From positions 1 to 64,000 of the forward strand of contig JABDHD010000005.1 in NCBI GenBank assembly GCA_013285685.1: a stretch of 64,000 nt of DNA, read 5' to 3'. The position numbers and the translations under genes are program-made. This document shows positions 1 through 64,000 of this stretch, piece by piece. Within the stretch, counting starts at the first letter, position 1. Each line of letters begins with the position of its first letter. This stretch comes from Bacteroidota bacterium (GTDB lineage: Bacteria > Bacteroidota > Bacteroidia > Sphingobacteriales > Sphingobacteriaceae). The notes beneath the pieces were generated by a model. That model was not told where the DNA came from. It saw only the letters and a program-made list of their open reading frames with translations, and did no database searches.

Positions 1-302
1 TCATTTAAAATTTCAGTTGTTTTGGCATCGGGTATAACTTCATAGCTGATGCCGCGTACCTTGCACTCATTCTCAATACTGTTGTCATAATTTGTCATGA
101 AGCTTCCGCCGCGATAATTGAGGAGCCAGTCCACTTCTTTGCCATTTGTCAGTACCCAAAAAGCAACCCCGTAGGATTTCAAATGATCTTTTTGAACATC
201 GTCCATAGGGATAAGTATGGAAGCGGCCCTGCTAAAAAGAGGCAAAAAAAGAGGTAAAAGGTAAAAGGCGAAAGGTAAAAGGTGTTTGAATCGATTGGTC
301 AT
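1..302 (-). CDS. N-terminal part of a secreted 'asparagine synthetase B'-named family protein (runs off window)
   Basis: Read on the minus strand from an ATG at 302, this open frame gives a hydrophobic leader ending near LFSRAAS and then ILIPMDDVQKDHLKSYG, closely matching the N-terminus of the complete neighbour at 581-1915 (ILIPMDEDQKDHLKSYG). About 100 residues are visible before the window edge, with no stop. It is a tandem paralog in the same orientation. The leader (LLPFAFYLLPLFLPLF) is encoded by a degenerate seven-base repeat of the AAAAGGT type, so its length may vary. The start is uncertain because an array of similar repeats lies directly upstream. Function unknown beyond being exported. 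Confidence 0.75.
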   Translation of the reverse strand, partial: MTNRFKHLLPFAFYLLPLFLPLFSRAASILIPMDDVQKDHLKSYGVAFWVLTNGKEVDWLLNYRGGSFMTNYDNSIENECKVRGISYEVIPDAKTTEILN

Positions 303-366
303 TGGTCATTGGTCACTGGTCACTGGTCACTGGTCACTGGTCACTGGTCATTAGTCACTGGTCAGC
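294..366. repeat. Heptad tandem array GGTCACT/GGTCATT
   Basis: About ten tandem copies of a seven-base unit, GGTCATT changing to GGTCACT, with one GTCATTA variant. It lies just upstream of the ATG of the partial gene at 1-302, and on that gene's coding strand reads AGTGACC/AATGACC, so it supplies the start region itself. Related arrays with other unit sequences recur in many spacers of this window. Confidence 0.85.
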
Positions 367-404
367 CGGTTACATTGCGGGCAGTTTCTTCAAAAACTAA
401 CACC

Positions 405-575
405 ACTGCCTACTGCTACTGCTACTGCTACTGCTACTGCTACTGCTATGCTACTGCTACTGCTACTGCTATGCTACTGCTACTGCTACCGCTACCGCAA
501 ACCGCCCATTGCAATCTGCCAACTGCTACTGCTATGCTACTGCTACTGCCAACTGCTACTGCTACTACTGCTGCT
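405..575. repeat. Degenerate hexamer array CTGCTA
   Basis: A long run of CTGCTA/CTGCCA units interrupted by CTATGC and CCGCAAACC variants. It begins close downstream of the stop of the gene at 581-1915 as that gene is read (minus strand, GCAGTA units). Short versions of the same GCAGTA/GCAGTT run follow the stops of several permease genes at 42-50 kb. The many small open frames across it are low-complexity artefacts (LLLL, CYCY). Confidence 0.85.
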
Positions 576-580
576 CCAAA

Positions 581-1915
581 TCAAGTCTTCTGCTTCTTCT
601 TCCTCGCCGCCGGAAACAATACGTTGTTCAAAATCAACCTGTAGCCCGGTGAGTTGGGATGCAGTTTCAAATCTGTGGGCGGGTCGCCGACGATATGCTG
701 ATAGTCTTCCGGGTCGTGGCCGCCGTAAAATGTCCATTGGCCCTTGCCGTATTCACCGTGGATGTAGCGGGCCTCGCCGGCGCTTTTCATTTCGCCCATA
801 ATGGTAACGCCTGGCTTCAGCATCTTTTCATTAAAAGCGGTGGTGAGGCCCATAAAGCCTTTGATCACTTTATCATGGTCCTGGGTAAGCATGCTGGGCA
901 CTACATCCCATTTGGCTGAAAAATCGAATAGGGTAAAAAAGTCGCGGGTGCGGTCGACCTGCCTGGTTGAGGTTACATCGATATTGCTAAACTGGTGCGA
1001 CATCGGGTTCATATCCAGCGTAAAATTCTGAAAGGCGAAAGTCTGGCTAAAATCCAGTTTGGATTGCGCATCAGGGTCCGCCGCATCGCCGTCAAACATT
1101 GGCCCGCAGATATCCGTGTTTGCCGAGGCAAGGGCAATATCAAATGTATCCGTTCCGGAGCACATGGCAAACAAAAATCCGCCGCCCGCGCAAAAATCAC
1201 GAATATGTTCTGCCACTGCCAGCTTCATTTTGGATACCTTGGTAAAACCTAACTTGTGGGCCGTTGCTTCCTGTATCTTCACATCCTCGTTATACCAGTC
1301 GGCATAACGGAATGCGCCATAAAACTTGCTGTATTGCCCGGTGAAATCCTCGTGGTGCAGGTGCAGCCAGTCGTATTTGGGCAGATCGCCGCGAATCACT
1401 TCCTCGTCATACAAAACATCATAAGGGATCTCCGCATATTTCAATACCAGCGTTACCGCATCATCCCAGGGTAGTTTATTTTTTGGAGAATAAACCGCAA
1501 TTTTTGGCGCTTTTTCCAGCTTTACCACATCCATGTTAACCGAAGGGTCGCTTACTTCGGTAACGATCTGGGCAACCTTAGCATCGGCGATCACTTCGTA
1601 GCTTACGCCGCGTATTTTACACTCGTCCTCCACTTTCTGATCATACTTCATCATAAAGCTGCCGCCGCGATAATTGAGCAGCCAGTCCACTTCCTCGCCG
1701 TTTTTTAACACCCAAAAGGCAATGCCATAGGATTTGAGGTGATCTTTTTGATCTTCGTCCATGGGGATGAGGATGGAGGCGGCGCGGCCGAAGAGAGGTA
1801 AAAGCAGAAAGCAGAAGGCAAAAAGCGAAGAGCGAAAAGGTGAAAGGCGAAAGGCGATTCGCCTTCGCTGAGCTACGGCGGACGAAGAAGGAGAAAGGCT
1901 TTTTTGATCGTTCAT
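581..1915 (-). CDS. Secreted protein of the family named 'asparagine synthetase B' in Bacteroidetes
   Basis: This 444-residue protein starts with an Arg-rich stretch and a hydrophobic leader (about residues 20-46, ending LFGRAA), so it is probably exported. The mature part contains a Trp/Gly-rich N-terminal block (WLLNYRGGSF), a central segment with PKIAVYSPKNKLPWDDA and HLHHEDFTGQY, a Gly-rich element AGGGFLFAMCSGTD resembling a nucleophile elbow of glutamine-amidotransferase-like folds, and the C-terminal motifs YGGHDPEDYQH and LHPNSPGYRLILNN. From memory, homologs are named asparagine synthetase B, but I see neither an N-terminal catalytic Cys nor an ATP-pyrophosphatase motif, so that name is doubtful. 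The start overlaps the stop of the upstream small ORF by four bases. The substrate is unknown. Confidence 0.8.
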   Translation of the reverse strand: MNDQKSLSPSSSAVAQRRRIAFRLSPFRSSLFAFCFLLLPLFGRAASILIPMDEDQKDHLKSYGIAFWVLKNGEEVDWLLNYRGGSFMMKYDQKVEDECKIRGVSYEVIADAKVAQIVTEVSDPSVNMDVVKLEKAPKIAVYSPKNKLPWDDAVTLVLKYAEIPYDVLYDEEVIRGDLPKYDWLHLHHEDFTGQYSKFYGAFRYADWYNEDVKIQEATAHKLGFTKVSKMKLAVAEHIRDFCAGGGFLFAMCSGTDTFDIALASANTDICGPMFDGDAADPDAQSKLDFSQTFAFQNFTLDMNPMSHQFSNIDVTSTRQVDRTRDFFTLFDFSAKWDVVPSMLTQDHDKVIKGFMGLTTAFNEKMLKPGVTIMGEMKSAGEARYIHGEYGKGQWTFYGGHDPEDYQHIVGDPPTDLKLHPNSPGYRLILNNVLFPAARKKKQKT

Positions 1916-2100
1916 ATTCTTGCTATTGGATTTGGATAGGAAGTGGAAAAATCTTCACCGTCGAGACTGGAAAAAGCCGTTAATTCTGGATCGTTTAAAT
2001 AATCATCATAAAGCTTTTCGACAGCCAATCTCAGTCGCTGTGCTTTTTCTTCATCGTTTTGCAGCCTGTTGATTTCGGATGCATCTGCAATCTTTCTCAT
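1912..2100 (-). CDS. Small antitoxin-like protein (62 aa)
   Basis: The frame opens with TTG at 2106 but an ATG at 2100 (MRKIADASEIN) is the better start. The protein is charged and predicted helical, and contains NDPELTAFSSLDGEDF. That stretch resembles, from memory, the C-terminal segment of small antitoxins placed before MazF-like toxins. No toxin follows; the next gene is the secreted protein at 581-1915, whose ATG overlaps this stop (ATGA), suggesting translational coupling. It could also be a stand-alone hypothetical protein. Coding status is supported by the coupling and plausible composition only. Confidence 0.5.
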   Translation of the reverse strand: MRKIADASEINRLQNDEEKAQRLRLAVEKLYDDYLNDPELTAFSSLDGEDFSTSYPNPIARI

Positions 2101-2242
2101 ATTCAAAGATAACGAATAATCGGGTATGCTATTATTTTGAAATAATGTAATTACAGACTTGTCGACTTTTTAAAAGGCTGACAAATCTTTTGGATTTACA
2201 ATCATTTAAACTTTGTACCTTGTAGAACCCTATCCTTTCAAA

Positions 2243-3412
2243 ATGGAAACAAATCAAATTCAGAATTTACTTGATCAAGTAAATGCACTAAGCGATCGAT
2301 ATAAAAAAATCGATGAGTTAACTGGCGAGAATTTTAATGTTTTTCGCATACTCAAAATTGAATCCTCAGAGGTAAAAATGCACTCTGCTTTCATTGCGGA
2401 GTTACTGAAGCCTGATGGTAGCCACGGTCAAAAAAACACATTTCTGAAATTATTTGTGAATTCCTTTTGCTTTAAGGGCAATTTAATTGATACCGAATTC
2501 TGCAGAGTAAAAGTTGAAGAAAACATAGGTAAGATAAGTGAAGACAAAACACAGGGCGGCAGAATTGATATTGTTGTTACCGATACTCGAAATGATCATA
2601 AAATTATCATTGAGAATAAAATATACGCTGGCGACCAAGATTACCAACTTACTCGTTATCACAACTATTCAGAGAATGCAGACATCATTTATTTGACGTT
2701 AGATGGCAAAATGCCCTCGGAAGCAAGTAAAGGGAAAATGGAGGATGGGAGACATTATAAATGTTATTCTTATAAAGATCACATCTTAAACTGGTTGGAA
2801 TTGTGTCGGAAGGAAGTGGCAGTTTATCCAGTTGTTAGAGAGGCTATAACTCATTATATTAATTTAATTAAATATTTAACCAATCAAACACTAAATCAAA
2901 ATATGGAAAATGAATTAAGCGACTTATTGAAGTCAAACTTAGAAGCATCATTTATCATTGCAGATAATTTAGATAAAGCTTGTGAAAAGGTTTCAAATAG
3001 TTTTGGTGAAACAATCGAAAATTCATGTGCGAATATTGGGTTGAACTGTTCATACGGCGTTGCGTTAGAAAAGAACTACTCTGGTATTTGGATTTGTCGC
3101 CCGGAATGGAAATATCTTAATATTGGTATTCAGTTTCAAAGTTACGACAAGGATTTAATTTATGGGATTATTGCTAAAGAGAATCCGAATGAAGTTATAG
3201 TTCCTATTACAGTTAAGGACAAGATTAAAGCCCTTCCCAATAATTTAACTAAAAACAATGTTTGGTGGGCATGGTACAATCGAATTGAAGAGCCATATAA
3301 CAATTGGGGTAAATTTCAGGCTTGGCAGGCTATACTTGATGGACGAATGAAAAACTATTTGATGGATAGAATTGAGTATTTAGTTAAAATCACCAAAGGC
3401 TTAGAATTGTGA
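2243..3412 (+). CDS. PD-(D/E)XK nuclease family protein (PDDEXK_4 type)
   Basis: A 389-residue protein beginning METNQIQNLL; an in-frame TTG ten codons earlier is a weaker start. The nuclease core is visible as GGRIDIVV (Asp near residue 109) followed by IIENKIYAGDQDYQLTRY (Glu124-x-Lys126, then a conserved Gln about ten residues on), the PD-(D/E)XK metal and catalytic set. The N-terminal SEVKMHSAFIAELLKPDGSHG is typical of the PF14281 family. The C-terminal half looks like a substrate-recognition region of unknown specificity. The gene is clearly more AT-rich than its neighbours, uses many AAT/ATT/TTA codons and stands alone, consistent with acquisition. A role in DNA restriction or defence is possible but unproven. 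Confidence 0.85.
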   Translation: METNQIQNLLDQVNALSDRYKKIDELTGENFNVFRILKIESSEVKMHSAFIAELLKPDGSHGQKNTFLKLFVNSFCFKGNLIDTEFCRVKVEENIGKISEDKTQGGRIDIVVTDTRNDHKIIIENKIYAGDQDYQLTRYHNYSENADIIYLTLDGKMPSEASKGKMEDGRHYKCYSYKDHILNWLELCRKEVAVYPVVREAITHYINLIKYLTNQTLNQNMENELSDLLKSNLEASFIIADNLDKACEKVSNSFGETIENSCANIGLNCSYGVALEKNYSGIWICRPEWKYLNIGIQFQSYDKDLIYGIIAKENPNEVIVPITVKDKIKALPNNLTKNNVWWAWYNRIEEPYNNWGKFQAWQAILDGRMKNYLMDRIEYLVKITKGLEL

Positions 3413-3472
3413 TTAATGTGGACTTTTCAAAAGTTAACTAATCAATAGTCATTCTGCAGCCGGACTTTTAAA

Positions 3473-3916
3473 ATGGACATTACAAAGTATAAATACAGCA
3501 AAAAGCAAACGGTGTATGCCTTATTGCTGTTTTTGGGTATGATAATTTTTGGTTGTTATTTCATAATAACCGATGCTCCCGCCGATGCCCTTTGGAAAAT
3601 CATGATCCCCTTTATTGTACTGTTTGGCGCTTTCCTGATCTATCTTTGTTATAAATATTTACTTCCCCTGCTTCGCGGCGAAACAATACTCGAGCTGGAT
3701 AACCGCCAGCTGCAATACCGGGTTACCAACTTAACCATCCGCTGGAAAGACGTTGCCAGCATCAGCTATTCAACCGGCTCGCGAAGTTCAAGCTGGTCAA
3801 TAAGTTTTTTTATGAAGGATGGCGGCAAGGCTAAGACAATGCCAACGCTATACATAGCCGGTGACAATAAGGCAATTTACGACACCGTGATTAGGTATTT
3901 TGAAAAGTATAAATGA
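3473..3916 (+). CDS. Small membrane protein with PH-like domain (STM3941-like)
   Basis: The 147-residue product has two membrane helices (about residues 14-33 and 44-66), then a soluble part beginning LRGETILELDNRQLQYR and continuing IRWKDVASISYSTG. This is the strand-rich pattern of bacterial PH-like membrane proteins, including the STM3941 family. It follows the nuclease by 60 bases on the same strand but is less AT-rich, so the two may not belong together. Function unknown. An ATG start follows a purine-poor leader, as is usual in this group. Confidence 0.65.
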   Translation: MDITKYKYSKKQTVYALLLFLGMIIFGCYFIITDAPADALWKIMIPFIVLFGAFLIYLCYKYLLPLLRGETILELDNRQLQYRVTNLTIRWKDVASISYSTGSRSSSWSISFFMKDGGKAKTMPTLYIAGDNKAIYDTVIRYFEKYK

Positions 3917-4191
3917 CCGATAGCATATGGTTGTTTTTTCAAAAAGTTGATAAATTTAAATAGGTTAGATTTATCAACCTTTTAAAAAGTTCACAAATCT
4001 GAAAATTCCTAAGTGGTCCGACAAGTGTTTAAAAGAGGGTGAACGTCATTTTATCAACTTGCAGGTTCAAGCGTTCACGAAATTCCTCAAAAATGGACAG
4101 ATTTGGGGATAGTGTAAATTCTAAATGGCTAAAAACCAGTAGTTTTCGTGAGTTATTTGTGGGGTGTATGTGTGCAAAACATGAACACTTT

Positions 4192-4211
4192 AACCCCGTA
4201 CGTACGGGGTT
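4192..4211. repeat. Perfect 20-bp palindrome AACCCCGTACGTACGGGGTT
   Basis: A perfect palindrome centred on GTAC, followed by TTGAAGG. It could fold as a short GC-rich hairpin and act as a weak terminator, or be a dispersed repeat unit. There is no long T run after it. Confidence 0.6.
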
Positions 4212-4332
4212 TGAAGGCTATTTATTTTGGCAAAAACGCTGTTGAATTTAAACGAAATTTACCTTTCGCCTTCTTCGTCCGCCATAGCGTGAGCGGCGGC
4301 GGATTACTATTTCGCCTTTCACCTCCTTTTAC

Positions 4333-4340
4333 TACATTTG
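4333..4340 (+). promoter_or_regulatory. Candidate Bacteroidetes -7 box TACATTTG
   Basis: Matches the TAnnTTTG consensus of Bacteroidetes primary promoters and lies 21 bases before the cyclophilin ATG. No clear TTG -33 element is present at the expected distance, so support is from one box only. Confidence 0.4.
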
Positions 4341-4361
4341 CCGTCTATTTTGAATTAACCA

Positions 4362-4799
4362 ATGAGCAAAGCCATCATCAAAACTGAAAAGGGCGATATG
4401 ACCGTCGAGTTTTACGACGCAGACGCCCCAAATACCGTAGCTAATTTTAAAAAGCTCGCAAAGTCAGGTTTCTATAATAACGTGATATTTCACCGCGTTA
4501 TCCCTAACTTCATGGTTCAGGGCGGCGACCCAACCGGGACCGGCGCAGGCGGACCAGGCTATAAGATCGATTGTGAATTAGCAGGCGAAAACCAGTACCA
4601 CGATCGTGGCGTACTATCCATGGCGCACGCAGGCCGCAACACCGGCGGATCGCAGTTTTTTATCTGCCACAATCGCGAAAACACCAAACACCTCGACCGC
4701 AATCATACCGTTTTTGGTAAAATAATTGAAAATGTCGACATAGTTGACCAGATTCAGCGGGGAGATAAGATATTAGGGATAGACGTTATTGAGGATTAA
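4362..4799 (+). CDS. Cyclophilin-type peptidylprolyl isomerase
   Basis: This 145-residue cytoplasmic cyclophilin catalyses cis-trans isomerisation of prolyl bonds. The active-site block FHRVIPNFMVQGGDP is intact (Arg45, Phe50, Gln53), as are GGSQFFI and the later HTVFGKI. There is no signal peptide, so it is the cytoplasmic PpiB-like form rather than a periplasmic one. Length is normal for a single-domain bacterial cyclophilin. It is followed on the same strand by the DUF5606 gene after a hairpin-forming repeat. Identification is secure at family level. Confidence 0.95.
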   Translation: MSKAIIKTEKGDMTVEFYDADAPNTVANFKKLAKSGFYNNVIFHRVIPNFMVQGGDPTGTGAGGPGYKIDCELAGENQYHDRGVLSMAHAGRNTGGSQFFICHNRENTKHLDRNHTVFGKIIENVDIVDQIQRGDKILGIDVIED

Positions 4800-4808
4800 T
4801 TTGGCAAC

Positions 4809-4877
4809 TGTGAATGGTGAATAGTGAATAGTGAGTAGTAAACGGACTACTGCCCATTCACCGTTCACTACTCACTC
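4809..4877. repeat. Inverted heptad repeat (GTGAATA ... TATTCAC type)
   Basis: Left arm GTGAATGGTGAATAGTGAAT with continuing AGTGAG units, right arm CCATTCACCGTTCACTACTC. The two arms are degenerate seven-base repeats of opposite sense and could fold into an imperfect hairpin between the cyclophilin and DUF5606 genes. It may end transcription or be a neutral spacer. Confidence 0.7.
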
Positions 4878-4894
4878 CCTACAAAAAACTAAAT

Positions 4895-5413
4895 ATGAAT
4901 TTATTAGGAATAGTATCCGTATCAGGCAAACCGGGGTTATGGAAAGCGCTGGCGCAAAACAAAACCGGCTATATTTTGGAAAGCCTTGATGCGCACAAAA
5001 CCAAAATGGTGGCAAATTTATCAACCGCTAAAATAGCGGCATTGAATGACATCACCCTTTTTGGCGTGGAAGAAGATATCAGGCTGACGGATGTTTTAGC
5101 ACGCATGAAAAGCGCTAACAGCATCCCGGACGCAAAAACAGACGGGCCGGCTTTACGGAAGTTTTTCCGCGAGGTAGCACCCGATCATGACGAAGAAAAA
5201 GTTTATGCTTCCGATATGAAAAAAGTAATTGGCTGGTATAATATTTTGAAGGAGCTGCCATTATTTGAAGAAGCTGACCCCGCCGCAGCACCTGCGGAGC
5301 CGGCTCAGGAAGTTGAAGAGTCGCCCGCATCGGAGGCAACCGCCAAACCGGCTGCTGTTGAAAAAGCCCCCGCCAAACCAAAGGCCAAAAAACCTGCCGC
5401 TAAAAAAGTATAG
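4895..5413 (+). CDS. DUF5606 family protein with Ala/Pro/Lys-rich tail
   Basis: The N-terminal 120 residues begin MNLLGIVSVSGKPGLWKALAQ and fit the DUF5606 family conserved in Bacteroidetes. The last 50 residues form a low-complexity tail of AAPAEPAQ and KPKAKKPAAKK, basic at the extreme C-terminus and probably disordered, which could bind nucleic acid or ribosomes. The function of the family is not established. No signal peptide is seen. The gene converges on the CDF transporter, with a GAGACGC palindrome between the two stops. Confidence 0.85.
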   Translation: MNLLGIVSVSGKPGLWKALAQNKTGYILESLDAHKTKMVANLSTAKIAALNDITLFGVEEDIRLTDVLARMKSANSIPDAKTDGPALRKFFREVAPDHDEEKVYASDMKKVIGWYNILKELPLFEEADPAAAPAEPAQEVEESPASEATAKPAAVEKAPAKPKAKKPAAKKV

Positions 5414-5429
5414 TGAATTTGTGAACGTA

Positions 5430-5451
5430 GAGACGCAATATTTTGCGTCTC
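5430..5451. repeat. GAGACGC palindrome between convergent genes
   Basis: GAGACGCAA, three or four loop bases, then TTGCGTCTC, preceded by GTA. This dispersed palindrome recurs at 23202-23339 and 28007-28102. Its position between two convergent stops would let it work as a bidirectional terminator, but that is inference. Confidence 0.75.
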
Positions 5452-5495
5452 TTACCGAACGACATCCGTTTCGAAGACCGAACATTGTGCGTCTT

Positions 5496-6428
5496 TTATG
5501 GCGCGCAATCCTGTTGCTTACATTCAACGGTGCCAAATTCCGGCTCCAGGGTACAGTGATTGATATCCATGTGCTGCAGGCGGTGCCGCAGGTCGCGCTT
5601 GATGGCATCGAATGTCGGCATAAATTCAGGATCGATAACAATATGGGCCGTTAAAGCATTTTCGGTAGTACTTAGCGCCCAAACGTGCATGTGATGAACG
5701 TCCACGACGCCTTTGCCCTTTAACAGCTCCTCTTTTATCTTATCAATATTTATTTTTTTCGGCACGCCGTCCATCTCCAGTCGCAGGCTGTCGATCAGCA
5801 GGCTCCAGGTGCCGCGCAATATTACTGCGGCGATCACGAGGCTTACCACACTATCAATCCAGTACAAATGGCTGAAATAGATGATAATACCCGATATAAC
5901 TACCCCGAACGAAACAATAGCGTCCATAGCCATGTGCAGGTAAGCGCCTTTAACGTTCAGGTCCGTGTCCTTGTCTTTTACAAATAGCCATGCGGTAACG
6001 CTGTTGATGCCAATGCCGATAAATGAAACCCATGCCATTGCGGCCCCATTAACCTGTTCCTGGCTCATCAGGCGCATCACCGCTTCATAAACGATAAAAG
6101 CCACAGCCGCAAACAGCACTACCGCATTAAAAAACGATACCATAATGGTCGACCGTTTGTAGCCATAGGTATATTTATCGCTTGAGTTTACTTTGGAGAG
6201 TTTGAACGCCAGCAGTGCAAGCGCCAGCCCGGCAACATCGCCCAGGTTGTGGCCCGCGTCGGTCAACAGGGATAGCGATTTTGTCATAAAACCCGCAACC
6301 ACTTCGATGATCACGAAGGCGGAATTTAAAATGATACCGACGATAAACGCGGTATTCAGGTGATCGAGCTTCGGCGCATGATCATGATGATGGTGGTGAT
6401 GATGTGAGTGATCGTGACCGTCTGACAT
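5496..6428 (-). CDS. Cation diffusion facilitator (zinc-type) metal exporter
   Basis: This 310-residue inner-membrane antiporter exports divalent metal, most likely zinc, in exchange for protons. The N-terminus carries a His-rich run (about residues 4-16) typical of zinc CDFs. Six membrane helices follow, with the metal-site motifs LTDAGHNLGD in helix 2 and HMAMDAIVSFG in helix 5, then the cytoplasmic C-terminal domain with VDVHHMHVWAL and a final Cys/Asp-rich ECKQQDCAP. All expected metal-site His/Asp residues are present. Exact metal specificity cannot be read from sequence. It sits 34 bases after the beta-hydroxylase gene on the same strand, so the two may be cotranscribed. Confidence 0.93.
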   Translation of the reverse strand: MSDGHDHSHHHHHHHDHAPKLDHLNTAFIVGIILNSAFVIIEVVAGFMTKSLSLLTDAGHNLGDVAGLALALLAFKLSKVNSSDKYTYGYKRSTIMVSFFNAVVLFAAVAFIVYEAVMRLMSQEQVNGAAMAWVSFIGIGINSVTAWLFVKDKDTDLNVKGAYLHMAMDAIVSFGVVISGIIIYFSHLYWIDSVVSLVIAAVILRGTWSLLIDSLRLEMDGVPKKINIDKIKEELLKGKGVVDVHHMHVWALSTTENALTAHIVIDPEFMPTFDAIKRDLRHRLQHMDINHCTLEPEFGTVECKQQDCAP

Positions 6429-6462
6429 TTTACAAAACTACACAAAAACCGCAAATACTCAC

Positions 6463-7389
6463 CTAAAAGAAGATGAGATACAGTATTAGCAGCATCAGGA
6501 CGTATTTTACGGCATAATAAAGGTTGCGGTTATAGGCTTTTATTTTTTTGCCAAGCAACCGGATGGAGTACACATACTTAAAGGCTTTGTTGATATTACC
6601 GGTTTTATCACCCCCGATATTTGGCGAAGCGCCGGCAGCCATAATAAACCATCCGAAAAATTTGTTCCAGCCTTTGGCAAACCAGGTTTTTACCGGTCGC
6701 TGTACATCGCAAAACAAGATGATCCGGTCGGTATCCGTTTTGTTTTCGGCGTAATGGATATACGTTTCGTCAAATATCACATCATCGCCGTCTTTCCAGG
6801 CATAGCTTTGGCCGTCAACCACGATATGACATTTTTCCGAGTTTGGTGTAATCAGCCCCAAATGATACCGCAGCGAGCCTGCGTAAGGGTCGCGATGCTG
6901 CAAAAGCTCGCTGCCCGCAGGTAGCACGGCAAACATCGCCGCTTTTACATTCGGGATCTCTTTGAGGATCGAAACCGTTTTGGGGCAATATTTTTTTGCC
7001 GAAGGGTGGAAATCGTCATACCATTTAAGATAAAACCTTTTCCATCCGCGCCGGAAGAACGAGTTAAAACCCATGTCGTTGTACTTATCCGATCCTTTTA
7101 TCAGTTCCTCGCGTTCCAGTTCCAAAGCCTCATCGCGAATGGTTTCCCAGTGCGCCTTTAACGGACTCAGCTGCGGAAAATTCGAAACGCTGATATAAGG
7201 TTTATTCTCCACACCCGAGAAAGCATACATCGGGATGTTGATGGGCGCCATAAAAGTGGAATGATCGGTAAGCTGCCTGAAAAACTTGTAACGTATTTTT
7301 CCGCGGTAATGAACAATGACCGTCGAAATAATTAAAACGTAAAATAGAATAAATTTTACGGATACAAGTTCTGTAAAAATTTGATTCAT
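6463..7389 (-). CDS. Aspartyl/asparaginyl beta-hydroxylase family dioxygenase (LpxO-like)
   Basis: A 308-residue Fe(II)/2-oxoglutarate dioxygenase of the Asp_Arg_Hydrox family. The iron-binding core is seen as LLQHRDPYAGSLRYHLGL with the second His in DETYIHYAEN, and a later Arg (TDRIILFCDV) probably binds 2-oxoglutarate. One helix lies at the N-terminus (residues 12-27) and another at the extreme C-terminus (YVLMLLILYLIFF), so the enzyme is membrane-attached, as for LpxO, which hydroxylates lipid A acyl chains. Lipid hydroxylation is therefore plausible, but the substrate is not proven. It precedes the CDF exporter on the minus strand. Confidence 0.85.
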   Translation of the reverse strand: MNQIFTELVSVKFILFYVLIISTVIVHYRGKIRYKFFRQLTDHSTFMAPINIPMYAFSGVENKPYISVSNFPQLSPLKAHWETIRDEALELEREELIKGSDKYNDMGFNSFFRRGWKRFYLKWYDDFHPSAKKYCPKTVSILKEIPNVKAAMFAVLPAGSELLQHRDPYAGSLRYHLGLITPNSEKCHIVVDGQSYAWKDGDDVIFDETYIHYAENKTDTDRIILFCDVQRPVKTWFAKGWNKFFGWFIMAAGASPNIGGDKTGNINKAFKYVYSIRLLGKKIKAYNRNLYYAVKYVLMLLILYLIFF

Positions 7390-7499
7390 AAGTGTCGGTG
7401 TTTCACAAAAATAACAAACAGTTTTTTAAGATATATCGGGTTCAAAGCACCGTGAAGCTATTTTTACAGTATGCTGATATTTTGCCGGGAATAGTCAGG

Positions 7500-7676
7500 T
7501 GGTCAGTAGTGAATGGTGAGTGGTGAATGGTGAGTGGTGAACTGTGAGTGGTGAACTGTGAGTGGTCAATTGGGTATAATGAATAGAACTGGATTGACAC
7601 GCCACTACTTATAAATATACTACCGACCAATTGCCTCAATCCACTGACCGCTCAACACTGACCACTCACCACTCAC
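7500..7676. repeat. Opposed heptad arrays (GTGAGTG ... CACTCAC) in the rlmH 3' region
   Basis: From 7500 to about 7566 there are eight to nine GTGAATG/GTGAGTG/GTGAACT units. After a 50-base spacer, 7630-7676 contains CCACTGACCGCTCAACACTGACC and CCACTCACCACTCA in the opposite sense. Together they form a long imperfect hairpin next to the rlmH stop. A 65-codon frame through it is repeat-derived and not credible as a gene. Confidence 0.75.
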
Positions 7677-8146
7677 TCATGATGATAAGGTTCACCTTTA
7701 AGAATAGTAAAAGCCCGGTAAAGCTGCTCAACAAAAAACAGCCGCACCATTTGATGGGAAAACGTCATGGCGGAAAGGGAAATTTTATCATTTGCACGAT
7801 CATAAACGTCCCGGCTAAAACCAAACGGACCCCCTACAACAAAAACCAGGTGGTCGACCGATCCCAGCGCCTTTTTATCGATATATCCGGCAAATTGCTG
7901 AGAGGTAAGTTGCGTGCCATTTTCATCCAGCAGGATCATATGGTCAAGCGGCATTATTTTTTTGAGGATCAGCTCACCTTCTTTAACCTTTTGCTGTTCC
8001 TGGGTTAACGACCGGGCATTTTTCAATTCGTCCATCTCAACAACGGTTAACCGCGTGTAGTGTTTAAGCCGGGTAACATATTTGGCGATACCTTCTTTTA
8101 GCCAGGCCTCATCAGTTTTACCAACGGTGAGAAAAGTGATCTTCAT
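7673..8146 (-). CDS. rlmH: 23S rRNA (pseudouridine1915-N3)-methyltransferase RlmH
   Basis: A 157-residue SPOUT methyltransferase, the normal length for RlmH, which methylates pseudouridine 1915 in helix 69 of 23S rRNA using SAM. The signature FVVGGPFGFS forms the SAM-binding knot, and the conserved C-terminal LSAMTFSHQMVRLFFVEQLYRA followed by GEPYHHE is intact. The start MKITFLTVGKT is standard. The stop lies at the edge of a heptad-repeat array. It is divergent from the MutS-like gene, with a repeat-filled spacer between them. Confidence 0.97.
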   Translation of the reverse strand: MKITFLTVGKTDEAWLKEGIAKYVTRLKHYTRLTVVEMDELKNARSLTQEQQKVKEGELILKKIMPLDHMILLDENGTQLTSQQFAGYIDKKALGSVDHLVFVVGGPFGFSRDVYDRANDKISLSAMTFSHQMVRLFFVEQLYRAFTILKGEPYHHE

Positions 8147-8154
8147 TAGCTTTT

Positions 8155-8245
8155 AGTTGTTGAAATGTTGTAATGTTGCAAAGTTGGAATGTTAAAAACC
8201 GCGCATTCAAAAACCTTTCAACATTACAACATTTCAACCTTACAA
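8155..8245. repeat. Inverted octad-like repeat GTTGAAATGTTGTAATGTTG ... CAACATTACAACATTTCAAC
   Basis: The two arms (about 8156-8190 and 8214-8243) are near-complementary runs of TGTTGAAA/TGTTGTAA-like units separated by about 25 bases. The inverted repeat fills the spacer between the divergent rlmH and MutS-like genes and includes an in-frame ATG (8189) that should not be taken as the start of the latter. Confidence 0.7.
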
Positions 8246-8254
8246 CGAAATACC

Positions 8255-10099
8255 GTGGAAGAAAATATCCTTAAAGATTATACCGAACGTGCAAGCTATG
8301 CAGCGCAACAGGCTATTCAATACAAAAAACTGGCGGATACCTATTCCTTATACAGGCTTGGTGTATTTGGTTTATTTATCCTGGGTGTCGCGGTGGCCAT
8401 CAGCCTCAACGAAATGACGATCATTGTGCTGGCCTTTGCGGCGCTGGTCATTTGCTTTAGCTGGCTGGTAAAAAAACAATCGGGGTTTGACCGGCTGAAT
8501 ACCTACTGGCTGGATATTAAAAAAGTTAATGAAAACGAGATAGCCAGCATACTGGAAAGCGGTAATATGTACCCGGACGGAGCTGGTTTTGCCAATGAAA
8601 AACACTATTACACCTCCGACCTTGACATATTTGGCGGCAATTCGCTCTACCAGCTGATCAATCGCGCCGCTACAGCGGCAGGAATGTTAAAACTGGCGCA
8701 ATGGTTGGCCAAACCGGCGGATAAGGCTGCGATTTTAAGCCGGCAGGAGGCCATCAAAGAGATTGCCGCCAAAAACGACTGGAAAATTGAATTCCAGGCA
8801 TACCTGTTATTTTGCCTGAAACAAAACCGCGAGCAGGTGAAAAACCTGCTCGGCTATTTAAAAATACCGGTTGACCTGGAGGATGCCAAATGGTTAAAAA
8901 TATATTCGCAGGTGGCGCCGTGGCTTTTGCTGGCTTTAATCATCGCCAGCATTTTTTACCTGCCGGCACGCTACGCAGCCCCTTTGCTTGCCCTGGCGAA
9001 TTACCGTTTAGTGTCTTCAAAGGGTGACCGCATAAAAAAAGCCGACCTGATAGCCGGTAAAATAGGGGCAACCCTGGCACATTTTTCATCGGCATTTAAG
9101 GTAATTGAAGAACAAAACTGGCAAACCAGTTACAACCAGGCACTCTATTCAAAGATCAGGCCGGGCAATGGCGAAAATATCTCCGCAAAAATAGAAGAGC
9201 TTTCCCGGCTGATCGATAAGCTCAACTACCGGCTTAATCTGCTGGTCGGGTTTGTGTTGAATGTCTTTTTACTTTGGGATATCAGACAGATCATAGCCAT
9301 CGAGAAATGGAAAAAAAACAACCGGCAAAATTTTGACACCGCATTCGATGCCCTGGCGGAATTTGAAGCCCTGGTGAGTCTCTCCTCATTAGCCGTTAAT
9401 TACCCTGGCTGGTGCACCCCGGAAATCATCGACAGTGAGGCTTATACCTTAGTGGCAAAGGGCCTTGGCCATCCCCTTATCGGTGTCAAAAAACGCGTCG
9501 AAAATGATTTTGCGCTGGATAATACCTACCAAATCGACATCATCACCGGCTCAAACATGGCCGGCAAAAGCACTTTTTTACGCACCGTTGGTATTAACAC
9601 GGTACTTGCCCTTTGCGGCGCGCCGGTGTGCGCAAAAGAAATGAAAGTGTCGGTAATGACTATTCTTTCCTATATGCGCATTAAAGATTCGCTGAATGAA
9701 AGTACTTCGACTTTTAAAGCCGAGATTGACCGGCTGCAAATGCTGCTGAAGGCTGTTGAAGGCGAAGAAAAAATTTATTTCTTGATCGATGAAATGCTGC
9801 GCGGTACCAATTCGGCCGATAAATACCTGGGTTCAAAAGCGGTTATTGAGCGGCTGATCGCTAAAAAAGCAGTTGGTATTGTGGCTACACATGATTTGCA
9901 GATAGCAGAGCTGGAAAAAAGCTATCCCGAATATATCCGCAATTTTTACTTTGATATCCAGGTTAAAAATGGCGAAATGCTTTTTGATTACAAGATCAAA
10001 GACGGCGAGTGTAAAACCTTTAATGCTTCCTTACTATTGGAGCAAATAGGTATCCACGTAAACGAAGCGGGCGAACCAAAAAGCAAAAACCGGGGTTGA
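8255..10099 (+). CDS. Membrane-anchored MutS-like ATPase
   Basis: A protein of about 614 residues when started at GTG 8255; the ATG at 8189 lies in a repeat and adds only repeat-derived residues. It has two N-terminal membrane helices (GVFGLFILGVAVAISL and TIIVLAFAALVICFSWLV), a MutS lever/core-like helical region with a further hydrophobic pair (WLLLALIIASIFYLPA) and a helix near LLVGFVLNVFLLW, then a MutS ATPase domain: Walker A GSNMAGKST, signature SLNESTSTFKAEIDRL, Walker B YFLIDEMLRGTN and the TH of IVATHDLQIAELE. The mismatch-recognition domain I is missing. It is therefore not a canonical MutS; it may act on DNA or another partner at the membrane. Its role is unknown. Confidence 0.85.
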   Translation: MEENILKDYTERASYAAQQAIQYKKLADTYSLYRLGVFGLFILGVAVAISLNEMTIIVLAFAALVICFSWLVKKQSGFDRLNTYWLDIKKVNENEIASILESGNMYPDGAGFANEKHYYTSDLDIFGGNSLYQLINRAATAAGMLKLAQWLAKPADKAAILSRQEAIKEIAAKNDWKIEFQAYLLFCLKQNREQVKNLLGYLKIPVDLEDAKWLKIYSQVAPWLLLALIIASIFYLPARYAAPLLALANYRLVSSKGDRIKKADLIAGKIGATLAHFSSAFKVIEEQNWQTSYNQALYSKIRPGNGENISAKIEELSRLIDKLNYRLNLLVGFVLNVFLLWDIRQIIAIEKWKKNNRQNFDTAFDALAEFEALVSLSSLAVNYPGWCTPEIIDSEAYTLVAKGLGHPLIGVKKRVENDFALDNTYQIDIITGSNMAGKSTFLRTVGINTVLALCGAPVCAKEMKVSVMTILSYMRIKDSLNESTSTFKAEIDRLQMLLKAVEGEEKIYFLIDEMLRGTNSADKYLGSKAVIERLIAKKAVGIVATHDLQIAELEKSYPEYIRNFYFDIQVKNGEMLFDYKIKDGECKTFNASLLLEQIGIHVNEAGEPKSKNRG

Positions 10100-10159
10100 T
10101 CGCTCTATCCCGGCTCTTACTTTTTTATCTTGTTTCTTTAATCTCGGTTCCTGGCTCTA

Positions 10160-12664
10160 TTAACGACCACCACCACCGGCGCCGCCTATGCCCTGGTCGC
10201 CTTGTTTTTCTTCATCAGTATCGCCTTTCTTTTGCTGCGGATTAGCAAACTTGAGCTTACCAAAGCTATAGCTAAATGTTAAGCCCACTGACCGGAACGG
10301 GAACCCGAAACGGCTGCTCTGCACAAAACCCGGGCTCGATGCATACGAGTTGAAATATTTATACTTCTCGAACGGTTCCAGGGTGTTGATACCAATGGAA
10401 GCCTTTTTCTTCATGATCTGCTTCCTTACGCCTACACCAAATATGCTGAACGAAGGACTCGATCCCTGCAAAGTATAACGTGCTGAGTTTTCTACCGCAA
10501 ACATTTCAGCAATCCAGCCGCTGTCGAAATTAACCGATGCGCTTAGGAAAATATTGTACTGCACCTTGGTGGCGGTGTTGGTAAAATAATAAGCATACTG
10601 CGCGTACGGAGTAGGATTATAGGTATACACGTTAACATTGGTGCGCAGCGTAAGCACTTTTATTGGGTTAACGGAAGTGAAAAAGTTAAAACCGAAAGAA
10701 TTATTCATGTCCGCATTATGGAATTGTGTCAAGGTACCAATCAGCGTGTCCACCTTGATCGGCGCGGCAATACTTTCGATCACGTTGGTAATGTGCCTGT
10801 AATACACGGAAGCATTTACCAGCGATGACTTGATAAAAGTATTGTAGTTCAATTCGATAGTTTGCGAAACTTCCGGCGACAAATCGACATTACCTTCAGA
10901 TTGAGCGAGGATGTTTGATTTGTTTAAGTAGGGATCCAAAAATTGGTAGCTTGGCCGGGTTATGCGCTTGCTGTAGCTCAATTTAAGTGTTTGAGTTGAC
11001 GAAAGCTGTTTTTGAATGGTCAAACTCGGGATGAATATCTGGTAATCGGTGCTGAAAGGCATTAGCCCCTGGTCGCCTGCGCTTGACGGGAAACCTGCGA
11101 TGTCAGTATTCTCAAACCGTCCGCCGGCTAAAATCGACCAGCTTTTTGGCAGCGTAAAGGTCAATACCGTATACGCGGCGGTAACCTCCTGGTGGTAATC
11201 ATAAACGCTTGAATTAAGCGGGTCATAAACAAAATCGTTGCCCGAAGGATCGAACACCTCGTTGTCAGCACTAAGCCTTCTGATAATTTCCTTGCCGCCG
11301 GCCTCAACCTTCAATAGTTTGCTCACCGGGTTTGTATAATCAGCCTGCAAAGTGTATTCATTATTGGTACCGTTAATATTTTCCTGGGAATTTGGTTCCT
11401 TTTGTGGTGTAAAACGGTCGGTGAAATCGGTTACGATATCACTTTGGCTCCACTCGCCCGAAAAGACGATGTTATGCCCGTCTTTTTTAAACTTGTGCGT
11501 ATAGTCCATAGTCCAGTCAAATCCACCAAAGGAGTTGTGGCTGTAACCATTGGCAGTGTACGAGTAGGTGGAATCCGGGTTGGTTAGAAAATTCGCAGTG
11601 CTGTGATCGCTTGTGTTAATAGAAGTTGTATTAAATCCGCCTTTTGTATAGCGAAAAGTTGAGGTGATATCATTAAAAGCATTGAACGAATAGGATGCAG
11701 TAGCCGAACTGATGCTGGCATAACGCTTTACCAGGCTTGTACCGTCCGACGTTTGCGATATCGGGTTGGTTCTGCCGGTGAAATCCTGGCTAAAATCGCT
11801 GATGGAAGTTTGCGGCCAGGTGAGGTTACCGCCGGCGTTAACAGACAAGCTAAACCTGTTTTTATTATAGTTAAGGTTGAAGTTGCCATTGTTTTGACGC
11901 GTGCCGAAACCGCCGCTAACCGACCCGCTTATCCCGGAAATATTGGATGACTTGGTAATAATATTAAGGATACCTGCCGAGCCTTCAGCATCGTATTTAG
12001 CCGAGGGTGAAGTGATCACTTCAATCGATTTGATTTGGTCGGCAGGGATGCTCTTCAATACATCCGATAAACTCGCCGCAGTAGCGCCCGAAGGTTTGCC
12101 ATTGATCAAAACCTTAACGTTTTGGTCGCCCCGGATGGCTACGTTGCCATTCAGGTCGACGGATACCATCGGAACCTTTTGCAGTACGTCGCTTGCGTTT
12201 CCGCCTGCGGACGTGAGATCCTTTTCGGCATTGTAAACGATTTTGTCGATATGGTTTTCAATAAGCGCCGCCTGGCCGGTAATTTTTACTTCCTTTAGGG
12301 ATTTAGCTCCGGGGGAAACAATGATCGAGCCAACGTTATTGTCGGGCTTTTTAGCGGTAGTCGTAAAGGGTCCCACTGTTTTAGTTGGGTAGCCAATATA
12401 AGTGATTACCAGGTTATAACTGCCCGGCTTTACACCGTCCAGTTTAAAATTCCCCTTTTCGTCGCTGATGGCGCCTGTAATGGGCGCTTTGCCGCCGGCC
12501 CGGTATAAACCTACCGAAGCGTAGTCAAGCGGTTGTTTGGTTACGGAGTCGACAAGTGTACCGGATATTTTACCCACAATGTCAGACCCGCCGCCCACGC
12601 CAAATTGTGCCTTCGCCGTGATGAAAGAACATAAAATTGCAAAAAGTATATAAAAACGTTTCAT
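10160..12664 (-). CDS. TonB-dependent receptor-like outer membrane beta-barrel protein
   Basis: About 834 residues from ATG 12664 (MKRFYILFAILCSFITAKAQ, a clear signal peptide); a TTG six codons upstream is a weaker start. Order of parts: signal peptide, carboxypeptidase-regulatory-like domain (SGTLVDSVTKQPLDYASVGLY), plug domain (LQKVPMVSVDLNGNVAIRGD, VLINGKPSG, SIEVITSPSAKYDAEGSAGI), then a beta-barrel of the OMP_b-brl_3 type with the conserved LKLSYSKRITRPSYQFLDPY. It ends in a Gly-rich tail. Such proteins import large or scarce compounds with TonB energy, or act in surface transport. No SusD-type partner is adjacent, so a ligand cannot be inferred. Confidence 0.92.
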   Translation of the reverse strand: MKRFYILFAILCSFITAKAQFGVGGGSDIVGKISGTLVDSVTKQPLDYASVGLYRAGGKAPITGAISDEKGNFKLDGVKPGSYNLVITYIGYPTKTVGPFTTTAKKPDNNVGSIIVSPGAKSLKEVKITGQAALIENHIDKIVYNAEKDLTSAGGNASDVLQKVPMVSVDLNGNVAIRGDQNVKVLINGKPSGATAASLSDVLKSIPADQIKSIEVITSPSAKYDAEGSAGILNIITKSSNISGISGSVSGGFGTRQNNGNFNLNYNKNRFSLSVNAGGNLTWPQTSISDFSQDFTGRTNPISQTSDGTSLVKRYASISSATASYSFNAFNDITSTFRYTKGGFNTTSINTSDHSTANFLTNPDSTYSYTANGYSHNSFGGFDWTMDYTHKFKKDGHNIVFSGEWSQSDIVTDFTDRFTPQKEPNSQENINGTNNEYTLQADYTNPVSKLLKVEAGGKEIIRRLSADNEVFDPSGNDFVYDPLNSSVYDYHQEVTAAYTVLTFTLPKSWSILAGGRFENTDIAGFPSSAGDQGLMPFSTDYQIFIPSLTIQKQLSSTQTLKLSYSKRITRPSYQFLDPYLNKSNILAQSEGNVDLSPEVSQTIELNYNTFIKSSLVNASVYYRHITNVIESIAAPIKVDTLIGTLTQFHNADMNNSFGFNFFTSVNPIKVLTLRTNVNVYTYNPTPYAQYAYYFTNTATKVQYNIFLSASVNFDSGWIAEMFAVENSARYTLQGSSPSFSIFGVGVRKQIMKKKASIGINTLEPFEKYKYFNSYASSPGFVQSSRFGFPFRSVGLTFSYSFGKLKFANPQQKKGDTDEEKQGDQGIGGAGGGGR

Positions 12665-13269
12665 TTCTCGTGATTTTTCCAATTGGAGGCGAAAATACTT
12701 GAAATGTTACACGCTTAAAGACAAAATTTTGTCATTGGATTGCAATTGGTCGTTCAATGTCGTTGACTTAAGAGTACCCTAAAAAAGCAAGAAGCTAAAG
12801 TCCTCTCCTTTGGAGAGCACGTGTTTAGCGATTGATAACTGTGAAATATGGAGTTATATTTAGTTGGTAGTGTGAGCGTTATGATAGCTCCCCTCTCGAG
12901 AGGGGGTGCGCTGGGATTGCGTTGTGGCGGGGGTGTGTTAACCGACATATCCAATAACACACCCCTCCACCCCTCTCAAGAGGGGAACCGACGAAGGAGC
13001 TCATGGATGCCTATAAAAAACAAATTATAACATCCATAATCGCACTGCCCTCCGCTTTTTGGTAACCCTTTTCATTTTTTTTATTCGCTAAACACATACT
13101 TTGGAGAAAATTTAAGTGAGGCGAAAATGCCAGGCGAACCCTTAAGTCACCGACATTGATTGGTCATTGGTCATTGGTCATTGGTAGTGCTATTGATCCT
13201 TGGACCGATTAGGAGTAACCCGATTTTGAAACAGTAATTATCCGAAAACGCACCAATGACTAATGACTA
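12665..13269. other. Intergenic region with several dispersed palindromes
   Basis: Between two leftward genes. It holds a GCTAAAGTC-CTCTCC-GGAGAG unit at about 12793-12826 (the family also found inside leuS), CCCCTCTCGAGAGGGGG at 12890-12906 and CCCCTCTCAAGAGGGG at 12971-12986 enclosing a GGGGGTGTGTTA / TAACACACCCC inverted pair, and three GGTCATT heptads at 13159-13184. No convincing open reading frame is present. Confidence 0.75.
12890..12986. repeat. Nested palindromic element (CCCCTCTCGAGAGGGG / GTGTGTTA-TAACACAC)
   Basis: Two short C4TCTC/GAGAG4 palindromes flank an inverted pair GGGGTGTGTTA and TAACACACCCC. The whole block could fold into a multi-branched hairpin. No transposase or target duplication is visible. 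Confidence 0.65.
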
Positions 13270-16173
13270 TCAAATCACGATGTTGACGATTCTTCCTTTA
13301 ACGACGATGACCTTTTTGGGGGCTTTATGATCAATATATTTTTGAACGTCGGCATTACCTAAAACAAAGGCTTCAACCGCGGAAGGCTCAAAGTTTAACG
13401 GGATATTCAGGTTCATCCTGGTTTTACCGTTTACCGAAATGGGGTAGGCAAACTCATCTTCAACCAGGTACTCGGGGTTGAATTTCGGATAAGGCACATA
13501 CGATAGCGTTCCGGCCTGGTGGCCCAGCATGGTCCATAACTCTTCGCATATATGCGGTGCATAGGGTGAAAGTACGACTACCAGGTCGGTCAAAATCGCC
13601 CTGTTGTTGCATTTCAGGTCGGTCAATTCATTTACGGCGATCATAAAGCTCGATACCGAAGTATTGAACGAAAACCGCTCGATGTCTTCCTCAACCTTCC
13701 GGATGATCTTATGCAGCGATTTTAGCTCTTGTTTGGTGGGTTCCGCATCCACAACGCTAAAGTTGAGTTTGTCATCATGGAAAAGCTTCCAGAATTTACG
13801 CAGGAATTTAAAAACACCTTCGATGCCATTCGTATTCCAGGGTTTACTTTGCTCCAGCGGGCCTAAAAACATTTCATACATGCGCAGGGTATCGGCGCCG
13901 TAACGGTTAGCTATATCGTCAGGATTAACGACATTATAATACCGTTTGGACATTTTTTCAACCTCAAATCCGCAGACGTATTTCCCATTTTCAAGTATAA
14001 ATTCTGCGTTCTCAAATTCGGGCCGCCACTCTTTAAATTTCTTAATATCCAGAATGTCGTTTTCAACAATGTTGACGTCTACATGCAAAGGCGAAGTTTG
14101 ATACTGATTTCTGAAAGCGTGCGAAACGAATGTGTTGGTACCACGCCCCAGGTCGTCAATCAGCCGGTAAACCAGGTTTGATCTGCCCTGTATCATGCCC
14201 TGGTTGATCAATTTTTTAAACGGCTCTTCTTCGGGCGCCAGGTTCATATCTTTTAAAAACTTGTTCCAGAAACGGCTGTACAGCAAATGCCCCGTGGCAT
14301 GCTCACTGCCGCCTATGTACAGGTCGACATCCTTCCAGTAATCGATCGCTTCTTTCGAGGCAAAGGCATCATCGTTATCGGCATCCATATAGCGGTACCA
14401 GTACCAGCTGCTGCCGGCCCAGCCAGGCATGGTGGAAAGTTCGTATTCGTAGACCACGGGTTCAGCCCCCTCTAAATCTCCTCCGCCAATTGGCGGAGAG
14501 ACTTTAGCCGAGCCACGGGCTTTACCAGATGCCAGGTGGTACCCCCAGCCCTTTGCCCTCGCTAACGGCGGCTCTCCGCTTTCTGTTGGCAAATATTTAT
14601 CAACTTCAGGCAAAATGAGCGGCAGCTCTTGCTCATCAATCAAATAAGGCAACCCATCCTTAAAATAAACCGGCACTGGCTCGCCCCAGTAACGCTGGCG
14701 CCCAAAAATGGCGTCGCGCATGCGATAATTGATCTTCGCCTTGCCGGCGCCCATCTCTTCCAGTTTGGCAATAAGGGCAGTCGTCGCTTCCTTATAATTC
14801 ATGCCATTGATAAAGCCGGAATTGATATAGCGGCCTTCTTTCGTCGGATCGGCTTCTTTTTCGATGTTTTGGATATCTATGATCGGGACGATCGGCAAAT
14901 CATAATGTTTGGCAAACAAATAATCACGCTGGTCCCCCGAGGGGACAGCCATCACCGCGCCGGTGCCGTAGCCCGCCAAAACATAATCTGCAATCCAGAC
15001 CGGTATTTTTTCGTCGTTAAGCGGGTTTATCGCATAGCTGCCAGTAAAAGCGCCCGATACGGTTTTCGCATCGGCCATCCGCTCCAGCTCGGATTTCTTT
15101 TTGCTTTGCGCGATATATCTTTCGATGACCTTTTTTTGCTCAGCGGTAGTCAATGAAGGCACAAGTTCATGCTCCGGGGCCAAAACCAGGAAGGTCGCAC
15201 CGAAAATGGTATCTACCCGCGTTGTGAAAACTTCAATGATTTCGGATGTCGGAATTTCGGCGTCGGATTTTTCAGAATTCCGAAATTGAAAATCCGACAT
15301 CCGAAATTTCACTAATGCGCCCACGCTTTTTCCTATCCAGTTCCTTTGCATTTCCTTCAAAGGCTCCGGCCAGTCAATCGTATCCAGCCCACTAAGCAGG
15401 CGACCGGCGTATGCCGTAATGCGCATGCTCCATTGCATCATTTTTTTTTGCTCAACCGGGAAACCGCCGCGTTCGCTAAAGCCGTCTTTTACTTCATCAT
15501 TGGCCAATACAGTGCCCAAAGCGGCGCACCAGTTAACCGTACTTTCGCGCAGATAGGTAAGGCGATATTTTAACAGTTCAGTCTGTTGATCACGGTAACT
15601 CAATGTTTTCCATTCTTCGGCGCTGAAACTCAAGACATCATCATCGCACACAGCATTCACACCTGCGGAACCATTTTGCTCAAAATGCCTGACCAAACTA
15701 TCAATTGGCTCCGCTTTGTCAGTTTGGTTATTATACCACGAATCGAAAAGCTGCATGAATATCCATTGCGTCCATTTGTAATAATCGGGCGAACTGGTGC
15801 GAACCTCCCTGCTCCAGTCAAACGAAAAACCTAATTGGTCCAGTTGACGGCGGTAGGTGCTGATGTTGGTTTCGGTGGTGATGGCCGGGTGCTGCCCGGT
15901 TTGTATGGCATATTGCTCGGCCGGCAGCCCAAAGCTATCATAGCCCATCGGGTGAAGCACATTAAAGCCCTTCAGCCTTTTGTAACGGGCAAAAATATCG
16001 GAAGCAATATAGCCAAGCGGATGACCTACATGCAAGCCTGCGCCCGAAGGATAGGGAAACATGTCGAGCACATAATATTTTGGTTTAGAGGAATTATTTT
16101 CTGCTTTAAAAGTTTCATTTTCAGCCCAAAACCTTTGCCACTTTTTCTCTATATCTTTAAATTGATAATCCAT
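13270..16173 (-). CDS. leuS: Leucyl-tRNA synthetase
   Basis: A 967-residue class I synthetase that charges tRNA-Leu. The HIGH-type motif is LHVGH (residues 47-51, in [14 protein letters not shown]) and the KMSKR loop is at 740-744. The CP1 editing domain is present, with [18 protein letters not shown] and [15 protein letters not shown], and the C-terminal anticodon-binding region ends normally. Two segments look foreign: residues about 291-311 ([20 protein letters not shown]) and about 551-570 ([19 protein letters not shown]). Each is encoded by a palindromic sequence of a kind also found between genes in this window. Both are in frame and the catalytic motifs are intact, so the enzyme is probably active. 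It is an essential single gene here with no operon partner. Confidence 0.97.
14464..14510. repeat. Palindromic repeat inserted in frame in leuS (second site)
   Basis: Contains the 18-base palindrome CTCCGCCAATTGGCGGAG at 14481-14498 flanked by CCCCTCTAAATCTC on the left and AGACTTTAGC on the right. On the coding strand it reads GCTAAAGTCTCTCC...GGAGATTTAGAGGGG, the same plan as the intergenic unit at 12793-12826 (GCTAAAGTCCTCTCC). It encodes leuS residues about 555-570, next to the catalytic-domain stretch [20 protein letters not shown]. Confidence 0.8.
15239..15307. repeat. Palindromic repeat inserted in frame in leuS (first site)
   Basis: A perfect 15-base inverted repeat, ATTTCGGATGTCGGA at 15239-15253 and TCCGACATCCGAAAT at 15293-15307, encloses a second pair AATTTCGG (15253-15260) and CCGAAATT (15280-15287). 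TTTCGGATT-type units also fill the spacer at 34766-34800. The segment encodes residues about 290-311 at the entry to the editing domain. Confidence 0.85.
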
Positions 16174-16243
16174 TTCTATCGTTCCGCATATAAGCCCGCG
16201 AAATTAAGAAAATCTCTATTAGTTTGGTAGTTTATCCGTTTTT

Positions 16244-16366
16244 AGTTCATTGGGTCATTGGTTCATTAGTTCATTAGTTCATTGGTTCATTAGTTCATTA
16301 GTTCATTAGTTCATTAGTTCATTAGTTCACTGGTTCATTAGTTCACTGGTTCATTAGTTCATTAGT
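16244..16366. repeat. Octad tandem array TTCATTAG
   Basis: About fifteen tandem eight-base units GTTCATTA with GTTCATTG and GTTCACTG variants, between leuS and the small phosphatase gene. Reading on the coding (minus) strand gives TAATGAAC units. Shorter arrays of the same unit precede permease genes at 44-52 kb. Confidence 0.9.
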
Positions 16367-16403
16367 ATGTCGCTCTGCGATCCTTTACAACTTATTACAA
16401 CCT

Positions 16404-16856
16404 TTACAACTTTTTCCCCAACATCTCCATGCTGTCCTCAATAAACTGGTCCCACACGGCGTCCGGCTGCCAAACATCTTCAATAAACGCGTGCATGGCA
16501 TCTTTATCCAGTTTTCCGGCTGCGAGCAGGTACAGCCCGGTAAAAACCGAGGCCCTGTAATTCGCGGCACAGTGAACAAGTACTTTATCATTTTGGTGCC
16601 GATCCATAATTTCTATAAATGCTGAAAGCTCCTCCGTCTTCGGGTCTTCAAATAAAACAGGGATATGGTAATATTGCATTCCAAGCCCGCGGACGGAAGC
16701 TGCCTCGTCTTTCAGTGCGTATTTGGCGTCAGTTAAGCCCAAATTGATTACGAGGGTATAATCATTGGCAGCAATGGCGGGCAACTGCCCCTCACGCGGC
16801 TGACCCGAACAGGCGAGTAAGCCTGAAACCTGCTGAAAATTGTATATTGAAGTCAT
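16404..16856 (-). CDS. Protein-tyrosine-phosphatase-like protein
   Basis: This 150-residue cytoplasmic protein resembles small dual-specificity phosphatases. The nucleophile loop is VHCAANYRAS, with Cys96 and Arg101. Only four residues separate Cys and Arg, whereas the canonical loop is Cys-x5-Arg; HCxANxRxS loops occur in a distinct family, from memory. An upstream conserved segment (SGQPREGQLPAIAANDYTLVINL) matches that family too. A general-acid Asp may be in LFEDPKTEEL. Activity as a tyrosine phosphatase is unproven. It stands between repeat-filled spacers without an obvious partner. Confidence 0.75.
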   Translation of the reverse strand: MTSIYNFQQVSGLLACSGQPREGQLPAIAANDYTLVINLGLTDAKYALKDEAASVRGLGMQYYHIPVLFEDPKTEELSAFIEIMDRHQNDKVLVHCAANYRASVFTGLYLLAAGKLDKDAMHAFIEDVWQPDAVWDQFIEDSMEMLGKKL

Positions 16857-17082
16857 GATGTAATTAATAAACGAGTAAAATTCAATGGGTTGCGAAACAA
16901 ATCGATAACAGATGGCAGATGATTTTGCCCATATTTAATATAAAGGAAACCGCGAATTACTCAACGGTTAAATTTTAGAGAAAAAACGCTTTTTTTAAAA
17001 TTTATTTTAAAAAAAAAGGAATCCTTTAAGTAGATTTAATCCGATAAGATAAATTATTTACCGCACTAAAACTACGCACAAA

Positions 17083-17847
17083 ATGAAAAATAAATTTGTG
17101 GGAGCATTAATATTGCTGTCAGGTATTGCATTATTATACACTTCGTGTAAAAAAGATGCTGCAAAACAAAATACAACGCAAAGTCAAACCACCGCTGCAA
17201 CTCCGGATGTGATCAGCAACCTGGTGGCTGCAAACCTTTCACAGTCATTGGCAGGCGCTTATGGCGGGGTTAATGTAGGTGACGGATTAAATGCGCCGTC
17301 GCTGGTTAGTAATTCTGGCCATCATCATGGGTTCCCGGGCTCCTTGTGTGGTTTCACAGCTGATTCCGTTTTAAATTATGACACCACGGCAGGTGACACT
17401 GTTTCCCATACCACTGGCCGGCTTATCTTTTACTTTAATTGTTTAAATGGGCAACCTGATGGTTATTTTGCGAACGATTCTTTACACACCACAGGAACTA
17501 CTCCGGGTTATTCCTTTATGTACGATGTAACGCAGTATTATGTAATCACAAGTTTGAACCCCGATAATACGCAACTGTTTGTGGATGGAGCCTTAAAATC
17601 ATTTGTTGACATAACTTACAACCAGCAGGGCGTAAAGCCTACATCTGCCCATACCACTTATGTTTTAACAAAGCTAAAAGTTGATTTAACTAATAAACAT
17701 AATACGATAAATAGCGGAACGGCAACATTTGTATCTACGGGAAGCAATAATTACGGATCGTGGAGTTTTACCGGAACAATTAAATATTTAGGGAACCATA
17801 AAGCCGACGTTACCATAAATGGCGTAGTTTATCACCTCACCATTTAA
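17083..17847 (+). CDS. Putative lipoprotein (first of a tandem pair)
   Basis: The 254-residue product has a short basic N-terminus, a hydrophobic stretch and a lipobox ending LYTSC (Cys22), followed by Lys-Lys-Asp, so it is predicted to be lipid-anchored. The mature part begins Gln/Thr-rich and then looks beta-rich, ending GSWSFTGTIKYLGNHKADVTINGVVYHL. That C-terminal block matches the next gene (GVWNYQGTITFKGNHLAVVVINGNTY), so the two are tandem paralogs. A short His/Gly segment (GHHHGFPG) is present only here. I do not recognise the family; function unknown. Confidence 0.75.
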   Translation: MKNKFVGALILLSGIALLYTSCKKDAAKQNTTQSQTTAATPDVISNLVAANLSQSLAGAYGGVNVGDGLNAPSLVSNSGHHHGFPGSLCGFTADSVLNYDTTAGDTVSHTTGRLIFYFNCLNGQPDGYFANDSLHTTGTTPGYSFMYDVTQYYVITSLNPDNTQLFVDGALKSFVDITYNQQGVKPTSAHTTYVLTKLKVDLTNKHNTINSGTATFVSTGSNNYGSWSFTGTIKYLGNHKADVTINGVVYHLTI

Positions 17848-17990
17848 AATAATTCAAATTTTATCATAATAAGCTTTCTTCGAGGTTACCGGGGGCGGCT
17901 TTTTTTATTAAAATACAAATCTTTTTTTATTCCTTTTTTTTAAAACTAATCTTTAGTATTTTCGTATAAAGGAAAAAAAGTAATCTTATC

Positions 17991-18764
17991 ATGAAATTAA
18001 AACTACGATCTCTCTTACTGGTGCTTGCAGGGACAGCCATTATTTATTCAGGATGTAAAAAAACAGCCGCCACCACAACAGACCCGGCGCTTACACCTTC
18101 AGTGGTTGCCGGCCAGGTAGCCCTTAATATCGACCAATCGTTGTTTGGCGGCCTGGGGGTTGATTTGTCGGGCGGTTTAAGCTCGCCAACAACTTTTGCC
18201 GTGCACACTAAAGGAAAAGTGCTGCAAACTTTAACCAACCCGGATTGCAGCTTAGTGGTAGATACCACCATGAGTTTTACCGGTACAGCGAATGGCGGTT
18301 CGGCAACAATTGGCGGCACATTCAAATTCAGCTTTGCCTGCACCAATAATGTGGTTTCCGGCTTTAGTACCGCTGATAATCTGACCATCGCCTTAACAAG
18401 CCCCAGCCTCAATTTGAGTTACAAAGTGGCTGAAAATTTAACGCTGGCCAGCTTAAACTATACCGATCCGAACGCGAATTTGACGCTTAACGGCTCATTA
18501 AATTCAAGCGGCAGCTACCAGTACAATACCGGTTCAAAAAGAAGCGGCACCGAAGTTTTTGACTATACGCTCACTTCAGTTATTTTTAGCCCAACACTCG
18601 GCGATGTTGTAAGCGGATCGGCAACATTCAACACCAGCGGAACAGGCCCAAAAGGCGTTTGGAACTACCAGGGAACAATTACTTTCAAGGGTAACCATTT
18701 AGCCGTGGTAGTTATTAACGGCAATACTTATAACGTTAACCTGATAACAGGCGCGGTTAGTTAA
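17991..18764 (+). CDS. Putative lipoprotein (second of a tandem pair)
   Basis: A 257-residue paralog of the preceding gene. The leader ends in the lipobox IYSGC with Lys-Lys after it, and a Thr-rich linker follows. The mature protein is rich in Ser, Thr, Asn and Gly and probably all-beta; the C-terminus carries the shared block around GTITFKGNHLAVVVINGNTY. The identity between copies is moderate, indicating an old duplication. No enzyme motif is visible. A hairpin terminator follows at 18786-18843. Confidence 0.75.
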   Translation: MKLKLRSLLLVLAGTAIIYSGCKKTAATTTDPALTPSVVAGQVALNIDQSLFGGLGVDLSGGLSSPTTFAVHTKGKVLQTLTNPDCSLVVDTTMSFTGTANGGSATIGGTFKFSFACTNNVVSGFSTADNLTIALTSPSLNLSYKVAENLTLASLNYTDPNANLTLNGSLNSSGSYQYNTGSKRSGTEVFDYTLTSVIFSPTLGDVVSGSATFNTSGTGPKGVWNYQGTITFKGNHLAVVVINGNTYNVNLITGAVS

Positions 18765-18785
18765 ACCGGAAAAAACAATAAGCTA

Positions 18786-18843
18786 AGGCGTCCGTCCGTT
18801 CTGGGGTATCAGTACCTGGAAACGGCCGGACGCTTTCATTTTA
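18786..18843 (+). terminator. Hairpin terminator after the lipoprotein pair
   Basis: Stem GCGTCCG (18788-18794) pairs with CGGACGC (18827-18833), with additional complementarity CCGTT/AACGG inside, followed by TTTCATTTT. It lies 24 bases after the stop. Confidence 0.65.
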
Positions 18844-18895
18844 CAGCCGCTGATATGCTATCTTTTATATTTACTTTTAGACGTAAACTATTTGC

Positions 18896-20134
18896 ATGAA
18901 GAAACTTATTACCAACCTCAACTTCCAGGTCATCAGCGGAATTATTTTGGGCATTGCCGCCGGTTTTCTATTTCCGTCGATAGGGCCAACGGCGAAGATC
19001 ATCAGCCAAAAGTTTATCGACCTGATCACGATGCTGATCCACCCGATCATTTTCCTCACTATCGTGCTGGGCATCGGCGGTATGAACGATATGAAGAAAG
19101 TAGGCAGGGTTGGAGGCAAGGCATTGCTCTATTTCGAGATCGTATCCACTTGTGCACTTATCATCGGCCTCATCGTCGCCAATGTTGTACGCCCGGGCGA
19201 GGGGGTGGTGAGTAAAGTGGCAGCGGACACTTCGAAGCTGGCCGTTTATCAAAAGGCGGCTGCCGATATGCACTGGCTCGATTTTTTAACGCACATCATA
19301 CCGTCCAATATATTTAATGCGTTCGCGGCCGGCGATATTTTGCAGATCCTGTTTTTTGCCATCCTTTTTGGCTTTGCCCTCAGCATGCTGGGCGAAACCG
19401 GGCAGCCGGTGACAAGCTTTTTCGAAACCTTGTCAAAAGTATTCTTCAACATCATGCGGATGGTGATGCGTTTGGCGCCCCTGGGGGCATTCGGTGGCAT
19501 GGCCTATACCATCAGTACTTATGGACTTAAAACACTGGAACCATTGATGAAACTGATGGGCTCGGTTTATTTAACCTCCATATTTTTCATTTTCGGGGTG
19601 CTTCATCTCATTTGCTACCTCTATAAATTCAGTTTCTGGAAATACCTGGGTTTTATTAAAGAAGAGATACTGGTGGTTTGGGGTACGTCGTCCTCTGAAT
19701 CAGTACTGCCGGCCATGATGCATAAAATGGAGAAATTCGGCTGCTCCAAATCGGTGGTCGGGTTGGTTATCCCCGCAGGGTATTCGTTTAACCTGGATGG
19801 AACGACGATTTACTTGTCCATGTCCGTTATCTTCCTGGCGCAGGTATTTCATATTCCGCTTACCATCTGGCAGCAGATCACCATCATAGGCATCCTGATG
19901 ATCACCTCAAAAGGCGCAGCGGGCGTAACGGGCAGCGGCTTTATTATTTTAACCTCAACCCTGGCAGCTATAAAAATTATCCCCGCTGAGGGCGTGGCCA
20001 TTTTACTGGGCGTTGACCGCTTTATGTCGGAAGCCAGGGCCATTACCAATATGATTGGTAATGGGATTGCGACTATTGTCATTGCGAAGAGTGAGGGGGA
20101 GTTTGACGAGAAGAGATTAGCGGCTGGTGATTAG
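18896..20134 (+). CDS. dctA: Dicarboxylate/amino acid:cation symporter (DctA/GltP family)
   Basis: A 412-residue inner-membrane transporter of the DAACS family, taking up C4-dicarboxylates or acidic amino acids with protons or sodium. Visible family marks are the N-terminal FQVISGIILGIAAGFLFP, the Ser-rich re-entrant loop GTSSSESVLPAMM, then PAGYSFNLDGTTIYLS and the C-terminal LLGVDRFMSEARAITNMIGNGIATIVIAK, which includes the substrate and cation-binding residues of helices 7 and 8. About eight helices plus two hairpins fit. The symbol is given at family level; glutamate or aspartate specificity cannot be excluded. It is transcribed alone. Confidence 0.85.
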   Translation: MKKLITNLNFQVISGIILGIAAGFLFPSIGPTAKIISQKFIDLITMLIHPIIFLTIVLGIGGMNDMKKVGRVGGKALLYFEIVSTCALIIGLIVANVVRPGEGVVSKVAADTSKLAVYQKAAADMHWLDFLTHIIPSNIFNAFAAGDILQILFFAILFGFALSMLGETGQPVTSFFETLSKVFFNIMRMVMRLAPLGAFGGMAYTISTYGLKTLEPLMKLMGSVYLTSIFFIFGVLHLICYLYKFSFWKYLGFIKEEILVVWGTSSSESVLPAMMHKMEKFGCSKSVVGLVIPAGYSFNLDGTTIYLSMSVIFLAQVFHIPLTIWQQITIIGILMITSKGAAGVTGSGFIILTSTLAAIKIIPAEGVAILLGVDRFMSEARAITNMIGNGIATIVIAKSEGEFDEKRLAAGD

Positions 20135-20187
20135 AGATTAGTCCGAACAGAATCATTAGGTGTCTCGTGCTAAATCCGATTAATTTT

Positions 20188-20295
20188 TTACCACTGAGTC
20201 CGCTGAGAAGGCACAGAGAACCACGGAGAAAAAAAATAAAATACTATTCAAATGCCGTGGTTCTCTGTGTTTTTATCTCTGTGGTCTCTGTGGTT
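20188..20295. repeat. ACCACNGAG...CTCTGTGGT long inverted repeat (copy A)
   Basis: The inner arms CACAGAGAACCACGG (20212-20226) and CCGTGGTTCTCTGTG (20255-20269) are perfectly complementary. The outer arms ACCACTGAGTCCGCTGAGAA and CTCTGTGGTCTCTGTGGTT are imperfect. Copies with the same plan but different sequence occur at 53789-53896 and 56581-56685. Confidence 0.85.
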
Positions 20296-20394
20296 AAAAT
20301 CTCCCTCTACAACAAAAGATTAACATAGAAAACCCTTCTCCTAATCCCTGATCTCTAATCACTAACCTCAATGTAAATTTAGTAGGAGAAGGGT

Positions 20395-20423
20395 TTGACA
20401 TTCGGGCAAAAAACTTAGCTTTG
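20395..20423 (+). promoter_or_regulatory. sucD promoter, TTG-N18-TAGCTTTG
   Basis: TTG at 20395-20397 and TAGCTTTG at 20416-20423 with an 18-base spacer match the Bacteroidetes -33/-7 arrangement well. The -7 box is about 20 bases before the sucD ATG, predicting a very short leader. Confidence 0.55.
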
Positions 20424-20444
20424 CCCTACTAATTCAAAAACACA

Positions 20445-21323
20445 ATGAGTGTACTCGTAAATAAGGATTCCAAAGTTATAGTTCAGGGTTTTACAGGTAA
20501 CGAAGGCAGCTACCATGCCGCGCAGATGATTGAATACGGTACGCAGGTAGTTGGCGGCGTTACGCCGGGCAAGGGCGGCCAAAGCCACCTGGACAGGCCG
20601 GTATTTAATACCGTTGCCGAAGCCGTTGAAAAAACTGGCGCTGATGTGTCCATCATATTCGTACCCCCTCCGTTTGCGGCCGACGCCATAATGGAAGCCG
20701 CAGAAGCAGGCATAAAAGTTATCGTTTGTATCACCGAAGGTATCCCCACCAAGGATATGATCATGGTGAAGGAATATCTGTCAGATAAAGACAGCCGCCT
20801 CATCGGCCCCAACTGCCCCGGCATTATTACGGCCGACGAGAGCAAGATCGGCATTATGCCGGGCTTTATCTTCCGGAAAGGTAATGTGGGCGTGGTTTCC
20901 AAATCAGGCACCCTTACTTACGAGGCGGTGGACCAGGTGGTAAAAGCCGGCCTTGGCATCACCACAGCCATCGGCATCGGCGGCGACCCGATCATCGGCA
21001 CGCCAACCAAAGTGGCTGTAGAACTATTAATGAACGATCCTGACACCCATGGCATCATCATGATCGGCGAGATCGGCGGCGGCATGGAAGCCGAAGCAGC
21101 CCGCTGGATAAAAGCAAACGGAACAAAACCGGTAGTAGGTTTCATCGCCGGCCAGACAGCGCCTCCGGGACGCCGCATGGGCCATGCGGGCGCCATCGTA
21201 GGCGGCGCAGATGACACCGCAGCCGCCAAAATGAAGATCATGCGCGAATGCGGCATCCGCGTGGTGGAATCACCGGCCGAGATCGGCGCGGCCATGGCGG
21301 AGGAATTGGCTAAATTAGGTTAA
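20445..21323 (+). CDS. sucD: Succinyl-CoA synthetase subunit alpha
   Basis: A 292-residue TCA-cycle subunit that forms succinate and ATP or GTP from succinyl-CoA together with SucC. The CoA-binding N-terminal Rossmann domain is visible ([32 protein letters not shown]), as is [18 protein letters not shown]. The phospho-histidine segment [13 protein letters not shown] holds the active-site His near residue 246. Length is standard. sucC is not adjacent in this window, so the two subunits are encoded separately, as is common in Bacteroidetes. A good Bacteroidetes promoter precedes it. Confidence 0.97.
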
Positions 21324-21372
21324 TCCGCCGTCGCTAAAGCTATGGCGGACGAGGAAGGTGAAAGGTAAAAGG
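21323..21372. repeat. Dispersed GTCCGCCATAGC / AAAGGTGAAAGG repeat
   Basis: Just after sucD, CCGCCGTCGCTAAAGCTATGGCGGACGAGGAAGGTGAAAGGTAAAAGG. The same combination of a CCGCC...GGCGG inverted pair and AAAGG heptads occurs at 1830-1890 and 4265-4330. Confidence 0.65.
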
Positions 21373-21430
21373 TTTGCTTTCGTTTCAAAATAAATGAATC
21401 CCGGTTAGAATATGGCTGGGATTTTTTTAT

Positions 21431-22003
21431 TCAATTAAGGGCGAAATCTGAATAAGTATTTTTGGTCAAGTTAATTTTCAGGTTAAAATAACAGCTTCCT
21501 CCGTCCGCAACCAGCGAGATATCATTTTTCCATTCATTTTTATTTTTTTGGCAAATACAACGCACCCAAACCTCTCTTTCTTTGTTTGAATTGATAACAG
21601 GAACTAATTGTTTGAAATAATTCGCCGGATTTTCCACTACAGGGTTTGGCGCAACTATCTTAACGTTTGGATATTTCCTTTTCTCTTTTTCAATATATCT
21701 TTGGTTTTGTATTTCTTCTGTTTTGTTAAAACGCACTACTGCCGTGCTGGTTAGCGCTTCAATTTTTGCAAAATCTTCATTTAATAGTTTAGTGGCTACG
21801 TCGTCTTTTTTAAACAGTTGGAAAAAATCACCGCGAATTTCATCGATATTAAAAATAGCATATTTGGAAGTGTCGACTTTGAGCGTATCAATTGGGCGAT
21901 TGGCCTTTGGCGCGGCAGAAAATCTTTTACTATCAGCCTTAATGAAGCCCGACAGGTATAAAAAGCTTAGAAGAAAGATATATTTCACGGTATTTGAAAC
22001 CAT
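21431..22003 (-). CDS. Secreted protein of unknown function
   Basis: A 190-residue product with an N-terminal hydrophobic leader (VKYIFLLSFLYLSGFIKA) and a polar mature part rich in Lys, Asn and charged residues. Two Cys in VRCIC and one in GSCYF near the C-terminus could form a disulfide. No family is recognised. It is divergent from the zinc-ribbon metallopeptidase-like gene with only 44 bases between starts, so both may be read from one promoter region. Low GC and Asn/Lys-rich coding suggest an accessory gene. Confidence 0.6.
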   Translation of the reverse strand: MVSNTVKYIFLLSFLYLSGFIKADSKRFSAAPKANRPIDTLKVDTSKYAIFNIDEIRGDFFQLFKKDDVATKLLNEDFAKIEALTSTAVVRFNKTEEIQNQRYIEKEKRKYPNVKIVAPNPVVENPANYFKQLVPVINSNKEREVWVRCICQKNKNEWKNDISLVADGGSCYFNLKINLTKNTYSDFALN

Positions 22004-22047
22004 AAACTTAAGCTTTTGAATGTAATTTTTTATTTTTAGAATAATTT

Positions 22048-23052
22048 ATGATGATGATCGAAGGTACACACGTCAGTTGCCCTAAATGTGGTTGGGAACC
22101 CAGTGAAGGGGATATTTGGGTATGCGACGTATGCCAAACAAGATGGAATACCTTTAAGACACATGGGAAATGCCCCGGCTGTGGTAAACAGTTTGTAGAT
22201 ACGCAATGTTCGAGAAGCAGGGGCGGCTGCGGGGAAATGAGCCTGAACGCAGACTGGTATCAACCAATTGAGTCTGCGCCGCCAAAAGAAAAGGAAAAAT
22301 TTACTTGGTTTTGGCAAAAGAACAGTGACCTGCCCGTAACGCAAACCGACAAGGAATGGATAGAGAACGGCTTTCAACTGCTGGCCGATATGTTTGGCGA
22401 CGAATATCTCCGTTCGCTTCCTACCATCACCCCCGATAAGCGGTATTTCGACCATAAATTTAGCGGAACCGAAGCCGATGCCGAATATATTTTTAAACGG
22501 GTTGCTGAATTGATGGACATTGACCCCTGGGAGATAAATTTGATGTTTTACTCGGAAAAACCGCAGGCCTATTCACCAGGAATTACCGAAACACCATCTG
22601 CCAAATTAAAAGGCCCCTGGACGGGATCGGCGGGGCAATATGTTGACAAAGGCCTGGGTCAAAAAGAAATATGGCTTGAACTGGAAACGCTGAATGATGC
22701 GTTAGGCGTGATAGCCACTTTGTCGCACGAATTGGCGCATTATAAATTGCTTGGCGAGCATCGCATGGAAACTAACGACGAACATTTAACCGACCTCACC
22801 AGCATTGCCTTTGGTTTTGGAATTTTCAGGGCCAATTCCTATTTCAAATTTTCGCAATGGCAGAGTAATAGTCACCAGGGCTGGCGAATGCAAAAGAAAG
22901 GCTACCTGCCCGAGCAAATGATCGCCTACGCCATGGCCTGGCTGGCGCACTGCCGCAATGAAGATGTTTCATGGAAACATCACCTGAACAAGACGGTGAG
23001 GAAATATTTTGAGAGGAGCTATAAATATATCGGCGAAAATCTCGACAGCTGA
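22048..23052 (+). CDS. Zinc-ribbon and HExxH metallopeptidase-like protein
   Basis: The 334-residue protein has an N-terminal Cys-rich region (residues 10-65) with CPKCG, CDVC, CPGCG and further Cys, probably two zinc ribbons. After a linker the second half contains TLSHELAHYKLLGE, a HExxH-type motif (HELAH), and further on NDEHLTDLTSIAFGFGIF, which may supply the third zinc ligand. This arrangement suggests a soluble cytoplasmic metallopeptidase or a relative with regulatory zinc fingers. No signal peptide is seen. The substrate and family name are unknown. ATG 22048 is the first of three consecutive ATGs, so the start may be one or two codons later. Confidence 0.75.
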   Translation: MMMIEGTHVSCPKCGWEPSEGDIWVCDVCQTRWNTFKTHGKCPGCGKQFVDTQCSRSRGGCGEMSLNADWYQPIESAPPKEKEKFTWFWQKNSDLPVTQTDKEWIENGFQLLADMFGDEYLRSLPTITPDKRYFDHKFSGTEADAEYIFKRVAELMDIDPWEINLMFYSEKPQAYSPGITETPSAKLKGPWTGSAGQYVDKGLGQKEIWLELETLNDALGVIATLSHELAHYKLLGEHRMETNDEHLTDLTSIAFGFGIFRANSYFKFSQWQSNSHQGWRMQKKGYLPEQMIAYAMAWLAHCRNEDVSWKHHLNKTVRKYFERSYKYIGENLDS

Positions 23053-23425
23053 AACTAACTCGCCTCAAATTAAATCAACATCGTCAACCTTGTGTAAACA
23101 TCCCGTCCACAAACATTCCGTACGCTTAAATTGTCGTAAATTTATATAAGTCCGAAAGACGAAATGATTATTATATTAAAGCCTGTTTAAAAATCAAAGC
23201 ACTGTAGAGAGGCAACATTTTGCGTCTCGGACCCAATTTAGAAATTTAAGAAGATGCCTTAGATAGGGTTTTATACATACGGCTTACAGGAATATTCTGA
23301 ACATTTGTCTTCGAGACGCAAAATATTGCGTCTCTACAGCCGGCAATGACCTGATAAAAGCGAGCGTTAAGTAAGATGGAGAACGCTAAAATCAATCACT
23401 AATTCACTAATTCACTAATTAAGAA
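23053..23425. other. Spacer with a pair of opposed GAGACGC palindromes
   Basis: Two GAGACGC palindrome copies, 23202-23229 (one mismatch, GAGAGGC) and 23312-23339, face each other and flank an 82-base segment. Before msrB there are CACTAATT octads (23394-23420). No open frame of interest. Confidence 0.7.
23202..23339. repeat. GAGACGC palindromes in opposite orientation
   Basis: CTGTAGAGAGGCAACATTTT with GCGTCTCGG, then after about 80 bases TCGAGACGCAAAATATTGCG with TCTCTACAG. The outer CTGTAGAGA and TCTCTACAG ends are complementary, so the whole block could also fold as one long hairpin or represent a miniature mobile unit. Confidence 0.7.
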
Positions 23426-23788
23426 ATGCAATACAACACACTAACCCCCGACGAAGAACGGGTAATACTATATAAAGGAACAGAGCGCCCATTCACGGGA
23501 TCGTTATTAAATAATCATGCCCAGGGTTTATACGTGTGCAAAAGGTGCGACACGCCTTTATACACCTCAGAATCAAAATTCGAGTCGCATTGCGGCTGGC
23601 CGAGCTTTGATGACGAGATACCCGGCGCTGTTAAGCGCATCCCCGACGCAGACGGCCGGCGTACCGAAATTGTTTGCGCAAATTGCGGCGCGCATTTGGG
23701 GCATGTGTTTGAGGGAGAATACCTTACACCTAAGAATGTACGGCATTGCGTAAACTCGGTGTCGATGAAATTTGTGCCGGGAGAATAA
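23426..23788 (+). CDS. msrB: Peptide-methionine (R)-S-oxide reductase MsrB
   Basis: A 120-residue cytoplasmic enzyme that reduces methionine-R-sulfoxide in proteins. The two zinc-binding pairs are CKRC and CANC, the conserved HCGWPSFD is intact, and the catalytic Cys lies in [11 protein letters not shown]. The length matches single-domain MsrB. It stands alone after a repeat-rich spacer. Identification is secure. Confidence 0.95.
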
Positions 23789-24531
23789 ATAGAAGGGGTT
23801 GGATAGAGCCGTATAATACTATCGGAGGGCATTCAAGTTTTTTTAGAAACGTTTGTTTAAGTGTAAACCTTTTTTAATTTATAAACTCCTTAATATCAAA
23901 TAGTTAGTAAATTAATTATTGAATTAATTTATTGAATTATGTATACCCTGTGTATACCTTTTGATTTGGTTAACTTCTAAAATTCGGTAACTTCGTCGCT
24001 TGCCAGGTCCAGATTATTTGATGAAGCCTGCCCGATTTGTTGGCGCGGCGCATCAGGTTTTTCGCTTCATTCCGGAGACATTTTGTTATTATGTTGGCAA
24101 TGGCAAAAAAGCACGCAAAAAAAACCTCTTTATTTTTTTTTAACATAGTTTATGCACTAATTTAACGTGCTCACCCCGCTCTTTTGGCACTTGTCAACAC
24201 CCTTTTTGTTTATAAAAGGTTGGTATGTTAAAAACTAAAATTCACACCTTAAGGGGGCTTATCCTATATTTGATTATAAGTTCTTTCAGGGCTATCGGCT
24301 TCGCCGGAACGCACCGGTGATGAATAAAGGGCGACCATTTTAACAGGTGGGAGCCAAAGAAAATTGATTAAACTATACTGAGGAAAGACAGGTGAGCAGG
24401 ATCGCTTAAAGTGTTAGCGGTGAGTAAATCACAAAAACGAAAAACTAACGCTGAGGGATTGTTATCTGCCCATCTGTCGGCTGATAAAATGAATATTAAG
24501 GGCAAAAAGAAGCGCAATAAATAAACAAAGA
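23789..24531. other. Long AT-rich spacer and probable nrdB leader
   Basis: This 743-base region has no good ORF. The first half is AT-rich and unremarkable. From the -7 box at 24265 to the nrdB ATG there are about 260 bases with possible stems (CGGC-TTC-GCCG near 24297; AGTGTTAG near 24411 with CTAACGCT near 24446). A long structured leader upstream of ribonucleotide reductase would fit regulated expression. It matches no riboswitch class I could recognise. Confidence 0.5.
24265..24272 (+). promoter_or_regulatory. Candidate -7 box TATATTTG of the nrdBA operon
   Basis: Exact match to TAnnTTTG. No TTG element at the normal -33 distance. If used, it gives a leader of roughly 255 bases before nrdB. 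Confidence 0.35.
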
Positions 24532-25503
24532 ATGGCACAGGAGACCGAATTATTACTGAAAGAAAACAAGGACCGCTTTGTGATACTGCCCATTAAGTAT
24601 CCAAAAATCTGGGAAATGTACAAAAAGCATGAGGCCAGTTTTTGGACGGCGGAAGAGATTGACCTGGGCGACGACATGAAGTATTGGGACGCGATGAATG
24701 ACGGCGAACGTCATTTTGTGTCCCATGTGCTGGCATTTTTCGCGGCGAGCGACGGTATCGTTAACGAAAACCTGGCCGTTAATTTCATGAGCGAAGTGCA
24801 GTTGCCGGAGGCGCGCTGCTTTTACGGTTTCCAGATCATGATGGAAAACATCCACTCGGAGACTTATGCGCTGCTGATCGACACCTATATAAAAGATCCA
24901 GCTGAAAAAGACAGGCTGTTCCATGCTATTGAAACGGTTCCCTGCGTTGGCAAAAAAGCACAGTGGGCGCTAAAGTGGATTAACAATGGCACCTTTGCAC
25001 AACGCCTGGTGGCTTTTGCCGCGGTGGAGGGGATATTTTTCTCGGGAAGTTTTTGTTCTATCTTCTGGCTTAAAAAACGTGGGCTGATGCCGGGATTGAC
25101 CTTCAGCAATGAGCTCATCTCGCGCGATGAGGGCCTGCATTGCGAGTTTGCCTGCCAGCTGTACAGCATGCTGGAAAACAAGCTTTCCAAAGAAGAAGCA
25201 ACGGGTATTATAACAGACGCCGTTGAAATTGAAAAGGAATTTATAACGGACGCGCTGCCGGTAAACCTGATCGGTATGAACGCCAAGATGATGAGCCAGT
25301 ATATTGAATTTGTGGCCGACAGGTGGCTGGGCGAATTGGGTTATGACAAAGTATATGGCGCATCAAACCCATTTGACTTTATGGAGATGATAAGCCTGCA
25401 GGGCAAAACCAACTTCTTTGAAAAGAGGGTTGGGGATTATCAAAAAAGCGGCGTTTTGAACAGCCAGGATAGCAAGGCATTTTCATTGGACGAGGATTTT
25501 TAG
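24532..25503 (+). CDS. nrdB: Ribonucleoside-diphosphate reductase subunit beta (class Ia)
   Basis: A 323-residue R2 subunit that houses the di-iron centre and tyrosyl radical for deoxyribonucleotide synthesis with NrdA. It is of the eukaryote-like R2 type: EEIDLGDD gives the first metal ligand (Asp44), [10 protein letters not shown] gives Glu105, His108 and the radical Tyr112, and EGIFFSG plus [10 protein letters not shown] supply the remaining ligands. The C-terminal tail ending [10 protein letters not shown] is the docking peptide for NrdA. It lies 112 bases before nrdA on the same strand. Confidence 0.97.
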
Positions 25504-25601
25504 AGCAGTATTTTTGTGCTAAAAAAATTAGTTAAAAGTTTGTAAGTTCGAAAAAAAGTAGTATATTTATTAAGTTAACATCCGCCAAAAGCGGAAAAAT
25601 C

Positions 25602-25609
25602 AGGAGGGG
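25602..25609 (+). promoter_or_regulatory. Strong Shine-Dalgarno AGGAGGGG before nrdA
   Basis: AGGAGGGG ends six bases before the nrdA ATG at 25616. Such a strong site is unusual for this window and fixes the start. A small CCGC-CAAAA-GCGG hairpin (25582-25594) lies just upstream. Confidence 0.7.
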
Positions 25610-25615
25610 CTCAAC

Positions 25616-27994
25616 ATGTATGTAATTAAAAGAGACGGAAAACGGGAATCGGTAAAATTTGACAAAATTACGGCGAGAATTGAAAAGCTATGCTACGGTT
25701 TAAACCCCGCTTTAGTCGACCCGATTGATGTCGCCAAAAAGGTGATCGAGGGTTTGTTTGATGGGGTAACCACGTCCGAACTGGACAACCTGGCTGCCGA
25801 AACGGCCGCGTCATTAACCACCAAGCACCCGGATTATGCATTGCTGGCCTCGCGTATCGCGGTATCTAACCTGCACAAAAACACCACCAAGTGTTTCTCC
25901 GAGACCATGCGCAGGCTGCATGAGTATATCGACCCAAAGACTGGCAAGGATGCGTCGCTGATTGCTGACGATGTTTGGGATATAATCGAAGCAAATGCCG
26001 AGCTGCTGGACAGCACCATTATTTACGACCGCGACTTCGGCTTTGACTACTTCGGCTTTAAAACCCTCGAAAAATCATACCTGTTAAAGCTCGACGGCAA
26101 GATAGCCGAACGCCCGCAGCATTTGTTTATGCGCGTTTCCATCGGCATACATAAAGAAGATGTTGAAAGCGCCATCAAAACCTACAACTTAATGAGCGAA
26201 CGCTGGTTTACCCACGCTACGCCCACCCTGTTTAATGCCGGTACGCCAAAGCCGCAAATGTCGTCGTGCTTTTTATTGACCATGAAAGACGACAGCATCG
26301 ACGGGATATATGATACTTTAAAGCAAACCGCAAAAATTTCGCAAAGCGCAGGTGGTATAGGCCTCAGCATACACAACGTACGGGCTACAGGTTCTTACAT
26401 CAGCGGTACCAATGGTACCAGCAACGGCATTATCCCCATGCTGCGTGTGTTTAACGATACCGCCCGTTATGTCGACCAGGGTGGCGGCAAGCGTAAAGGC
26501 GCCTTCGCGATCTATTTAGAACCATGGCATGCAGATGTTTTTGAGTTTTTAGACCTCCGTAAAAACCATGGCAAGGAAGAAAACCGCGCCCGCGACTTGT
26601 TTTACGCCCTTTGGGTATGCGACTTGTTTATGGAGCGCGTAGAGGCAAATGAAGACTGGAGCCTGTTTTGCCCGCATGAAGCACCGGGCTTAGCGGATTG
26701 CTGGGGTAAGGAATTTGAAAAACTATACACCAAATACGAAAAAGAAGGCCGTGCCCGCAAAGTGGTAAAGGCGCAGGAACTTTGGTTTGCCATCCTGGAT
26801 TCGCAGGTGGAGACCGGCACGCCATACCTGTTATACAAGGACGCCGCCAACGGAAAATCGAACCAGCAAAATTTGGGCACGATAAAAAGCTCGAACCTGT
26901 GTACCGAAATAATCGAGTACACTTCGGACAAGGAGGTTGCGGTTTGTAACCTGGCATCGCTGGCCTTACCCCGTTTCGTTATAGGAGGCATGTTTGATCA
27001 TGTTAAATTGTACGAGGTAACCTACCAGGCTACCATCAACCTGAATAAGATCATTGATAATAACTATTACCCGGTTAAAGAGGCCGAATATTCAAACTTG
27101 AGGCACCGCCCCATCGGTTTGGGTGTGCAGGGATTGGCAGATGCCTTTATCCAGCTGCGTTTGCCGTTTGAAAGCGATGAAGCCCGGAAATTGAACAAAG
27201 AGATATTTGAAACCATTTACTTTGCTGCGATGACGGCTTCAAAAGACCTTGCCATTAAGGAAGGCGCTTATGAAACTTTTAAAGGCTCGCCATTATCAGA
27301 AGGAAAGTTCCAGTTTGACCTTTGGAAAGTAAAACCTGACAGCGGCCGCTGGGATTGGGAAAACCTTCGCCTGGATGTGATGAACCATGGTGTACGTAAC
27401 TCCTTGTTAGTAGCGCCAATGCCGACTGCATCTACGTCGCAAATACTGGGTAATAACGAATGTTTCGAACCGTATACCTCCAACATTTATACCCGCAGGG
27501 TACTCAGCGGCGAGTTTATTATCGTAAACAAATACCTGTTGCGCGATTTGGTAAACCGTGGCTTATGGGATACCAGCATGAAAGACAAAATTATTACCGC
27601 AAACGGCTCGATCCAGGATATTGCTGAAATACCGCAGGAGATCAAGGACCTGTACAAAACCGTTTGGGAAATAAAGATGCGCAACATTATCGATATGGCG
27701 GCCGACAGGGGCGCTTATATCTGCCAGTCGCAGTCGCTCAACCTGTTCATCAACTCGCCGAACGCCTCTAAACTTACTTCGATGCACTTTTACGCATGGA
27801 AGAAAGGCCTCAAAACAGGTATGTACTACCTGCGTACCCAGGCAGCATCGCAGGCGGTTAAATTTACCGTTGAGAACCAGGGCGGCAAAAACATGGAGCC
27901 GGTTATTCCCGAAGTGGTTGACCAGATTGCCGATGAAATACCGGCCGGCCCAAGCTGCTCGATGGAAGAAGGCTGTGTAACTTGCTCGGCGTAG
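25616..27994 (+). CDS. nrdA: Ribonucleoside-diphosphate reductase subunit alpha (class Ia)
   Basis: A 792-residue catalytic R1 subunit. The N-terminus ([27 protein letters not shown]) is an ATP-cone for activity regulation. The active-site Cys residues appear in PQMSSCFLL, in SSNLCTEI (with the Asn and Glu next to the thiyl Cys) and in the C-terminal redox pair [21 protein letters not shown] and the PMPTAS phosphate loop are also present. Length is standard for class Ia. It is the second gene of nrdB-nrdA, an order reversed relative to E. coli. A strong SD precedes it and a hairpin terminator follows after a pair of GAGACGC palindromes. Confidence 0.97.
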
Positions 27995-28006
27995 TCCGGT
28001 CACCCG

Positions 28007-28102
28007 CTGTAGAGACGCGATACATCGCGTCTTCCGCTGACAGGTAACGAACAGTGCAAAGCAGAGGCGCCGTAAGGAGACGCGAGGTATCGCGTCTCTA
28101 CA
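28007..28102. repeat. GAGACGCGA palindromes in opposite orientation
   Basis: GAGACGCGATACATCGCGTC near 28012 and GAGACGCGAGGTATCGCGTC near 28079, with outer ends CTGTAGAGACG and CGTCTCTACA. The arrangement equals that at 23202-23339: two hairpins within a larger inverted pair. Confidence 0.8.
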
Positions 28103-28149
28103 ATAAGATTTGACCAATTTTCAACCTGATAGATTATAATAAATGCAGG

Positions 28150-28185
28150 CAGGGGTGCTTAATTAAGCGCCCCTGTTCTATTTTT
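28150..28185 (+). terminator. Hairpin terminator of nrdBA
   Basis: CAGGGGTGCTTAA directly followed by TTAAGCGCCCCTG (28150-28175) gives a 13-pair stem with one G-T pair, followed by TTCTATTTTT. It lies about 155 bases after nrdA. The T tract overlaps a TATTTTTG -7 box (28179-28186) for the next gene. Confidence 0.75.
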
Positions 28186-28186
28186 G
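28179..28186 (+). promoter_or_regulatory. Candidate -7 box TATTTTTG for the CWC gene
   Basis: Exact TAnnTTTG match ending four bases before the ATG at 28191. If used, transcription would begin at or almost at the start codon (leaderless). The alternative is that it is only the terminator T tract. Confidence 0.3.
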
Positions 28187-28190
28187 TACC

Positions 28191-28400
28191 ATGCAAACCA
28201 AACACGAGATCATACAATGCGAACGCTGCGGCAAAAGCATGGAGTGCAAGGCAAATTCCTTCACCAAATGCCAGTGCAGTACCGTACAACTCAATTTGAA
28301 CGAAGTGCAGTATATCAGCGAGAATTATGAAGGTTGTATGTGCGCGGCGTGTTTGCTGGAGTTGAAGGAGGAATATCGGGTGATGATGGGAATAGTTTAG
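28191..28400 (+). CDS. Cysteine-rich CWC family small protein
   Basis: A 69-residue protein with Cys in CERCGKSMEC, KCQC and CMCAACL, matching the Cys_rich_CWC family (PF14375) in spacing and in the central LNEVQYISENY. It probably binds zinc through its Cys pairs. There is no leader or membrane segment. Function is not known for the family. It starts immediately after a terminator-promoter overlap. Confidence 0.8.
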   Translation: MQTKHEIIQCERCGKSMECKANSFTKCQCSTVQLNLNEVQYISENYEGCMCAACLLELKEEYRVMMGIV

Positions 28401-28428
28401 TAGTAAATTATATTAACACAGACCTGAT

Positions 28429-28926
28429 ATGAAGGTAACTAACTTAATCATACTATTGTTTCTTCTTACTGCATCCTGCAATCAAAAATCAAAAAATGTC
28501 AGTGCCCTTTCAGGCGCCGCAAACAAAGTGGTTAAAATACCACGTTATATTCGGGGCATTTCAATTATTACGTTAATCGCCAATCCGGAAAAGTATGAAG
28601 GTGATACAGTAATGGTTGCCGGATTTTTAAATCTCGAATTTGAGGGTAATGCATTGTATATTCATAAAGAAGATTATGAACATAGAATGTACAAAAACAG
28701 CCTTTGGGTTGATATAGACAGAGATAGTTTAAAATTATCTACGATCAACAAATACAATAAAAAATATGTCGAGATTGAAGGTGTTTTTAGTCAGAGTGAA
28801 GGTCATATGAGTTCGTGTAGCGGATCAGTTAAAATTACCTCAAGTATATATGTAATGCCATCCGGAGATGTTAGCCCTCCGAAAGAGAAGAAAGATCAGG
28901 TACGCTTCCCGCCTCCGTCTAAATAA
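28429..28926 (+). CDS. Putative lipoprotein, possible OB-like domain
   Basis: 165 residues with a leader and lipobox LTASC (Cys17), so lipid-anchored. The mature part has a pattern GDTVMVAGFLNLEFEGNALYIHKEDYEH ... SLWVDI ... KYVEIEGVF reminiscent of small OB-fold proteins that bind oligonucleotides or other ligands, but this is only a pattern. The C-terminus is Pro/Lys-rich. The gene is AT-rich compared with nrdA and fabG. Family not recognised. Confidence 0.65.
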   Translation: MKVTNLIILLFLLTASCNQKSKNVSALSGAANKVVKIPRYIRGISIITLIANPEKYEGDTVMVAGFLNLEFEGNALYIHKEDYEHRMYKNSLWVDIDRDSLKLSTINKYNKKYVEIEGVFSQSEGHMSSCSGSVKITSSIYVMPSGDVSPPKEKKDQVRFPPPSK

Positions 28927-29100
28927 CACCCCGCGGGGACACGGGCCATTTTACCCCAACAAAAAAAGAAAAGAAAATGTCTTGCTGTCCGCCCATTGGC
29001 GGATCAGCATCTCACGCGCTAAGTAACGAAGCGACAAGTGATCCATAGACAGGTAACCAATACATTAGCTGCCTGTCTGCTGATTACCTTTATGATAAGG

Positions 29101-29128
29101 TGTTGATCCCGGACGTCCGGGATCAACA
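29101..29128. repeat. 28-bp perfect palindrome
   Basis: TGTTGATCCCGGAC joined to its exact reverse complement GTCCGGGATCAACA. No T tract follows; it may be a dispersed repeat or a protein-binding site. Confidence 0.7.
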
Positions 29129-29166
29129 TGACTGTTTGTTATTCAGGTAAAGCCAAAAAGAACCCA

Positions 29167-29199
29167 AGACTTCCGAAGTTTTTAAAACTTCGGAAGTCT
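29167..29199. repeat. AGACTTCCGAAGT inverted repeat
   Basis: AGACTTCCGAAGTTT and AAACTTCGGAAGTCT are exact inverted copies around a three-base loop. A second member with A in place of one C lies at 52483-52515. Confidence 0.8.
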
Positions 29200-29373
29200 G
29201 TCAACGAATGCCATTTCACGGTTGGAGTTTCAGCCGTAGTAACTGTCTGTTACTTCGTTGTTTATTAATTGCAAAATAACATTGTTTGTTATGGCAAAAC
29301 CATTAATTAGGTGTGTCTGCAGAGAGGGATTTGCTAATTAGTTATGTGTTTTACTCTGCTCCTTTACATACGT

Positions 29374-30246
29374 TTAACTAGGAGATACGTCAATAATTAC
29401 ACGTTCGGGTTGTAAGGGCGATACTTTACGCTCGCATTTCCATTTGCCGCCGGCTTGTACGCCCTCAAGGGTATTCCCGGTTTCTATAATATCTCCCATT
29501 TCATAAATATAATAAGCATAATTCCATAGCAGTGAGGCGATTTCATTTGCTTCAAAGGTTGAAGATCGGATTTGAAAATCAGGCAAGCCCAAAGCACCGA
29601 GTCCAACAGTGTCCATCAGTATATCTCTGTGTCCTGATCCAGTTATATTATAAAGTCTTACGTTACAAATGGCATAAAATAATTGCCGTCTGCTTTCCTC
29701 GTCCCAATTTAATAACAACTGGTCCGGTTTAATTAATTTTTGTCCACAAACAGAATAAATTACATCCGGTTTTGTTGCTTTTGTAACGGCAACTAAAAAA
29801 TTCATATATAAATTTAATCGCTCTTTGTAGTCCAATGTCCTTGTCATTAGGTCTGTTATTAACAACTCGTAATTGCATTTTTTTACGTTTTCATTTGCTT
29901 CGTTCCAATGCCAATTTTGTTGGAGTGCCACTTCAGGTATATCAATTCCTAACTTGTCATCATTAGGTATAAAGACGGTACATTGGGCCGGAATATTAGC
30001 AGCAACCAGGTTGATCCGAATATTCGGAAAGGCAAAAATCAAACACTTAATATTACCTATATCTTCATTATTTTCAACCTGATCGAAATATTGCTGTAAT
30101 TCCTTAAGGATATCTTTGGCGCTAAGGTTTGGTTTTTTTTCAAACAAGAGCTTTACCGTCAACATCTCGGGAAAATTCTCGAGTCGCTCAGATTCTGACG
30201 GTTGAATGATCTTTGACTTTTTTTTAAATACGTCAAACAGTCCCAT
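29374..30246 (-). CDS. DUF4261 domain-containing protein
   Basis: A 290-residue soluble protein. The N-terminal MGLFDVFKKK and the C-terminal DTVGLGALGLPDFQIRSS fit the DUF4261 family, whose function is unknown and which often occurs in accessory or polymorphic-toxin-like loci. No signal peptide, membrane segment or catalytic motif is evident. The gene is AT-rich. It lies beside the GH3 gene on the same strand, 57 bases away, but with different base composition. Confidence 0.75.
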   Translation of the reverse strand: MGLFDVFKKKSKIIQPSESERLENFPEMLTVKLLFEKKPNLSAKDILKELQQYFDQVENNEDIGNIKCLIFAFPNIRINLVAANIPAQCTVFIPNDDKLGIDIPEVALQQNWHWNEANENVKKCNYELLITDLMTRTLDYKERLNLYMNFLVAVTKATKPDVIYSVCGQKLIKPDQLLLNWDEESRRQLFYAICNVRLYNITGSGHRDILMDTVGLGALGLPDFQIRSSTFEANEIASLLWNYAYYIYEMGDIIETGNTLEGVQAGGKWKCERKVSPLQPERVIIDVSPS

Positions 30247-30303
30247 GTAATGATTTTATATTTATAGTGTTATGAACAATTAAAATACTTGTTAGGAATG
30301 ATA

Positions 30304-32460
30304 CTACCTCACCTCAATCTCCTTCTCCCCTTTAATATCCGCCGATGAACTCCCCATCATCACTTCCACCGGTTCTTTCTCCACCAAAAAGCTTTTCTTC
30401 GCCACATCCCAATAGGCCAGTGATGATGCCGCCAATTTTATATCAACCGTTTGCGTTTCGCCGGGGTTTAGGGTAATGCGTTTAAAGCCTTTCAGTTCTT
30501 CCAGAGGCCGGCTTACTTTTGATTTGAGGTGTTTTACGTACAGCTGCACCACTTCATCACCGGTGCGGGTGCCGGTGTTTTTTATATCGACGCTGACAGT
30601 TAGCTCGCCGTTTTTATCCAGTTTATCGGCGCTGGTTTTTAAGTTGCTGTATTGAAAAGTGGTATAGCTCAACCCAAAGCCGAAAGAGTAGAGGGGTTTG
30701 CCTTTAAAATACATATAGGTGCGGCCATCCCTGATGTTATAGTCCATCATGGGTGGCAGTTGGGATAAGGAGTCGGGCCAGGTTTGTACCAGCCTGCCGC
30801 CGGGGTTAATGTCTCCAAACAAAGCATCGGCCAGGGCATTGCCCTGTTCCTGGCTGCAATGGGTAACGTGCACGATCGCTGGTATATTAGCCTGTTCCCA
30901 GTTAATTGCATACGGGAAATTGCTTACCATCACCAAAACGATGCGCGGGTTTACCTTATACAGGTTTTTGATGAGTGATTCCTGCGCGGTATCCAATGAG
31001 ATACTTTCCCTATCGACCGCTTCGCGGCCTTCGCTGGGGCCGTCCACCTTTTTCCAGCCCAGGTTGCCCGTTGGGTTATTGCCCAGGCAAACCACCACCA
31101 CCTCTGCGCTTTTGGCCATGGCAATAGCAAGGTTACTATTGGTGGTGTGACTTACCGCAACACCAGCGCCCAGCTTGTTTTTTATTCCCTCCAAAATACT
31201 GACGCTATAAGGCGGGGTGCCGCTGTACCAATCCTGCAAAACTTCCTCCGACCGCGGGCCAACCACAGCTATAGACTTGATTTTATTTTTATCCAGCGGC
31301 AAAAAACTGTTTTCATTTTTTAACAGCACAATGGATTTTTGGGTGATCAGCCTTACAAAATCCCTGTTCTTTTGCGATAGCCATGGCTCCGGCCCTTTGC
31401 CAATCTCGGCGTAAGGCACCATGGCCGGTGGGTCGAGTTGCCCGAGTTTGATCATCACCCGGAAATCGCCCCGCAATACCTGGTCAATATCCGCTTCGGT
31501 GATCAGTCCCTGTTTCAACGCATCGTTTGCACCAGCCTTATAATTATCTAAAAATTGGTTAATGCCTGCTTTGATGCATCCTGCCGCTGCTTCGGCCGGG
31601 GTTTTATAATAATGATGCGCCGTTACCAGCAGCCGGTAAGCGCCGCCGTCGGTACAAATAATGCCGTTTTGGCCCCATTCATCAACAGTAACATTTTTCA
31701 GCATCGGGCTGACCGCCTGCGGTATGCCGTTTACTTTATTATACGAGGCCATATAAGCCCGCGACCCGCCTAGTTCAACGCCCATCCGGAAGGGTACGGA
31801 ATAATACTCGCGGAAAAGGCGCTCATCAAAATCCGATGAACTGCTGTCGCGGCTGTTCTCGTTGCTGTTGGCCAAAAAATGCTTCATCAGGGCGGCGGTC
31901 ATCCAGTATTTCGGATCGTTGCCCTGTAGTCCTTTGATATAGGCGACCACCAGGGTGCCATTAAAAAAAGCGTCTTCGCCATAACATTCTTCGGTACGGC
32001 CCCAGCGCGGGTCGCGGCCGATATCCGCATTTGGTGCGCGCACTACCAGTCCGCCCTTATGGTATTTTTCACTTTGGAACATATAACGTGTTTCAAAAGC
32101 TTCTATCGCGCCGGCTTGTTGCAAAAGCACAGGGTCCCATGTTTCAGCCATTCCAATGGATTGCGGAAAAATGGTGGTCGGTACGGGCGTCTTTCGTCCC
32201 CAGCCGCCGGGCAATCCCATTGCCAGGCCGTGCAGGCCCTCCACGTGCCCCGTTCCTTTTACACCAAGGCGCGGCACAGAGGGGTTGGTGCTAAGGCAAT
32301 TCACCTTTTCTTCCAACGTCATTAGCGAAAGCAGGTTGGTTATCCGGTCTTCGGTTGGCAGGGCAGGGTTTTGAAACGGATATTGATACTGCCCGGAAGC
32401 GACGCGGCTCGTCAGCAGCAAAACCAGGCTTAAAACGGAAAGGCGTAAGTTTCTTCTCAT
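30304..32460 (-). CDS. Secreted glycoside hydrolase family 3 beta-glycosidase
   Basis: Started at ATG 32460 the product has 718 residues and begins with a signal peptide (MRRNLRLSVLSLVLLLTSRVASGQ); upstream codons of the open frame are repeat-derived. The GH3 N-domain (LMTLEEKVNCLS, GLHGLAMG, RDPRWGRTEECYGED) includes the catalytic nucleophile Asp in GIICTDGGAYRLL. The (alpha/beta)6 second domain (SIVLLKNENSFLPLDK, IAVVGP) and the fibronectin type III-like C-terminal domain (PLYSFGFGLSYTTFQYS ... FKRITLNPGETQTV) follow. It probably releases glucose or xylose from plant-type oligosaccharides in the periplasm; the exact sugar is not determined. Confidence 0.93.
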   Translation of the reverse strand: MRRNLRLSVLSLVLLLTSRVASGQYQYPFQNPALPTEDRITNLLSLMTLEEKVNCLSTNPSVPRLGVKGTGHVEGLHGLAMGLPGGWGRKTPVPTTIFPQSIGMAETWDPVLLQQAGAIEAFETRYMFQSEKYHKGGLVVRAPNADIGRDPRWGRTEECYGEDAFFNGTLVVAYIKGLQGNDPKYWMTAALMKHFLANSNENSRDSSSSDFDERLFREYYSVPFRMGVELGGSRAYMASYNKVNGIPQAVSPMLKNVTVDEWGQNGIICTDGGAYRLLVTAHHYYKTPAEAAAGCIKAGINQFLDNYKAGANDALKQGLITEADIDQVLRGDFRVMIKLGQLDPPAMVPYAEIGKGPEPWLSQKNRDFVRLITQKSIVLLKNENSFLPLDKNKIKSIAVVGPRSEEVLQDWYSGTPPYSVSILEGIKNKLGAGVAVSHTTNSNLAIAMAKSAEVVVVCLGNNPTGNLGWKKVDGPSEGREAVDRESISLDTAQESLIKNLYKVNPRIVLVMVSNFPYAINWEQANIPAIVHVTHCSQEQGNALADALFGDINPGGRLVQTWPDSLSQLPPMMDYNIRDGRTYMYFKGKPLYSFGFGLSYTTFQYSNLKTSADKLDKNGELTVSVDIKNTGTRTGDEVVQLYVKHLKSKVSRPLEELKGFKRITLNPGETQTVDIKLAASSLAYWDVAKKSFLVEKEPVEVMMGSSSADIKGEKEIEVR

Positions 32461-32959
32461 GGCAATATAAAAGTAAGGTTTATGAGCAAATAATAACCGT
32501 AACAAATAGGGTAATCTCTTAAATATACCGGACAATGATCTGCAAAGCGATGGGTTTCGTTCGAAACATTCCTTGTCCCTCTTTACCGCTTGCGGAAGAG
32601 AGGGATGCCGAGCAACGCGATGGCAGGGTGAGTCGGCGCCGAGCGACATTACCGCCAATGCATTAGCGCCAATGTCCGCCGGGTTGACTCACCCCGACTA
32701 CGCTTCGCTGGTCGACCCTCTCTTCGCTTCGCGGAAAGAGGGTGGCTGCAATTATTTTACGGTTAAAATATTCATAGTTTCAAACTTATCGACCACAAAA
32801 TGCCACTATAAGCTTTAGCGCCATTCCCTTAGTAACAAATACGGAAATATTTCCTGTAAATGCGGAACAGGGGTATATGAATGGAGAAGACCAGGTTAGA
32901 ATTTTTCTAAATTATTTAGTTTTAATGTTAATTATTTATTAACTTCATGTAAAATTAAA
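32461..32959. other. Spacer with a composite palindromic element (copy 1)
   Basis: From 32559 to 32752 there is a complex palindromic element (see separate entry). From 32753 to 32959 the sequence is AT-rich and leads to the GTG-started Ntn-hydrolase gene. No other gene is seen. Confidence 0.7.
32559..32752. repeat. Composite palindromic element, copy 1
   Basis: Starts near TTCGAAAC, then CCCTCTTTACCGCTTGCGG with AAGAGAGGG, then GTGAGTC, a palindrome ACATTACCGC-CAATGCATTA-GCGCCAATGT, CCGCCGGGTTGACTCACCCCGA, and CCCTCTCTTCGC with GCGGAAAGAGGG. The parts pair to make a multi-branched fold. A second copy in the same orientation is at 33690-33889. Confidence 0.85.
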
Positions 32960-33685
32960 GTGAATAAGTTTTTAATAACCGGTCTGCTGGTTCTCGCGTC
33001 GCTAAACGGGTTCTCAACTTGTATTGCCATTTACATAGCGCCCAACGGCCACATTTACATTGCTGCGGATAGCCGGCGAACTTTTTTCCTTGACAGCGAC
33101 AAAACAAGAAACGAGGCGATCTGCAAAATCCACAACGTGGGCGATACCTGGTTTGCCATTTCCGGGTTTGATGACGCTGGTTTGCTAAAAGCCGCAAATA
33201 ATGCGCTTGCAAACAGTACCGACGCTGATGCAGCTATAAAAACTTTCGGTGCGGCCATGACGGCAAAGTACCAGGGACTGATGGAGGAAGCGAAAAAATT
33301 TCAGCCCGAAATACTGCATAACTTTTTGACTAACGGCCTTGCAGAAGTAGCCTTTTTTGACTTTGTTGATAAGCAGCCCAGGGTACAGGATGTTCAGTTC
33401 AGGGTGTGTTTAAAAAAAGGTAAGCCCGTAGTAAGCTACGAGGTGCTGCCGGTAGGATATATTACCGTGATCGGCATTTCAAAAGATATTGATGAAGCAC
33501 GGCCCGAAGAACTGCCCTCCAAACAAACCATGCTGCAGAACCCGGCCTTATATGTTGAAGACCTGGTTAAACTGGAAGCCCGGAAGCAACCGCTTACGGT
33601 AGGCGAGCCGATAGACCTGCTGGAACTAAAGCCCGATGGCGCCGTTTGGCTGAAGAAAAATGAACAGGTTGCTTCCATCCAATAA
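32960..33685 (+). CDS. Secreted Ntn-hydrolase (proteasome/HslV-like fold)
   Basis: A 241-residue protein from a GTG start. The leader MNKFLITGLLVLASLNGFST is followed by CIAIYIAPNGHIYIAAD, which aligns position by position with the HslV/proteasome N-terminus (Thr1 ... NGxVxIAxD17) if Cys21 is the nucleophile; Asp37 then falls at place 17, and Lys56 in CKIHNV resembles Lys33. A following WFAISG fits the next strand. Proteasome-type Ntn-hydrolases are normally cytoplasmic with Thr1, so an exported Cys form is unusual. The substrate (protein, peptide or amide) is unknown. Copies of a palindromic element flank the gene on both sides. Confidence 0.7.
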   Translation: MNKFLITGLLVLASLNGFSTCIAIYIAPNGHIYIAADSRRTFFLDSDKTRNEAICKIHNVGDTWFAISGFDDAGLLKAANNALANSTDADAAIKTFGAAMTAKYQGLMEEAKKFQPEILHNFLTNGLAEVAFFDFVDKQPRVQDVQFRVCLKKGKPVVSYEVLPVGYITVIGISKDIDEARPEELPSKQTMLQNPALYVEDLVKLEARKQPLTVGEPIDLLELKPDGAVWLKKNEQVASIQ

Positions 33686-33689
33686 GCTG

Positions 33690-33889
33690 TTTCGAAACGT
33701 TGCTTTCCCCTCTTTCCCGCTTGCGGAAGAGAGGGTGAACGAGCGAAGCGATGTTCGGGTGAGTCAACCAGGCGGACATTAGCGCTAATGCATTAACGGT
33801 AATGTCCGCCGGGTTGACTCACCCCGAGCGCTCCGCCTAAAGGCGGATGCTCGACCCTCTCTTCGCCTGCGGCGCAAAGAGGGTAGCTC
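33690..33889. repeat. Composite palindromic element, copy 2
   Basis: Same order of parts as copy 1 at 32559-32752, sharing TTTCGAAAC, CCGCTTGCGGAAGAGAGGG, AATGTCCGCCGGGTTGACTC with ACCCCGA, and TCGACCCTCTCTTCGC. It differs by substitutions that keep pairing in the central palindrome (ATTAGCGCTAATGCATTAAC) and by an added CTCCGCCTAAAGGCGGA hairpin. Confidence 0.85.
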
Positions 33890-33955
33890 CTGTTATAGTA
33901 TAGTCTTTTGAACATTCCAGGTTTCAATTCCGGCAATTACTTTCGGACTTTTCCG

Positions 33956-33973
33956 TCCCGATAGCTATCGGGA
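33956..33973. repeat. TCCCGATAGCTATCGGGA palindrome
   Basis: An 18-base perfect palindrome 50 bases before fabG. A partial copy (CCCGATAGCTATCGTG) is at 53702-53717. It could be an operator or a dispersed repeat. Confidence 0.6.
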
Positions 33974-34022
33974 TTCGGACTAATTTCCCTATCTTCACCC
34001 CCCGAAATCGTACTAAGTAAAC

Positions 34023-34766
34023 ATGAAATTATTAGAAGGAAAAACCGCGTTGGTTACCGGCGCGTCCAAAGGCATCGGCCGTAAAATTGCTGAAAAATTT
34101 GCCGAGCATGGCGCAAATGTGGCCTTTACCTATTTGTCATCCGTTGAAAAAGGCCTGGCTTTAGAAGAGGAACTGCAAAGCTATGGCACCAAAATAAAAG
34201 GCTACCGCAGCGATGCCTCAAAATTTGACGAAGCGGAAAAGCTGATCAATGATATTGTTGCCGATTTTGGCACTTTAAATATTGTAGTTAACAATGCCGG
34301 GATCACCAAAGACGGCCTGCTGATGCGCATGAGTGAAGAGCAATGGGACGAAGTAATGGATGTAAACCTGAAATCAATCTTCAATGTAACCAAAGCGGCA
34401 TCCAAAATAATGATGAAGAACCGTAACGGCGTGTTTATCAATATGAGTTCGGTAGTGGGTGTACAGGGCAATGCAGGGCAATCTAACTACGCCGCCTCCA
34501 AAGCGGGTATTATCGGTTTTTCAAAATCAATAGCTAAAGAATTGGGATCGCGCAACATACGTACCAACGTAGTTGCCCCCGGCTTCATCAAAACTGAAAT
34601 GACCGAGGTGCTGGATCCCAAAGTGGTTGAAGGCTGGGCGCAGGCCATCCCGCTAAAACGCGGCGGCGAAACCGAAGACGTGGCCAATTGCTGCGTTTTT
34701 TTGGCTTCGGATATGGCATCGTATATTACCGGGCAGGTAATACCGGTGGATGGGGGAATGTTGTAG
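34023..34766 (+). CDS. fabG: 3-oxoacyl-[acyl-carrier-protein] reductase FabG
   Basis: A 247-residue SDR enzyme that reduces 3-oxoacyl-ACP with NADPH in fatty-acid elongation. The cofactor motif TGASKGIG, NNAGITKDG, the catalytic Ser in INMSSVVG, the YxxxK pair in SNYAASKAG and the terminal YITGQVIPVDGG are all present, with the typical FabG length. It is not beside other fab genes here, so a related SDR reductase cannot be fully excluded, but the match is strong. No membrane segment. Confidence 0.93.
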   Translation: MKLLEGKTALVTGASKGIGRKIAEKFAEHGANVAFTYLSSVEKGLALEEELQSYGTKIKGYRSDASKFDEAEKLINDIVADFGTLNIVVNNAGITKDGLLMRMSEEQWDEVMDVNLKSIFNVTKAASKIMMKNRNGVFINMSSVVGVQGNAGQSNYAASKAGIIGFSKSIAKELGSRNIRTNVVAPGFIKTEMTEVLDPKVVEGWAQAIPLKRGGETEDVANCCVFLASDMASYITGQVIPVDGGML

Positions 34767-34800
34767 GATTTCGGAATTACGATTTACGATTTCGGATTTA
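34766..34800. repeat. TTTCGGATT-type repeat
   Basis: GGATTTCGGAATTACGATTTACGATTTCGGATTTA, overlapping the fabG stop and reaching the stop of the next, convergent gene. It is built from units like those in the first leuS insertion (ATTTCGGATG, GAATTTCGG). Confidence 0.65.
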
Positions 34801-35043
34801 TTATTTTCCAATTTGAATCCGGTCGCAATTTTCGCACCACCAGTATACGTTTTCATCGTCCTTAAGTCGGCACAAAGTTTTTTTACCACAAGTAGGACAA
34901 TCTTGTACCGGATCCAATAATTCATTTTCAGTTGCATCGTAACCACAATTACCGCAATGCCAGGTTGTTATTTCAGATGGCTCGCCGTCTGCAGTCCACA
35001 GAAAGCTTTCTTGTTTACATTTCGGACAGATTGAGAACGACAT
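34801..35043 (-). CDS. Small zinc-ribbon protein with four CxxC pairs
   Basis: An 80-residue protein with four CxxC pairs, CPKC, CGNC, CPTC and CENC, suggesting two zinc ribbons. A conserved Trp-rich stretch (YWWCENCDRI) is at the end. There is no leader. It may bind nucleic acid or protein; the family is not recognised. It converges on fabG with only a repeat in between. Confidence 0.65.
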   Translation of the reverse strand: MSFSICPKCKQESFLWTADGEPSEITTWHCGNCGYDATENELLDPVQDCPTCGKKTLCRLKDDENVYWWCENCDRIQIGK

Positions 35044-35143
35044 AATGAATAAAGGTATTTAATTCTGACCAACTAACGGCTTCTCACAATAATTTTGCAT
35101 TTTGCAAGTCATCGTAATGCGTATATTTTAGTACGCAAACTTT

Positions 35144-37228
35144 ATGCAGTTTCTATTTTCAATTACATGGGGAACAGTTTCGGGATGGTGGGTGCCTGCC
35201 TGCCTCGCGCTGGGTATATTGTATGCCTGGCTACTGTACCGCAAACCGGTAAACCTGGATAAAAGATTCCGCATTTTATTAGCTGTTTTTCGTGCGCTTG
35301 TCGTTGCTGTGATTGCCTTGCTGCTGCTTTCGCCGCTGGCTAAGTCGGTGAGTTATAACCCTCAAAAGCCATTGGTGCTGATTGCAGAGGATAATTCGCA
35401 ATCTGTTAAAATGTTTAGCAAGGACGATTTGGGATCGGTTGTGGATAATCTTTCCTCGCTAAAAAAACAACTGGGCGCTGACTATGATGTTCGCGAATTT
35501 CACTTTAACCGTGACGTTGCGGACAGCCTTACCAAAGATTTTACAGGTAAGCAAACTGATATTGCCGGTGCGTTAAAGCAACTGAACGACCGCTTTGTGA
35601 ACCAAAATATTGGAGCTGTTATACTGGCTACCGATGGCCTTTATAACCAGGGCACTGACCCGCAATACGAAGCCAAAAATTTTAAGTCGCCGATTTATAC
35701 GATTGCCGAAGGCGATACCATAGCCAAACGCGACCTGCTGATCGGAAACGTAAACTATAACAAAACCGCTTTTTTAGGGGACGATTTTGAGATAGAAGTT
35801 TTGGCCGAAGCGTACCAGGCCAAAGGCGAGGCCATGCGCCTGAGCGTCACCGAAGATGGCCGGCAAGTTGCCGCGCAAAGTATAAATATCAATTCAAACG
35901 ATTTTCACCAGGTAGTTCCGCTTAAACTAAACGCGGATAAAAAAGGAACACGCAAGTTCACCATCAGCATAGCGCCGGTAAGTAACGAGCTGTCCACCCA
36001 AAACAACACCGAAACGATTTATATAGATGTGCTGGACGCGAAGCAAAAGGTATTGCTGTTATATGAGGGGCCTCACCCGGATATCAGCGTAATTCGCCAG
36101 TCGATAGAAAGTAATAAAAATTACGAGGTTAAAGCCAGCCTTTTGTCGCAACTGGCTGCATCTGTTAAGCCCGGAGATTACAGCCTGGTGATCCTGTACC
36201 AGGTTACGGCAACGGGGAATAATATCCTGCAAAGTTTTTTAAAGGCTAAAGTACCCGTTTGGTATGTTTTGGGCGCACAAAGCAATTTGCAGGCCTTTGA
36301 CCAGGACCAAAAACTGCTGCAAATCAGCGCCGGGCAGGATCAAATGCAGGAGGTTTTCGCCCAGCCCACAGCGGACTTTACCGATTTTACTTTGTCGGAT
36401 TCCTCACGAAAAAAGATAGCCTTTTTTCCGCCGTTGTTGGCGCCCTATGGCAGCTATAGTACGCCGCCGGCCGGAAGTACCCTGCTGAAACAAAAGATAG
36501 GCAATGTAGAAACATCCTATCCGCTATTGACTTTTGCTGATGAGGGCGGGCAGCGCACCGGCGTACTAACCGGCGAAGGCCTGTGGCGCTGGCGCCTGGC
36601 CGAGTATGAAGCTTTTGGTAATCACCATGCCTTAGACGAGCTGTTTGCACAAGGCGTGCAGTATTTAACCGCCAACGCCAATCGCCAAAGATTTATCGTG
36701 TACCCATCCAAACGGGTTTTTGACGAGGGTGAAAATGTTTTGCTTAATGCTGAATTATATAATGACGCGCTTGAATTGGTTAACACGCCCGATGTAAAGA
36801 TAGACCTGAAAAGCGATGCGGGCAAAAGCTACAGCTTCCTGTTCACCCGCAATAATCAAAGCTATCAATTGGACGCCGGAACGTTGCCGGTGGGAGAGTA
36901 CAACTATGCCGCATACACAAAACTCGGCGATAAGCCATTCACAGCCACCGGGCAACTCAGCATAAAGCCATTGAACCTGGAAATGCGTCAAAGCGCGGCA
37001 AATCACCAGTTGTTAAATACCATTGCCAAACAAAGCGGCGGCCAGATGCTTTATCCGAACCAAATAAACCGCCTGGCCGACCTGATCCGTAAAAACGAGA
37101 ACATCAAAACCGTAGTTTACGAGGACAAACGGTTTAACGAGATCATCGACGTGAAATGGGTTTTTGTACTGATCCTTTTATTGCTTTCCATGGAGTGGTT
37201 CCTGCGAAAACGCGAAGGCGTGGTTTGA
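35144..37228 (+). CDS. VWA-domain membrane protein
   Basis: A 694-residue protein with two N-terminal membrane helices (WWVPACLALGILYAWLL and VFRALVVAVIALLLLSPLA) and one at the C-terminus (VKWVFVLILLLLSMEWFL). The loop between is extracytoplasmic and starts with a von Willebrand A-like fold: the MIDAS-type DNSQS near residue 84, then ATDGLYNQG. It resembles BatA-like and other Bacteroidetes VWA membrane proteins; C-terminal regions resemble beta-sandwich domains. It may take part in envelope assembly or stress response. No MoxR ATPase neighbour is present to specify the role. Confidence 0.8.
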   Translation: MQFLFSITWGTVSGWWVPACLALGILYAWLLYRKPVNLDKRFRILLAVFRALVVAVIALLLLSPLAKSVSYNPQKPLVLIAEDNSQSVKMFSKDDLGSVVDNLSSLKKQLGADYDVREFHFNRDVADSLTKDFTGKQTDIAGALKQLNDRFVNQNIGAVILATDGLYNQGTDPQYEAKNFKSPIYTIAEGDTIAKRDLLIGNVNYNKTAFLGDDFEIEVLAEAYQAKGEAMRLSVTEDGRQVAAQSININSNDFHQVVPLKLNADKKGTRKFTISIAPVSNELSTQNNTETIYIDVLDAKQKVLLLYEGPHPDISVIRQSIESNKNYEVKASLLSQLAASVKPGDYSLVILYQVTATGNNILQSFLKAKVPVWYVLGAQSNLQAFDQDQKLLQISAGQDQMQEVFAQPTADFTDFTLSDSSRKKIAFFPPLLAPYGSYSTPPAGSTLLKQKIGNVETSYPLLTFADEGGQRTGVLTGEGLWRWRLAEYEAFGNHHALDELFAQGVQYLTANANRQRFIVYPSKRVFDEGENVLLNAELYNDALELVNTPDVKIDLKSDAGKSYSFLFTRNNQSYQLDAGTLPVGEYNYAAYTKLGDKPFTATGQLSIKPLNLEMRQSAANHQLLNTIAKQSGGQMLYPNQINRLADLIRKNENIKTVVYEDKRFNEIIDVKWVFVLILLLLSMEWFLRKREGVV

Positions 37229-37324
37229 TATACCCAAAAGCTGGTTTTAAAAACAAAGTCTGATTTGCTTAAGCAAATTCGAAATGGAATCCCAATAGCA
37301 ATCGGGGTCGGAATTCAAAATTCT

Positions 37325-38095
37325 TCATTTCAAAATCTCTGCCACCGGCAAAAGTTTCTCATCTATCTGCCCGTTTACCAGCGAAACGTAGTAGGTGTTG
37401 TCTTTATCGTCAACGGATACCGACCTCACATACTTCTCATTCTCAAAAACGATACCCGCCTTATCGTCGATGGCGTAACCCGGGCTTAGTTTGCCCTTTA
37501 CAATGTTTTCGAAATACAACGGCCTGCGCAAAGGTTCGCTATGGTAATGCGGGCAATGGCTGGTGGGGATAAAACCGAGGCCCTGCACGATAGACAAATC
37601 CTTCGGCCGTGAGTCCGTAGTTCCACCCTGGAACCAGCATAACGAGCCGGCGCTGCCGCCGCAAAGCACTATGCCTTTATCATAAGCCTTACGTAGTACC
37701 GTATCAATGCCCTGGGCTTTCCATATCGCTATCATATTGAGCGTATTACCGCCGCCAACTACTATTGCATCCATACTTAGCAAAACCTCCTCAAATGTTT
37801 TCGGGCTGGTGTATGAGGCGACGAAAACATTTTGAACATAAGGCCGCATGGGCAGGTCTTCGCAGGCGGCATACCAATTTAAAATGGCTGAGGGGTTATC
37901 ACCGGAAGCCGCAGGCATGAAACATATCCTGGGGTTTTCCTTTTTAGTTAGCTTGATAATATAGCGTAGTGTCTCCTTGCTATAGCCGCCGCCGTAGGCG
38001 AAAATAGTCCGGGTGGGCGCCGTTTGGGTACTTCCCTGCGCACCTGCTGCAAAATAGGTTGCCATAAATAAAACGATCAGGCTAAATTTTTTCAT
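37325..38095 (-). CDS. Secreted cyanophycinase-like / peptidase E family (S51) protein
   Basis: Started at ATG 38095 the product has 256 residues with a signal peptide (MKKFSLIVLFMATYFAAGAQG). The core has IFAYGGGYSKE, ICFMPAASGDN, VGGGNTLNM and the nucleophile elbow LCGGSAGSLCWF, with the Ser of GGSAG as the S51 catalytic residue; HCPHYHSEPLR and PGYAIDDKAGIV follow. S51 peptidases cut dipeptides beginning with Asp or degrade cyanophycin. Export would make it a periplasmic form. Upstream residues of the longer open frame are not protein-like. Confidence 0.88.
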   Translation of the reverse strand: MKKFSLIVLFMATYFAAGAQGSTQTAPTRTIFAYGGGYSKETLRYIIKLTKKENPRICFMPAASGDNPSAILNWYAACEDLPMRPYVQNVFVASYTSPKTFEEVLLSMDAIVVGGGNTLNMIAIWKAQGIDTVLRKAYDKGIVLCGGSAGSLCWFQGGTTDSRPKDLSIVQGLGFIPTSHCPHYHSEPLRRPLYFENIVKGKLSPGYAIDDKAGIVFENEKYVRSVSVDDKDNTYYVSLVNGQIDEKLLPVAEILK

Positions 38096-38219
38096 TGTGA
38101 GATAAATCGGGCTCCAATTATACAATTTATGCTGCAATTTTTGGTGTAACAATACTGATCGTTTAATATTAATTAAAAAATGCTGTGTAAATTGCTGGGC
38201 CAATATTAACGACCTCACC

Positions 38220-39827
38220 ATGAAATCAAAATTACTTGCTGCCACTTGCCTGTTTCTATTTATCGGGCTATCGATCGCCGGGGCCCAATCCACCGACAAA
38301 GGAAAACTTGAGTTTAAAATATCTTTTCCGGCCGCGGTGAGCGACCATCAGCTTACCGGACGCATGTTCCTGGCTATCTCACGAACTGACAGTCTTCAAC
38401 CCCGGTTCCAGGTTGGCCGCTATGGCACGCAGTTTTTCGGGGTCGATTTTGAAAACCTGCAGCCTTCAAAGGAAGTAGTGATCGATGGGTCGATACTCGG
38501 CTACCCGATAAATAATTTGAAAGATGTCCCACCAGGCGAATACTATGTGCAGGCCGTTTTGAGTAAATACACCGAGTTTAAACGATCGGACGGGCATACG
38601 CTGTGGATGCATAACGACCAGTGGGAAGGCCAGGACTGGCGCATTTCGCCGGGTAATTTGTACAGCAAGGTGGTAAAAGTTTCTATCAACCAGGATCAGA
38701 ATCAATCGATAAAATTGGAAACCGACGAGGTAATGCCACCAATCAAGGTGCCTGCAGATACCAAATGGGTGAAACGTATTAAAATAAAGAGCGAGTTGCT
38801 AAGTAAATTTTGGGGGCAGCCTATTTATATCGGCGCAACCATCCTTTTGCCAAAAGGATATGGCGAGAACCCCGGCAAACATTATCCAACCATTTACCAG
38901 GAAGATCATTTTTCGCTGGCGGCGCCTTTCTGGTTTTGGGATGACCCAAAAAATGATTTTTATAGAGATTGGACATCGGATGGTTTCCCGGCGTTTATCG
39001 CCATAAAGTTAAATCACCCTACCCCCTATTTTGACGACTCTTATGCGGTCAACACCGCCAATAATGGCCCTTATGGAGATGCTATACACCAGGAGCTGAT
39101 CCCGGAAATAGAAAAGCAATTCCGATGTATCCCTGAAGGCTGGGCGCGTTTATTAACCGGTGGCTCTACCGGTGGCTGGGAATCATTCGCGCTACAGGTG
39201 TTTTACCCCGATTTTTATGGAGGTACGTGGAGTTTGTATCCTGATCCGCTTGACTTCAGGAATGTGGAAGGCATCAATGTTTATGAAGATAAAAACGCCT
39301 TTTATAAGCAGCACGAATGGTATAAAGTTCCCACGATAAATACCCGCGACCATGTTACTGGCGAAGCCCGGCTCACCCAGCAGCAGCGTAACACCATGGA
39401 ACTGGTTAACGGTACCAAAGGCCGTTCGGGCGGACAACTGGACATTTGGAGCGCCGTTTTTGGCCCGGTAGGCAATGATGGCTACTTTAAGCCGCTGTTT
39501 GATAAATCGACTGGCGTGATTGACACTTCGGTAGCCCGTTACTGGAAGGACCACTACGACCTGCGCTATTACCTCGAAAAAAATTGGGCCACAGTCGGGC
39601 CAAAATTGGTAGGTAAACTCAATGTTTTCTGCGGACGTAACGACGACTTTTTCCTAAACTTCGGCGTGTACGACATGGAAGATTTCCTCACCAAAACCAC
39701 GAACCCCTATTATGGCGGCTCATTCACCTACGGCGAACGCGGCGGCCATGGCTGGCAGCCTTATTCGGACGGCCAGCTGATACGGGTAATGGCGGAGTAT
39801 TTGAAGAAACAGGGTCATTCACTTTAG
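38220..39827 (+). CDS. Secreted alpha/beta hydrolase (esterase-like)
   Basis: A 535-residue protein with a signal peptide (MKSKLLAATCLFLFIGLSIAGAQ). After an N-terminal beta-domain of about 200 residues (Ig-like, with PPGEYYVQAVLSKY) comes an esterase-type alpha/beta hydrolase: IYIGATILLPKGYGE, the nucleophile in LTGGSTGGWES (GxSxG), and the candidate catalytic His in GERGGHGWQPY. The organisation is like putative esterases related to enterochelin or feruloyl esterases. The substrate is unknown. It is divergent from the peptidase E-like gene with an AT-rich spacer between them. Confidence 0.8.
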   Translation: MKSKLLAATCLFLFIGLSIAGAQSTDKGKLEFKISFPAAVSDHQLTGRMFLAISRTDSLQPRFQVGRYGTQFFGVDFENLQPSKEVVIDGSILGYPINNLKDVPPGEYYVQAVLSKYTEFKRSDGHTLWMHNDQWEGQDWRISPGNLYSKVVKVSINQDQNQSIKLETDEVMPPIKVPADTKWVKRIKIKSELLSKFWGQPIYIGATILLPKGYGENPGKHYPTIYQEDHFSLAAPFWFWDDPKNDFYRDWTSDGFPAFIAIKLNHPTPYFDDSYAVNTANNGPYGDAIHQELIPEIEKQFRCIPEGWARLLTGGSTGGWESFALQVFYPDFYGGTWSLYPDPLDFRNVEGINVYEDKNAFYKQHEWYKVPTINTRDHVTGEARLTQQQRNTMELVNGTKGRSGGQLDIWSAVFGPVGNDGYFKPLFDKSTGVIDTSVARYWKDHYDLRYYLEKNWATVGPKLVGKLNVFCGRNDDFFLNFGVYDMEDFLTKTTNPYYGGSFTYGERGGHGWQPYSDGQLIRVMAEYLKKQGHSL

Positions 39828-39837
39828 GCGGCAGTTA

Positions 39838-39924
39838 TCTGAACCTGGATTAAGCTGATTGATCTTATTTCGCTGATCATTCTTATCAGGTTAATCACCT
39901 CAATCAGCTTAATCCAGGTTCAGA
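39838..39924. repeat. GTCTGAACC-type long inverted repeat (copy 1)
   Basis: TCTGAACCTGGATTAAGCTG with ATTGA (39838-39862) is an exact inverted match to 39900-39924 (TCAAT with CAGCTTAATCCAGGTTCAGA). Loop about 37 bases. It lies between the convergent esterase gene and the first permease stop. Copies 2 and 3 are at 49905-49995 and 52627-52738. Confidence 0.9.
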
Positions 39925-39928
39925 CATT

Positions 39929-42340
39929 CTATTCCGTCTTCAAACTCTTCACCGGGTTTGCCAGGGCGGCCCTTATAGCTTTATACCCAACCGTTAGCCC
40001 CGCAATTATGACAGATGCCGTAATAGCGAATATAAATATCCCCGGCCCCAAGTTGATTTTATAAGTAAAGGATTGCAGCCATTTATTCATAAAATACCAT
40101 CCCACAGGGGCCGCAACGGCAAAAGCGACTAAAATAAGCACAGTAAATTCTTTTGAGAACAAGTAAACAATATTGGTCGCGGATGCGCCCAGCGTCTTGC
40201 GGATACCTACTTCTTTTGTACGCTGTACCGTCATAAACGAAACCAACCCATATAATCCCAAACAGGATATAAAAATGGCGATGCCTGCAAATATCTTATA
40301 CAGGGTAGAAAGCTGCTCGTCATGCACATAAAATTGTGCTATTTTATCATCCAGGAACTGGTATTCGTACACATAGTCAGGAAAAGCGTCGTTCCACAGT
40401 TTTTCAATGGATGCCATCGATTTTTTAATGTTGCCGGGGCGTAGTTTCACATTCATTGTTCCGTAAACATCGCTCCATGAACTCATGATAACGGGGGCAA
40501 TTGCCTCCTTCAATGATGAAACATTAAAGTCCTTCACCACACCAACGATTGGCGCATATTTGGTCTTGTCATCCCATATTTTGATATATTTCCCGATAGC
40601 ATCCTTTGGATCCCGCACCCCCAGCTTTTTTAAAAGTGTTTCATTGACCACATAGCCGCGCACCTGGTTGGCGTTATCGTAAGGTCTGCCCGCTATAAAT
40701 TTCAAACCGTAGAGTTTAAAATAATCTGCATCTGCCCATTTCAGACTGGCGTAGAAATCCGTTTTTTTACCCGAATTATTGAATTTAAAATTCATCATCC
40801 AGTTACCGTCGTCGGAGGGGGTCGCATAACTATAGCTCACCCCTATGATACCGGATTGTTCCATCAGCTGATTGCGCAGGGCATCTAAACGGGTATGACT
40901 GATACTGTCTGATGGAACAGGAAGGGTAAGAACGGCGTCTTTATCAAAGCCCAGTGAATGGTTTTTAAAATAATTCATTTGATTGACGATGACCAGCATG
41001 CCGATCAGCAATACCTGGGCGATACTGAATTGCAGCACAACCAATGCACGGCGTAACGAAATACCGTTTGTTTTACCGATCCAAACTTTGCTTTTTAACG
41101 CGGTTATCGGATTAAATCCTGACAATACCAAAGCCGGATAAAACCCCGACAACAGGGTAACGCCCAAAACCAGCACTGCAAGGAAAGTCAAAACAACAGT
41201 ATCTTTCCAAAAGGCTGGGTCAAGTTTAATGTCGAGTATTTGATTAAGGAACGGCAAAGCCAATTCGGCCAGGGTAAGCGCTGCTGCAATGGCAAATAAG
41301 GTAATTATAAATGTTTCACTAATGAATTGCGACATCAGTTGGATGCGGCCGCTACCCAATACTTTTCTGATGCCGACTTCTTTTGAGCGATTAACCGCTT
41401 GTGCGGTGGCTAAGTTGATGAAATTGACACATGCAATAGTGAGCAGAAACAAACCGATCAGGCTCAAAGTCCTGATCAATTCTTTACTAAAGGTATGTCC
41501 GCTAAATACACCTGCCCGCGCATCGTAGTGCATTTCTTTTAGCGGTATCACCCTCAAACCGTCATTTACCCTTTCAGCCGGTTTATGCTTCTTAACAAAA
41601 ACATCCAGGTTATGATTGAACTGGCTTGCCGTCATATTAGCCGGCAACACCACAAAGCAGTAATGATAGCTAAGTATCCCACCCCAATCCGAAAGGCCGC
41701 CCTTGAAGTCAGTGGTTTTTAACGTGGCATAAGAAACGACTACTTTGAGCGGCATATCAGTATTTGCTGGCATGTTCTTGAGTACCCCGGTAACTTTCAA
41801 GTCTTTTTTATTCTCATAAACTATGGTCTTGCCCATCGCTTGTCTCCAGTCGCCGAAATATTTTTCAGCCTCCCCTTGCGTCAGAACAACCGTATTTGGC
41901 TCGGTTAGCGCACGTCTTTTATCGCCGGCCATCCAGTCGAAATCGAATACATCAAAAAATTGAGGCTCGGCAAAGAATAAGTTTTCTTCATCAAACTTCT
42001 TTGCAGTTTGAGCATTATTACCGGGCACGGTTATCTGCTTATCTGTTTTAAATATCGAAGCGACAAGCAAGTTAGGGTAATCCAAACGAAGCCCTTCACC
42101 AATTGGCATCGGCACACCTGAATTGTACGTGATGCCCTGAGGCGTTTTTGAAACAGTAAATACGCGGTAAATACTGTCCTTCTTTTTGTGGAAATTATCA
42201 AAGCTGGTCTCAAAATGTACAACCAGGAAGATAAGCAGACAGGCGGCTATACCCACCGTTAAACCGGTAACATTTATCGCAGCATAACTTTTGTTGCGAA
42301 TAAGGCTCCGCCAGGCGGTTTTTAAATAGTTTTTTATCAT
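39929..42340 (-). CDS. MacB/FtsX-family ABC permease (fifth in the tandem series)
   Basis: An 803-residue permease with the repeated plan of the family: one helix (about residues 20-42), a MacB_PCD-type periplasmic domain, an FtsX block of three helices beginning near residue 290 (CVNFINLATAQAVNRSKEVGIRKVLGSG), another helix (QFSIAQVLLIGMLVI), a second periplasmic domain and a final FtsX block (FMTVQRTKEVGIRKTLGASATN). It ends NPVKSLKTE. Such permeases normally use a separate ATP-binding subunit, which is not in this window. It is last in the direction of transcription. Substrate unknown; lipoprotein, peptide or signal transport are the known options. Confidence 0.9.
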   Translation of the reverse strand: MIKNYLKTAWRSLIRNKSYAAINVTGLTVGIAACLLIFLVVHFETSFDNFHKKKDSIYRVFTVSKTPQGITYNSGVPMPIGEGLRLDYPNLLVASIFKTDKQITVPGNNAQTAKKFDEENLFFAEPQFFDVFDFDWMAGDKRRALTEPNTVVLTQGEAEKYFGDWRQAMGKTIVYENKKDLKVTGVLKNMPANTDMPLKVVVSYATLKTTDFKGGLSDWGGILSYHYCFVVLPANMTASQFNHNLDVFVKKHKPAERVNDGLRVIPLKEMHYDARAGVFSGHTFSKELIRTLSLIGLFLLTIACVNFINLATAQAVNRSKEVGIRKVLGSGRIQLMSQFISETFIITLFAIAAALTLAELALPFLNQILDIKLDPAFWKDTVVLTFLAVLVLGVTLLSGFYPALVLSGFNPITALKSKVWIGKTNGISLRRALVVLQFSIAQVLLIGMLVIVNQMNYFKNHSLGFDKDAVLTLPVPSDSISHTRLDALRNQLMEQSGIIGVSYSYATPSDDGNWMMNFKFNNSGKKTDFYASLKWADADYFKLYGLKFIAGRPYDNANQVRGYVVNETLLKKLGVRDPKDAIGKYIKIWDDKTKYAPIVGVVKDFNVSSLKEAIAPVIMSSWSDVYGTMNVKLRPGNIKKSMASIEKLWNDAFPDYVYEYQFLDDKIAQFYVHDEQLSTLYKIFAGIAIFISCLGLYGLVSFMTVQRTKEVGIRKTLGASATNIVYLFSKEFTVLILVAFAVAAPVGWYFMNKWLQSFTYKINLGPGIFIFAITASVIIAGLTVGYKAIRAALANPVKSLKTE

Positions 42341-42394
42341 TTTTTTTCTGGGATTTCACCGATTATGGAATGATTTCACCGATTTATATTTGTT

Positions 42395-42418
42395 TTTTTT
42401 GCCAACTGCCACTGCTAC
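42395..42418. repeat. Hexamer run after a permease stop
   Basis: GCCAACTGCCACTGCTACTT, CTGCCA/CTGCTA units directly after the stop of the gene at 42419-44851 (minus strand). The rest of this 78-base spacer carries two GATTTCACCGATT copies. Confidence 0.6.
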
Positions 42419-44851
42419 TTATTCCGTTTTAAGGCTCTTCACCGGGTTCATCAAAGCAGCCTTAATTGCTTGCGAGCTCACGGTTATCAACGCTATAGCC
42501 ACTGCCAGCACGCCGGCCAGGGCAAACATCCACCAGCTTAATGGTATGCGATAGGCAAATCCCTGTAAAAACCAATGGCTCATAAAATACCAGGCAATAG
42601 GCGTCGCGATCATGAACGAAATACCCACCAGTATCAAAAAGTCCTTCGACAATAAACTTACAATACCGCTCACGCTTGAACCCAAAACCTTGCGGATGCC
42701 GATCTCCTTTTTGCGCTGTTCGGCGCTGAACGCGGCAAGGCCGAACAAACCCAAGCAGGAAATGATAATGGCTATCGAGGTGAATGAGTTAATGATATGC
42801 GAAATGATGGTCTCGCCTTCATACAGCTTTTGCACCTCGTCGTCCAAAAAAGCATATTGGAACGGCGTAGCAGGCATATCCCTTGTCCACACGGCGTTGA
42901 TCGTTCTCAATAGCTGGCTGTAATTACTGCTGTTTACCGATACGATCATGCTCGAAAAATCGCCGGGGTTACCATCATAAACCAGCATAAAAGCTTTTAC
43001 CGGGTCGTGCAGCGAATTATAATTAAAATCCTTCATCACGCCCACGACGGTCACAAAGGTTGCAGGTTTGTTATCATATCTTTGATACAATTTTACACCC
43101 TGGGCGGTTTGGGGGTTAAGACCAAGCCGTTTGGCCAGCGTTTGATTGATAAGCACCTTGTTGGAGTCGCCTTTCATAAAATCCCTGCCGCTGATCACTT
43201 TAATGCCGTTGGTTTTTGCAAAAAACTCGTCGCAGGCTATGTTTTGCGCGTCGATGGCATGGGCCATATCACCGCCTTCCGGGTAAACGCCATGATCGTG
43301 CAGTATAAACTGGCTCAGGTAATTATCAGCGCTGGTAACAGATTTGACGCCGGCAAGCGACTTTAAATCATTGGCAAGCGCCGGCATTTTGCCCTGCGCA
43401 TCGTTGGTATAAAAATTAAAGACCAACTTTTGGTTCTTGTCAAAACCCAGGTCTTTTGATTTAATAAAATTAAGCTGGCTGTAAATAATAATAATGCCGG
43501 TGATCATCACGATTGACAACACAAACTGGAAAACCACCAGCGATTTGCGTATGCCTGTAGCCGAAATGCGGCTGCTGAAATTGCCTTTGATAACTTTTAT
43601 CGCCTCAAAGTTCGACAAATAAAAGGCTGGGTAGCTGCCGGCCAAAAACCCGGTTACCAATACCAGGCCGGCGAGCATCAGCCACAGGCGGTAATCGGCA
43701 AAAAAGCCCATTTGGATATCGGCGCGTGTAATGTCATTAAGATACGGCATGAAGAAATAAAGCAGCGGCAAAGCGATGATAACACCGATAAACGCAAGTA
43801 AAAACGACTCGCCCAAAAATTGCTTTATAAGGTCGTATTTGCCAGCGCCGATCACTTTTCGGACGCCAACCTCCTTGGCCCGCTTGGATGCCCGCGCGGT
43901 TGAAAGGTTCATAAAATTGATGCAGGCGATCACCTGTATTAATACGGCAATGACAACAAGTATCAACAGGAATGAACTGCTTGTTGTTTTAGTAAGCTCT
44001 ACTTCATAACCCGATGTGGTATGTATTTCGGTAACGTGCTGCAGATGCAATTGCTTTTGCATCCCGAAAGCCCTCAGCCGGTCGGCGGCGTATTTGTTTA
44101 AAAATGCGGGAAGTTTTTTCTCCAGCGCTAACGGCTCGGTACCCGGCCGGAGCTTAACGTATGCAAACAAAAAATTATTCCCGGCCCATTCCGTAATATT
44201 GGAAATAGAGTTGCCAACCGGCCCGCTTTTTATCGTAATGAACATATTGCCCTCGATATGCGATTTGCCCAGGCTTTCGTCAACCACGCCGGTAACTTTA
44301 AAATCGTGCTTGCCATAGGCGTCATCGATGTTTACCATTTTCCCAACCGCGCTTTCGCGGCCGAAAAGTTTCTCGGCGGTAGACTTCAGCAATACCATAT
44401 CATACGGTTCATCCAAAGCGTGTTCAGGATGCCCTTCCACAAACTTGTAGGTGAAAATATCAAAGAAGGTTGAGTCGACGTACAATGCACCGGTTTCGTA
44501 AAACGACTGCTCCTTATACCGAAGCAAATGCTGTTTTGCGCCCAGTATATCCGTGCTCACTACCCGTGCGTAATTCTGCACTTCCGGGAAATCCCGTCGC
44601 ATTGCCGGTGTGATCGGCGGCGATGAAGCGCCGCTATGGTGATGGTCGCCGGTTAATACCAGGTCGGTAGTGATCCGGTAAATGTCCTGAACGTCTTTGT
44701 GCTGCTTATCGTAGCTGTATTGCTGTTGCACGTACAACAAAATGTAAAGGCAGCAAAGCGTGCCGGCCGCCAGGCCGAAAATATTGATGAAGCTGAAAGT
44801 TTTATTCTTCAGCAGGAAACGGAATGCCGTTTTAATATAGCTTTTTATCAT
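42419..44851 (-). CDS. MacB/FtsX-family ABC permease (fourth in the series)
   Basis: 810 residues, beginning MIKSYIKTAFRFLLKNKTFSF and ending LMNPVKSLKTE. The first FtsX block has CINFMNLSTARASKRAKEVG followed by VRKVIGAG, and the second has AFSAEQRKKEIGIRKVLGSS. It differs from its neighbours in the first periplasmic domain by a His-rich GDHHHSGASS near residue 70. The plan of two MacB_PCD domains and two FtsX blocks is otherwise complete. No ATPase gene lies nearby. Confidence 0.9.
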   Translation of the reverse strand: MIKSYIKTAFRFLLKNKTFSFINIFGLAAGTLCCLYILLYVQQQYSYDKQHKDVQDIYRITTDLVLTGDHHHSGASSPPITPAMRRDFPEVQNYARVVSTDILGAKQHLLRYKEQSFYETGALYVDSTFFDIFTYKFVEGHPEHALDEPYDMVLLKSTAEKLFGRESAVGKMVNIDDAYGKHDFKVTGVVDESLGKSHIEGNMFITIKSGPVGNSISNITEWAGNNFLFAYVKLRPGTEPLALEKKLPAFLNKYAADRLRAFGMQKQLHLQHVTEIHTTSGYEVELTKTTSSSFLLILVVIAVLIQVIACINFMNLSTARASKRAKEVGVRKVIGAGKYDLIKQFLGESFLLAFIGVIIALPLLYFFMPYLNDITRADIQMGFFADYRLWLMLAGLVLVTGFLAGSYPAFYLSNFEAIKVIKGNFSSRISATGIRKSLVVFQFVLSIVMITGIIIIYSQLNFIKSKDLGFDKNQKLVFNFYTNDAQGKMPALANDLKSLAGVKSVTSADNYLSQFILHDHGVYPEGGDMAHAIDAQNIACDEFFAKTNGIKVISGRDFMKGDSNKVLINQTLAKRLGLNPQTAQGVKLYQRYDNKPATFVTVVGVMKDFNYNSLHDPVKAFMLVYDGNPGDFSSMIVSVNSSNYSQLLRTINAVWTRDMPATPFQYAFLDDEVQKLYEGETIISHIINSFTSIAIIISCLGLFGLAAFSAEQRKKEIGIRKVLGSSVSGIVSLLSKDFLILVGISFMIATPIAWYFMSHWFLQGFAYRIPLSWWMFALAGVLAVAIALITVSSQAIKAALMNPVKSLKTE

Positions 44852-44853
44852 GG

Positions 44854-44925
44854 TTCATTTGTTCACTGGTTCATTAGTTCATTGGTCCTGGCTGCTTTTT
44901 AACTGCAAACTGCCACTGCCCACTG
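44854..44925. repeat. Spacer arrays TTCATTAG and CTGCCACTG
   Basis: On the coding strand the order is stop, GGCAGT units, a short AT segment, then AATGAAC octads, then the next ATG. Units: GGTTCACTGGTTCATTAG and CAAACTGCCACTGCCCACTG. Confidence 0.7.
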
Positions 44926-44929
44926 TTTC

Positions 44930-47347
44930 CTATTCGCTTCTCAAACTCTCCACCGGATTGGCAATAGCCGCCCTTATAGTATGGTAGCTAATGGTAATAA
45001 ACGCCAGTAAAAGGGTTGCTGCTGCCGATAACAAAAATATCCACCAGTTTAACGTAACCCGGTAGGCAAAAGCCTGCAGCCATTTGTTCATCAAATACCA
45101 GGATATTGGCACCGCTATTGCAAATGCGATGAGCACCAGTTTTAAAAACGAAGCTGATAATAGTCCGGTAATGTTGGAAACTGTTGCGCCGAGCACTTTG
45201 CGGATACCGATTTCCTTAACCCGCTGTTCGGCAGCCAGCGTTGTAAGCGCAAATAAGCCCAGGCTGGAGATCAATATGGCTATAAACGCCGCATAGGTGG
45301 TTATCATTTTCCATTGCTCTTCATCAGCGTATAGCTTTCGGTTCCAGTCGTCCAAAAAGTTATAGCTAACCACATCATAGGGCAGCGCGGCCTTTACGGA
45401 TGATTGGATAGCCGCGATGGTTTGCGCGGCCTTCCCGGTTTGGTACTTGACAAAAAGATGCAGCGTTTCGCCATTTCTATCCAGTGCAAAATACATCGGC
45501 TCTATCTTTTTCTTGAACGTATTGGAATGATAATCTTTTACTACCCCAACGATTTGCATGGGGCGCCGTTTGTCCATTGCAGGGCCACCAATTATCTGTC
45601 CGACCGGGCTGTGGCCGGCATCCATATAAGTTTTAACAAACGACTCGTTCACCAGGCAATTCGAGATGGTATCCGACGGATTACTATAGCTCAGGTACCG
45701 GCCCTTAACGAGGGGAATATTTAACAGCTGCAGGTAATGATCGTCGATGTACTCAAAATAAGTCCAGTCGGTTTCTTTTTTGTTGACCGTCAGCACGGTT
45801 TTGTTATAATCGCCCGCCTTCGCTCCCAGCATTTGTATAAAAGGGCGTTTGGCCAGTTCATTTTTTATCTGGTTCATTTCAGCCTTTTTGCCCCAGGGCA
45901 AATCAACCCGCACAATATTTTGGGTGGCGTAGCCCTGGTCTGAATGGGTCATGAAGTTAAATTGGTGCTGGAATACGATTGTGCTTATGATCAACACCAG
46001 CGCAATAACAAATTGCAGCACCACCAGCGATTTGCCGAGCGTATTCTTTCCGGAAAGCTTGAACCGCCCGTAAAGTGTTTGCACCGGATTGAAGCCCGAG
46101 GCCACAAATGATGGATAGAAACCGGCCAGCAGCGATACCAGCAGCCACAAACCTGCAAACAACAACACTATTTTTAGCTGGAATAAATAACTGATATCAA
46201 AATGCTTATCCGCCAGCTGGCTAAATTCGGGCAGAAATAGCTGCACCATAATTATAGCCGGAACAAAGGCCAGGGCGGTGATAAGGGCCGATTCACTCAA
46301 AAACTGGAGTACCAACTGCGGTTTTGAACTGCCGGAAACTTTCCGTATCCCGATCTCTTTGTTACGCTTTACCGATCGCGCCAGCATAATATTGATAAAA
46401 TTGATACAGGCAATAAGTAAAATTAAAACCCCCAGCGCGACCAGGATATAAGAGCTTGATATGTCGCTCGAGTCGCTCAGGCCGTTGCTTACATTATATA
46501 CTTTGGTAAGGTGCATTTGCAAAAAGGGCTGCAACAGATAGGTTTGCGACACATTTTTGCCATAATGCTTTTTAAACTTCGCCCAATTTTCACCGTTGTA
46601 TTTATAAAAAGACCGTTCAAATTTATGCTGAACCCGGGGAGCGTCGGCTGCGCTGCGCAATAGAAAAAAAGTATTTAAAAAGGTGCTGTTCCAGTCGTTC
46701 ATTTCGCTGTTGCGCCCTTTGGCATCGGTGGGCAAACTTCGCTCGAACGGAATCAGCATATCAAATTGAATAGTTGAATTGATGGGCGCACTTTTAACAA
46801 CGCCGGTTATCAAAAAAGGCTCCAACTTGTCGTCAACCTGTATCTCCACCGTTTTTCCGGTGACATTCGTGGTACCGAAACTTTTCACCGCCTGTTTATC
46901 CGATAATACAACCGAATTACGGCTCTCCAACAGGTTATTCGAAGCGCCTGATATCACCGGGAACGAGAATAGCTTAAAAAAGGAAGGATCGGTAAACAGC
47001 ACTTTTGCCTGCAGCGCAGTGTTCCCGGCTTTGGTGGTCATATCCCAGCCGTTAAGCCTGCAATAATTTTCAATTCCGGGGATGTCGGCAGCAAAATCAG
47101 GCCCCTGGGGAACTCCGGTGATACCGCGCGGATATTTGTTACCCGAAGAGTCGGTATAAACGTTCACCAGCCTGAACAATTGTTTGCCCTTTACCTGGAA
47201 TTTATCGTAGCTAAATTCATCATTCACAAAAAGCATGATCAGCATGGTGCAGGCAAGGCCGATGCTTAAGCCGGCAATATTTACAAACGATAAAACCTTA
47301 TTCCGGCTAAGGCTTCTGAATGCGGTGATGATGTAGTTTTTTATCAT
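44930..47347 (-). CDS. MacB/FtsX-family ABC permease (third in the series)
   Basis: 805 residues, MIKNYIITAFRSLSRNKVLSF at the start and NPVESLRSE at the end. The first FtsX block reads CINFINIMLARSVKRNKEIG followed by IRKVSGSS and the second TLAAEQRVKEIGIRKVLGAT. The first periplasmic domain is unusually different in sequence from the other four (RFSYDKFQVKGKQLFRLVNV-like and PRGITGVPQGPDFA), so it may serve a different partner. The usual two-fold plan is intact, with no truncation. There is no ATP-binding gene beside it. Confidence 0.9.
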   Translation of the reverse strand: MIKNYIITAFRSLSRNKVLSFVNIAGLSIGLACTMLIMLFVNDEFSYDKFQVKGKQLFRLVNVYTDSSGNKYPRGITGVPQGPDFAADIPGIENYCRLNGWDMTTKAGNTALQAKVLFTDPSFFKLFSFPVISGASNNLLESRNSVVLSDKQAVKSFGTTNVTGKTVEIQVDDKLEPFLITGVVKSAPINSTIQFDMLIPFERSLPTDAKGRNSEMNDWNSTFLNTFFLLRSAADAPRVQHKFERSFYKYNGENWAKFKKHYGKNVSQTYLLQPFLQMHLTKVYNVSNGLSDSSDISSSYILVALGVLILLIACINFINIMLARSVKRNKEIGIRKVSGSSKPQLVLQFLSESALITALAFVPAIIMVQLFLPEFSQLADKHFDISYLFQLKIVLLFAGLWLLVSLLAGFYPSFVASGFNPVQTLYGRFKLSGKNTLGKSLVVLQFVIALVLIISTIVFQHQFNFMTHSDQGYATQNIVRVDLPWGKKAEMNQIKNELAKRPFIQMLGAKAGDYNKTVLTVNKKETDWTYFEYIDDHYLQLLNIPLVKGRYLSYSNPSDTISNCLVNESFVKTYMDAGHSPVGQIIGGPAMDKRRPMQIVGVVKDYHSNTFKKKIEPMYFALDRNGETLHLFVKYQTGKAAQTIAAIQSSVKAALPYDVVSYNFLDDWNRKLYADEEQWKMITTYAAFIAILISSLGLFALTTLAAEQRVKEIGIRKVLGATVSNITGLLSASFLKLVLIAFAIAVPISWYLMNKWLQAFAYRVTLNWWIFLLSAAATLLLAFITISYHTIRAAIANPVESLRSE

Positions 47348-47349
47348 GG

Positions 47350-47440
47350 GTATCGGTTCATTAGTTCACTGGTTCATTAGTTCATTAGTATTAGCGCTTT
47401 TTTAATTGGCAACTGCTACTGCCAACTGCACTCTGCCAAC
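47350..47440. repeat. Spacer arrays TTCATTAG and CTGCCAACTG
   Basis: GGTTCATTAGTTCACTGG with further TTCATTAG units, then GGCAACTGCTACTGCCAACT and CTCTGCCAACT. Same order of arrays relative to stop and start as in the other permease spacers. Confidence 0.7.
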
Positions 47441-47442
47441 TC

Positions 47443-49869
47443 TCACTCGCTTTTCAAACTGCTTACCGGGTTACTCATTGCCGCTTTTATGGATTGATAG
47501 CTTACCGTTGCAAAAGCGATGACAATTGCGACAATGCCTGCCAGCGCCAGTATGTACCAATGAATAGCTGTTCGATAGGCAAAGCCTTGTAAAAACAGAT
47601 TTTGCATTACCCACCAGGCTGCCGGTGTGGCAACAATTATAGCAATGATAACCAACTTTATAAAGTCGAACGAAAGCATGCTTACAATGCCAGATACCTG
47701 CGCGCCCAAAACTTTGCGGATGCCAATTTCCTTGGTGCGCTGCTCCGCCGCATAAGCGGCCAGGCCGAATAAACCCAGGCAGGCGATAATAATGGCTAGC
47801 GAAGTAAATACTATTGATAGTTTGCCCATGCGCTGCTCCGAGGAATAAAGGTTGTTAAAATCCTCGTTCAGAAAGGCATAGCTGAACTGCTGTTTGGGCG
47901 ACAGCTGGTTCCAGATGGCCCTGATCTGCTCGATTACCGGCTTCGGGTTATCGCTGCTGAGCTTTACAGTTAAATCGGCGTTGTTTGGCTCATATCTCAG
48001 TATCAGCGGGCCGATATTATCCCTGAGCGAGCTAAAATTAAAATCCCTGAGCACCCCGATTACATGGTACGATTTAAATTGCTTGCCAAAATCGTCCTGC
48101 GGGCGGTACAAAAGTTGGTTAAGCGGATCCCGGAGCCCCAACAAACGCGCTGCCGATTCATTCACGATCATTGCTGTTGAATCGGTCGCCATTTTCTCTG
48201 AAAAATTCCGGCCCGATAAGAGCGTCATCCCAAGTGTTGGTATATAATCCGGGTCCACATCCCAAAGCTGCGTAAGGGTGCCCTGCTGCGCATTCATACT
48301 ATGATCTTTAAAAACTGATCCGTTATTACGCCAGCCGTTTACAGGGGTGTAGCCGGTTAGCGTTGCATTGCGAACGCCGGCCAATTGCTTTACTTCCTGT
48401 TTTAGTACCCGTGCCCGATCACCAAGCGCTGATACGTTGTAAACCGATAATACCTGGTCACGATTGTAGCCAAGGTTTTTATTTTGAATATATTTTAACT
48501 GGTTATAGATCACCAGCGTACCGATAATCAGGAATATGGATATGGCAAACTGGAAAACAACCAGGAAACTGCGTAAATAGCTATTGCGAAAGCCCCCGGC
48601 AAGTTTGCCTTTAAGCACCTGGACAGGCTGGAACGCGGAAAGGTACAGGGCCGGATAGGCGCCAGCAAGGCACCCGATGATAAAAACAACTGCCAATAAA
48701 ACAGGGCACAATATGAACAATACATGTGGTGTAACGGTCAGTTGTTTGCCGGAGACCTGGTTAAACAGTGGCAGCAACAGATATGCTGCAAATACCGCGA
48801 TCAATGCAGCAATAAAGGCAACGATTATCGCTTCGGTTAAAAACTGGTAAACCAGGTATTTGCGGGGTGAGCCCAGCACCTTGCGTACACCCACTTCGCG
48901 GGCACGGCCTGCAGAGCGGGCAGTAGATAAATTGATAAAATTAACACAGGCGATCAGCAAAATAAACAGGGCGACAGCTGAGAAAATGTATACGTACTGG
49001 ATGTTACCGTTTTGCCCCATTTCGGCAATTTTGTTGGACCGCAAGTGAATATAGGCGAGGGGCATCAGCGAGAAACTAAAACGGTTGCCGCTTTTTTCGA
49101 ACTTTTCGATACTGGTATGCAACGCGGCCTGCAATTGAGAGCCCACGTAATCGTGAACTATTTTTGGCAATGCTGCCGCTATTTTTGCCGGGCCGGCGCC
49201 AGGTTTTAACAACAGGTAAGTTTGAAAGTTACTGCTTAGCCAGGTATTTTCCCTGCTCTCATTTAACGTTAGCATCGAAATAAAGAAATCGAAGCGGAAG
49301 TGGGATTGCATGGGGATATCTTTGATAACTGCAGTTATTTTAAACGGCTTGTCATCATTGAATACGAGTGTTTGTCCCACTACATTCTCCCGGTTAAAAT
49401 ATTTTTTGGCCATGCTTTCCGTTAAAACCACCTCGTTTGGTTCAGTCAAAGCGGCGTGGTTGTCTCCATAAACAACAGGCAGGGTAAACACCTTAAATAT
49501 CGAATTATCGCAGTAGGTGACATAATCTTCGTGAATATTCTGCGTTCCCTTTTTAACCTGGAAACTGCCGGCCTGGCGGAAGCGGACAGTGCTCTCAATT
49601 TCAGGAAATTGACCTGCCAGCGTAGCCGCCAGCGGTGCCGGGCAAACCGCATCCTGTGACAGGTCGCCGTTGTATTTTACATCCTCGTCTACCCGGTAAA
49701 TGCGGTCGAAATTTTTATTGAAATGATCGTAACCCAGTTCATCGCTAACATAAAAAACGATCAGCAGGCAGGTTGCCAGGCCGACGGACAATCCCAAAAC
49801 GTTTAATAAGGTAAAGCCTTTATTTTTTGAAAGGCTTCGGTAAGCAGTTTTGATGTAGTTTCGTATCAT
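47443..49869 (-). CDS. MacB/FtsX-family ABC permease (second in the series)
   Basis: 808 residues, starting MIRNYIKTAYRSLSKNKGFT and ending NPVSSLKSE. It is the closest relative of the gene at 49998-52424: same length, the same N-terminus, and shared FtsX blocks CVNFINLSTARSAGRAREVG with VRKVLGSPRKYLVYQFLTE, and YAAEQRTKEIGIRKVLGAQ. The pair looks like the most recent duplication in the array. Both periplasmic domains are intact. ATP-binding subunit not found nearby. Confidence 0.92.
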   Translation of the reverse strand: MIRNYIKTAYRSLSKNKGFTLLNVLGLSVGLATCLLIVFYVSDELGYDHFNKNFDRIYRVDEDVKYNGDLSQDAVCPAPLAATLAGQFPEIESTVRFRQAGSFQVKKGTQNIHEDYVTYCDNSIFKVFTLPVVYGDNHAALTEPNEVVLTESMAKKYFNRENVVGQTLVFNDDKPFKITAVIKDIPMQSHFRFDFFISMLTLNESRENTWLSSNFQTYLLLKPGAGPAKIAAALPKIVHDYVGSQLQAALHTSIEKFEKSGNRFSFSLMPLAYIHLRSNKIAEMGQNGNIQYVYIFSAVALFILLIACVNFINLSTARSAGRAREVGVRKVLGSPRKYLVYQFLTEAIIVAFIAALIAVFAAYLLLPLFNQVSGKQLTVTPHVLFILCPVLLAVVFIIGCLAGAYPALYLSAFQPVQVLKGKLAGGFRNSYLRSFLVVFQFAISIFLIIGTLVIYNQLKYIQNKNLGYNRDQVLSVYNVSALGDRARVLKQEVKQLAGVRNATLTGYTPVNGWRNNGSVFKDHSMNAQQGTLTQLWDVDPDYIPTLGMTLLSGRNFSEKMATDSTAMIVNESAARLLGLRDPLNQLLYRPQDDFGKQFKSYHVIGVLRDFNFSSLRDNIGPLILRYEPNNADLTVKLSSDNPKPVIEQIRAIWNQLSPKQQFSYAFLNEDFNNLYSSEQRMGKLSIVFTSLAIIIACLGLFGLAAYAAEQRTKEIGIRKVLGAQVSGIVSMLSFDFIKLVIIAIIVATPAAWWVMQNLFLQGFAYRTAIHWYILALAGIVAIVIAFATVSYQSIKAAMSNPVSSLKSE

Positions 49870-49904
49870 GGTTGGTCATTTGTTCACTGGTTCATTAGTT
49901 CATT

Positions 49905-49995
49905 GTCAGAACCGTTGATTAAGCTGATTGGGCTGATTTCGCTGAGAACTGCCATCAATAAAATCATCTTAATCAGCTTAATCAACGGTTCAGAC
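49905..49995. repeat. GTCTGAACC-type long inverted repeat (copy 2)
   Basis: GTCAGAACCGTTGATTAAGC with TGATT at 49905-49929 pairs with AATCAGCTTAATCAACGGTT with CAGAC at 49971-49995, with one mismatch near the tip. It fills the spacer between two permease genes beside a TTCATTAG array. Confidence 0.88.
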
Positions 49996-49997
49996 AA

Positions 49998-52424
49998 TCA
50001 TTCACTTCTCAAACTCTCCACCGGGTTTGATAACGCGGCTTTTACTGATTGAAAACCTATGGTAATAATTGCGATCAGTATCGCCATAAAACCTGCCAAC
50101 GCCAGTTCCCACCATTGTATATTTACGCGATAGGCAAAATCCTGCAGCCACTTGTTCATTAAATACCATCCTGCAGGCAGTGCGATAAGTATTGCAATAA
50201 ATACCAGCTTTATAAAATCAAACGATAGCATAGTGGTAATGGCCGATACACTTGCACCCAAAACCTTGCGGATACCGATCTCTTTGGTACGCTGCTCGGC
50301 AGCATAAGCCGCCAAACCAAACAGGCCAAGGCAGGCTATTATCAATGCCAGGGAAGTAAACACAATGGATACAGCGCCCGCACGCTGCTCGGCCTTGTAT
50401 ATCGCTTCAAAATCCTGGTCCATAAACGAAAAATTCATCTGGACGTTTGACAATCCGCTCCATTTATCCTTTATCTGCGACAGCAGGACCGGGATATTCT
50501 TCGCGTTCATCCGGATACTTAAAGCACCGTTATTGTGGCCCATTACCAAAACCATCGGACTTACCACATCGCGCAGCGAGGCAAAATTAAAGTCCTTAAC
50601 TACCCCGATAATGTGGTATTCTTTGGAGTTTGACACCACCTGTTCGCCACCGTTTGAGCGGTACAAGGGTTTGTTTAAGGGATCGTCAAGGCCTAAAAAT
50701 TTGGCGGCTGCTTCGTTAATGATAATAGCCGATGAGTCCGTCAGCATCTCGCTCGAAAAGCTTCGGCCCGCGGCCATTTTCATGTCCAGCGTTTTTATAT
50801 AGTCTGCATCAACTTCCCAGGTTTGGGGGAACAGTGCTTTTTTCTGATCGAAGGAAGCATCTTTAAAAAATATGCTGGTATTTTTCTGGTTGGCGGTTGG
50901 CAAATAGCCGGTAAGCGTAGCATCGTCAACGCCCGGTATTTGTTTTACCTCCTGTTTAAAGGTTTGCGCCTGGTTACCTAACTCAAATGCATTTTGAATA
51001 ATGAGCACCTGGCTACGGTTGTAGCCGAGATCTTTGTTTTGAATAAAATTAAGCTGGTTGTGTATAACCAAAGTGCCTACAATGAGAAAAATAGATATGG
51101 AAAACTGCAAAACCACCAGGAAACTCCGCAAACCGCCGCCTTTAAACCCTGCCGATAATTTACCTTTCAGCACATTAATGGGTTGAAAGGCCGAAAGAAA
51201 TAATGCAGGGTATGCACCAGCCAGTGATCCTACTATTAAAATGATAGCCAGCAACGCCGGAATAAGCCAGCTGAGCATTTGCCCATTAATAACCATGTTT
51301 TTACCCGACAATTGGTTAAATGCGGGCAATAATGCCGAGGCAGCGATAAAAGCGATTACCGTAGCTACAAGCGTAATTAAAATGGATTCGGTAAGAAACT
51401 GGAACACCAGGTATTTTCGCGGCGAGCCAAGCACCTTGCGCACGCCCACCTCGCGGGCGCGGTTGGATGAACGGGCCGTGGACAGATTCATGAAGTTGAC
51501 GCAGGCAATTAATAAGATAAAAATGGCAATTGCCGAAAAAATGTAAACATATTGAATGGTGCTATTTGGCCCCAACTCGCCGGTGCGGTTTGATTTGAGG
51601 TGAATATCTGTTAACGCGGTTAAGTTCAGCCTGAAATAGCTCCCGCTTTTTTCGAACGCCGCAGTATTCATTTTCAATTGCGACTGCATTTGCTGCCCGC
51701 TGTATTTGTTAAGGAAAGCAGGCAACGCGGCCTCGAGTTTTTTATGATCGGCGGCGCTCTTAAATAAAACATAGGTATTATAGTCACTTCTTAACCATTC
51801 GTCCGACCGGCTATCCGGAAACGTAGACATGGAAATGAAGAAATCAAAATTAAAATGAGAAGTCCGGGGTATATCTTTTATTACGCCGGTGATCTTGTAA
51901 GCATTTTGATTGTCAAATGTTAACGTTTTGCCTACAACATTGGTGCTGGTAAAGTATTTTTTTGCAGTCGATTCGGTTAGCACTACGCTGTTAGGCTCGG
52001 CAAGTGCCGTTTGGGGGCTGCCGCTGATCATCGGCAACGTAAATACGTCGAACAACGAAGGATCGGCAAAAGCCATATTATTTTCAAGAATGGTTTCCGT
52101 CCCTTTTTTAACGTGGTGCGAACCGGCATTTTTTAGCCGTACTGTATTTTCAACATAAGGGAATTCGCTTTTAAGGGTTTGCGCCAAAGGCGGCATGCAC
52201 ACAGCGTAGAGCACATTATTTTCGCCAAGCTTCAGGTCTTCATTTACGCGGTAAATGCGGTCGGCTTTGGTATTGTAGCGGTCGTAGCTTAGTTCATCAA
52301 CAACGTAAAATATGATCAGCAGGCAGCTGGCCAGCCCCAAAGACAAGCCAAGGACATTTAAAATGGTGAAGCCTTTGTTTTTTACAAGGCTCCGGTATGC
52401 GGTTTTGATGTAGTTGCGTATCAT
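49998..52424 (-). CDS. MacB/FtsX-family ABC permease (first in the series)
   Basis: 808 residues, first gene of the leftward array. Beginning MIRNYIKTAYRSLVKNKGFT, ending NPVESLRSE. FtsX blocks: CVNFMNLSTARSSNRAREVG with VRKVLGSPRKYLVFQFLTE, and YAAEQRTKEIGIRKVLGAS. Two large periplasmic domains are predicted. A long upstream spacer (350 bases) may hold the operon promoter, but no clear -7 box was identified on the minus strand. Family members without their own ATPase are thought to share one encoded elsewhere or, by one idea, to act in envelope stress signalling. Confidence 0.92.
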   Translation of the reverse strand: MIRNYIKTAYRSLVKNKGFTILNVLGLSLGLASCLLIIFYVVDELSYDRYNTKADRIYRVNEDLKLGENNVLYAVCMPPLAQTLKSEFPYVENTVRLKNAGSHHVKKGTETILENNMAFADPSLFDVFTLPMISGSPQTALAEPNSVVLTESTAKKYFTSTNVVGKTLTFDNQNAYKITGVIKDIPRTSHFNFDFFISMSTFPDSRSDEWLRSDYNTYVLFKSAADHKKLEAALPAFLNKYSGQQMQSQLKMNTAAFEKSGSYFRLNLTALTDIHLKSNRTGELGPNSTIQYVYIFSAIAIFILLIACVNFMNLSTARSSNRAREVGVRKVLGSPRKYLVFQFLTESILITLVATVIAFIAASALLPAFNQLSGKNMVINGQMLSWLIPALLAIILIVGSLAGAYPALFLSAFQPINVLKGKLSAGFKGGGLRSFLVVLQFSISIFLIVGTLVIHNQLNFIQNKDLGYNRSQVLIIQNAFELGNQAQTFKQEVKQIPGVDDATLTGYLPTANQKNTSIFFKDASFDQKKALFPQTWEVDADYIKTLDMKMAAGRSFSSEMLTDSSAIIINEAAAKFLGLDDPLNKPLYRSNGGEQVVSNSKEYHIIGVVKDFNFASLRDVVSPMVLVMGHNNGALSIRMNAKNIPVLLSQIKDKWSGLSNVQMNFSFMDQDFEAIYKAEQRAGAVSIVFTSLALIIACLGLFGLAAYAAEQRTKEIGIRKVLGASVSAITTMLSFDFIKLVFIAILIALPAGWYLMNKWLQDFAYRVNIQWWELALAGFMAILIAIITIGFQSVKAALSNPVESLRSE

Positions 52425-52482
52425 GGTAGTTTATTGGTTCATTAGTTCATTAGTTCATTAGTGCCAGGCACACTGCTATGGC

Positions 52483-52515
52483 AGACTTACGAAGTTTAGA
52501 AAACTTCGTAAGTCT
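52483..52515. repeat. AGACTTACGAAGT inverted repeat
   Basis: AGACTTACGAAGTTT and AACTTCGTAAGTCT around a short loop, the same family as 29167-29199. One C to A change (and its complement) keeps the pairing. Confidence 0.8.
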
Positions 52516-52626
52516 TGGTAACGACCAAGAAAATGCCAAATAGCTATTGTACTGGTTATTAATATTTTATATTGAATTTACGATTGAATATTGTCCGGTT
52601 TTGATACAATGAATGTCCGGTTATGT

Positions 52627-52738
52627 GTCTGAACCATGATTTTTAGGATTAAAAGATTATAGGATTTGTCGATTGCGGTTAATTGAAATCCTCCAACCAT
52701 CATGTTAATCCTTTAATCCTAAAAATCATGGTTCAGAC
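52627..52738. repeat. GTCTGAACC-type long inverted repeat (copy 3)
   Basis: Left arm GTCTGAACCATGATTTTTAG with GATTAAA (52627 on) pairs over about 33 bases with the right arm ending TCATGGTTCAGAC at 52738, one mismatch. The arm sequence differs from copies 1 and 2 apart from the tip. Confidence 0.9.
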
Positions 52739-52774
52739 AATTTTTATACCTTAGACCTATCAAACCCTCCAATT

Positions 52775-53683
52775 ATGAAATATAAATTATTAGCCCTGGT
52801 TTTATTTATAAGCTCAGCCGGCTTTGCGCAAACCGATGCCAAACTAACTTCGGCCTTACAGGACGCCATAAAAGGCTTCAACGGCCAGGTGGGCATTTAC
52901 GTGCAAAACCTAAAAACGGGCAAAACGGCAGCCATCAATGCCGACACGCTCTTCCCTACCGCCAGCATGGTAAAAGTGAGCATACAGTGCGGGTTGATGG
53001 ACAAGATTGAGAAAGGTGAAATTCAATATAATCAGAAAATTGTTTACAGGGATTCGCTGCTGTATAAGGGCGAGGATATTTTAGGATCGTTTAAGGACGG
53101 GGACACCATCGAAGTAAGCAAGGTTGCCATGCTAATGATCACTATGAGCGACAATACAGCAAGCCTGTGGCTGCAAAAACTGGTTGGTACCGACTATATT
53201 AACAATTGGCTCGCTACCAACGGTTTTAAAGTTTACCGCGATAATTCGCGTGCAACCGGCAGGGACGAGATGCACAAAAAATATGGCTGGGGCGTTACCA
53301 CGCCTTACGAAATGTGCCGCATATTTACGATGATCGAAAACGGCCAGGCCGTTAGCCCGGCGGCCAGTGAAAGGATGATCCGCAACATGGGCCGTATATT
53401 TTGGGACAATACCGCCTTGTCGCAAATTCCTCCAAATATCCACACCATTTCCAAACAAGGCTCACTGGATGATTACCGGTCGGAAACGGTGCTGGTAAAT
53501 GCCCCGCATGGCGATTATGTATTTTGCGTCATCACCAACAATAACAAGGACCAGCGCTGGACCCAGGATAATGAGGCCGATGTTTTTATACGAAAAATAT
53601 CCGCATTGCTGTGGCATTATTACGAACCGCAAAACACCTGGCAACCCGCGGCGGGTATTGACAAGTATATGAAGGATGAGTAG
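52775..53683 (+). CDS. Secreted serine hydrolase, class A beta-lactamase fold
   Basis: A 302-residue exported protein (signal peptide MKYKLLALVLFISSAGFAQ). The SxxK is SMVK in PTASMVKVS, the SDN triad is in MSDNTAS, and the third box is KQGS in TISKQGSLDD rather than KTG. The omega-loop Glu of class A beta-lactamases (ExxLN) is not obvious. It is therefore a serine hydrolase of the PF13354-like fold, perhaps a DD-peptidase or esterase; beta-lactam resistance should not be assumed. The gene is alone on its strand before the FkbH cluster. Confidence 0.8.
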   Translation: MKYKLLALVLFISSAGFAQTDAKLTSALQDAIKGFNGQVGIYVQNLKTGKTAAINADTLFPTASMVKVSIQCGLMDKIEKGEIQYNQKIVYRDSLLYKGEDILGSFKDGDTIEVSKVAMLMITMSDNTASLWLQKLVGTDYINNWLATNGFKVYRDNSRATGRDEMHKKYGWGVTTPYEMCRIFTMIENGQAVSPAASERMIRNMGRIFWDNTALSQIPPNIHTISKQGSLDDYRSETVLVNAPHGDYVFCVITNNNKDQRWTQDNEADVFIRKISALLWHYYEPQNTWQPAAGIDKYMKDE

Positions 53684-53788
53684 GGTTAGTTGATCAGGTT
53701 GACCCGATAGCTATCGTGTGAGTTGAATTGTTGATTGAGTTATTATAGGATTTCAACCAAAAGGCCGTTGGGAAATTGTGCTTAATTT

Positions 53789-53896
53789 CAACCGCGACGA
53801 ACGCTGAGAAGGTGCAAAGAACACAGAGAAAATAAGGCTAACAAACCATTAAAGCTTTGCGACCTCCGTGTCTTCCTTTGCGTTCTCTGCGGTTAA
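53789..53896. repeat. ACCNC...GAGAA long inverted repeat (copy B)
   Basis: Left arm AACCGCGACGAACGCTGAGA with AGGTGCAAAG, right arm CCTTTGCGTTCTCTGCGGTT. Its plan equals copies A (20188-20295) and C (56581-56685), but the arm sequence differs. It ends 28 bases before the FkbH start. Confidence 0.8.
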
Positions 53897-53924
53897 ATCT
53901 TCCATAGTTTAGCTATAAAGAAGA

Positions 53925-55652
53925 ATGAAAGCATTTTCCCAATTAAGGAAAAACTTAAAAAACGACTTTTCAAATTTAAAGCCGGTAAAAATTGCCTTAC
54001 TGGGGGACACTGCAACACAATTTCTTTCGGTTGCGCTGAGGGGGGCAGGGTTTGATCTGGGATTTGATCTGCAAATTTGGGAAGCTGATTTTGACCAGGT
54101 AGAATGGCAAATTTTCGATCCGGCTTCAGAGTTTTACCAATTTAACCCGGAAGTAGTCGTGATATTTCAATCTTCACACCGGCTGCTGCAAAAATACAAC
54201 AAGCTAAAACCCGAAGAATATAGCAGCTTAGCGCAAAATGAATTACAGCTTATCGAAAGTTTGCAAACGGCTGTCAATGCCAAACTAAATTCAAAGATCA
54301 TTTACTACAATTATGCTGAAATAGATGATGCCATATTTGGTAATTATGCCAATAAGATCGCGTCCTCGTTCATTTTTCAGGTTCGTAAGCTTAACTACGA
54401 ATTGATGCTGTATGCCGAAAAACTACCGGGGTTTTACATTTGCGACCTTTCTTCTATTCAAAATAACATCGGTAAAGCAACCATTTTCCGGCCTGCAATG
54501 TACATCAATACAGAAATGGTTTTGAGTATCGATGTTTTACCGGCCATTGCTTTAAGAACGGTTGAACTTATTGGCGCCCTATACGGCAAATTTAAAAAAT
54601 GCCTGGTTTTTGACCTCGACAACACGATATGGGGCGGTGTAATTGGCGATGATGGACTGGAACATATTCAGCTTGGTACATTAGGGATTGGAAAGGCTTA
54701 TACGGAATTGCAGTACTGGATAAAAAAACTGAAAAACCGGGGCATTGTCCTGGCTGTATGCAGCAAAAATACCGAATCCGTTGCTAAAGAACCTTTTGAA
54801 AAACATCCGGACATGGTATTACGGATGGACGACATATCAGTTTTTGTGGCCAATTGGGAAAATAAGGTGAGCAATATCAGGCAAATTCAAAACACGCTTC
54901 ATATAGGTTTTGATTCGATGGTTTATTTAGATGATAATCCTTTTGAACGAAGCATGGTTGGCGAGCACATACCGGCGCTTACTATCCCGGACTTACCGGG
55001 AGACCCGGCAGATTACCTGGAATATTTGTACACCCTGAATTTATTTGAGACCGTTTCTTTTTCAAATGAAGATACGGAAAGAACAAAGCAATACCAGGTG
55101 GAGGTTGAGCGAAATGCAGGAAAACATGAGTACGTTGATGAATACGCCTTTTTAGAAAGCCTGGACATGATTTGCCATATAGAGCCTTTTAATCGATTTA
55201 ATGCGCCGAGGGTTGCCCAGCTTTCACAAAGGTCAAATCAGTTCAATTTAAGAACTGTGCGTTATACAGAAGCTGACATTGAAATGCTGGCATCATCGGC
55301 CGATCATTATAATTTCACTTTTACATTAAAGGATAAATTCGGCGACAACGGGCTGATCTGTGTGGTAATTCTGCATAAAGAAAACAGCGAAACCCTATTT
55401 ATAGACACCTGGCTGATGAGTTGCAGGGTTTTAAAACGGGGGATGGAAAATTTCGTATTGAATACAGTCACTTTTTTCGCTAAAACCAATGGATTTAAAT
55501 CTTTAAAAGGCGAATACCTGGTAACTCCAAAAAACGGGATCGTAAAAAACCACTACCGTGATCTTGGTTTTCGTGAAGAGGGCGCTTTTTGGATATTAAA
55601 TCCGGCTGAATATCAATCTAAAAAAAGCCATATCAAGAAAAGTGATGAATGA
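53925..55652 (+). CDS. FkbH-like HAD-IIIC protein
   Basis: A 575-residue multidomain protein. Residues 1-215 form an N-terminal part with a GDT element (ALLGDTAT) as in other FkbH-like proteins; the HAD core starts CLVFDLDNTIWGG (Asp230, Asp232), followed by CSKNT and VYLDDNPFER; the C-terminus resembles a GNAT-like domain (NFTFTLKDKFGDNGLICVVI). FkbH proteins dephosphorylate 1,3-bisphosphoglycerate and pass glycerate to an ACP thiol in methoxymalonyl and glyceryl pathways. An ACP gene lies downstream (56712-56954), which supports that role. Its stop overlaps the next start, so it begins a probable operon. Confidence 0.9.
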   Translation: MKAFSQLRKNLKNDFSNLKPVKIALLGDTATQFLSVALRGAGFDLGFDLQIWEADFDQVEWQIFDPASEFYQFNPEVVVIFQSSHRLLQKYNKLKPEEYSSLAQNELQLIESLQTAVNAKLNSKIIYYNYAEIDDAIFGNYANKIASSFIFQVRKLNYELMLYAEKLPGFYICDLSSIQNNIGKATIFRPAMYINTEMVLSIDVLPAIALRTVELIGALYGKFKKCLVFDLDNTIWGGVIGDDGLEHIQLGTLGIGKAYTELQYWIKKLKNRGIVLAVCSKNTESVAKEPFEKHPDMVLRMDDISVFVANWENKVSNIRQIQNTLHIGFDSMVYLDDNPFERSMVGEHIPALTIPDLPGDPADYLEYLYTLNLFETVSFSNEDTERTKQYQVEVERNAGKHEYVDEYAFLESLDMICHIEPFNRFNAPRVAQLSQRSNQFNLRTVRYTEADIEMLASSADHYNFTFTLKDKFGDNGLICVVILHKENSETLFIDTWLMSCRVLKRGMENFVLNTVTFFAKTNGFKSLKGEYLVTPKNGIVKNHYRDLGFREEGAFWILNPAEYQSKKSHIKKSDE

Positions 55653-56553
55653 GCATATCAATTATATCTGTAAAAGGATTGAAGTTTTAAGCCCTATCCA
55701 TAGCAAAAAACTCAAAAAGAATAGGACGTTTTTTGACGAACGATATGATGAGTTAGCTGATGTTTTTTTTAAAAAATATCTCCGCGTCTTACAGCTCGAA
55801 AACAAAACATTAGATTATGCGATAGCTTGCTACCTGCAAATGTTAGCAGACGTAACCAATGAGACCGTCGAATTTTTGCGCACCGGGAAATATACCAGCA
55901 CCACCTTTGAGGAAGTGAATAAGCGGGTGTACGCCAGCCCCGGGGTCATGGAATATTACATGCACGGCTTACTGCTATCCCAATTTTTATTTAAGCACCA
56001 CTATCAAACGCTTACCTTTTTTACAGACACTTTACCGCAGTATGTAAATACAACTAAAAGCTACCTTGAAGTTGGCGTGGGGCATGGGCTTTACCTTTCC
56101 AGCGCATTAGATATCCTGGATAGTAAAACTACATTCACCGTTGTGGATATAAGTGAAACCTCCATCCAATTTGCGAAAAACCTTATAAACGACACCCGCG
56201 TTGAATATAATTTAAGGGATATTTTTGATTTCGATAAAGGCGAAAAATATGACTTCATCACGCTTGGCGAAGTGCTGGAACATGTTGAAGACCCATTGGG
56301 GCTATTGTTAAAATTAAACGATCTGCTGAGCGATGATGGCGTTTTGTTTTTTACTACGCCAACAAATGCACCGGCTATTGACCATATTTACCTTTTTAAC
56401 AATGTTGACGAAATACGGGATATCGTAAGGTCTGCCGGCTTTCAAATAGCGTCTGAGAGGTCTTTTCTGTCTGAAGATGTTTCTGCTGAAAGAGCCGAAA
56501 AATATAAAATAGCTGTGTTATATGATGCATTTTTGAAAAAAATCTCGCGCTGA
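55645..56553 (+). CDS. SAM-dependent methyltransferase (class I)
   Basis: About 302 residues. The ATG at 55645 is preferred over a GTG one codon earlier; both overlap the end of the FkbH gene. Residues 1-125 are a helical N-domain; the SAM fold follows with motif I YLEVGVGHGLYLS, VVDISETSIQFA, then ITLGEVLEHVEDP and GVLFFTTPTNAPA. This is a class I small-molecule methyltransferase of the Methyltransf_23 type. In known FkbH clusters a methyltransferase O-methylates the ACP-bound glyceryl unit, so a similar job is possible here but not shown. The stop is followed by a 160-base spacer with a long inverted repeat before the ACP gene. Confidence 0.85.
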   Translation: MNEHINYICKRIEVLSPIHSKKLKKNRTFFDERYDELADVFFKKYLRVLQLENKTLDYAIACYLQMLADVTNETVEFLRTGKYTSTTFEEVNKRVYASPGVMEYYMHGLLLSQFLFKHHYQTLTFFTDTLPQYVNTTKSYLEVGVGHGLYLSSALDILDSKTTFTVVDISETSIQFAKNLINDTRVEYNLRDIFDFDKGEKYDFITLGEVLEHVEDPLGLLLKLNDLLSDDGVLFFTTPTNAPAIDHIYLFNNVDEIRDIVRSAGFQIASERSFLSEDVSAERAEKYKIAVLYDAFLKKISR

Positions 56554-56580
56554 ATCATGTTAAAAAAGCAAATTACATTT

Positions 56581-56685
56581 TACCACAAAGAACACAAAGT
56601 AAAAGACACAAAGGCCACAAAGCTTTAATAGTTTGCCAATTTTTTTCTTTGTGTTCTTTGCGCCTTCTTTGTGTTCTTTGTGGTA
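56581..56685. repeat. ACCACAAAGAACACAAAG long inverted repeat (copy C)
   Basis: Left arm TACCACAAAGAACACAAAGT followed by AAAAGACACAAAG, right arm CTTTGTGTTCTTTGCGCC and CTTTGTGTTCTTTGTGGTA. It is the longest and cleanest of the three copies and lies inside the FkbH cluster between the methyltransferase and ACP genes. Confidence 0.88.
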
Positions 56686-56711
56686 AAACTCTTAACAACT
56701 TATATGGAATT

Positions 56712-56954
56712 ATGGATAAAAACGAAATATTGAAAAAAGTGAATGCGATTTTTATTGATATACTCGACGATGAAAATATCGTACTGACTTATGAAACTAC
56801 AGCCAATGATGTTGAAGACTGGGACTCGCTAAATCACATCCAATTGGTTGTTGCTATTGAAAAACAATTTAAGATCCGGTTTACGTCAAAAGAAATTCAA
56901 AGCTGGAACAATGTGGGCGAAATGGTTAATTCTGTAAGTTTAAAGCTAAACTGA
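56712..56954 (+). CDS. Acyl carrier protein
   Basis: An 80-residue ACP from ATG 56712; the longer frame upstream runs through repeat sequence. The phosphopantetheine attachment Ser is Ser39 in VEDWDSLNHIQLV, with the usual acidic helices and a final helix (EMVNSVSL). It is not FabA-type context: it lies among FkbH, VOC and MBOAT genes, so it probably carries a specialised acyl or glyceryl group. A four-helix ACP fold fits well. It would need a separate phosphopantetheinyl transferase, which is not in this window. Confidence 0.92.
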   Translation: MDKNEILKKVNAIFIDILDDENIVLTYETTANDVEDWDSLNHIQLVVAIEKQFKIRFTSKEIQSWNNVGEMVNSVSLKLN

Positions 56955-56960
56955 TATCCT

Positions 56961-57341
56961 ATGAAATTTCATCATGTCGGCGTTGCGTGCAAAAATATCG
57001 ATGAAGAGATTGTAAATATTTCTACGATCCACCAGGTTATTGAAAGGAGCCCGACGGTTTTTGATAAGGAACAAAATGCCGAATTAGCTTTATTGACCCT
57101 GGCAGATGGTACCCGCATAGAATTAATATCGGGCAAACCTGTTGAAACGCTGTTAAAAAAAAATATCACCTATTATCACCTATGTTTTGAGGTAGACGAC
57201 ATCAATGTGGAGATAGACCGGCTTGTTAATGCCGGCGCTTTTTTAATAGCCGAACCAAAGCCTGCAGTATTGTTTAATAACCGAAAAGTTGCCTTTTTAA
57301 ATGTTTCGTACGGCATAATTGAATTGCTCAACTCAAAATAA
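56961..57341 (+). CDS. VOC-superfamily protein (glyoxalase/epimerase-like)
   Basis: A 126-residue protein with the paired beta-alpha-beta pattern of the vicinal oxygen chelate fold. Likely metal ligands are His5 (FHHVGVA), Glu54 (TRIELI), His73 (YYHLCFEV) and Glu121 (YGIIELL), the order expected for methylmalonyl-CoA epimerase-like proteins. It starts six bases after the ACP stop and is followed by MBOAT after eight, so it is part of the operon. Epimerisation or isomerisation of the ACP-bound unit would fit the context; no substrate is shown. Confidence 0.8.
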   Translation: MKFHHVGVACKNIDEEIVNISTIHQVIERSPTVFDKEQNAELALLTLADGTRIELISGKPVETLLKKNITYYHLCFEVDDINVEIDRLVNAGAFLIAEPKPAVLFNNRKVAFLNVSYGIIELLNSK

Positions 57342-57349
57342 ACAAGCAG

Positions 57350-58804
57350 ATGCTTTTCACCTCGGTCACCTTCGTTTTTTTTATCGCGGTGTTTTTTATT
57401 TTGTACTGGTATGTTTTGGGCGGAAACCTTAAACTTCAAAACGTTTTAATTTTAACGGGTAGCTATATTTTTTATGCCTGGTGGGACTGGCGTTTTCTTT
57501 TCCTGCTCGCAAGCAGTTCGACGCTAAATTTTTTTTTAGCCATCTGGATCGCCAAAAGCAAAAATGAAAAATACCGCGGCTTTTTACTTTGGATAGGCTT
57601 GTGCATTGGCTTGGGCAGTTTGCTCTTTTTTAAATATTTCAATTTTTTTGTTGTATCTCTTGTCAACGCTTTCAGTGTTTTTCACATACAATCAGACATT
57701 CATACACTTAATATTATCCTGCCGCTGGGGATAAGTTTTTACACCTTCAGATCACTGAGTTATTTATTGGATATTAAGAGCGAAAAAATTAAGCCCACTA
57801 CGGATTGGGTGGTATTCTATTCTTATGTGTCTTTTTTTCCATGCCTGCTTTCGGGACCAATTGACCGGCCCAAAACGCTGATACCACAGTTAGAAAAGAA
57901 ACGGGTATTTGATTACAGCCAGGCATCGGACGGGATGCGCCAGGTTTTGTGGGGCTTATTTAAAAAAATTGTAATTGCCGATAATTGCGCCGCACTTACC
58001 AATCCCATTTTTGAACACTATAAATTTTTACCGGCCAGTTCCCTCCTTTTTGCTGTTTTTCTTTTTACCATCCAGCTTTATGCCGATTTTTCCGGGTATT
58101 CGGATATGGCCATCGGGATTGCCAGCCTGCTGGGATTCAGAATTACCAGGAATTTTAATTTCCCTTTTTTCGCCCAAAGCATACCAGATTTTTGGCGGAG
58201 GTGGCACATCTCCCTAACCAGCTGGTTAACGGATTATGTGTTTACGCCATTAAGCATCTATTTCAGGGATTATGGAAAAGCCGGGCTGATATTGGCCATT
58301 TTAATAAATTTTACGGCCATTGGCATCTGGCACGGCGCAAACTGGACCTTTATTACATTCGGTTTTTTGCATGGCTGCTTTTATATCCCATCCATATTGC
58401 GCGGCACTATTAATAGAAATAAAAAGAATAGCCGCATAAACGGCGGGCGATTTTCATTGAGCGCTTTTATAAGCATGGTCGCAACGTTTATGCTGTTAAT
58501 GCTCACTTTTATTATTTTTCGGGCTGATAACCTCGCGCGGGCTTTTGATTATTACAGTAAACTATTTTCCCGGTCGATACTCTACCGTTTTACTATAACC
58601 GAAAAAGTGAATACAATAGCAACGTTGACCGCTATAGTTATGATGTTATGTGCAGAGTGGCTGCAGCAGGATAAACAGCATGCTTTGCAAATCGATGTTA
58701 TCAAAAGGTTTCCGGTTCGGGCTTTGATTTATTTTGGTTTGATATTTATGATACTTTTTTTTAGTCCGCCCACAATTACTGATTTTATTTATTTCAAATT
58801 TTAA
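57350..58804 (+). CDS. MBOAT-family membrane O-acyltransferase
   Basis: A 484-residue polytopic membrane protein with about ten helices. The catalytic His occurs in IWHGANWTFITFGFLHG, and the region FPCLLSGPIDRP and FWRRWHISLTSWLTDYVF are typical of DltB/AlgI/PatA-type MBOAT enzymes. Such enzymes pass acyl groups from an intracellular donor across the membrane to surface polymers or lipids. The ACP gene (56712-56954) two genes upstream suggests that the donor may be ACP-bound, as DltB takes from DltC. The acceptor is unknown. Confidence 0.93.
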   Translation: MLFTSVTFVFFIAVFFILYWYVLGGNLKLQNVLILTGSYIFYAWWDWRFLFLLASSSTLNFFLAIWIAKSKNEKYRGFLLWIGLCIGLGSLLFFKYFNFFVVSLVNAFSVFHIQSDIHTLNIILPLGISFYTFRSLSYLLDIKSEKIKPTTDWVVFYSYVSFFPCLLSGPIDRPKTLIPQLEKKRVFDYSQASDGMRQVLWGLFKKIVIADNCAALTNPIFEHYKFLPASSLLFAVFLFTIQLYADFSGYSDMAIGIASLLGFRITRNFNFPFFAQSIPDFWRRWHISLTSWLTDYVFTPLSIYFRDYGKAGLILAILINFTAIGIWHGANWTFITFGFLHGCFYIPSILRGTINRNKKNSRINGGRFSLSAFISMVATFMLLMLTFIIFRADNLARAFDYYSKLFSRSILYRFTITEKVNTIATLTAIVMMLCAEWLQQDKQHALQIDVIKRFPVRALIYFGLIFMILFFSPPTITDFIYFKF

Positions 58805-58810
58805 GCTGAA

Positions 58811-59722
58811 ATGAAAAAACCAATAAACAGGTTCCTGCTGAAACTACTGCTGTTCATCATGCCTGTATTAGTTTTTTTCGAGGTGCTGTTTCGTTTGGGC
58901 TTTGCCCCGATCGTTACAGATTCAACACTTTTTGATTTAAAAATGCTGGCAGTTCAAAAACATCAAGTTAAAAATATAAAGCTGTTGGCAATGGGCTCGT
59001 CCATAACCTTATATGAATTGAATTCGGATAGTATGGTCCAAAATTTTAAATTACCTTATTATAATTTTGCATCCTGGGGCCTGCAAATGGCCGATATGAA
59101 CAGGCTGTTAAACAGTTTGGTAAAAACAAATCAACCAAAATATGTCGTAATATGTTCGTCGTTCCCTGATTTCGTCTCTCCTCCAAATAACTCTTATTTA
59201 AATTATATCAACGCCAATAGTTTTATAAAAGACGATTTTCCGGAGCTTTTCTACTTTAAAAATTATAACTCCATACACCAGGTCATCCGCAGAAAATTTA
59301 ATACCTACCCCCTGTCGCTTGATAATTGGGGGGGCGCATCATTAAGCGTTAAACTGAGAAATGTAAATAGCGAGAAGTGGAATGAGCATGATATATTCCC
59401 AACAAAATACACGCAGGCCAACTATAAGGCGCTGGATTCTTTAAGCGCTTTTTTGAATGAACAAAAGATCAAATTGATATTTGTGCAGGTTCCGATAAAA
59501 AAGTCTTATACGAACACTGATCGATCCAAACAACTCATATTAGCGCATTTTGATAGCTGCAAGTCGATTGTTGAAGGGAAGGGCGGTATCTATTTAAATT
59601 ACTACAATCCCACTATTTTTACCGACAGCTTGTTTATTGATCAATACCACCTGCAGCAGGCTGGTTCCACAATATTAACCAGCGAAATAGTTGCCGACCT
59701 GAAGAAAATCATCAAACAATGA
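58811..59722 (+). CDS. SGNH-type membrane-anchored protein, MBOAT partner
   Basis: A 303-residue protein with an N-terminal signal anchor (FLLKLLLFIMPVLVFFEVLF) and an SGNH-like extracytoplasmic domain: block I MGSSITLYELNSD supplies the Ser, and FIDQYHLQQAGS gives the late Asp and His of the catalytic set. The gene starts six bases after MBOAT. MBOAT-SGNH pairs such as AlgI with AlgJ/AlgX or DltB with DltD complete transfer of the acyl group to the polymer outside the membrane, which is the likely role here. Confidence 0.8.
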   Translation: MKKPINRFLLKLLLFIMPVLVFFEVLFRLGFAPIVTDSTLFDLKMLAVQKHQVKNIKLLAMGSSITLYELNSDSMVQNFKLPYYNFASWGLQMADMNRLLNSLVKTNQPKYVVICSSFPDFVSPPNNSYLNYINANSFIKDDFPELFYFKNYNSIHQVIRRKFNTYPLSLDNWGGASLSVKLRNVNSEKWNEHDIFPTKYTQANYKALDSLSAFLNEQKIKLIFVQVPIKKSYTNTDRSKQLILAHFDSCKSIVEGKGGIYLNYYNPTIFTDSLFIDQYHLQQAGSTILTSEIVADLKKIIKQ

Positions 59723-59726
59723 ATTC

Positions 59727-60539
59727 ATGAAAAAACAAATCACTTGTTTAGCAATTTTAAGCACCCTGGTGTTTATAAGTTTGCGTTCATTTTCTCAAAC
59801 CGAAACACAAGGCAACTATTTTACATCGTTTGACAGCACAAAGATCTATTACGAGGTAAAAGGCAGCGGCTACCCTGTAATATTGGTTCATGGGTTTTCG
59901 GGCACCGGGCAGGGATGGAAAACCTGTGCCGTTTATAACGACCTGCTGAATGCGGGATACCAGGTAATATTGATAGATCAGCGCGGCAACGGCCGTTCCG
60001 ATAAACCGCATACCGATGCAGCCTATGCAAACGATGCCGAGGCCAAAGATATCATGGGCCTGATTAGCTTTCTAAATATAAAACAGTATAATGCCGTGGG
60101 TTACTCGCGCGGCTCTATTATCACTTCAAGGCTTTTGGTATTGGACAAGCGCCTGCATAAAGCGGTTATGGGCGGCATGGGCGATGCTTATACCAATCCC
60201 GACTGGCCGCGCCGTGTACACGCTTACCGCGCTTTGATGGGCGATACTACGCTGCATGATGTGGATGACATGATGAAATACATTCACAGCCAGCATTTTG
60301 ATGAGCTGGCGCTTGCACTACAGCAAAAATACCAGCCCTCCACCAGCCCCGCAGAACTGGCTGCAGTAAAAATCCCGGTTTTGATCATTCGCGGGACCGA
60401 AGACAAGGAAAACGGTTCCGAAACCGGTTTAAATAAACTGATACCCAAATCCGGCCTCGTTTATGTTCCGGGTAACCATAATACGGCTATCCGTGCGCCA
60501 GAATTTGGTGACGCCGTGCTAAAATTTTTAAAAGATTAG
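59727..60539 (+). CDS. Secreted alpha/beta hydrolase
   Basis: A 270-residue protein with a signal peptide (MKKQITCLAILSTLVFISLRSFSQ) and a classic alpha/beta hydrolase domain: HGFSGTGQGW oxyanion region, DQRGNGRSDKP, nucleophile GYSRGS, then late Asp (IRGTEDKE) and His (GNHNTA). It starts four bases after the SGNH gene stop and so may belong to the cluster, for example removing acyl groups again. Ester or lactone substrates are possible; none is established. Confidence 0.85.
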   Translation: MKKQITCLAILSTLVFISLRSFSQTETQGNYFTSFDSTKIYYEVKGSGYPVILVHGFSGTGQGWKTCAVYNDLLNAGYQVILIDQRGNGRSDKPHTDAAYANDAEAKDIMGLISFLNIKQYNAVGYSRGSIITSRLLVLDKRLHKAVMGGMGDAYTNPDWPRRVHAYRALMGDTTLHDVDDMMKYIHSQHFDELALALQQKYQPSTSPAELAAVKIPVLIIRGTEDKENGSETGLNKLIPKSGLVYVPGNHNTAIRAPEFGDAVLKFLKD

Positions 60540-60626
60540 CACCAACCGGCAATAACGTCATCGTTTTCTTTCAGCTTAGCCATTTTTTCATCTCATCTTC
60601 AAACTCGCCACATAGTTTTATGTTCT

Positions 60627-61856
60627 ATGAACGCGATGGTGAAAGTTTGTGTGGCGCTGGTCTTCGGCTTTTTGCCGTTCCTGCTTTTTGCCCAAAGCCC
60701 GCTCGATAAAACCCATCTAAATTTTGATACCGCGGGCAAAAAAGATATCATCGATGTCGCGAGGTCGCTTTTTAACGTGAAACCGAGGCCCGCTTCTACA
60801 GAAAAAAAGAGGATCTACTTTTCGATTTTGCCCGTTTCCACAGCGATCCCTGGTGGTGGAACTGCCGTTTTTACGTCGACGACCGCAGGGTTTTATTTGG
60901 GCGACAGGTCAACCACATACATCTCCAGTGTGAGTTTTACGCCCTATTTCAACCTAAAAGGCAGGTACGGATTACCCATACGATCGAATATCTGGTTAAA
61001 CAATAATAATTGGCTGATCGAAGGCGATACCCGGGTTTTGGTTTACCCGCAATATACCTGGGGCCTGGGCGGCGGCCAGCCGCAAGGCGACAGGATATTG
61101 GTTGACTATAATTACGTCCGGTTTTACCAGGCGGTGCTGAAAAAGATCACGTCATACTTTTTTGCCGGGATAGGCTATAATCTCGACTATTATATTGACA
61201 TTGAAAACAATGACAATAGCAACATTACCAGCAACATTGCAAACTTTACGCATTACCAATTTGGTACATCCACAGATAAAAATTCGTTTTCATCCGGCCC
61301 GAGCCTTGTTTTGCTTTATGATACGCGCAAAAACTCTTTAAATCCTATCCCTGGTGTATATGCCAACTTTATTTACCGGTACAATGCCGAAATACTTGGC
61401 ACTAATGAACCCTGGCAGTCGATCTATGCTGATTTTCGAAAATACGTGTCGCTTACAGGTGGAGGCCCGAAAAACATCCTCGCTTTCTGGGCCTATTACT
61501 GGACGGTTCTGGGCACCGCCGCGCCTTACCTGGAGTTGCCAACCATCGGGATGGACCCTTACAACCGGTCGGGCAGAGGTATCGAGCAAAACCGGTATAG
61601 AGGCAAGCGTCTCATCTATTTCGAAACTGAATACCGCCGCGATATTACGCAGAACGGGTTGCTGGGCTTTGTCCTTTTCGCCAATATAAACTCAGCAGCC
61701 CAGCAACAAAGCAACCACTTCGACTATTGGAACCCGGCCGCAGGTACCGGCTTACGCATCAAGTTCAATAAAAAATCAGATACCAATATTTGCATCGATT
61801 ATGGCGTGAGAGAAGCCTTTTCCACCGTCATATTGGGGCTTGGCGAGGCGTTTTGA
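60627..61856 (+). CDS. Outer-membrane beta-barrel protein (BamA/TamA surface-antigen-like), first of a pair
   Basis: A 409-residue protein with a signal peptide (VKVCVALVFGFLPFLLFAQ; an internal ATG is three codons after the first). The mature part is rich in aromatic beta strands such as TSTTAGFYLGDRSTTYISSV and GLGGGQPQGDRILVDYNYVRF, with GMDPYNRSGRGIEQNRYRG and a C-terminal aromatic strand, fitting the Bac_surface_Ag-type barrel without POTRA domains. It is a close paralog of the next gene. Function in the outer membrane is unknown. Confidence 0.8.
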   Translation: MNAMVKVCVALVFGFLPFLLFAQSPLDKTHLNFDTAGKKDIIDVARSLFNVKPRPASTEKKRIYFSILPVSTAIPGGGTAVFTSTTAGFYLGDRSTTYISSVSFTPYFNLKGRYGLPIRSNIWLNNNNWLIEGDTRVLVYPQYTWGLGGGQPQGDRILVDYNYVRFYQAVLKKITSYFFAGIGYNLDYYIDIENNDNSNITSNIANFTHYQFGTSTDKNSFSSGPSLVLLYDTRKNSLNPIPGVYANFIYRYNAEILGTNEPWQSIYADFRKYVSLTGGGPKNILAFWAYYWTVLGTAAPYLELPTIGMDPYNRSGRGIEQNRYRGKRLIYFETEYRRDITQNGLLGFVLFANINSAAQQQSNHFDYWNPAAGTGLRIKFNKKSDTNICIDYGVREAFSTVILGLGEAF

Positions 61857-61923
61857 TCGTGTCGGCAATAAGCCTGCACGCAGGCATTTGAAACAAAAGA
61901 CCAGATTTCTGCTTTTAATATTG

Positions 61924-63135
61924 ATGAATAAAATATTGCCCGTTCTGCTCCTTATCGCTCTTCCGTTTTTACTCAGGGCTCAAACCCCGGTTGACACCAC
62001 AAATGTTAATATCGACACTACGCAGCAAAAAGATTTGCTGGATATTGGCCGGAAGTTATTTAAGATAGGCCCCCGCCGATACCCCAAAAATGAACAGAAG
62101 CAAATATATTTTTCTATTTTACCGCTATCCACCAACGTCCCGGGGGCCAGTACAGTTTTAGTTACGTCTACCACAGCCGGGTTTTATCTCGGACCCCGCA
62201 ATACAACTTATCTTTCAGGGGTAACCTTTGCACCCTATTTTAACCTTAAAGGCAGATACGGCCTGCCTATCCATTCGAGCGTCTGGCTTGAAAATAATAC
62301 CTGGAATATACAGGGCGACACCCGGTTTTTGGTTTACCCGGAAGCAACGTGGGGCCTTGGCGGGGGCCAGTCAGAAAATCAGAGCTTATTGGTTAATTAT
62401 GATTATATCCGGTTTTACCAGGCCTTTTTAAAGCGCATTACGCCTTATTTATATGCCGGCATTGGCTACGATGCCGATTATTACATTAATATCAATACCA
62501 ACGGCCCCGTTTCACTTGCTGAATTTACAGGGTATTCATATGGCACCGCCCAAAATTCTAACTCATTCAGTTCGGGCATTACGTTTAATTTATTGTACGA
62601 TTCGCGCCAGAATGTTTTTAACCCGATACCTGGCGGGTATACCAATATCATCTATCGCGACAATACCCACGTTTTCGGGAGCGATAACAACAGTCAATCG
62701 GTTTATATCGATTTGCGAAAGTACGTTTCACTAACTAACCTGAGCCTTAAAAACCAATTGGCCTTCTGGGCCTACTACTGGACTACATTAGGTACAGGCA
62801 CACCTTACTTAAATCTGCCCGGCATCGGGATGGACCCTTACCAGCGATCGGGGCGCGGAATACAACAAAACCGTTACCGCGGCGAAGCCTTAGCCTACTT
62901 TGAAACGGAATACCGCCGGGATATTACGGTTAACGGGTTATTAGGTTTTGTTGTTTTTGCAAATGTAAATTCGACCAGTCAGCCAAACAACCACCAATTT
63001 ACCTATGTGAACCCAGCCGGCGGGGCCGGATTGCGTATAAAATTCAACAAGAAGTCGGGCACCAATATTTGCATCGATTATGGTGTCAGTAAAGGATATT
63101 CAGATATTAACCTGGCGCTGGGTGAAGCTTTTTGA
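61924..63135 (+). CDS. Outer-membrane beta-barrel protein, second of a pair
   Basis: A 403-residue paralog of the preceding gene, started at ATG 61924 with signal peptide MNKILPVLLLIALPFLLRAQ; an earlier frame reads through non-signal sequence. It shares the blocks IYFSILPLSTNVPG, TSTTAGFYLGPRNTTYLSGV, GLGGGQSENQ and GMDPYQRSGRGIQQNRYRGE with its neighbour and ends with SDINLALGEAF. The high similarity of these blocks indicates tandem duplication. No POTRA domain is seen. Partner unknown. Confidence 0.82.
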   Translation: MNKILPVLLLIALPFLLRAQTPVDTTNVNIDTTQQKDLLDIGRKLFKIGPRRYPKNEQKQIYFSILPLSTNVPGASTVLVTSTTAGFYLGPRNTTYLSGVTFAPYFNLKGRYGLPIHSSVWLENNTWNIQGDTRFLVYPEATWGLGGGQSENQSLLVNYDYIRFYQAFLKRITPYLYAGIGYDADYYININTNGPVSLAEFTGYSYGTAQNSNSFSSGITFNLLYDSRQNVFNPIPGGYTNIIYRDNTHVFGSDNNSQSVYIDLRKYVSLTNLSLKNQLAFWAYYWTTLGTGTPYLNLPGIGMDPYQRSGRGIQQNRYRGEALAYFETEYRRDITVNGLLGFVVFANVNSTSQPNNHQFTYVNPAGGAGLRIKFNKKSGTNICIDYGVSKGYSDINLALGEAF

Positions 63136-63240
63136 CGAAAAACGTAATCCGCAGGTAATTTCTTGGTCAACTTATTAAAAATAAGAGTAGTTATTAACAT
63201 TTATCTAATAATTTGTACAATAACCCGGAAATTATTTTAT

Positions 63241-63248
63241 TATATTTG
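63241..63248 (+). promoter_or_regulatory. Candidate -7 box TATATTTG
   Basis: Exact TAnnTTTG match 42 bases before the first zinc-ribbon miniprotein. A TTG at 63213-63215 is 25 bases upstream, longer than the usual spacer. Confidence 0.35.
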
Positions 63249-63289
63249 TTTAGAGGTTTGGGGCTGTTTTTAACATTCAAGGTTGGCAT

Positions 63290-63481
63290 ATGGTGGTTTC
63301 ATTAAATGGCGATAGTAGTTTAGCTAAAGTTCATAAAAAGGTACATACCTGCCCGAAATGTAAAGGCACGGCGAATGAAAGAGTGCACCGGGGGTTTTTC
63401 GTTAAAAAATTTCTTTTTTGGCTTCCCGTCAGAAAATATGCATGCTACAAGTGCAATCACAAATTTTACGAGTGGCACTAA
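63290..63481 (+). CDS. Zinc-ribbon miniprotein (first of a pair)
   Basis: A 63-residue protein with two Cys pairs (CPKC and CYKC) around a hydrophobic core HRGFFVKKFLFWLPVRKYAC. The Cys4 pattern suggests a zinc-binding fold. No leader or membrane span of full length. A paralog lies 205 bases downstream with the same FVKxFLFWLPxRKYACYxC block, which shows selection for that sequence. Function and family are unknown to me. Confidence 0.65.
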   Translation: MVVSLNGDSSLAKVHKKVHTCPKCKGTANERVHRGFFVKKFLFWLPVRKYACYKCNHKFYEWH

Positions 63482-63685
63482 ATAAGACATTTAATACGGC
63501 TTAGCAACTATTGTATTTTTCTTATCAGGCTCCAGCGCGCAGCAAGGTGTTAAGTAAATGGGGTAAGGTTACCATGGCGACCGTTATCTCATAGTGGAAC
63601 CGATCTAAATGCCTGATTTTATTTCGAAATTTCTGTAACTACAGGTTTTCAATCAGCATACTATTACACAATTAAACGGCCGAAG

Positions 63686-63877
63686 ATGGGTTCGACCCTG
63701 GGCATCGATGATAACGCAACGGTTGATGTAAAAAAGATTTACTATTGCAAAAAATGCAAACACGAATTTGATGAGCGTCTGCATAGGAGCCTTTTTGTAA
63801 AAACTTTTCTTTTTTGGCTGCCACTCCGCAAATATGCATGTTATTACTGCAAGCGTAATTATTACGTGTTTCGTTAG
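63686..63877 (+). CDS. Zinc-ribbon miniprotein (second of a pair)
   Basis: A 63-residue paralog of the previous gene: CKKC near the N-terminus and CYYC near the C-terminus, with the shared core ERLHRSLFVKTFLFWLPLRK. Its first 18 residues (MGSTLGIDDNATVDVKKI) are unrelated to the first copy. Both copies keep the Cys pairs and the FLFWLP motif. Role unknown; a small metal-binding adaptor or regulator is a guess. Confidence 0.65.
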   Translation: MGSTLGIDDNATVDVKKIYYCKKCKHEFDERLHRSLFVKTFLFWLPLRKYACYYCKRNYYVFR

Positions 63878-63926
63878 GCAATAAATGGCTGACCAATCTT
63901 TGTCAAATCACTAATAAAAGCCCTTA

Positions 63927-64000
63927 TCACCGGTAAATTCCATCGGCCATTCCCGCTGCAAATTCGTCATAATCTTTTTTTGCCAGCACCGCATATTGCA
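63927..64000 (-). CDS. C-terminal end of an unidentified gene (runs off window)
   Basis: On the minus strand the frame reads ...QYAVLAKKDYDEFAAGMADGIYR and then a TGA at 63927-63929. About 24 residues are visible, with protein-like composition and no internal stop. The rest lies outside the window, so no product can be named. Confidence 0.4.
   Translation of the reverse strand, partial: QYAVLAKKDYDEFAAGMADGIYR

Follow-up and report, generated by a model that had tools for sequence, protein, structure and literature searches.

The teichoic acid D-alanylation system Dlt (DltABCDX) combines a carrier-protein thioester donor with a DltB-like MBOAT acyltransferase, an SGNH partner and a tyrosine shuttle motif. 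PatA/PatB and other MBOAT-SGNH pairs, which O-acetylate peptidoglycan, alginate or cellulose, have the motif FXYXXF fused to the C terminus of the MBOAT and an anchored SGNH protein; these pairs work without a carrier protein, with acyl-CoA as the presumed donor, and in both DltX and PatA the motif has been demonstrated to bear the acyl group (PMC12148441). FkbH proteins are best known from polyketide pathways (PMC7489565). Routes to methoxymalonyl-ACP, to tetronates and to the O-methylglyceryl units of polyketides and aeruginosin-type peptides pair FkbH with a carrier protein and often with an O-methyltransferase, and for the O-methylglyceryl group of suomilide the proposed route consists of FkbH and an O-methyltransferase acting on carrier-bound glyceryl (PMC13122637, PMC10143770). 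In Clostridium acetobutylicum, CA_C2192 belongs to a surface-glycan cluster (CA_C2186-CA_C2199) together with acpA (CA_C2198) and the HAD + acetyltransferase protein CA_C2199 (PMC4000134). CA_C2199 looks FkbH-like from its domain description; the cluster, which includes a glyoxalase-like VOC protein, has no MBOAT-SGNH pair in its published neighbourhood table and presumably transfers acyl groups by other enzymes. No system resembling the operon below was described in the open-licence full texts searched, which is weak evidence of absence.

The stretch of DNA analysed here (64 kb, hereafter the window) contains an operon with features in common with each of these systems. The set of six rightward genes proposed in the initial annotation at 53925-59722, encoding FkbH, a SAM methyltransferase (MT), ACP, VOC, MBOAT and SGNH proteins, was confirmed, with all genes on the + strand:

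53925..55652, + strand: FkbH, with an FkbH_N domain at the N terminus, a HAD-IIIC domain and a C-terminal part
55645..56553, + strand: SAM methyltransferase (Methyltransf_23, E 2e-17) with a helical N-terminal part
56578..56688, no strand: dispersed palindromic repeat of ~110 bp that fills the MT-ACP gap
56712..56954, + strand: ACP of 80 aa (PF00550), phosphopantetheine Ser39 in WDSL
56961..57341, + strand: VOC metalloprotein (Glyoxalase_4, E 1e-14)
57350..58804, + strand: MBOAT acyltransferase with a DltB-like core (PF03062, E 1e-16) and a terminal FIYFKF
58811..59722, + strand: SGNH acyltransferase (predicted fold) with an N-terminal membrane anchor, Ser64 and D277-x-x-H280

The FkbH and MT reading frames overlap by 8 nt. 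Gaps of 6, 8 and 6 bases separate the ACP, VOC, MBOAT and SGNH genes, in agreement with the tight packing (6-9 bases) noted at the outset. All six genes occur in identical order, at 71-79% identity, in Mucilaginibacter sp. OK098 (locus L045), where none of the flanking genes match any in the window. The 158 bases between the MT and ACP genes are occupied by the dispersed repeat, which occurs at some 40 separate sites in the genome and is missing from the corresponding gap at L045; it is an insertion without a role in cassette function. Because an alpha/beta hydrolase gene that starts 4 bases past the SGNH gene (59727-60539) has no counterpart at L045, the SGNH gene is probably the last of the cassette; downstream outer-membrane proteins were likewise rejected as cassette parts, none being common to L045. 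Promoter and terminator scans of the locus returned nothing above background.

The order FkbH-MT-ACP-VOC-MBOAT recurs at a further five loci (L052, L065, L071, L096 and L121). Across 96 related FkbH loci, the operon includes an ACP in 89 and an MBOAT in 64, while some loci, L033 and L053 among them, have FkbH and ACP with no MBOAT nearby. Lack of synteny in relatives had been set beforehand as a refutation test; the arrangement FkbH-ACP-(VOC or MaoC+SDR)-MBOAT-SGNH proved to be widely conserved. Since the same order is found at L045 between unrelated flanks and the core is present at most of the 96 loci, the cassette is not a chance grouping, and it is found in many Bacteroidota.

The FkbH protein scores 289 bits against TIGR01686 (cut-off 146.65; 291 bits when the whole genome was searched) and 240 bits against PF21211, and its closest PDB entry is 3slr (BF1531, 502 bits). 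The HAD residues D230, D232, S280, K281, D336 and D337, which include the four catalytic aspartates, are invariant in all 95 aligned sequences, as is C500; C279, one candidate acyl-accepting cysteine, is kept in 79 of the 95 and replaced in 16. The ACP matches PF00550 at 24.7 bits (cut-off 20.8), its W37-D38-S39-L40 is unchanged across 18 aligned sequences, and it is distinct from the better-scoring ACPs of the genome, which sit on other contigs. That FkbH would load this ACP is suggested by its family, and the putative glyceryl substrate, too, is assigned from family membership rather than deduced from the sequence itself.

The initial annotation likened the system in its logic to Dlt, a comparison that is backed by a DltB-like MBOAT with conserved histidines (H286 and H328), a C-terminal FXYXXF and an SGNH partner. 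The MBOAT matches DltB structures at E 1.5e-28, and FXYXXF is present at the C terminus in 70 of 71 full-length MBOATs, the window's version being FIYFKF at residues 479-484. For the SGNH protein, there was no Pfam or NCBIfam match and no PDB match by sequence, but its AlphaFold model (pLDDT 80) is clearly of the SGNH/GDSL fold and has a membrane helix near the N terminus (residues 7-28). The model aligns with TesA, GDSL esterases and PatB at VIA-align Z scores of 15-17 (PatB: Z 16, rmsd 3.6 over 173 residues); DltD and AlgX are absent among the fold matches listed, which excludes nothing. G62, S64, G174, P228 and H280 are invariant in 26 aligned sequences, and Ser64 and D277-x-x-H280 are the predicted catalytic residues.

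As in Dlt, a carrier protein, an MBOAT and an SGNH protein are encoded together in one operon. In contrast to Dlt, however, the cassette lacks the adenylating enzyme DltA, the acyl group apparently being supplied by FkbH; it has no separate DltX, the shuttle motif forming the C terminus of the MBOAT itself; it includes additional MT and VOC genes; and its host is Gram-negative. DltA-type AMP-ligases (PF00501) have no match on the window's contig and five elsewhere in the genome. We rejected membership of the Dlt family because the operon has no DltA and the MBOAT, at 170.8 bits (E 5e-50), stays below the cut-off of 375 of the DltB model TIGR04091. The operon differs from PatA/PatB-type pairs in that it holds an ACP and its putative loading enzyme, and from the FkbH pathways described above in that it is devoid of dehydrogenases, KAS III and PKS/NRPS genes and apparently exports the acyl unit onto the envelope. 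Methoxymalonyl-type dehydrogenases were absent from a domain scan of the six operon genes, one gene upstream and two downstream.

Two proteins could modify the carrier-bound unit. The MT model (AlphaFold, pLDDT 92) retrieved many class I methyltransferases in a fold search, with no specific substrate indicated. An MT homologue is present in 14 of the 96 FkbH operons, and in a phylum-wide search both other matches adjoin an ACP together with FkbH or an MBOAT. We propose that MT O-methylates the ACP-bound acyl unit; its target could instead be the glycan. The VOC protein is MMCE/GlxI-like but below equivalog level (33.9 bits against TIGR03081, cut-off 115; 23.3 bits against TIGR00068, cut-off 120). 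Its H5, E54, H73 and E121, which we take to be the four metal ligands of the VOC fold, align with His/Glu residues of 2qh0 and 3hdp and are retained in aligned relatives; the predicted metal site would be equally compatible with epimerase, isomerase and lyase chemistry. In the phylum search, three of the seven other VOC matches adjoin FkbH and ACP. VOC and MaoC share an operon at only one of the 96 loci (Fisher p 1e-4; 3e-4 without near-duplicates), which points to a single biosynthetic position filled either by VOC or by MaoC plus reductase. Because they alternate in this way between loci, the acyl group on the ACP is the probable target of both. For VOC we tentatively suggest a 2-hydroxyacyl thioester on the ACP as substrate and C2 epimerisation as the likeliest reaction.

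Taken together, we consider it likely that the operon is a self-contained envelope-acylation cassette, in which an FkbH-made acyl group on ACP is modified and passed through the inner membrane to a surface polymer. What was observed is the content and order of the genes, their conservation where the flanks are unrelated, the residues of the active sites, the shuttle motif of the MBOAT and the way VOC and MaoC plus reductase replace each other; all of the chemical steps are inferred. Glyceryl from 1,3-bisphosphoglycerate would be held on an FkbH cysteine with removal of phosphate, and FkbH, judging from its family, would then load D-glyceryl onto the phosphopantetheine of this dedicated ACP. 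MT may O-methylate a hydroxyl of the bound unit, and VOC may act on the 2-hydroxyacyl thioester, tentatively by C2 inversion via a metal-bound enediolate. At the cytoplasmic face, ACP would hand the acyl group to the MBOAT, which would transfer it, on the periplasmic side, to Tyr481 in the MBOAT's C-terminal FIYFKF tail; from there it would move to Ser64 of SGNH, the presumed catalyst of esterification of a periplasmic or surface polymer. The earlier claim of glyceryl transfer is supported by synteny in its logic of loading, modifying and transfer, but the term "glyceryl" does not cover the whole family: because modifiers vary by locus (VOC, MaoC plus reductase, MT or none), the transferred unit may be other than plain glyceryl. 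Points against the cassette reading are the loci with FkbH and ACP but no MBOAT nearby, the replacement of C279 in some FkbH proteins, although C500 is invariant, and the lack of a family-2 glycosyltransferase gene in the window.

A different C3 unit is one unlikely alternative, with the cassette lactylating or methoxy-lactylating the polymer. At loci with MaoC plus SDR or aldo/keto reductase (AKR), the 3-hydroxyl would, on this rather improbable scheme, be eliminated to give pyruvyl-ACP and then lactyl-ACP, and VOC would make an equivalent 2-hydroxyacyl unit. MaoC is indeed present at 36 of the 96 loci and SDR at 30, with AKR in place of SDR at L078, and both VOC and MaoC+SDR precede MBOATs of one subclade; yet the window's operon contains neither reductase nor MaoC, and VOC alone cannot reduce. 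On a tree of 72 MBOATs labelled by modifier type, the labels cluster relative to shuffled labels (24 changes vs. 32.6), most clearly for loci with neither modifier (15 vs. 21.9, with every one of 500 shuffles higher). MBOAT subtypes specific to VOC or MaoC products were rejected, as the two interchange within clades, the window's own clade comprising ten loci with MaoC, three with VOC and one with neither.

It is very unlikely that FkbH and ACP instead feed a small secreted metabolite in the methoxymalonyl or tetronate style, next to a separate polysaccharide O-acetylation unit by chance. The polyketide associations of FkbH and the occurrence of MBOAT-SGNH pairs without FkbH (L008-L012) speak for such a split, but the adjacency recurs in many genera and unrelated contexts, only a few bases separate ACP, VOC and MBOAT, and the operon has no PKS, KAS III or methoxymalonyl dehydrogenases. 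Similarly, we give little credence to VOC as a true glyoxalase I that acts on methylglyoxal via the ACP thiol or a small thiol, i.e., a detoxification gene outside the acyl pathway. Its closest PDB entries, 2qh0 and 3hdp, are annotated as lactoylglutathione lyase/glyoxalase I. However, we take these to be structures of the clostridial CA_C2192 product, probably the nearest solved VOC relative, and CA_C2192 lies in the surface-glycan cluster with acpA and the FkbH-like-looking CA_C2199; moreover, MaoC+SDR takes the place of VOC at the same operon position.

For the envelope-acylation cassette, lipids and glycans had both been suggested as surface acceptors. A glycan is now the likelier of the two and a lipid less likely, as relatives are embedded in polysaccharide clusters, where related cassettes neighbour genes for glycosyltransferases, a Wzx-type flippase, UDP-GlcNAc 2-epimerase and DegT. 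Because no family-2 glycosyltransferase is encoded within the 64 kb of the window, the acceptor, most likely a glycan polymer, would be unlinked to the cassette in this genome. A possible but rather doubtful extension is that VOC epimerises carrier-bound glyceryl or O-methylglyceryl, so that the glycerate which the cassette adds to a surface glycan is L-configured or methylated. If so, a set of proteins that currently carry the annotation glyoxalase I or methylmalonyl-CoA epimerase, the crystallised clostridial CA_C2192 among them, would epimerise 2-hydroxyacyl-ACP for the decoration of envelope glycans.

Glyceroyl, glycero and methyl groups have been reported on Bacteroidota O-glycans, and the glyceroyl gene of Tannerella forsythia has been called elusive (PMC6120980, PMC12871550). 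FkbH-ACP is a concrete candidate source for glycerate decorations on bacterial glycans without assigned genes, and the cassette is a candidate complete route, with residues to mutate; the T. forsythia transferase would differ, because its glyceroyl is an amide. If the proposed route is true, central glycolysis would be coupled directly to the decoration of the envelope, the donors of MBOAT-SGNH acylation would include acyl-ACP made by FkbH as well as acyl-CoA, and VOC proteins of the cassette type would gain a function.

Different cassette versions occupy similarly flanked sites in Chryseobacterium and Kaistella, as expected for a variable surface trait.

The six genes FkbH, methyltransferase, ACP, VOC, MBOAT and SGNH lie in the place and on the strand reported in the initial annotation, and they form one unit. 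A sister operon in Mucilaginibacter sp. OK098 (L045) carries them in identical order with 71–79% identity to the window. When the larger ORFs of both loci were compared, matches were limited to cassette genes and flanking genes showed none (ACP and VOC, below the size limits of this comparison, matched in a separate one), which sets the ends of the cassette at FkbH and SGNH. The order from FkbH to MBOAT is also kept in L052, L065, L071, L096 and L121; L052 has two successive MBOAT matches ahead of its SGNH gene, possibly a split gene. The features of the cassette are:

53925-55652, +, FkbH, scoring far over the family cut-off
55645-56553, +, methyltransferase, overlapping FkbH by 8 bases
56578-56688, +, palindromic element of ~110 bases filling the methyltransferase-ACP gap, also at ~40 places in the genome
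56712-56954, +, ACP, 158 bases after the methyltransferase
56961-57341, +, VOC protein, 6 bases after ACP
57350-58804, +, MBOAT, 8 bases after VOC
58811-59722, +, SGNH protein, 6 bases after MBOAT

The palindromic element is absent from the methyltransferase-ACP gap of the sister operon, so these two genes were probably contiguous originally. Its arms are CTTTGTGTTCTTTGTGGT; a second copy at 53791-53898 (−) lies in opposite orientation, the pair bracketing FkbH and the methyltransferase, and further copies form a run on another contig of the genome (G000:C49:27002-27635). In the sister operon it is ACP and VOC that are separated, by a different non-coding insert of ~200 bp (L045 12897-13113); each operon is interrupted by its own element, with gene loss in neither. 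Just upstream of the cassette (52775-53683) is a class A-like beta-lactamase-fold protein with a signal peptide (Beta-lactamase2, E 6e-44), preceded by five successive leftward genes of ~805 aa each (39929-52424), whose equal sizes suggest a tandem family; one of them (49998-52424) looks like an ABC permease of the MacB/FtsX type.

Gene order, conserved residues and protein fold lend support to the Dlt-like logic of acyl transfer initially proposed for this gene set. No AMP-ligase was found on the window's contig; a DltA-like loader is therefore absent there, and FkbH is the sole visible acyl source. In the proposed loading step, FkbH would supply the acyl group to the ACP. Among solved structures, the nearest relative of FkbH is 3slr (BF1531, Bacteroides fragilis). 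In FkbH, the HAD aspartates and C500 are conserved in 95 of 95 sequences, and C279 is replaced in 16 of them. The ACP has the WDSL site and is not one of the higher-scoring ACPs found at other places in the genome. At locus L139, with no FkbH on the contig end, ACP-MBOAT pairs adjoin a methyltransferase of the cassette's family and an ORF of ~514 aa that may encode an acyl-AMP ligase; this is possibly a cassette with a different acyl loader.

The MBOAT matches DltB structures (E 1.5e-28), keeps H286 and H328, and ends in FIYFKF; FXYXXF is the C-terminal end of 70 of 71 full-length MBOATs from such operons. In Dlt and Pat systems, acyl groups travel from MBOAT to SGNH on the Tyr of this motif (PMC12148441). 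The SGNH protein is membrane-anchored and carries Ser64 and D277-x-x-H280; its predicted model matches GDSL enzymes and PatB. The cassette would work like both DltABCDX and PatAB, yet it falls outside Dlt as defined, and PatAB-type systems differ in that the cassette's putative donor is a carrier protein, whereas MBOAT-SGNH systems besides Dlt are stated to be without a similar one (PMC12148441). It combines a Dlt type of donor with a Pat type of shuttle.

In whole-genome searches, close relatives of FkbH turned up in 10 more of the 201 genomes from the family and in 6 more of 395 taken from the phylum, so occurrence is sporadic; one scan of a named genome collection provided the best 80 loci. 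Among 96 loci examined, which are the best FkbH matches rather than a random sample and include related, non-independent loci, operons contained ACP (89), MBOAT (64), MaoC (36), SDR (30), VOC (22) and methyltransferase (14). Proportions were similar in the 92 loci remaining after FkbH sequences at least 90% identical were dropped.

Of the 96 operons, a single one has both VOC and MaoC where ~8 would be expected (Fisher p 1e-4, and 3e-4 for the 92-locus set; relatedness uncorrected). L080 (FkbH-ACP-MBOAT, neither MaoC nor SDR) and L084 (FkbH-MaoC-SDR-ACP) have FkbH proteins 96% identical and differ in the modifier part, a recent cassette exchange. Alternative tailoring enzymes acting on one ACP-bound unit would produce such patterns. 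At loci with MaoC and a reductase, dehydration would give pyruvyl-ACP and reduction then lactyl-ACP. VOC may epimerise C2, the weakest step of the model, since it shares its fold and four-residue metal site with enzymes forming a metal-bound enediolate on thioesters. Its nearest solved relative is 2qh0/3hdp, which we take to be CA_C2192. Three of seven other VOC matches adjoin FkbH and ACP. CA_C2192 belongs to a clostridial surface-glycan cluster that encodes an ACP as well as a protein combining HAD and acetyltransferase parts (PMC4000134). The methyltransferase, which would add a methylation step, is enriched with VOC (8 of 14 operons with the gene); in the phylum it was found in two other genomes, beside ACP and FkbH in one and ACP and MBOAT in the other.

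In a tree of 72 MBOATs, loci with no modifier cluster (15 changes vs. 21.9; 0 of 500 shuffles as low) and those with VOC and those with MaoC are mixed together; the window's clade holds 10 MaoC, 3 VOC and 1 with neither. MBOATs may therefore separate modified from unmodified units more than types of modification. Many relatives sit among genes for glycosyltransferases, a polysaccharide flippase, UDP-GlcNAc 2-epimerase and aminotransferases, and these neighbourhoods point to surface glycans as the putative acceptor; the window's 64 kb contain no family-2 glycosyltransferase. In Chryseobacterium and Kaistella (L065, L066, L069, L070, L071, L072, L079, L081, L096), flanking genes are similar in size and cassettes differ, VOC occurring with one MBOAT subtype and no modifier or MaoC-SDR with another, which suggests a variable surface locus. 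In L039 (5245-15804), three MBOAT-SGNH pairs and two ACPs share a single run with MaoC-SDR and just one FkbH, an arrangement that would fit several acyl variants being derived from a single FkbH.
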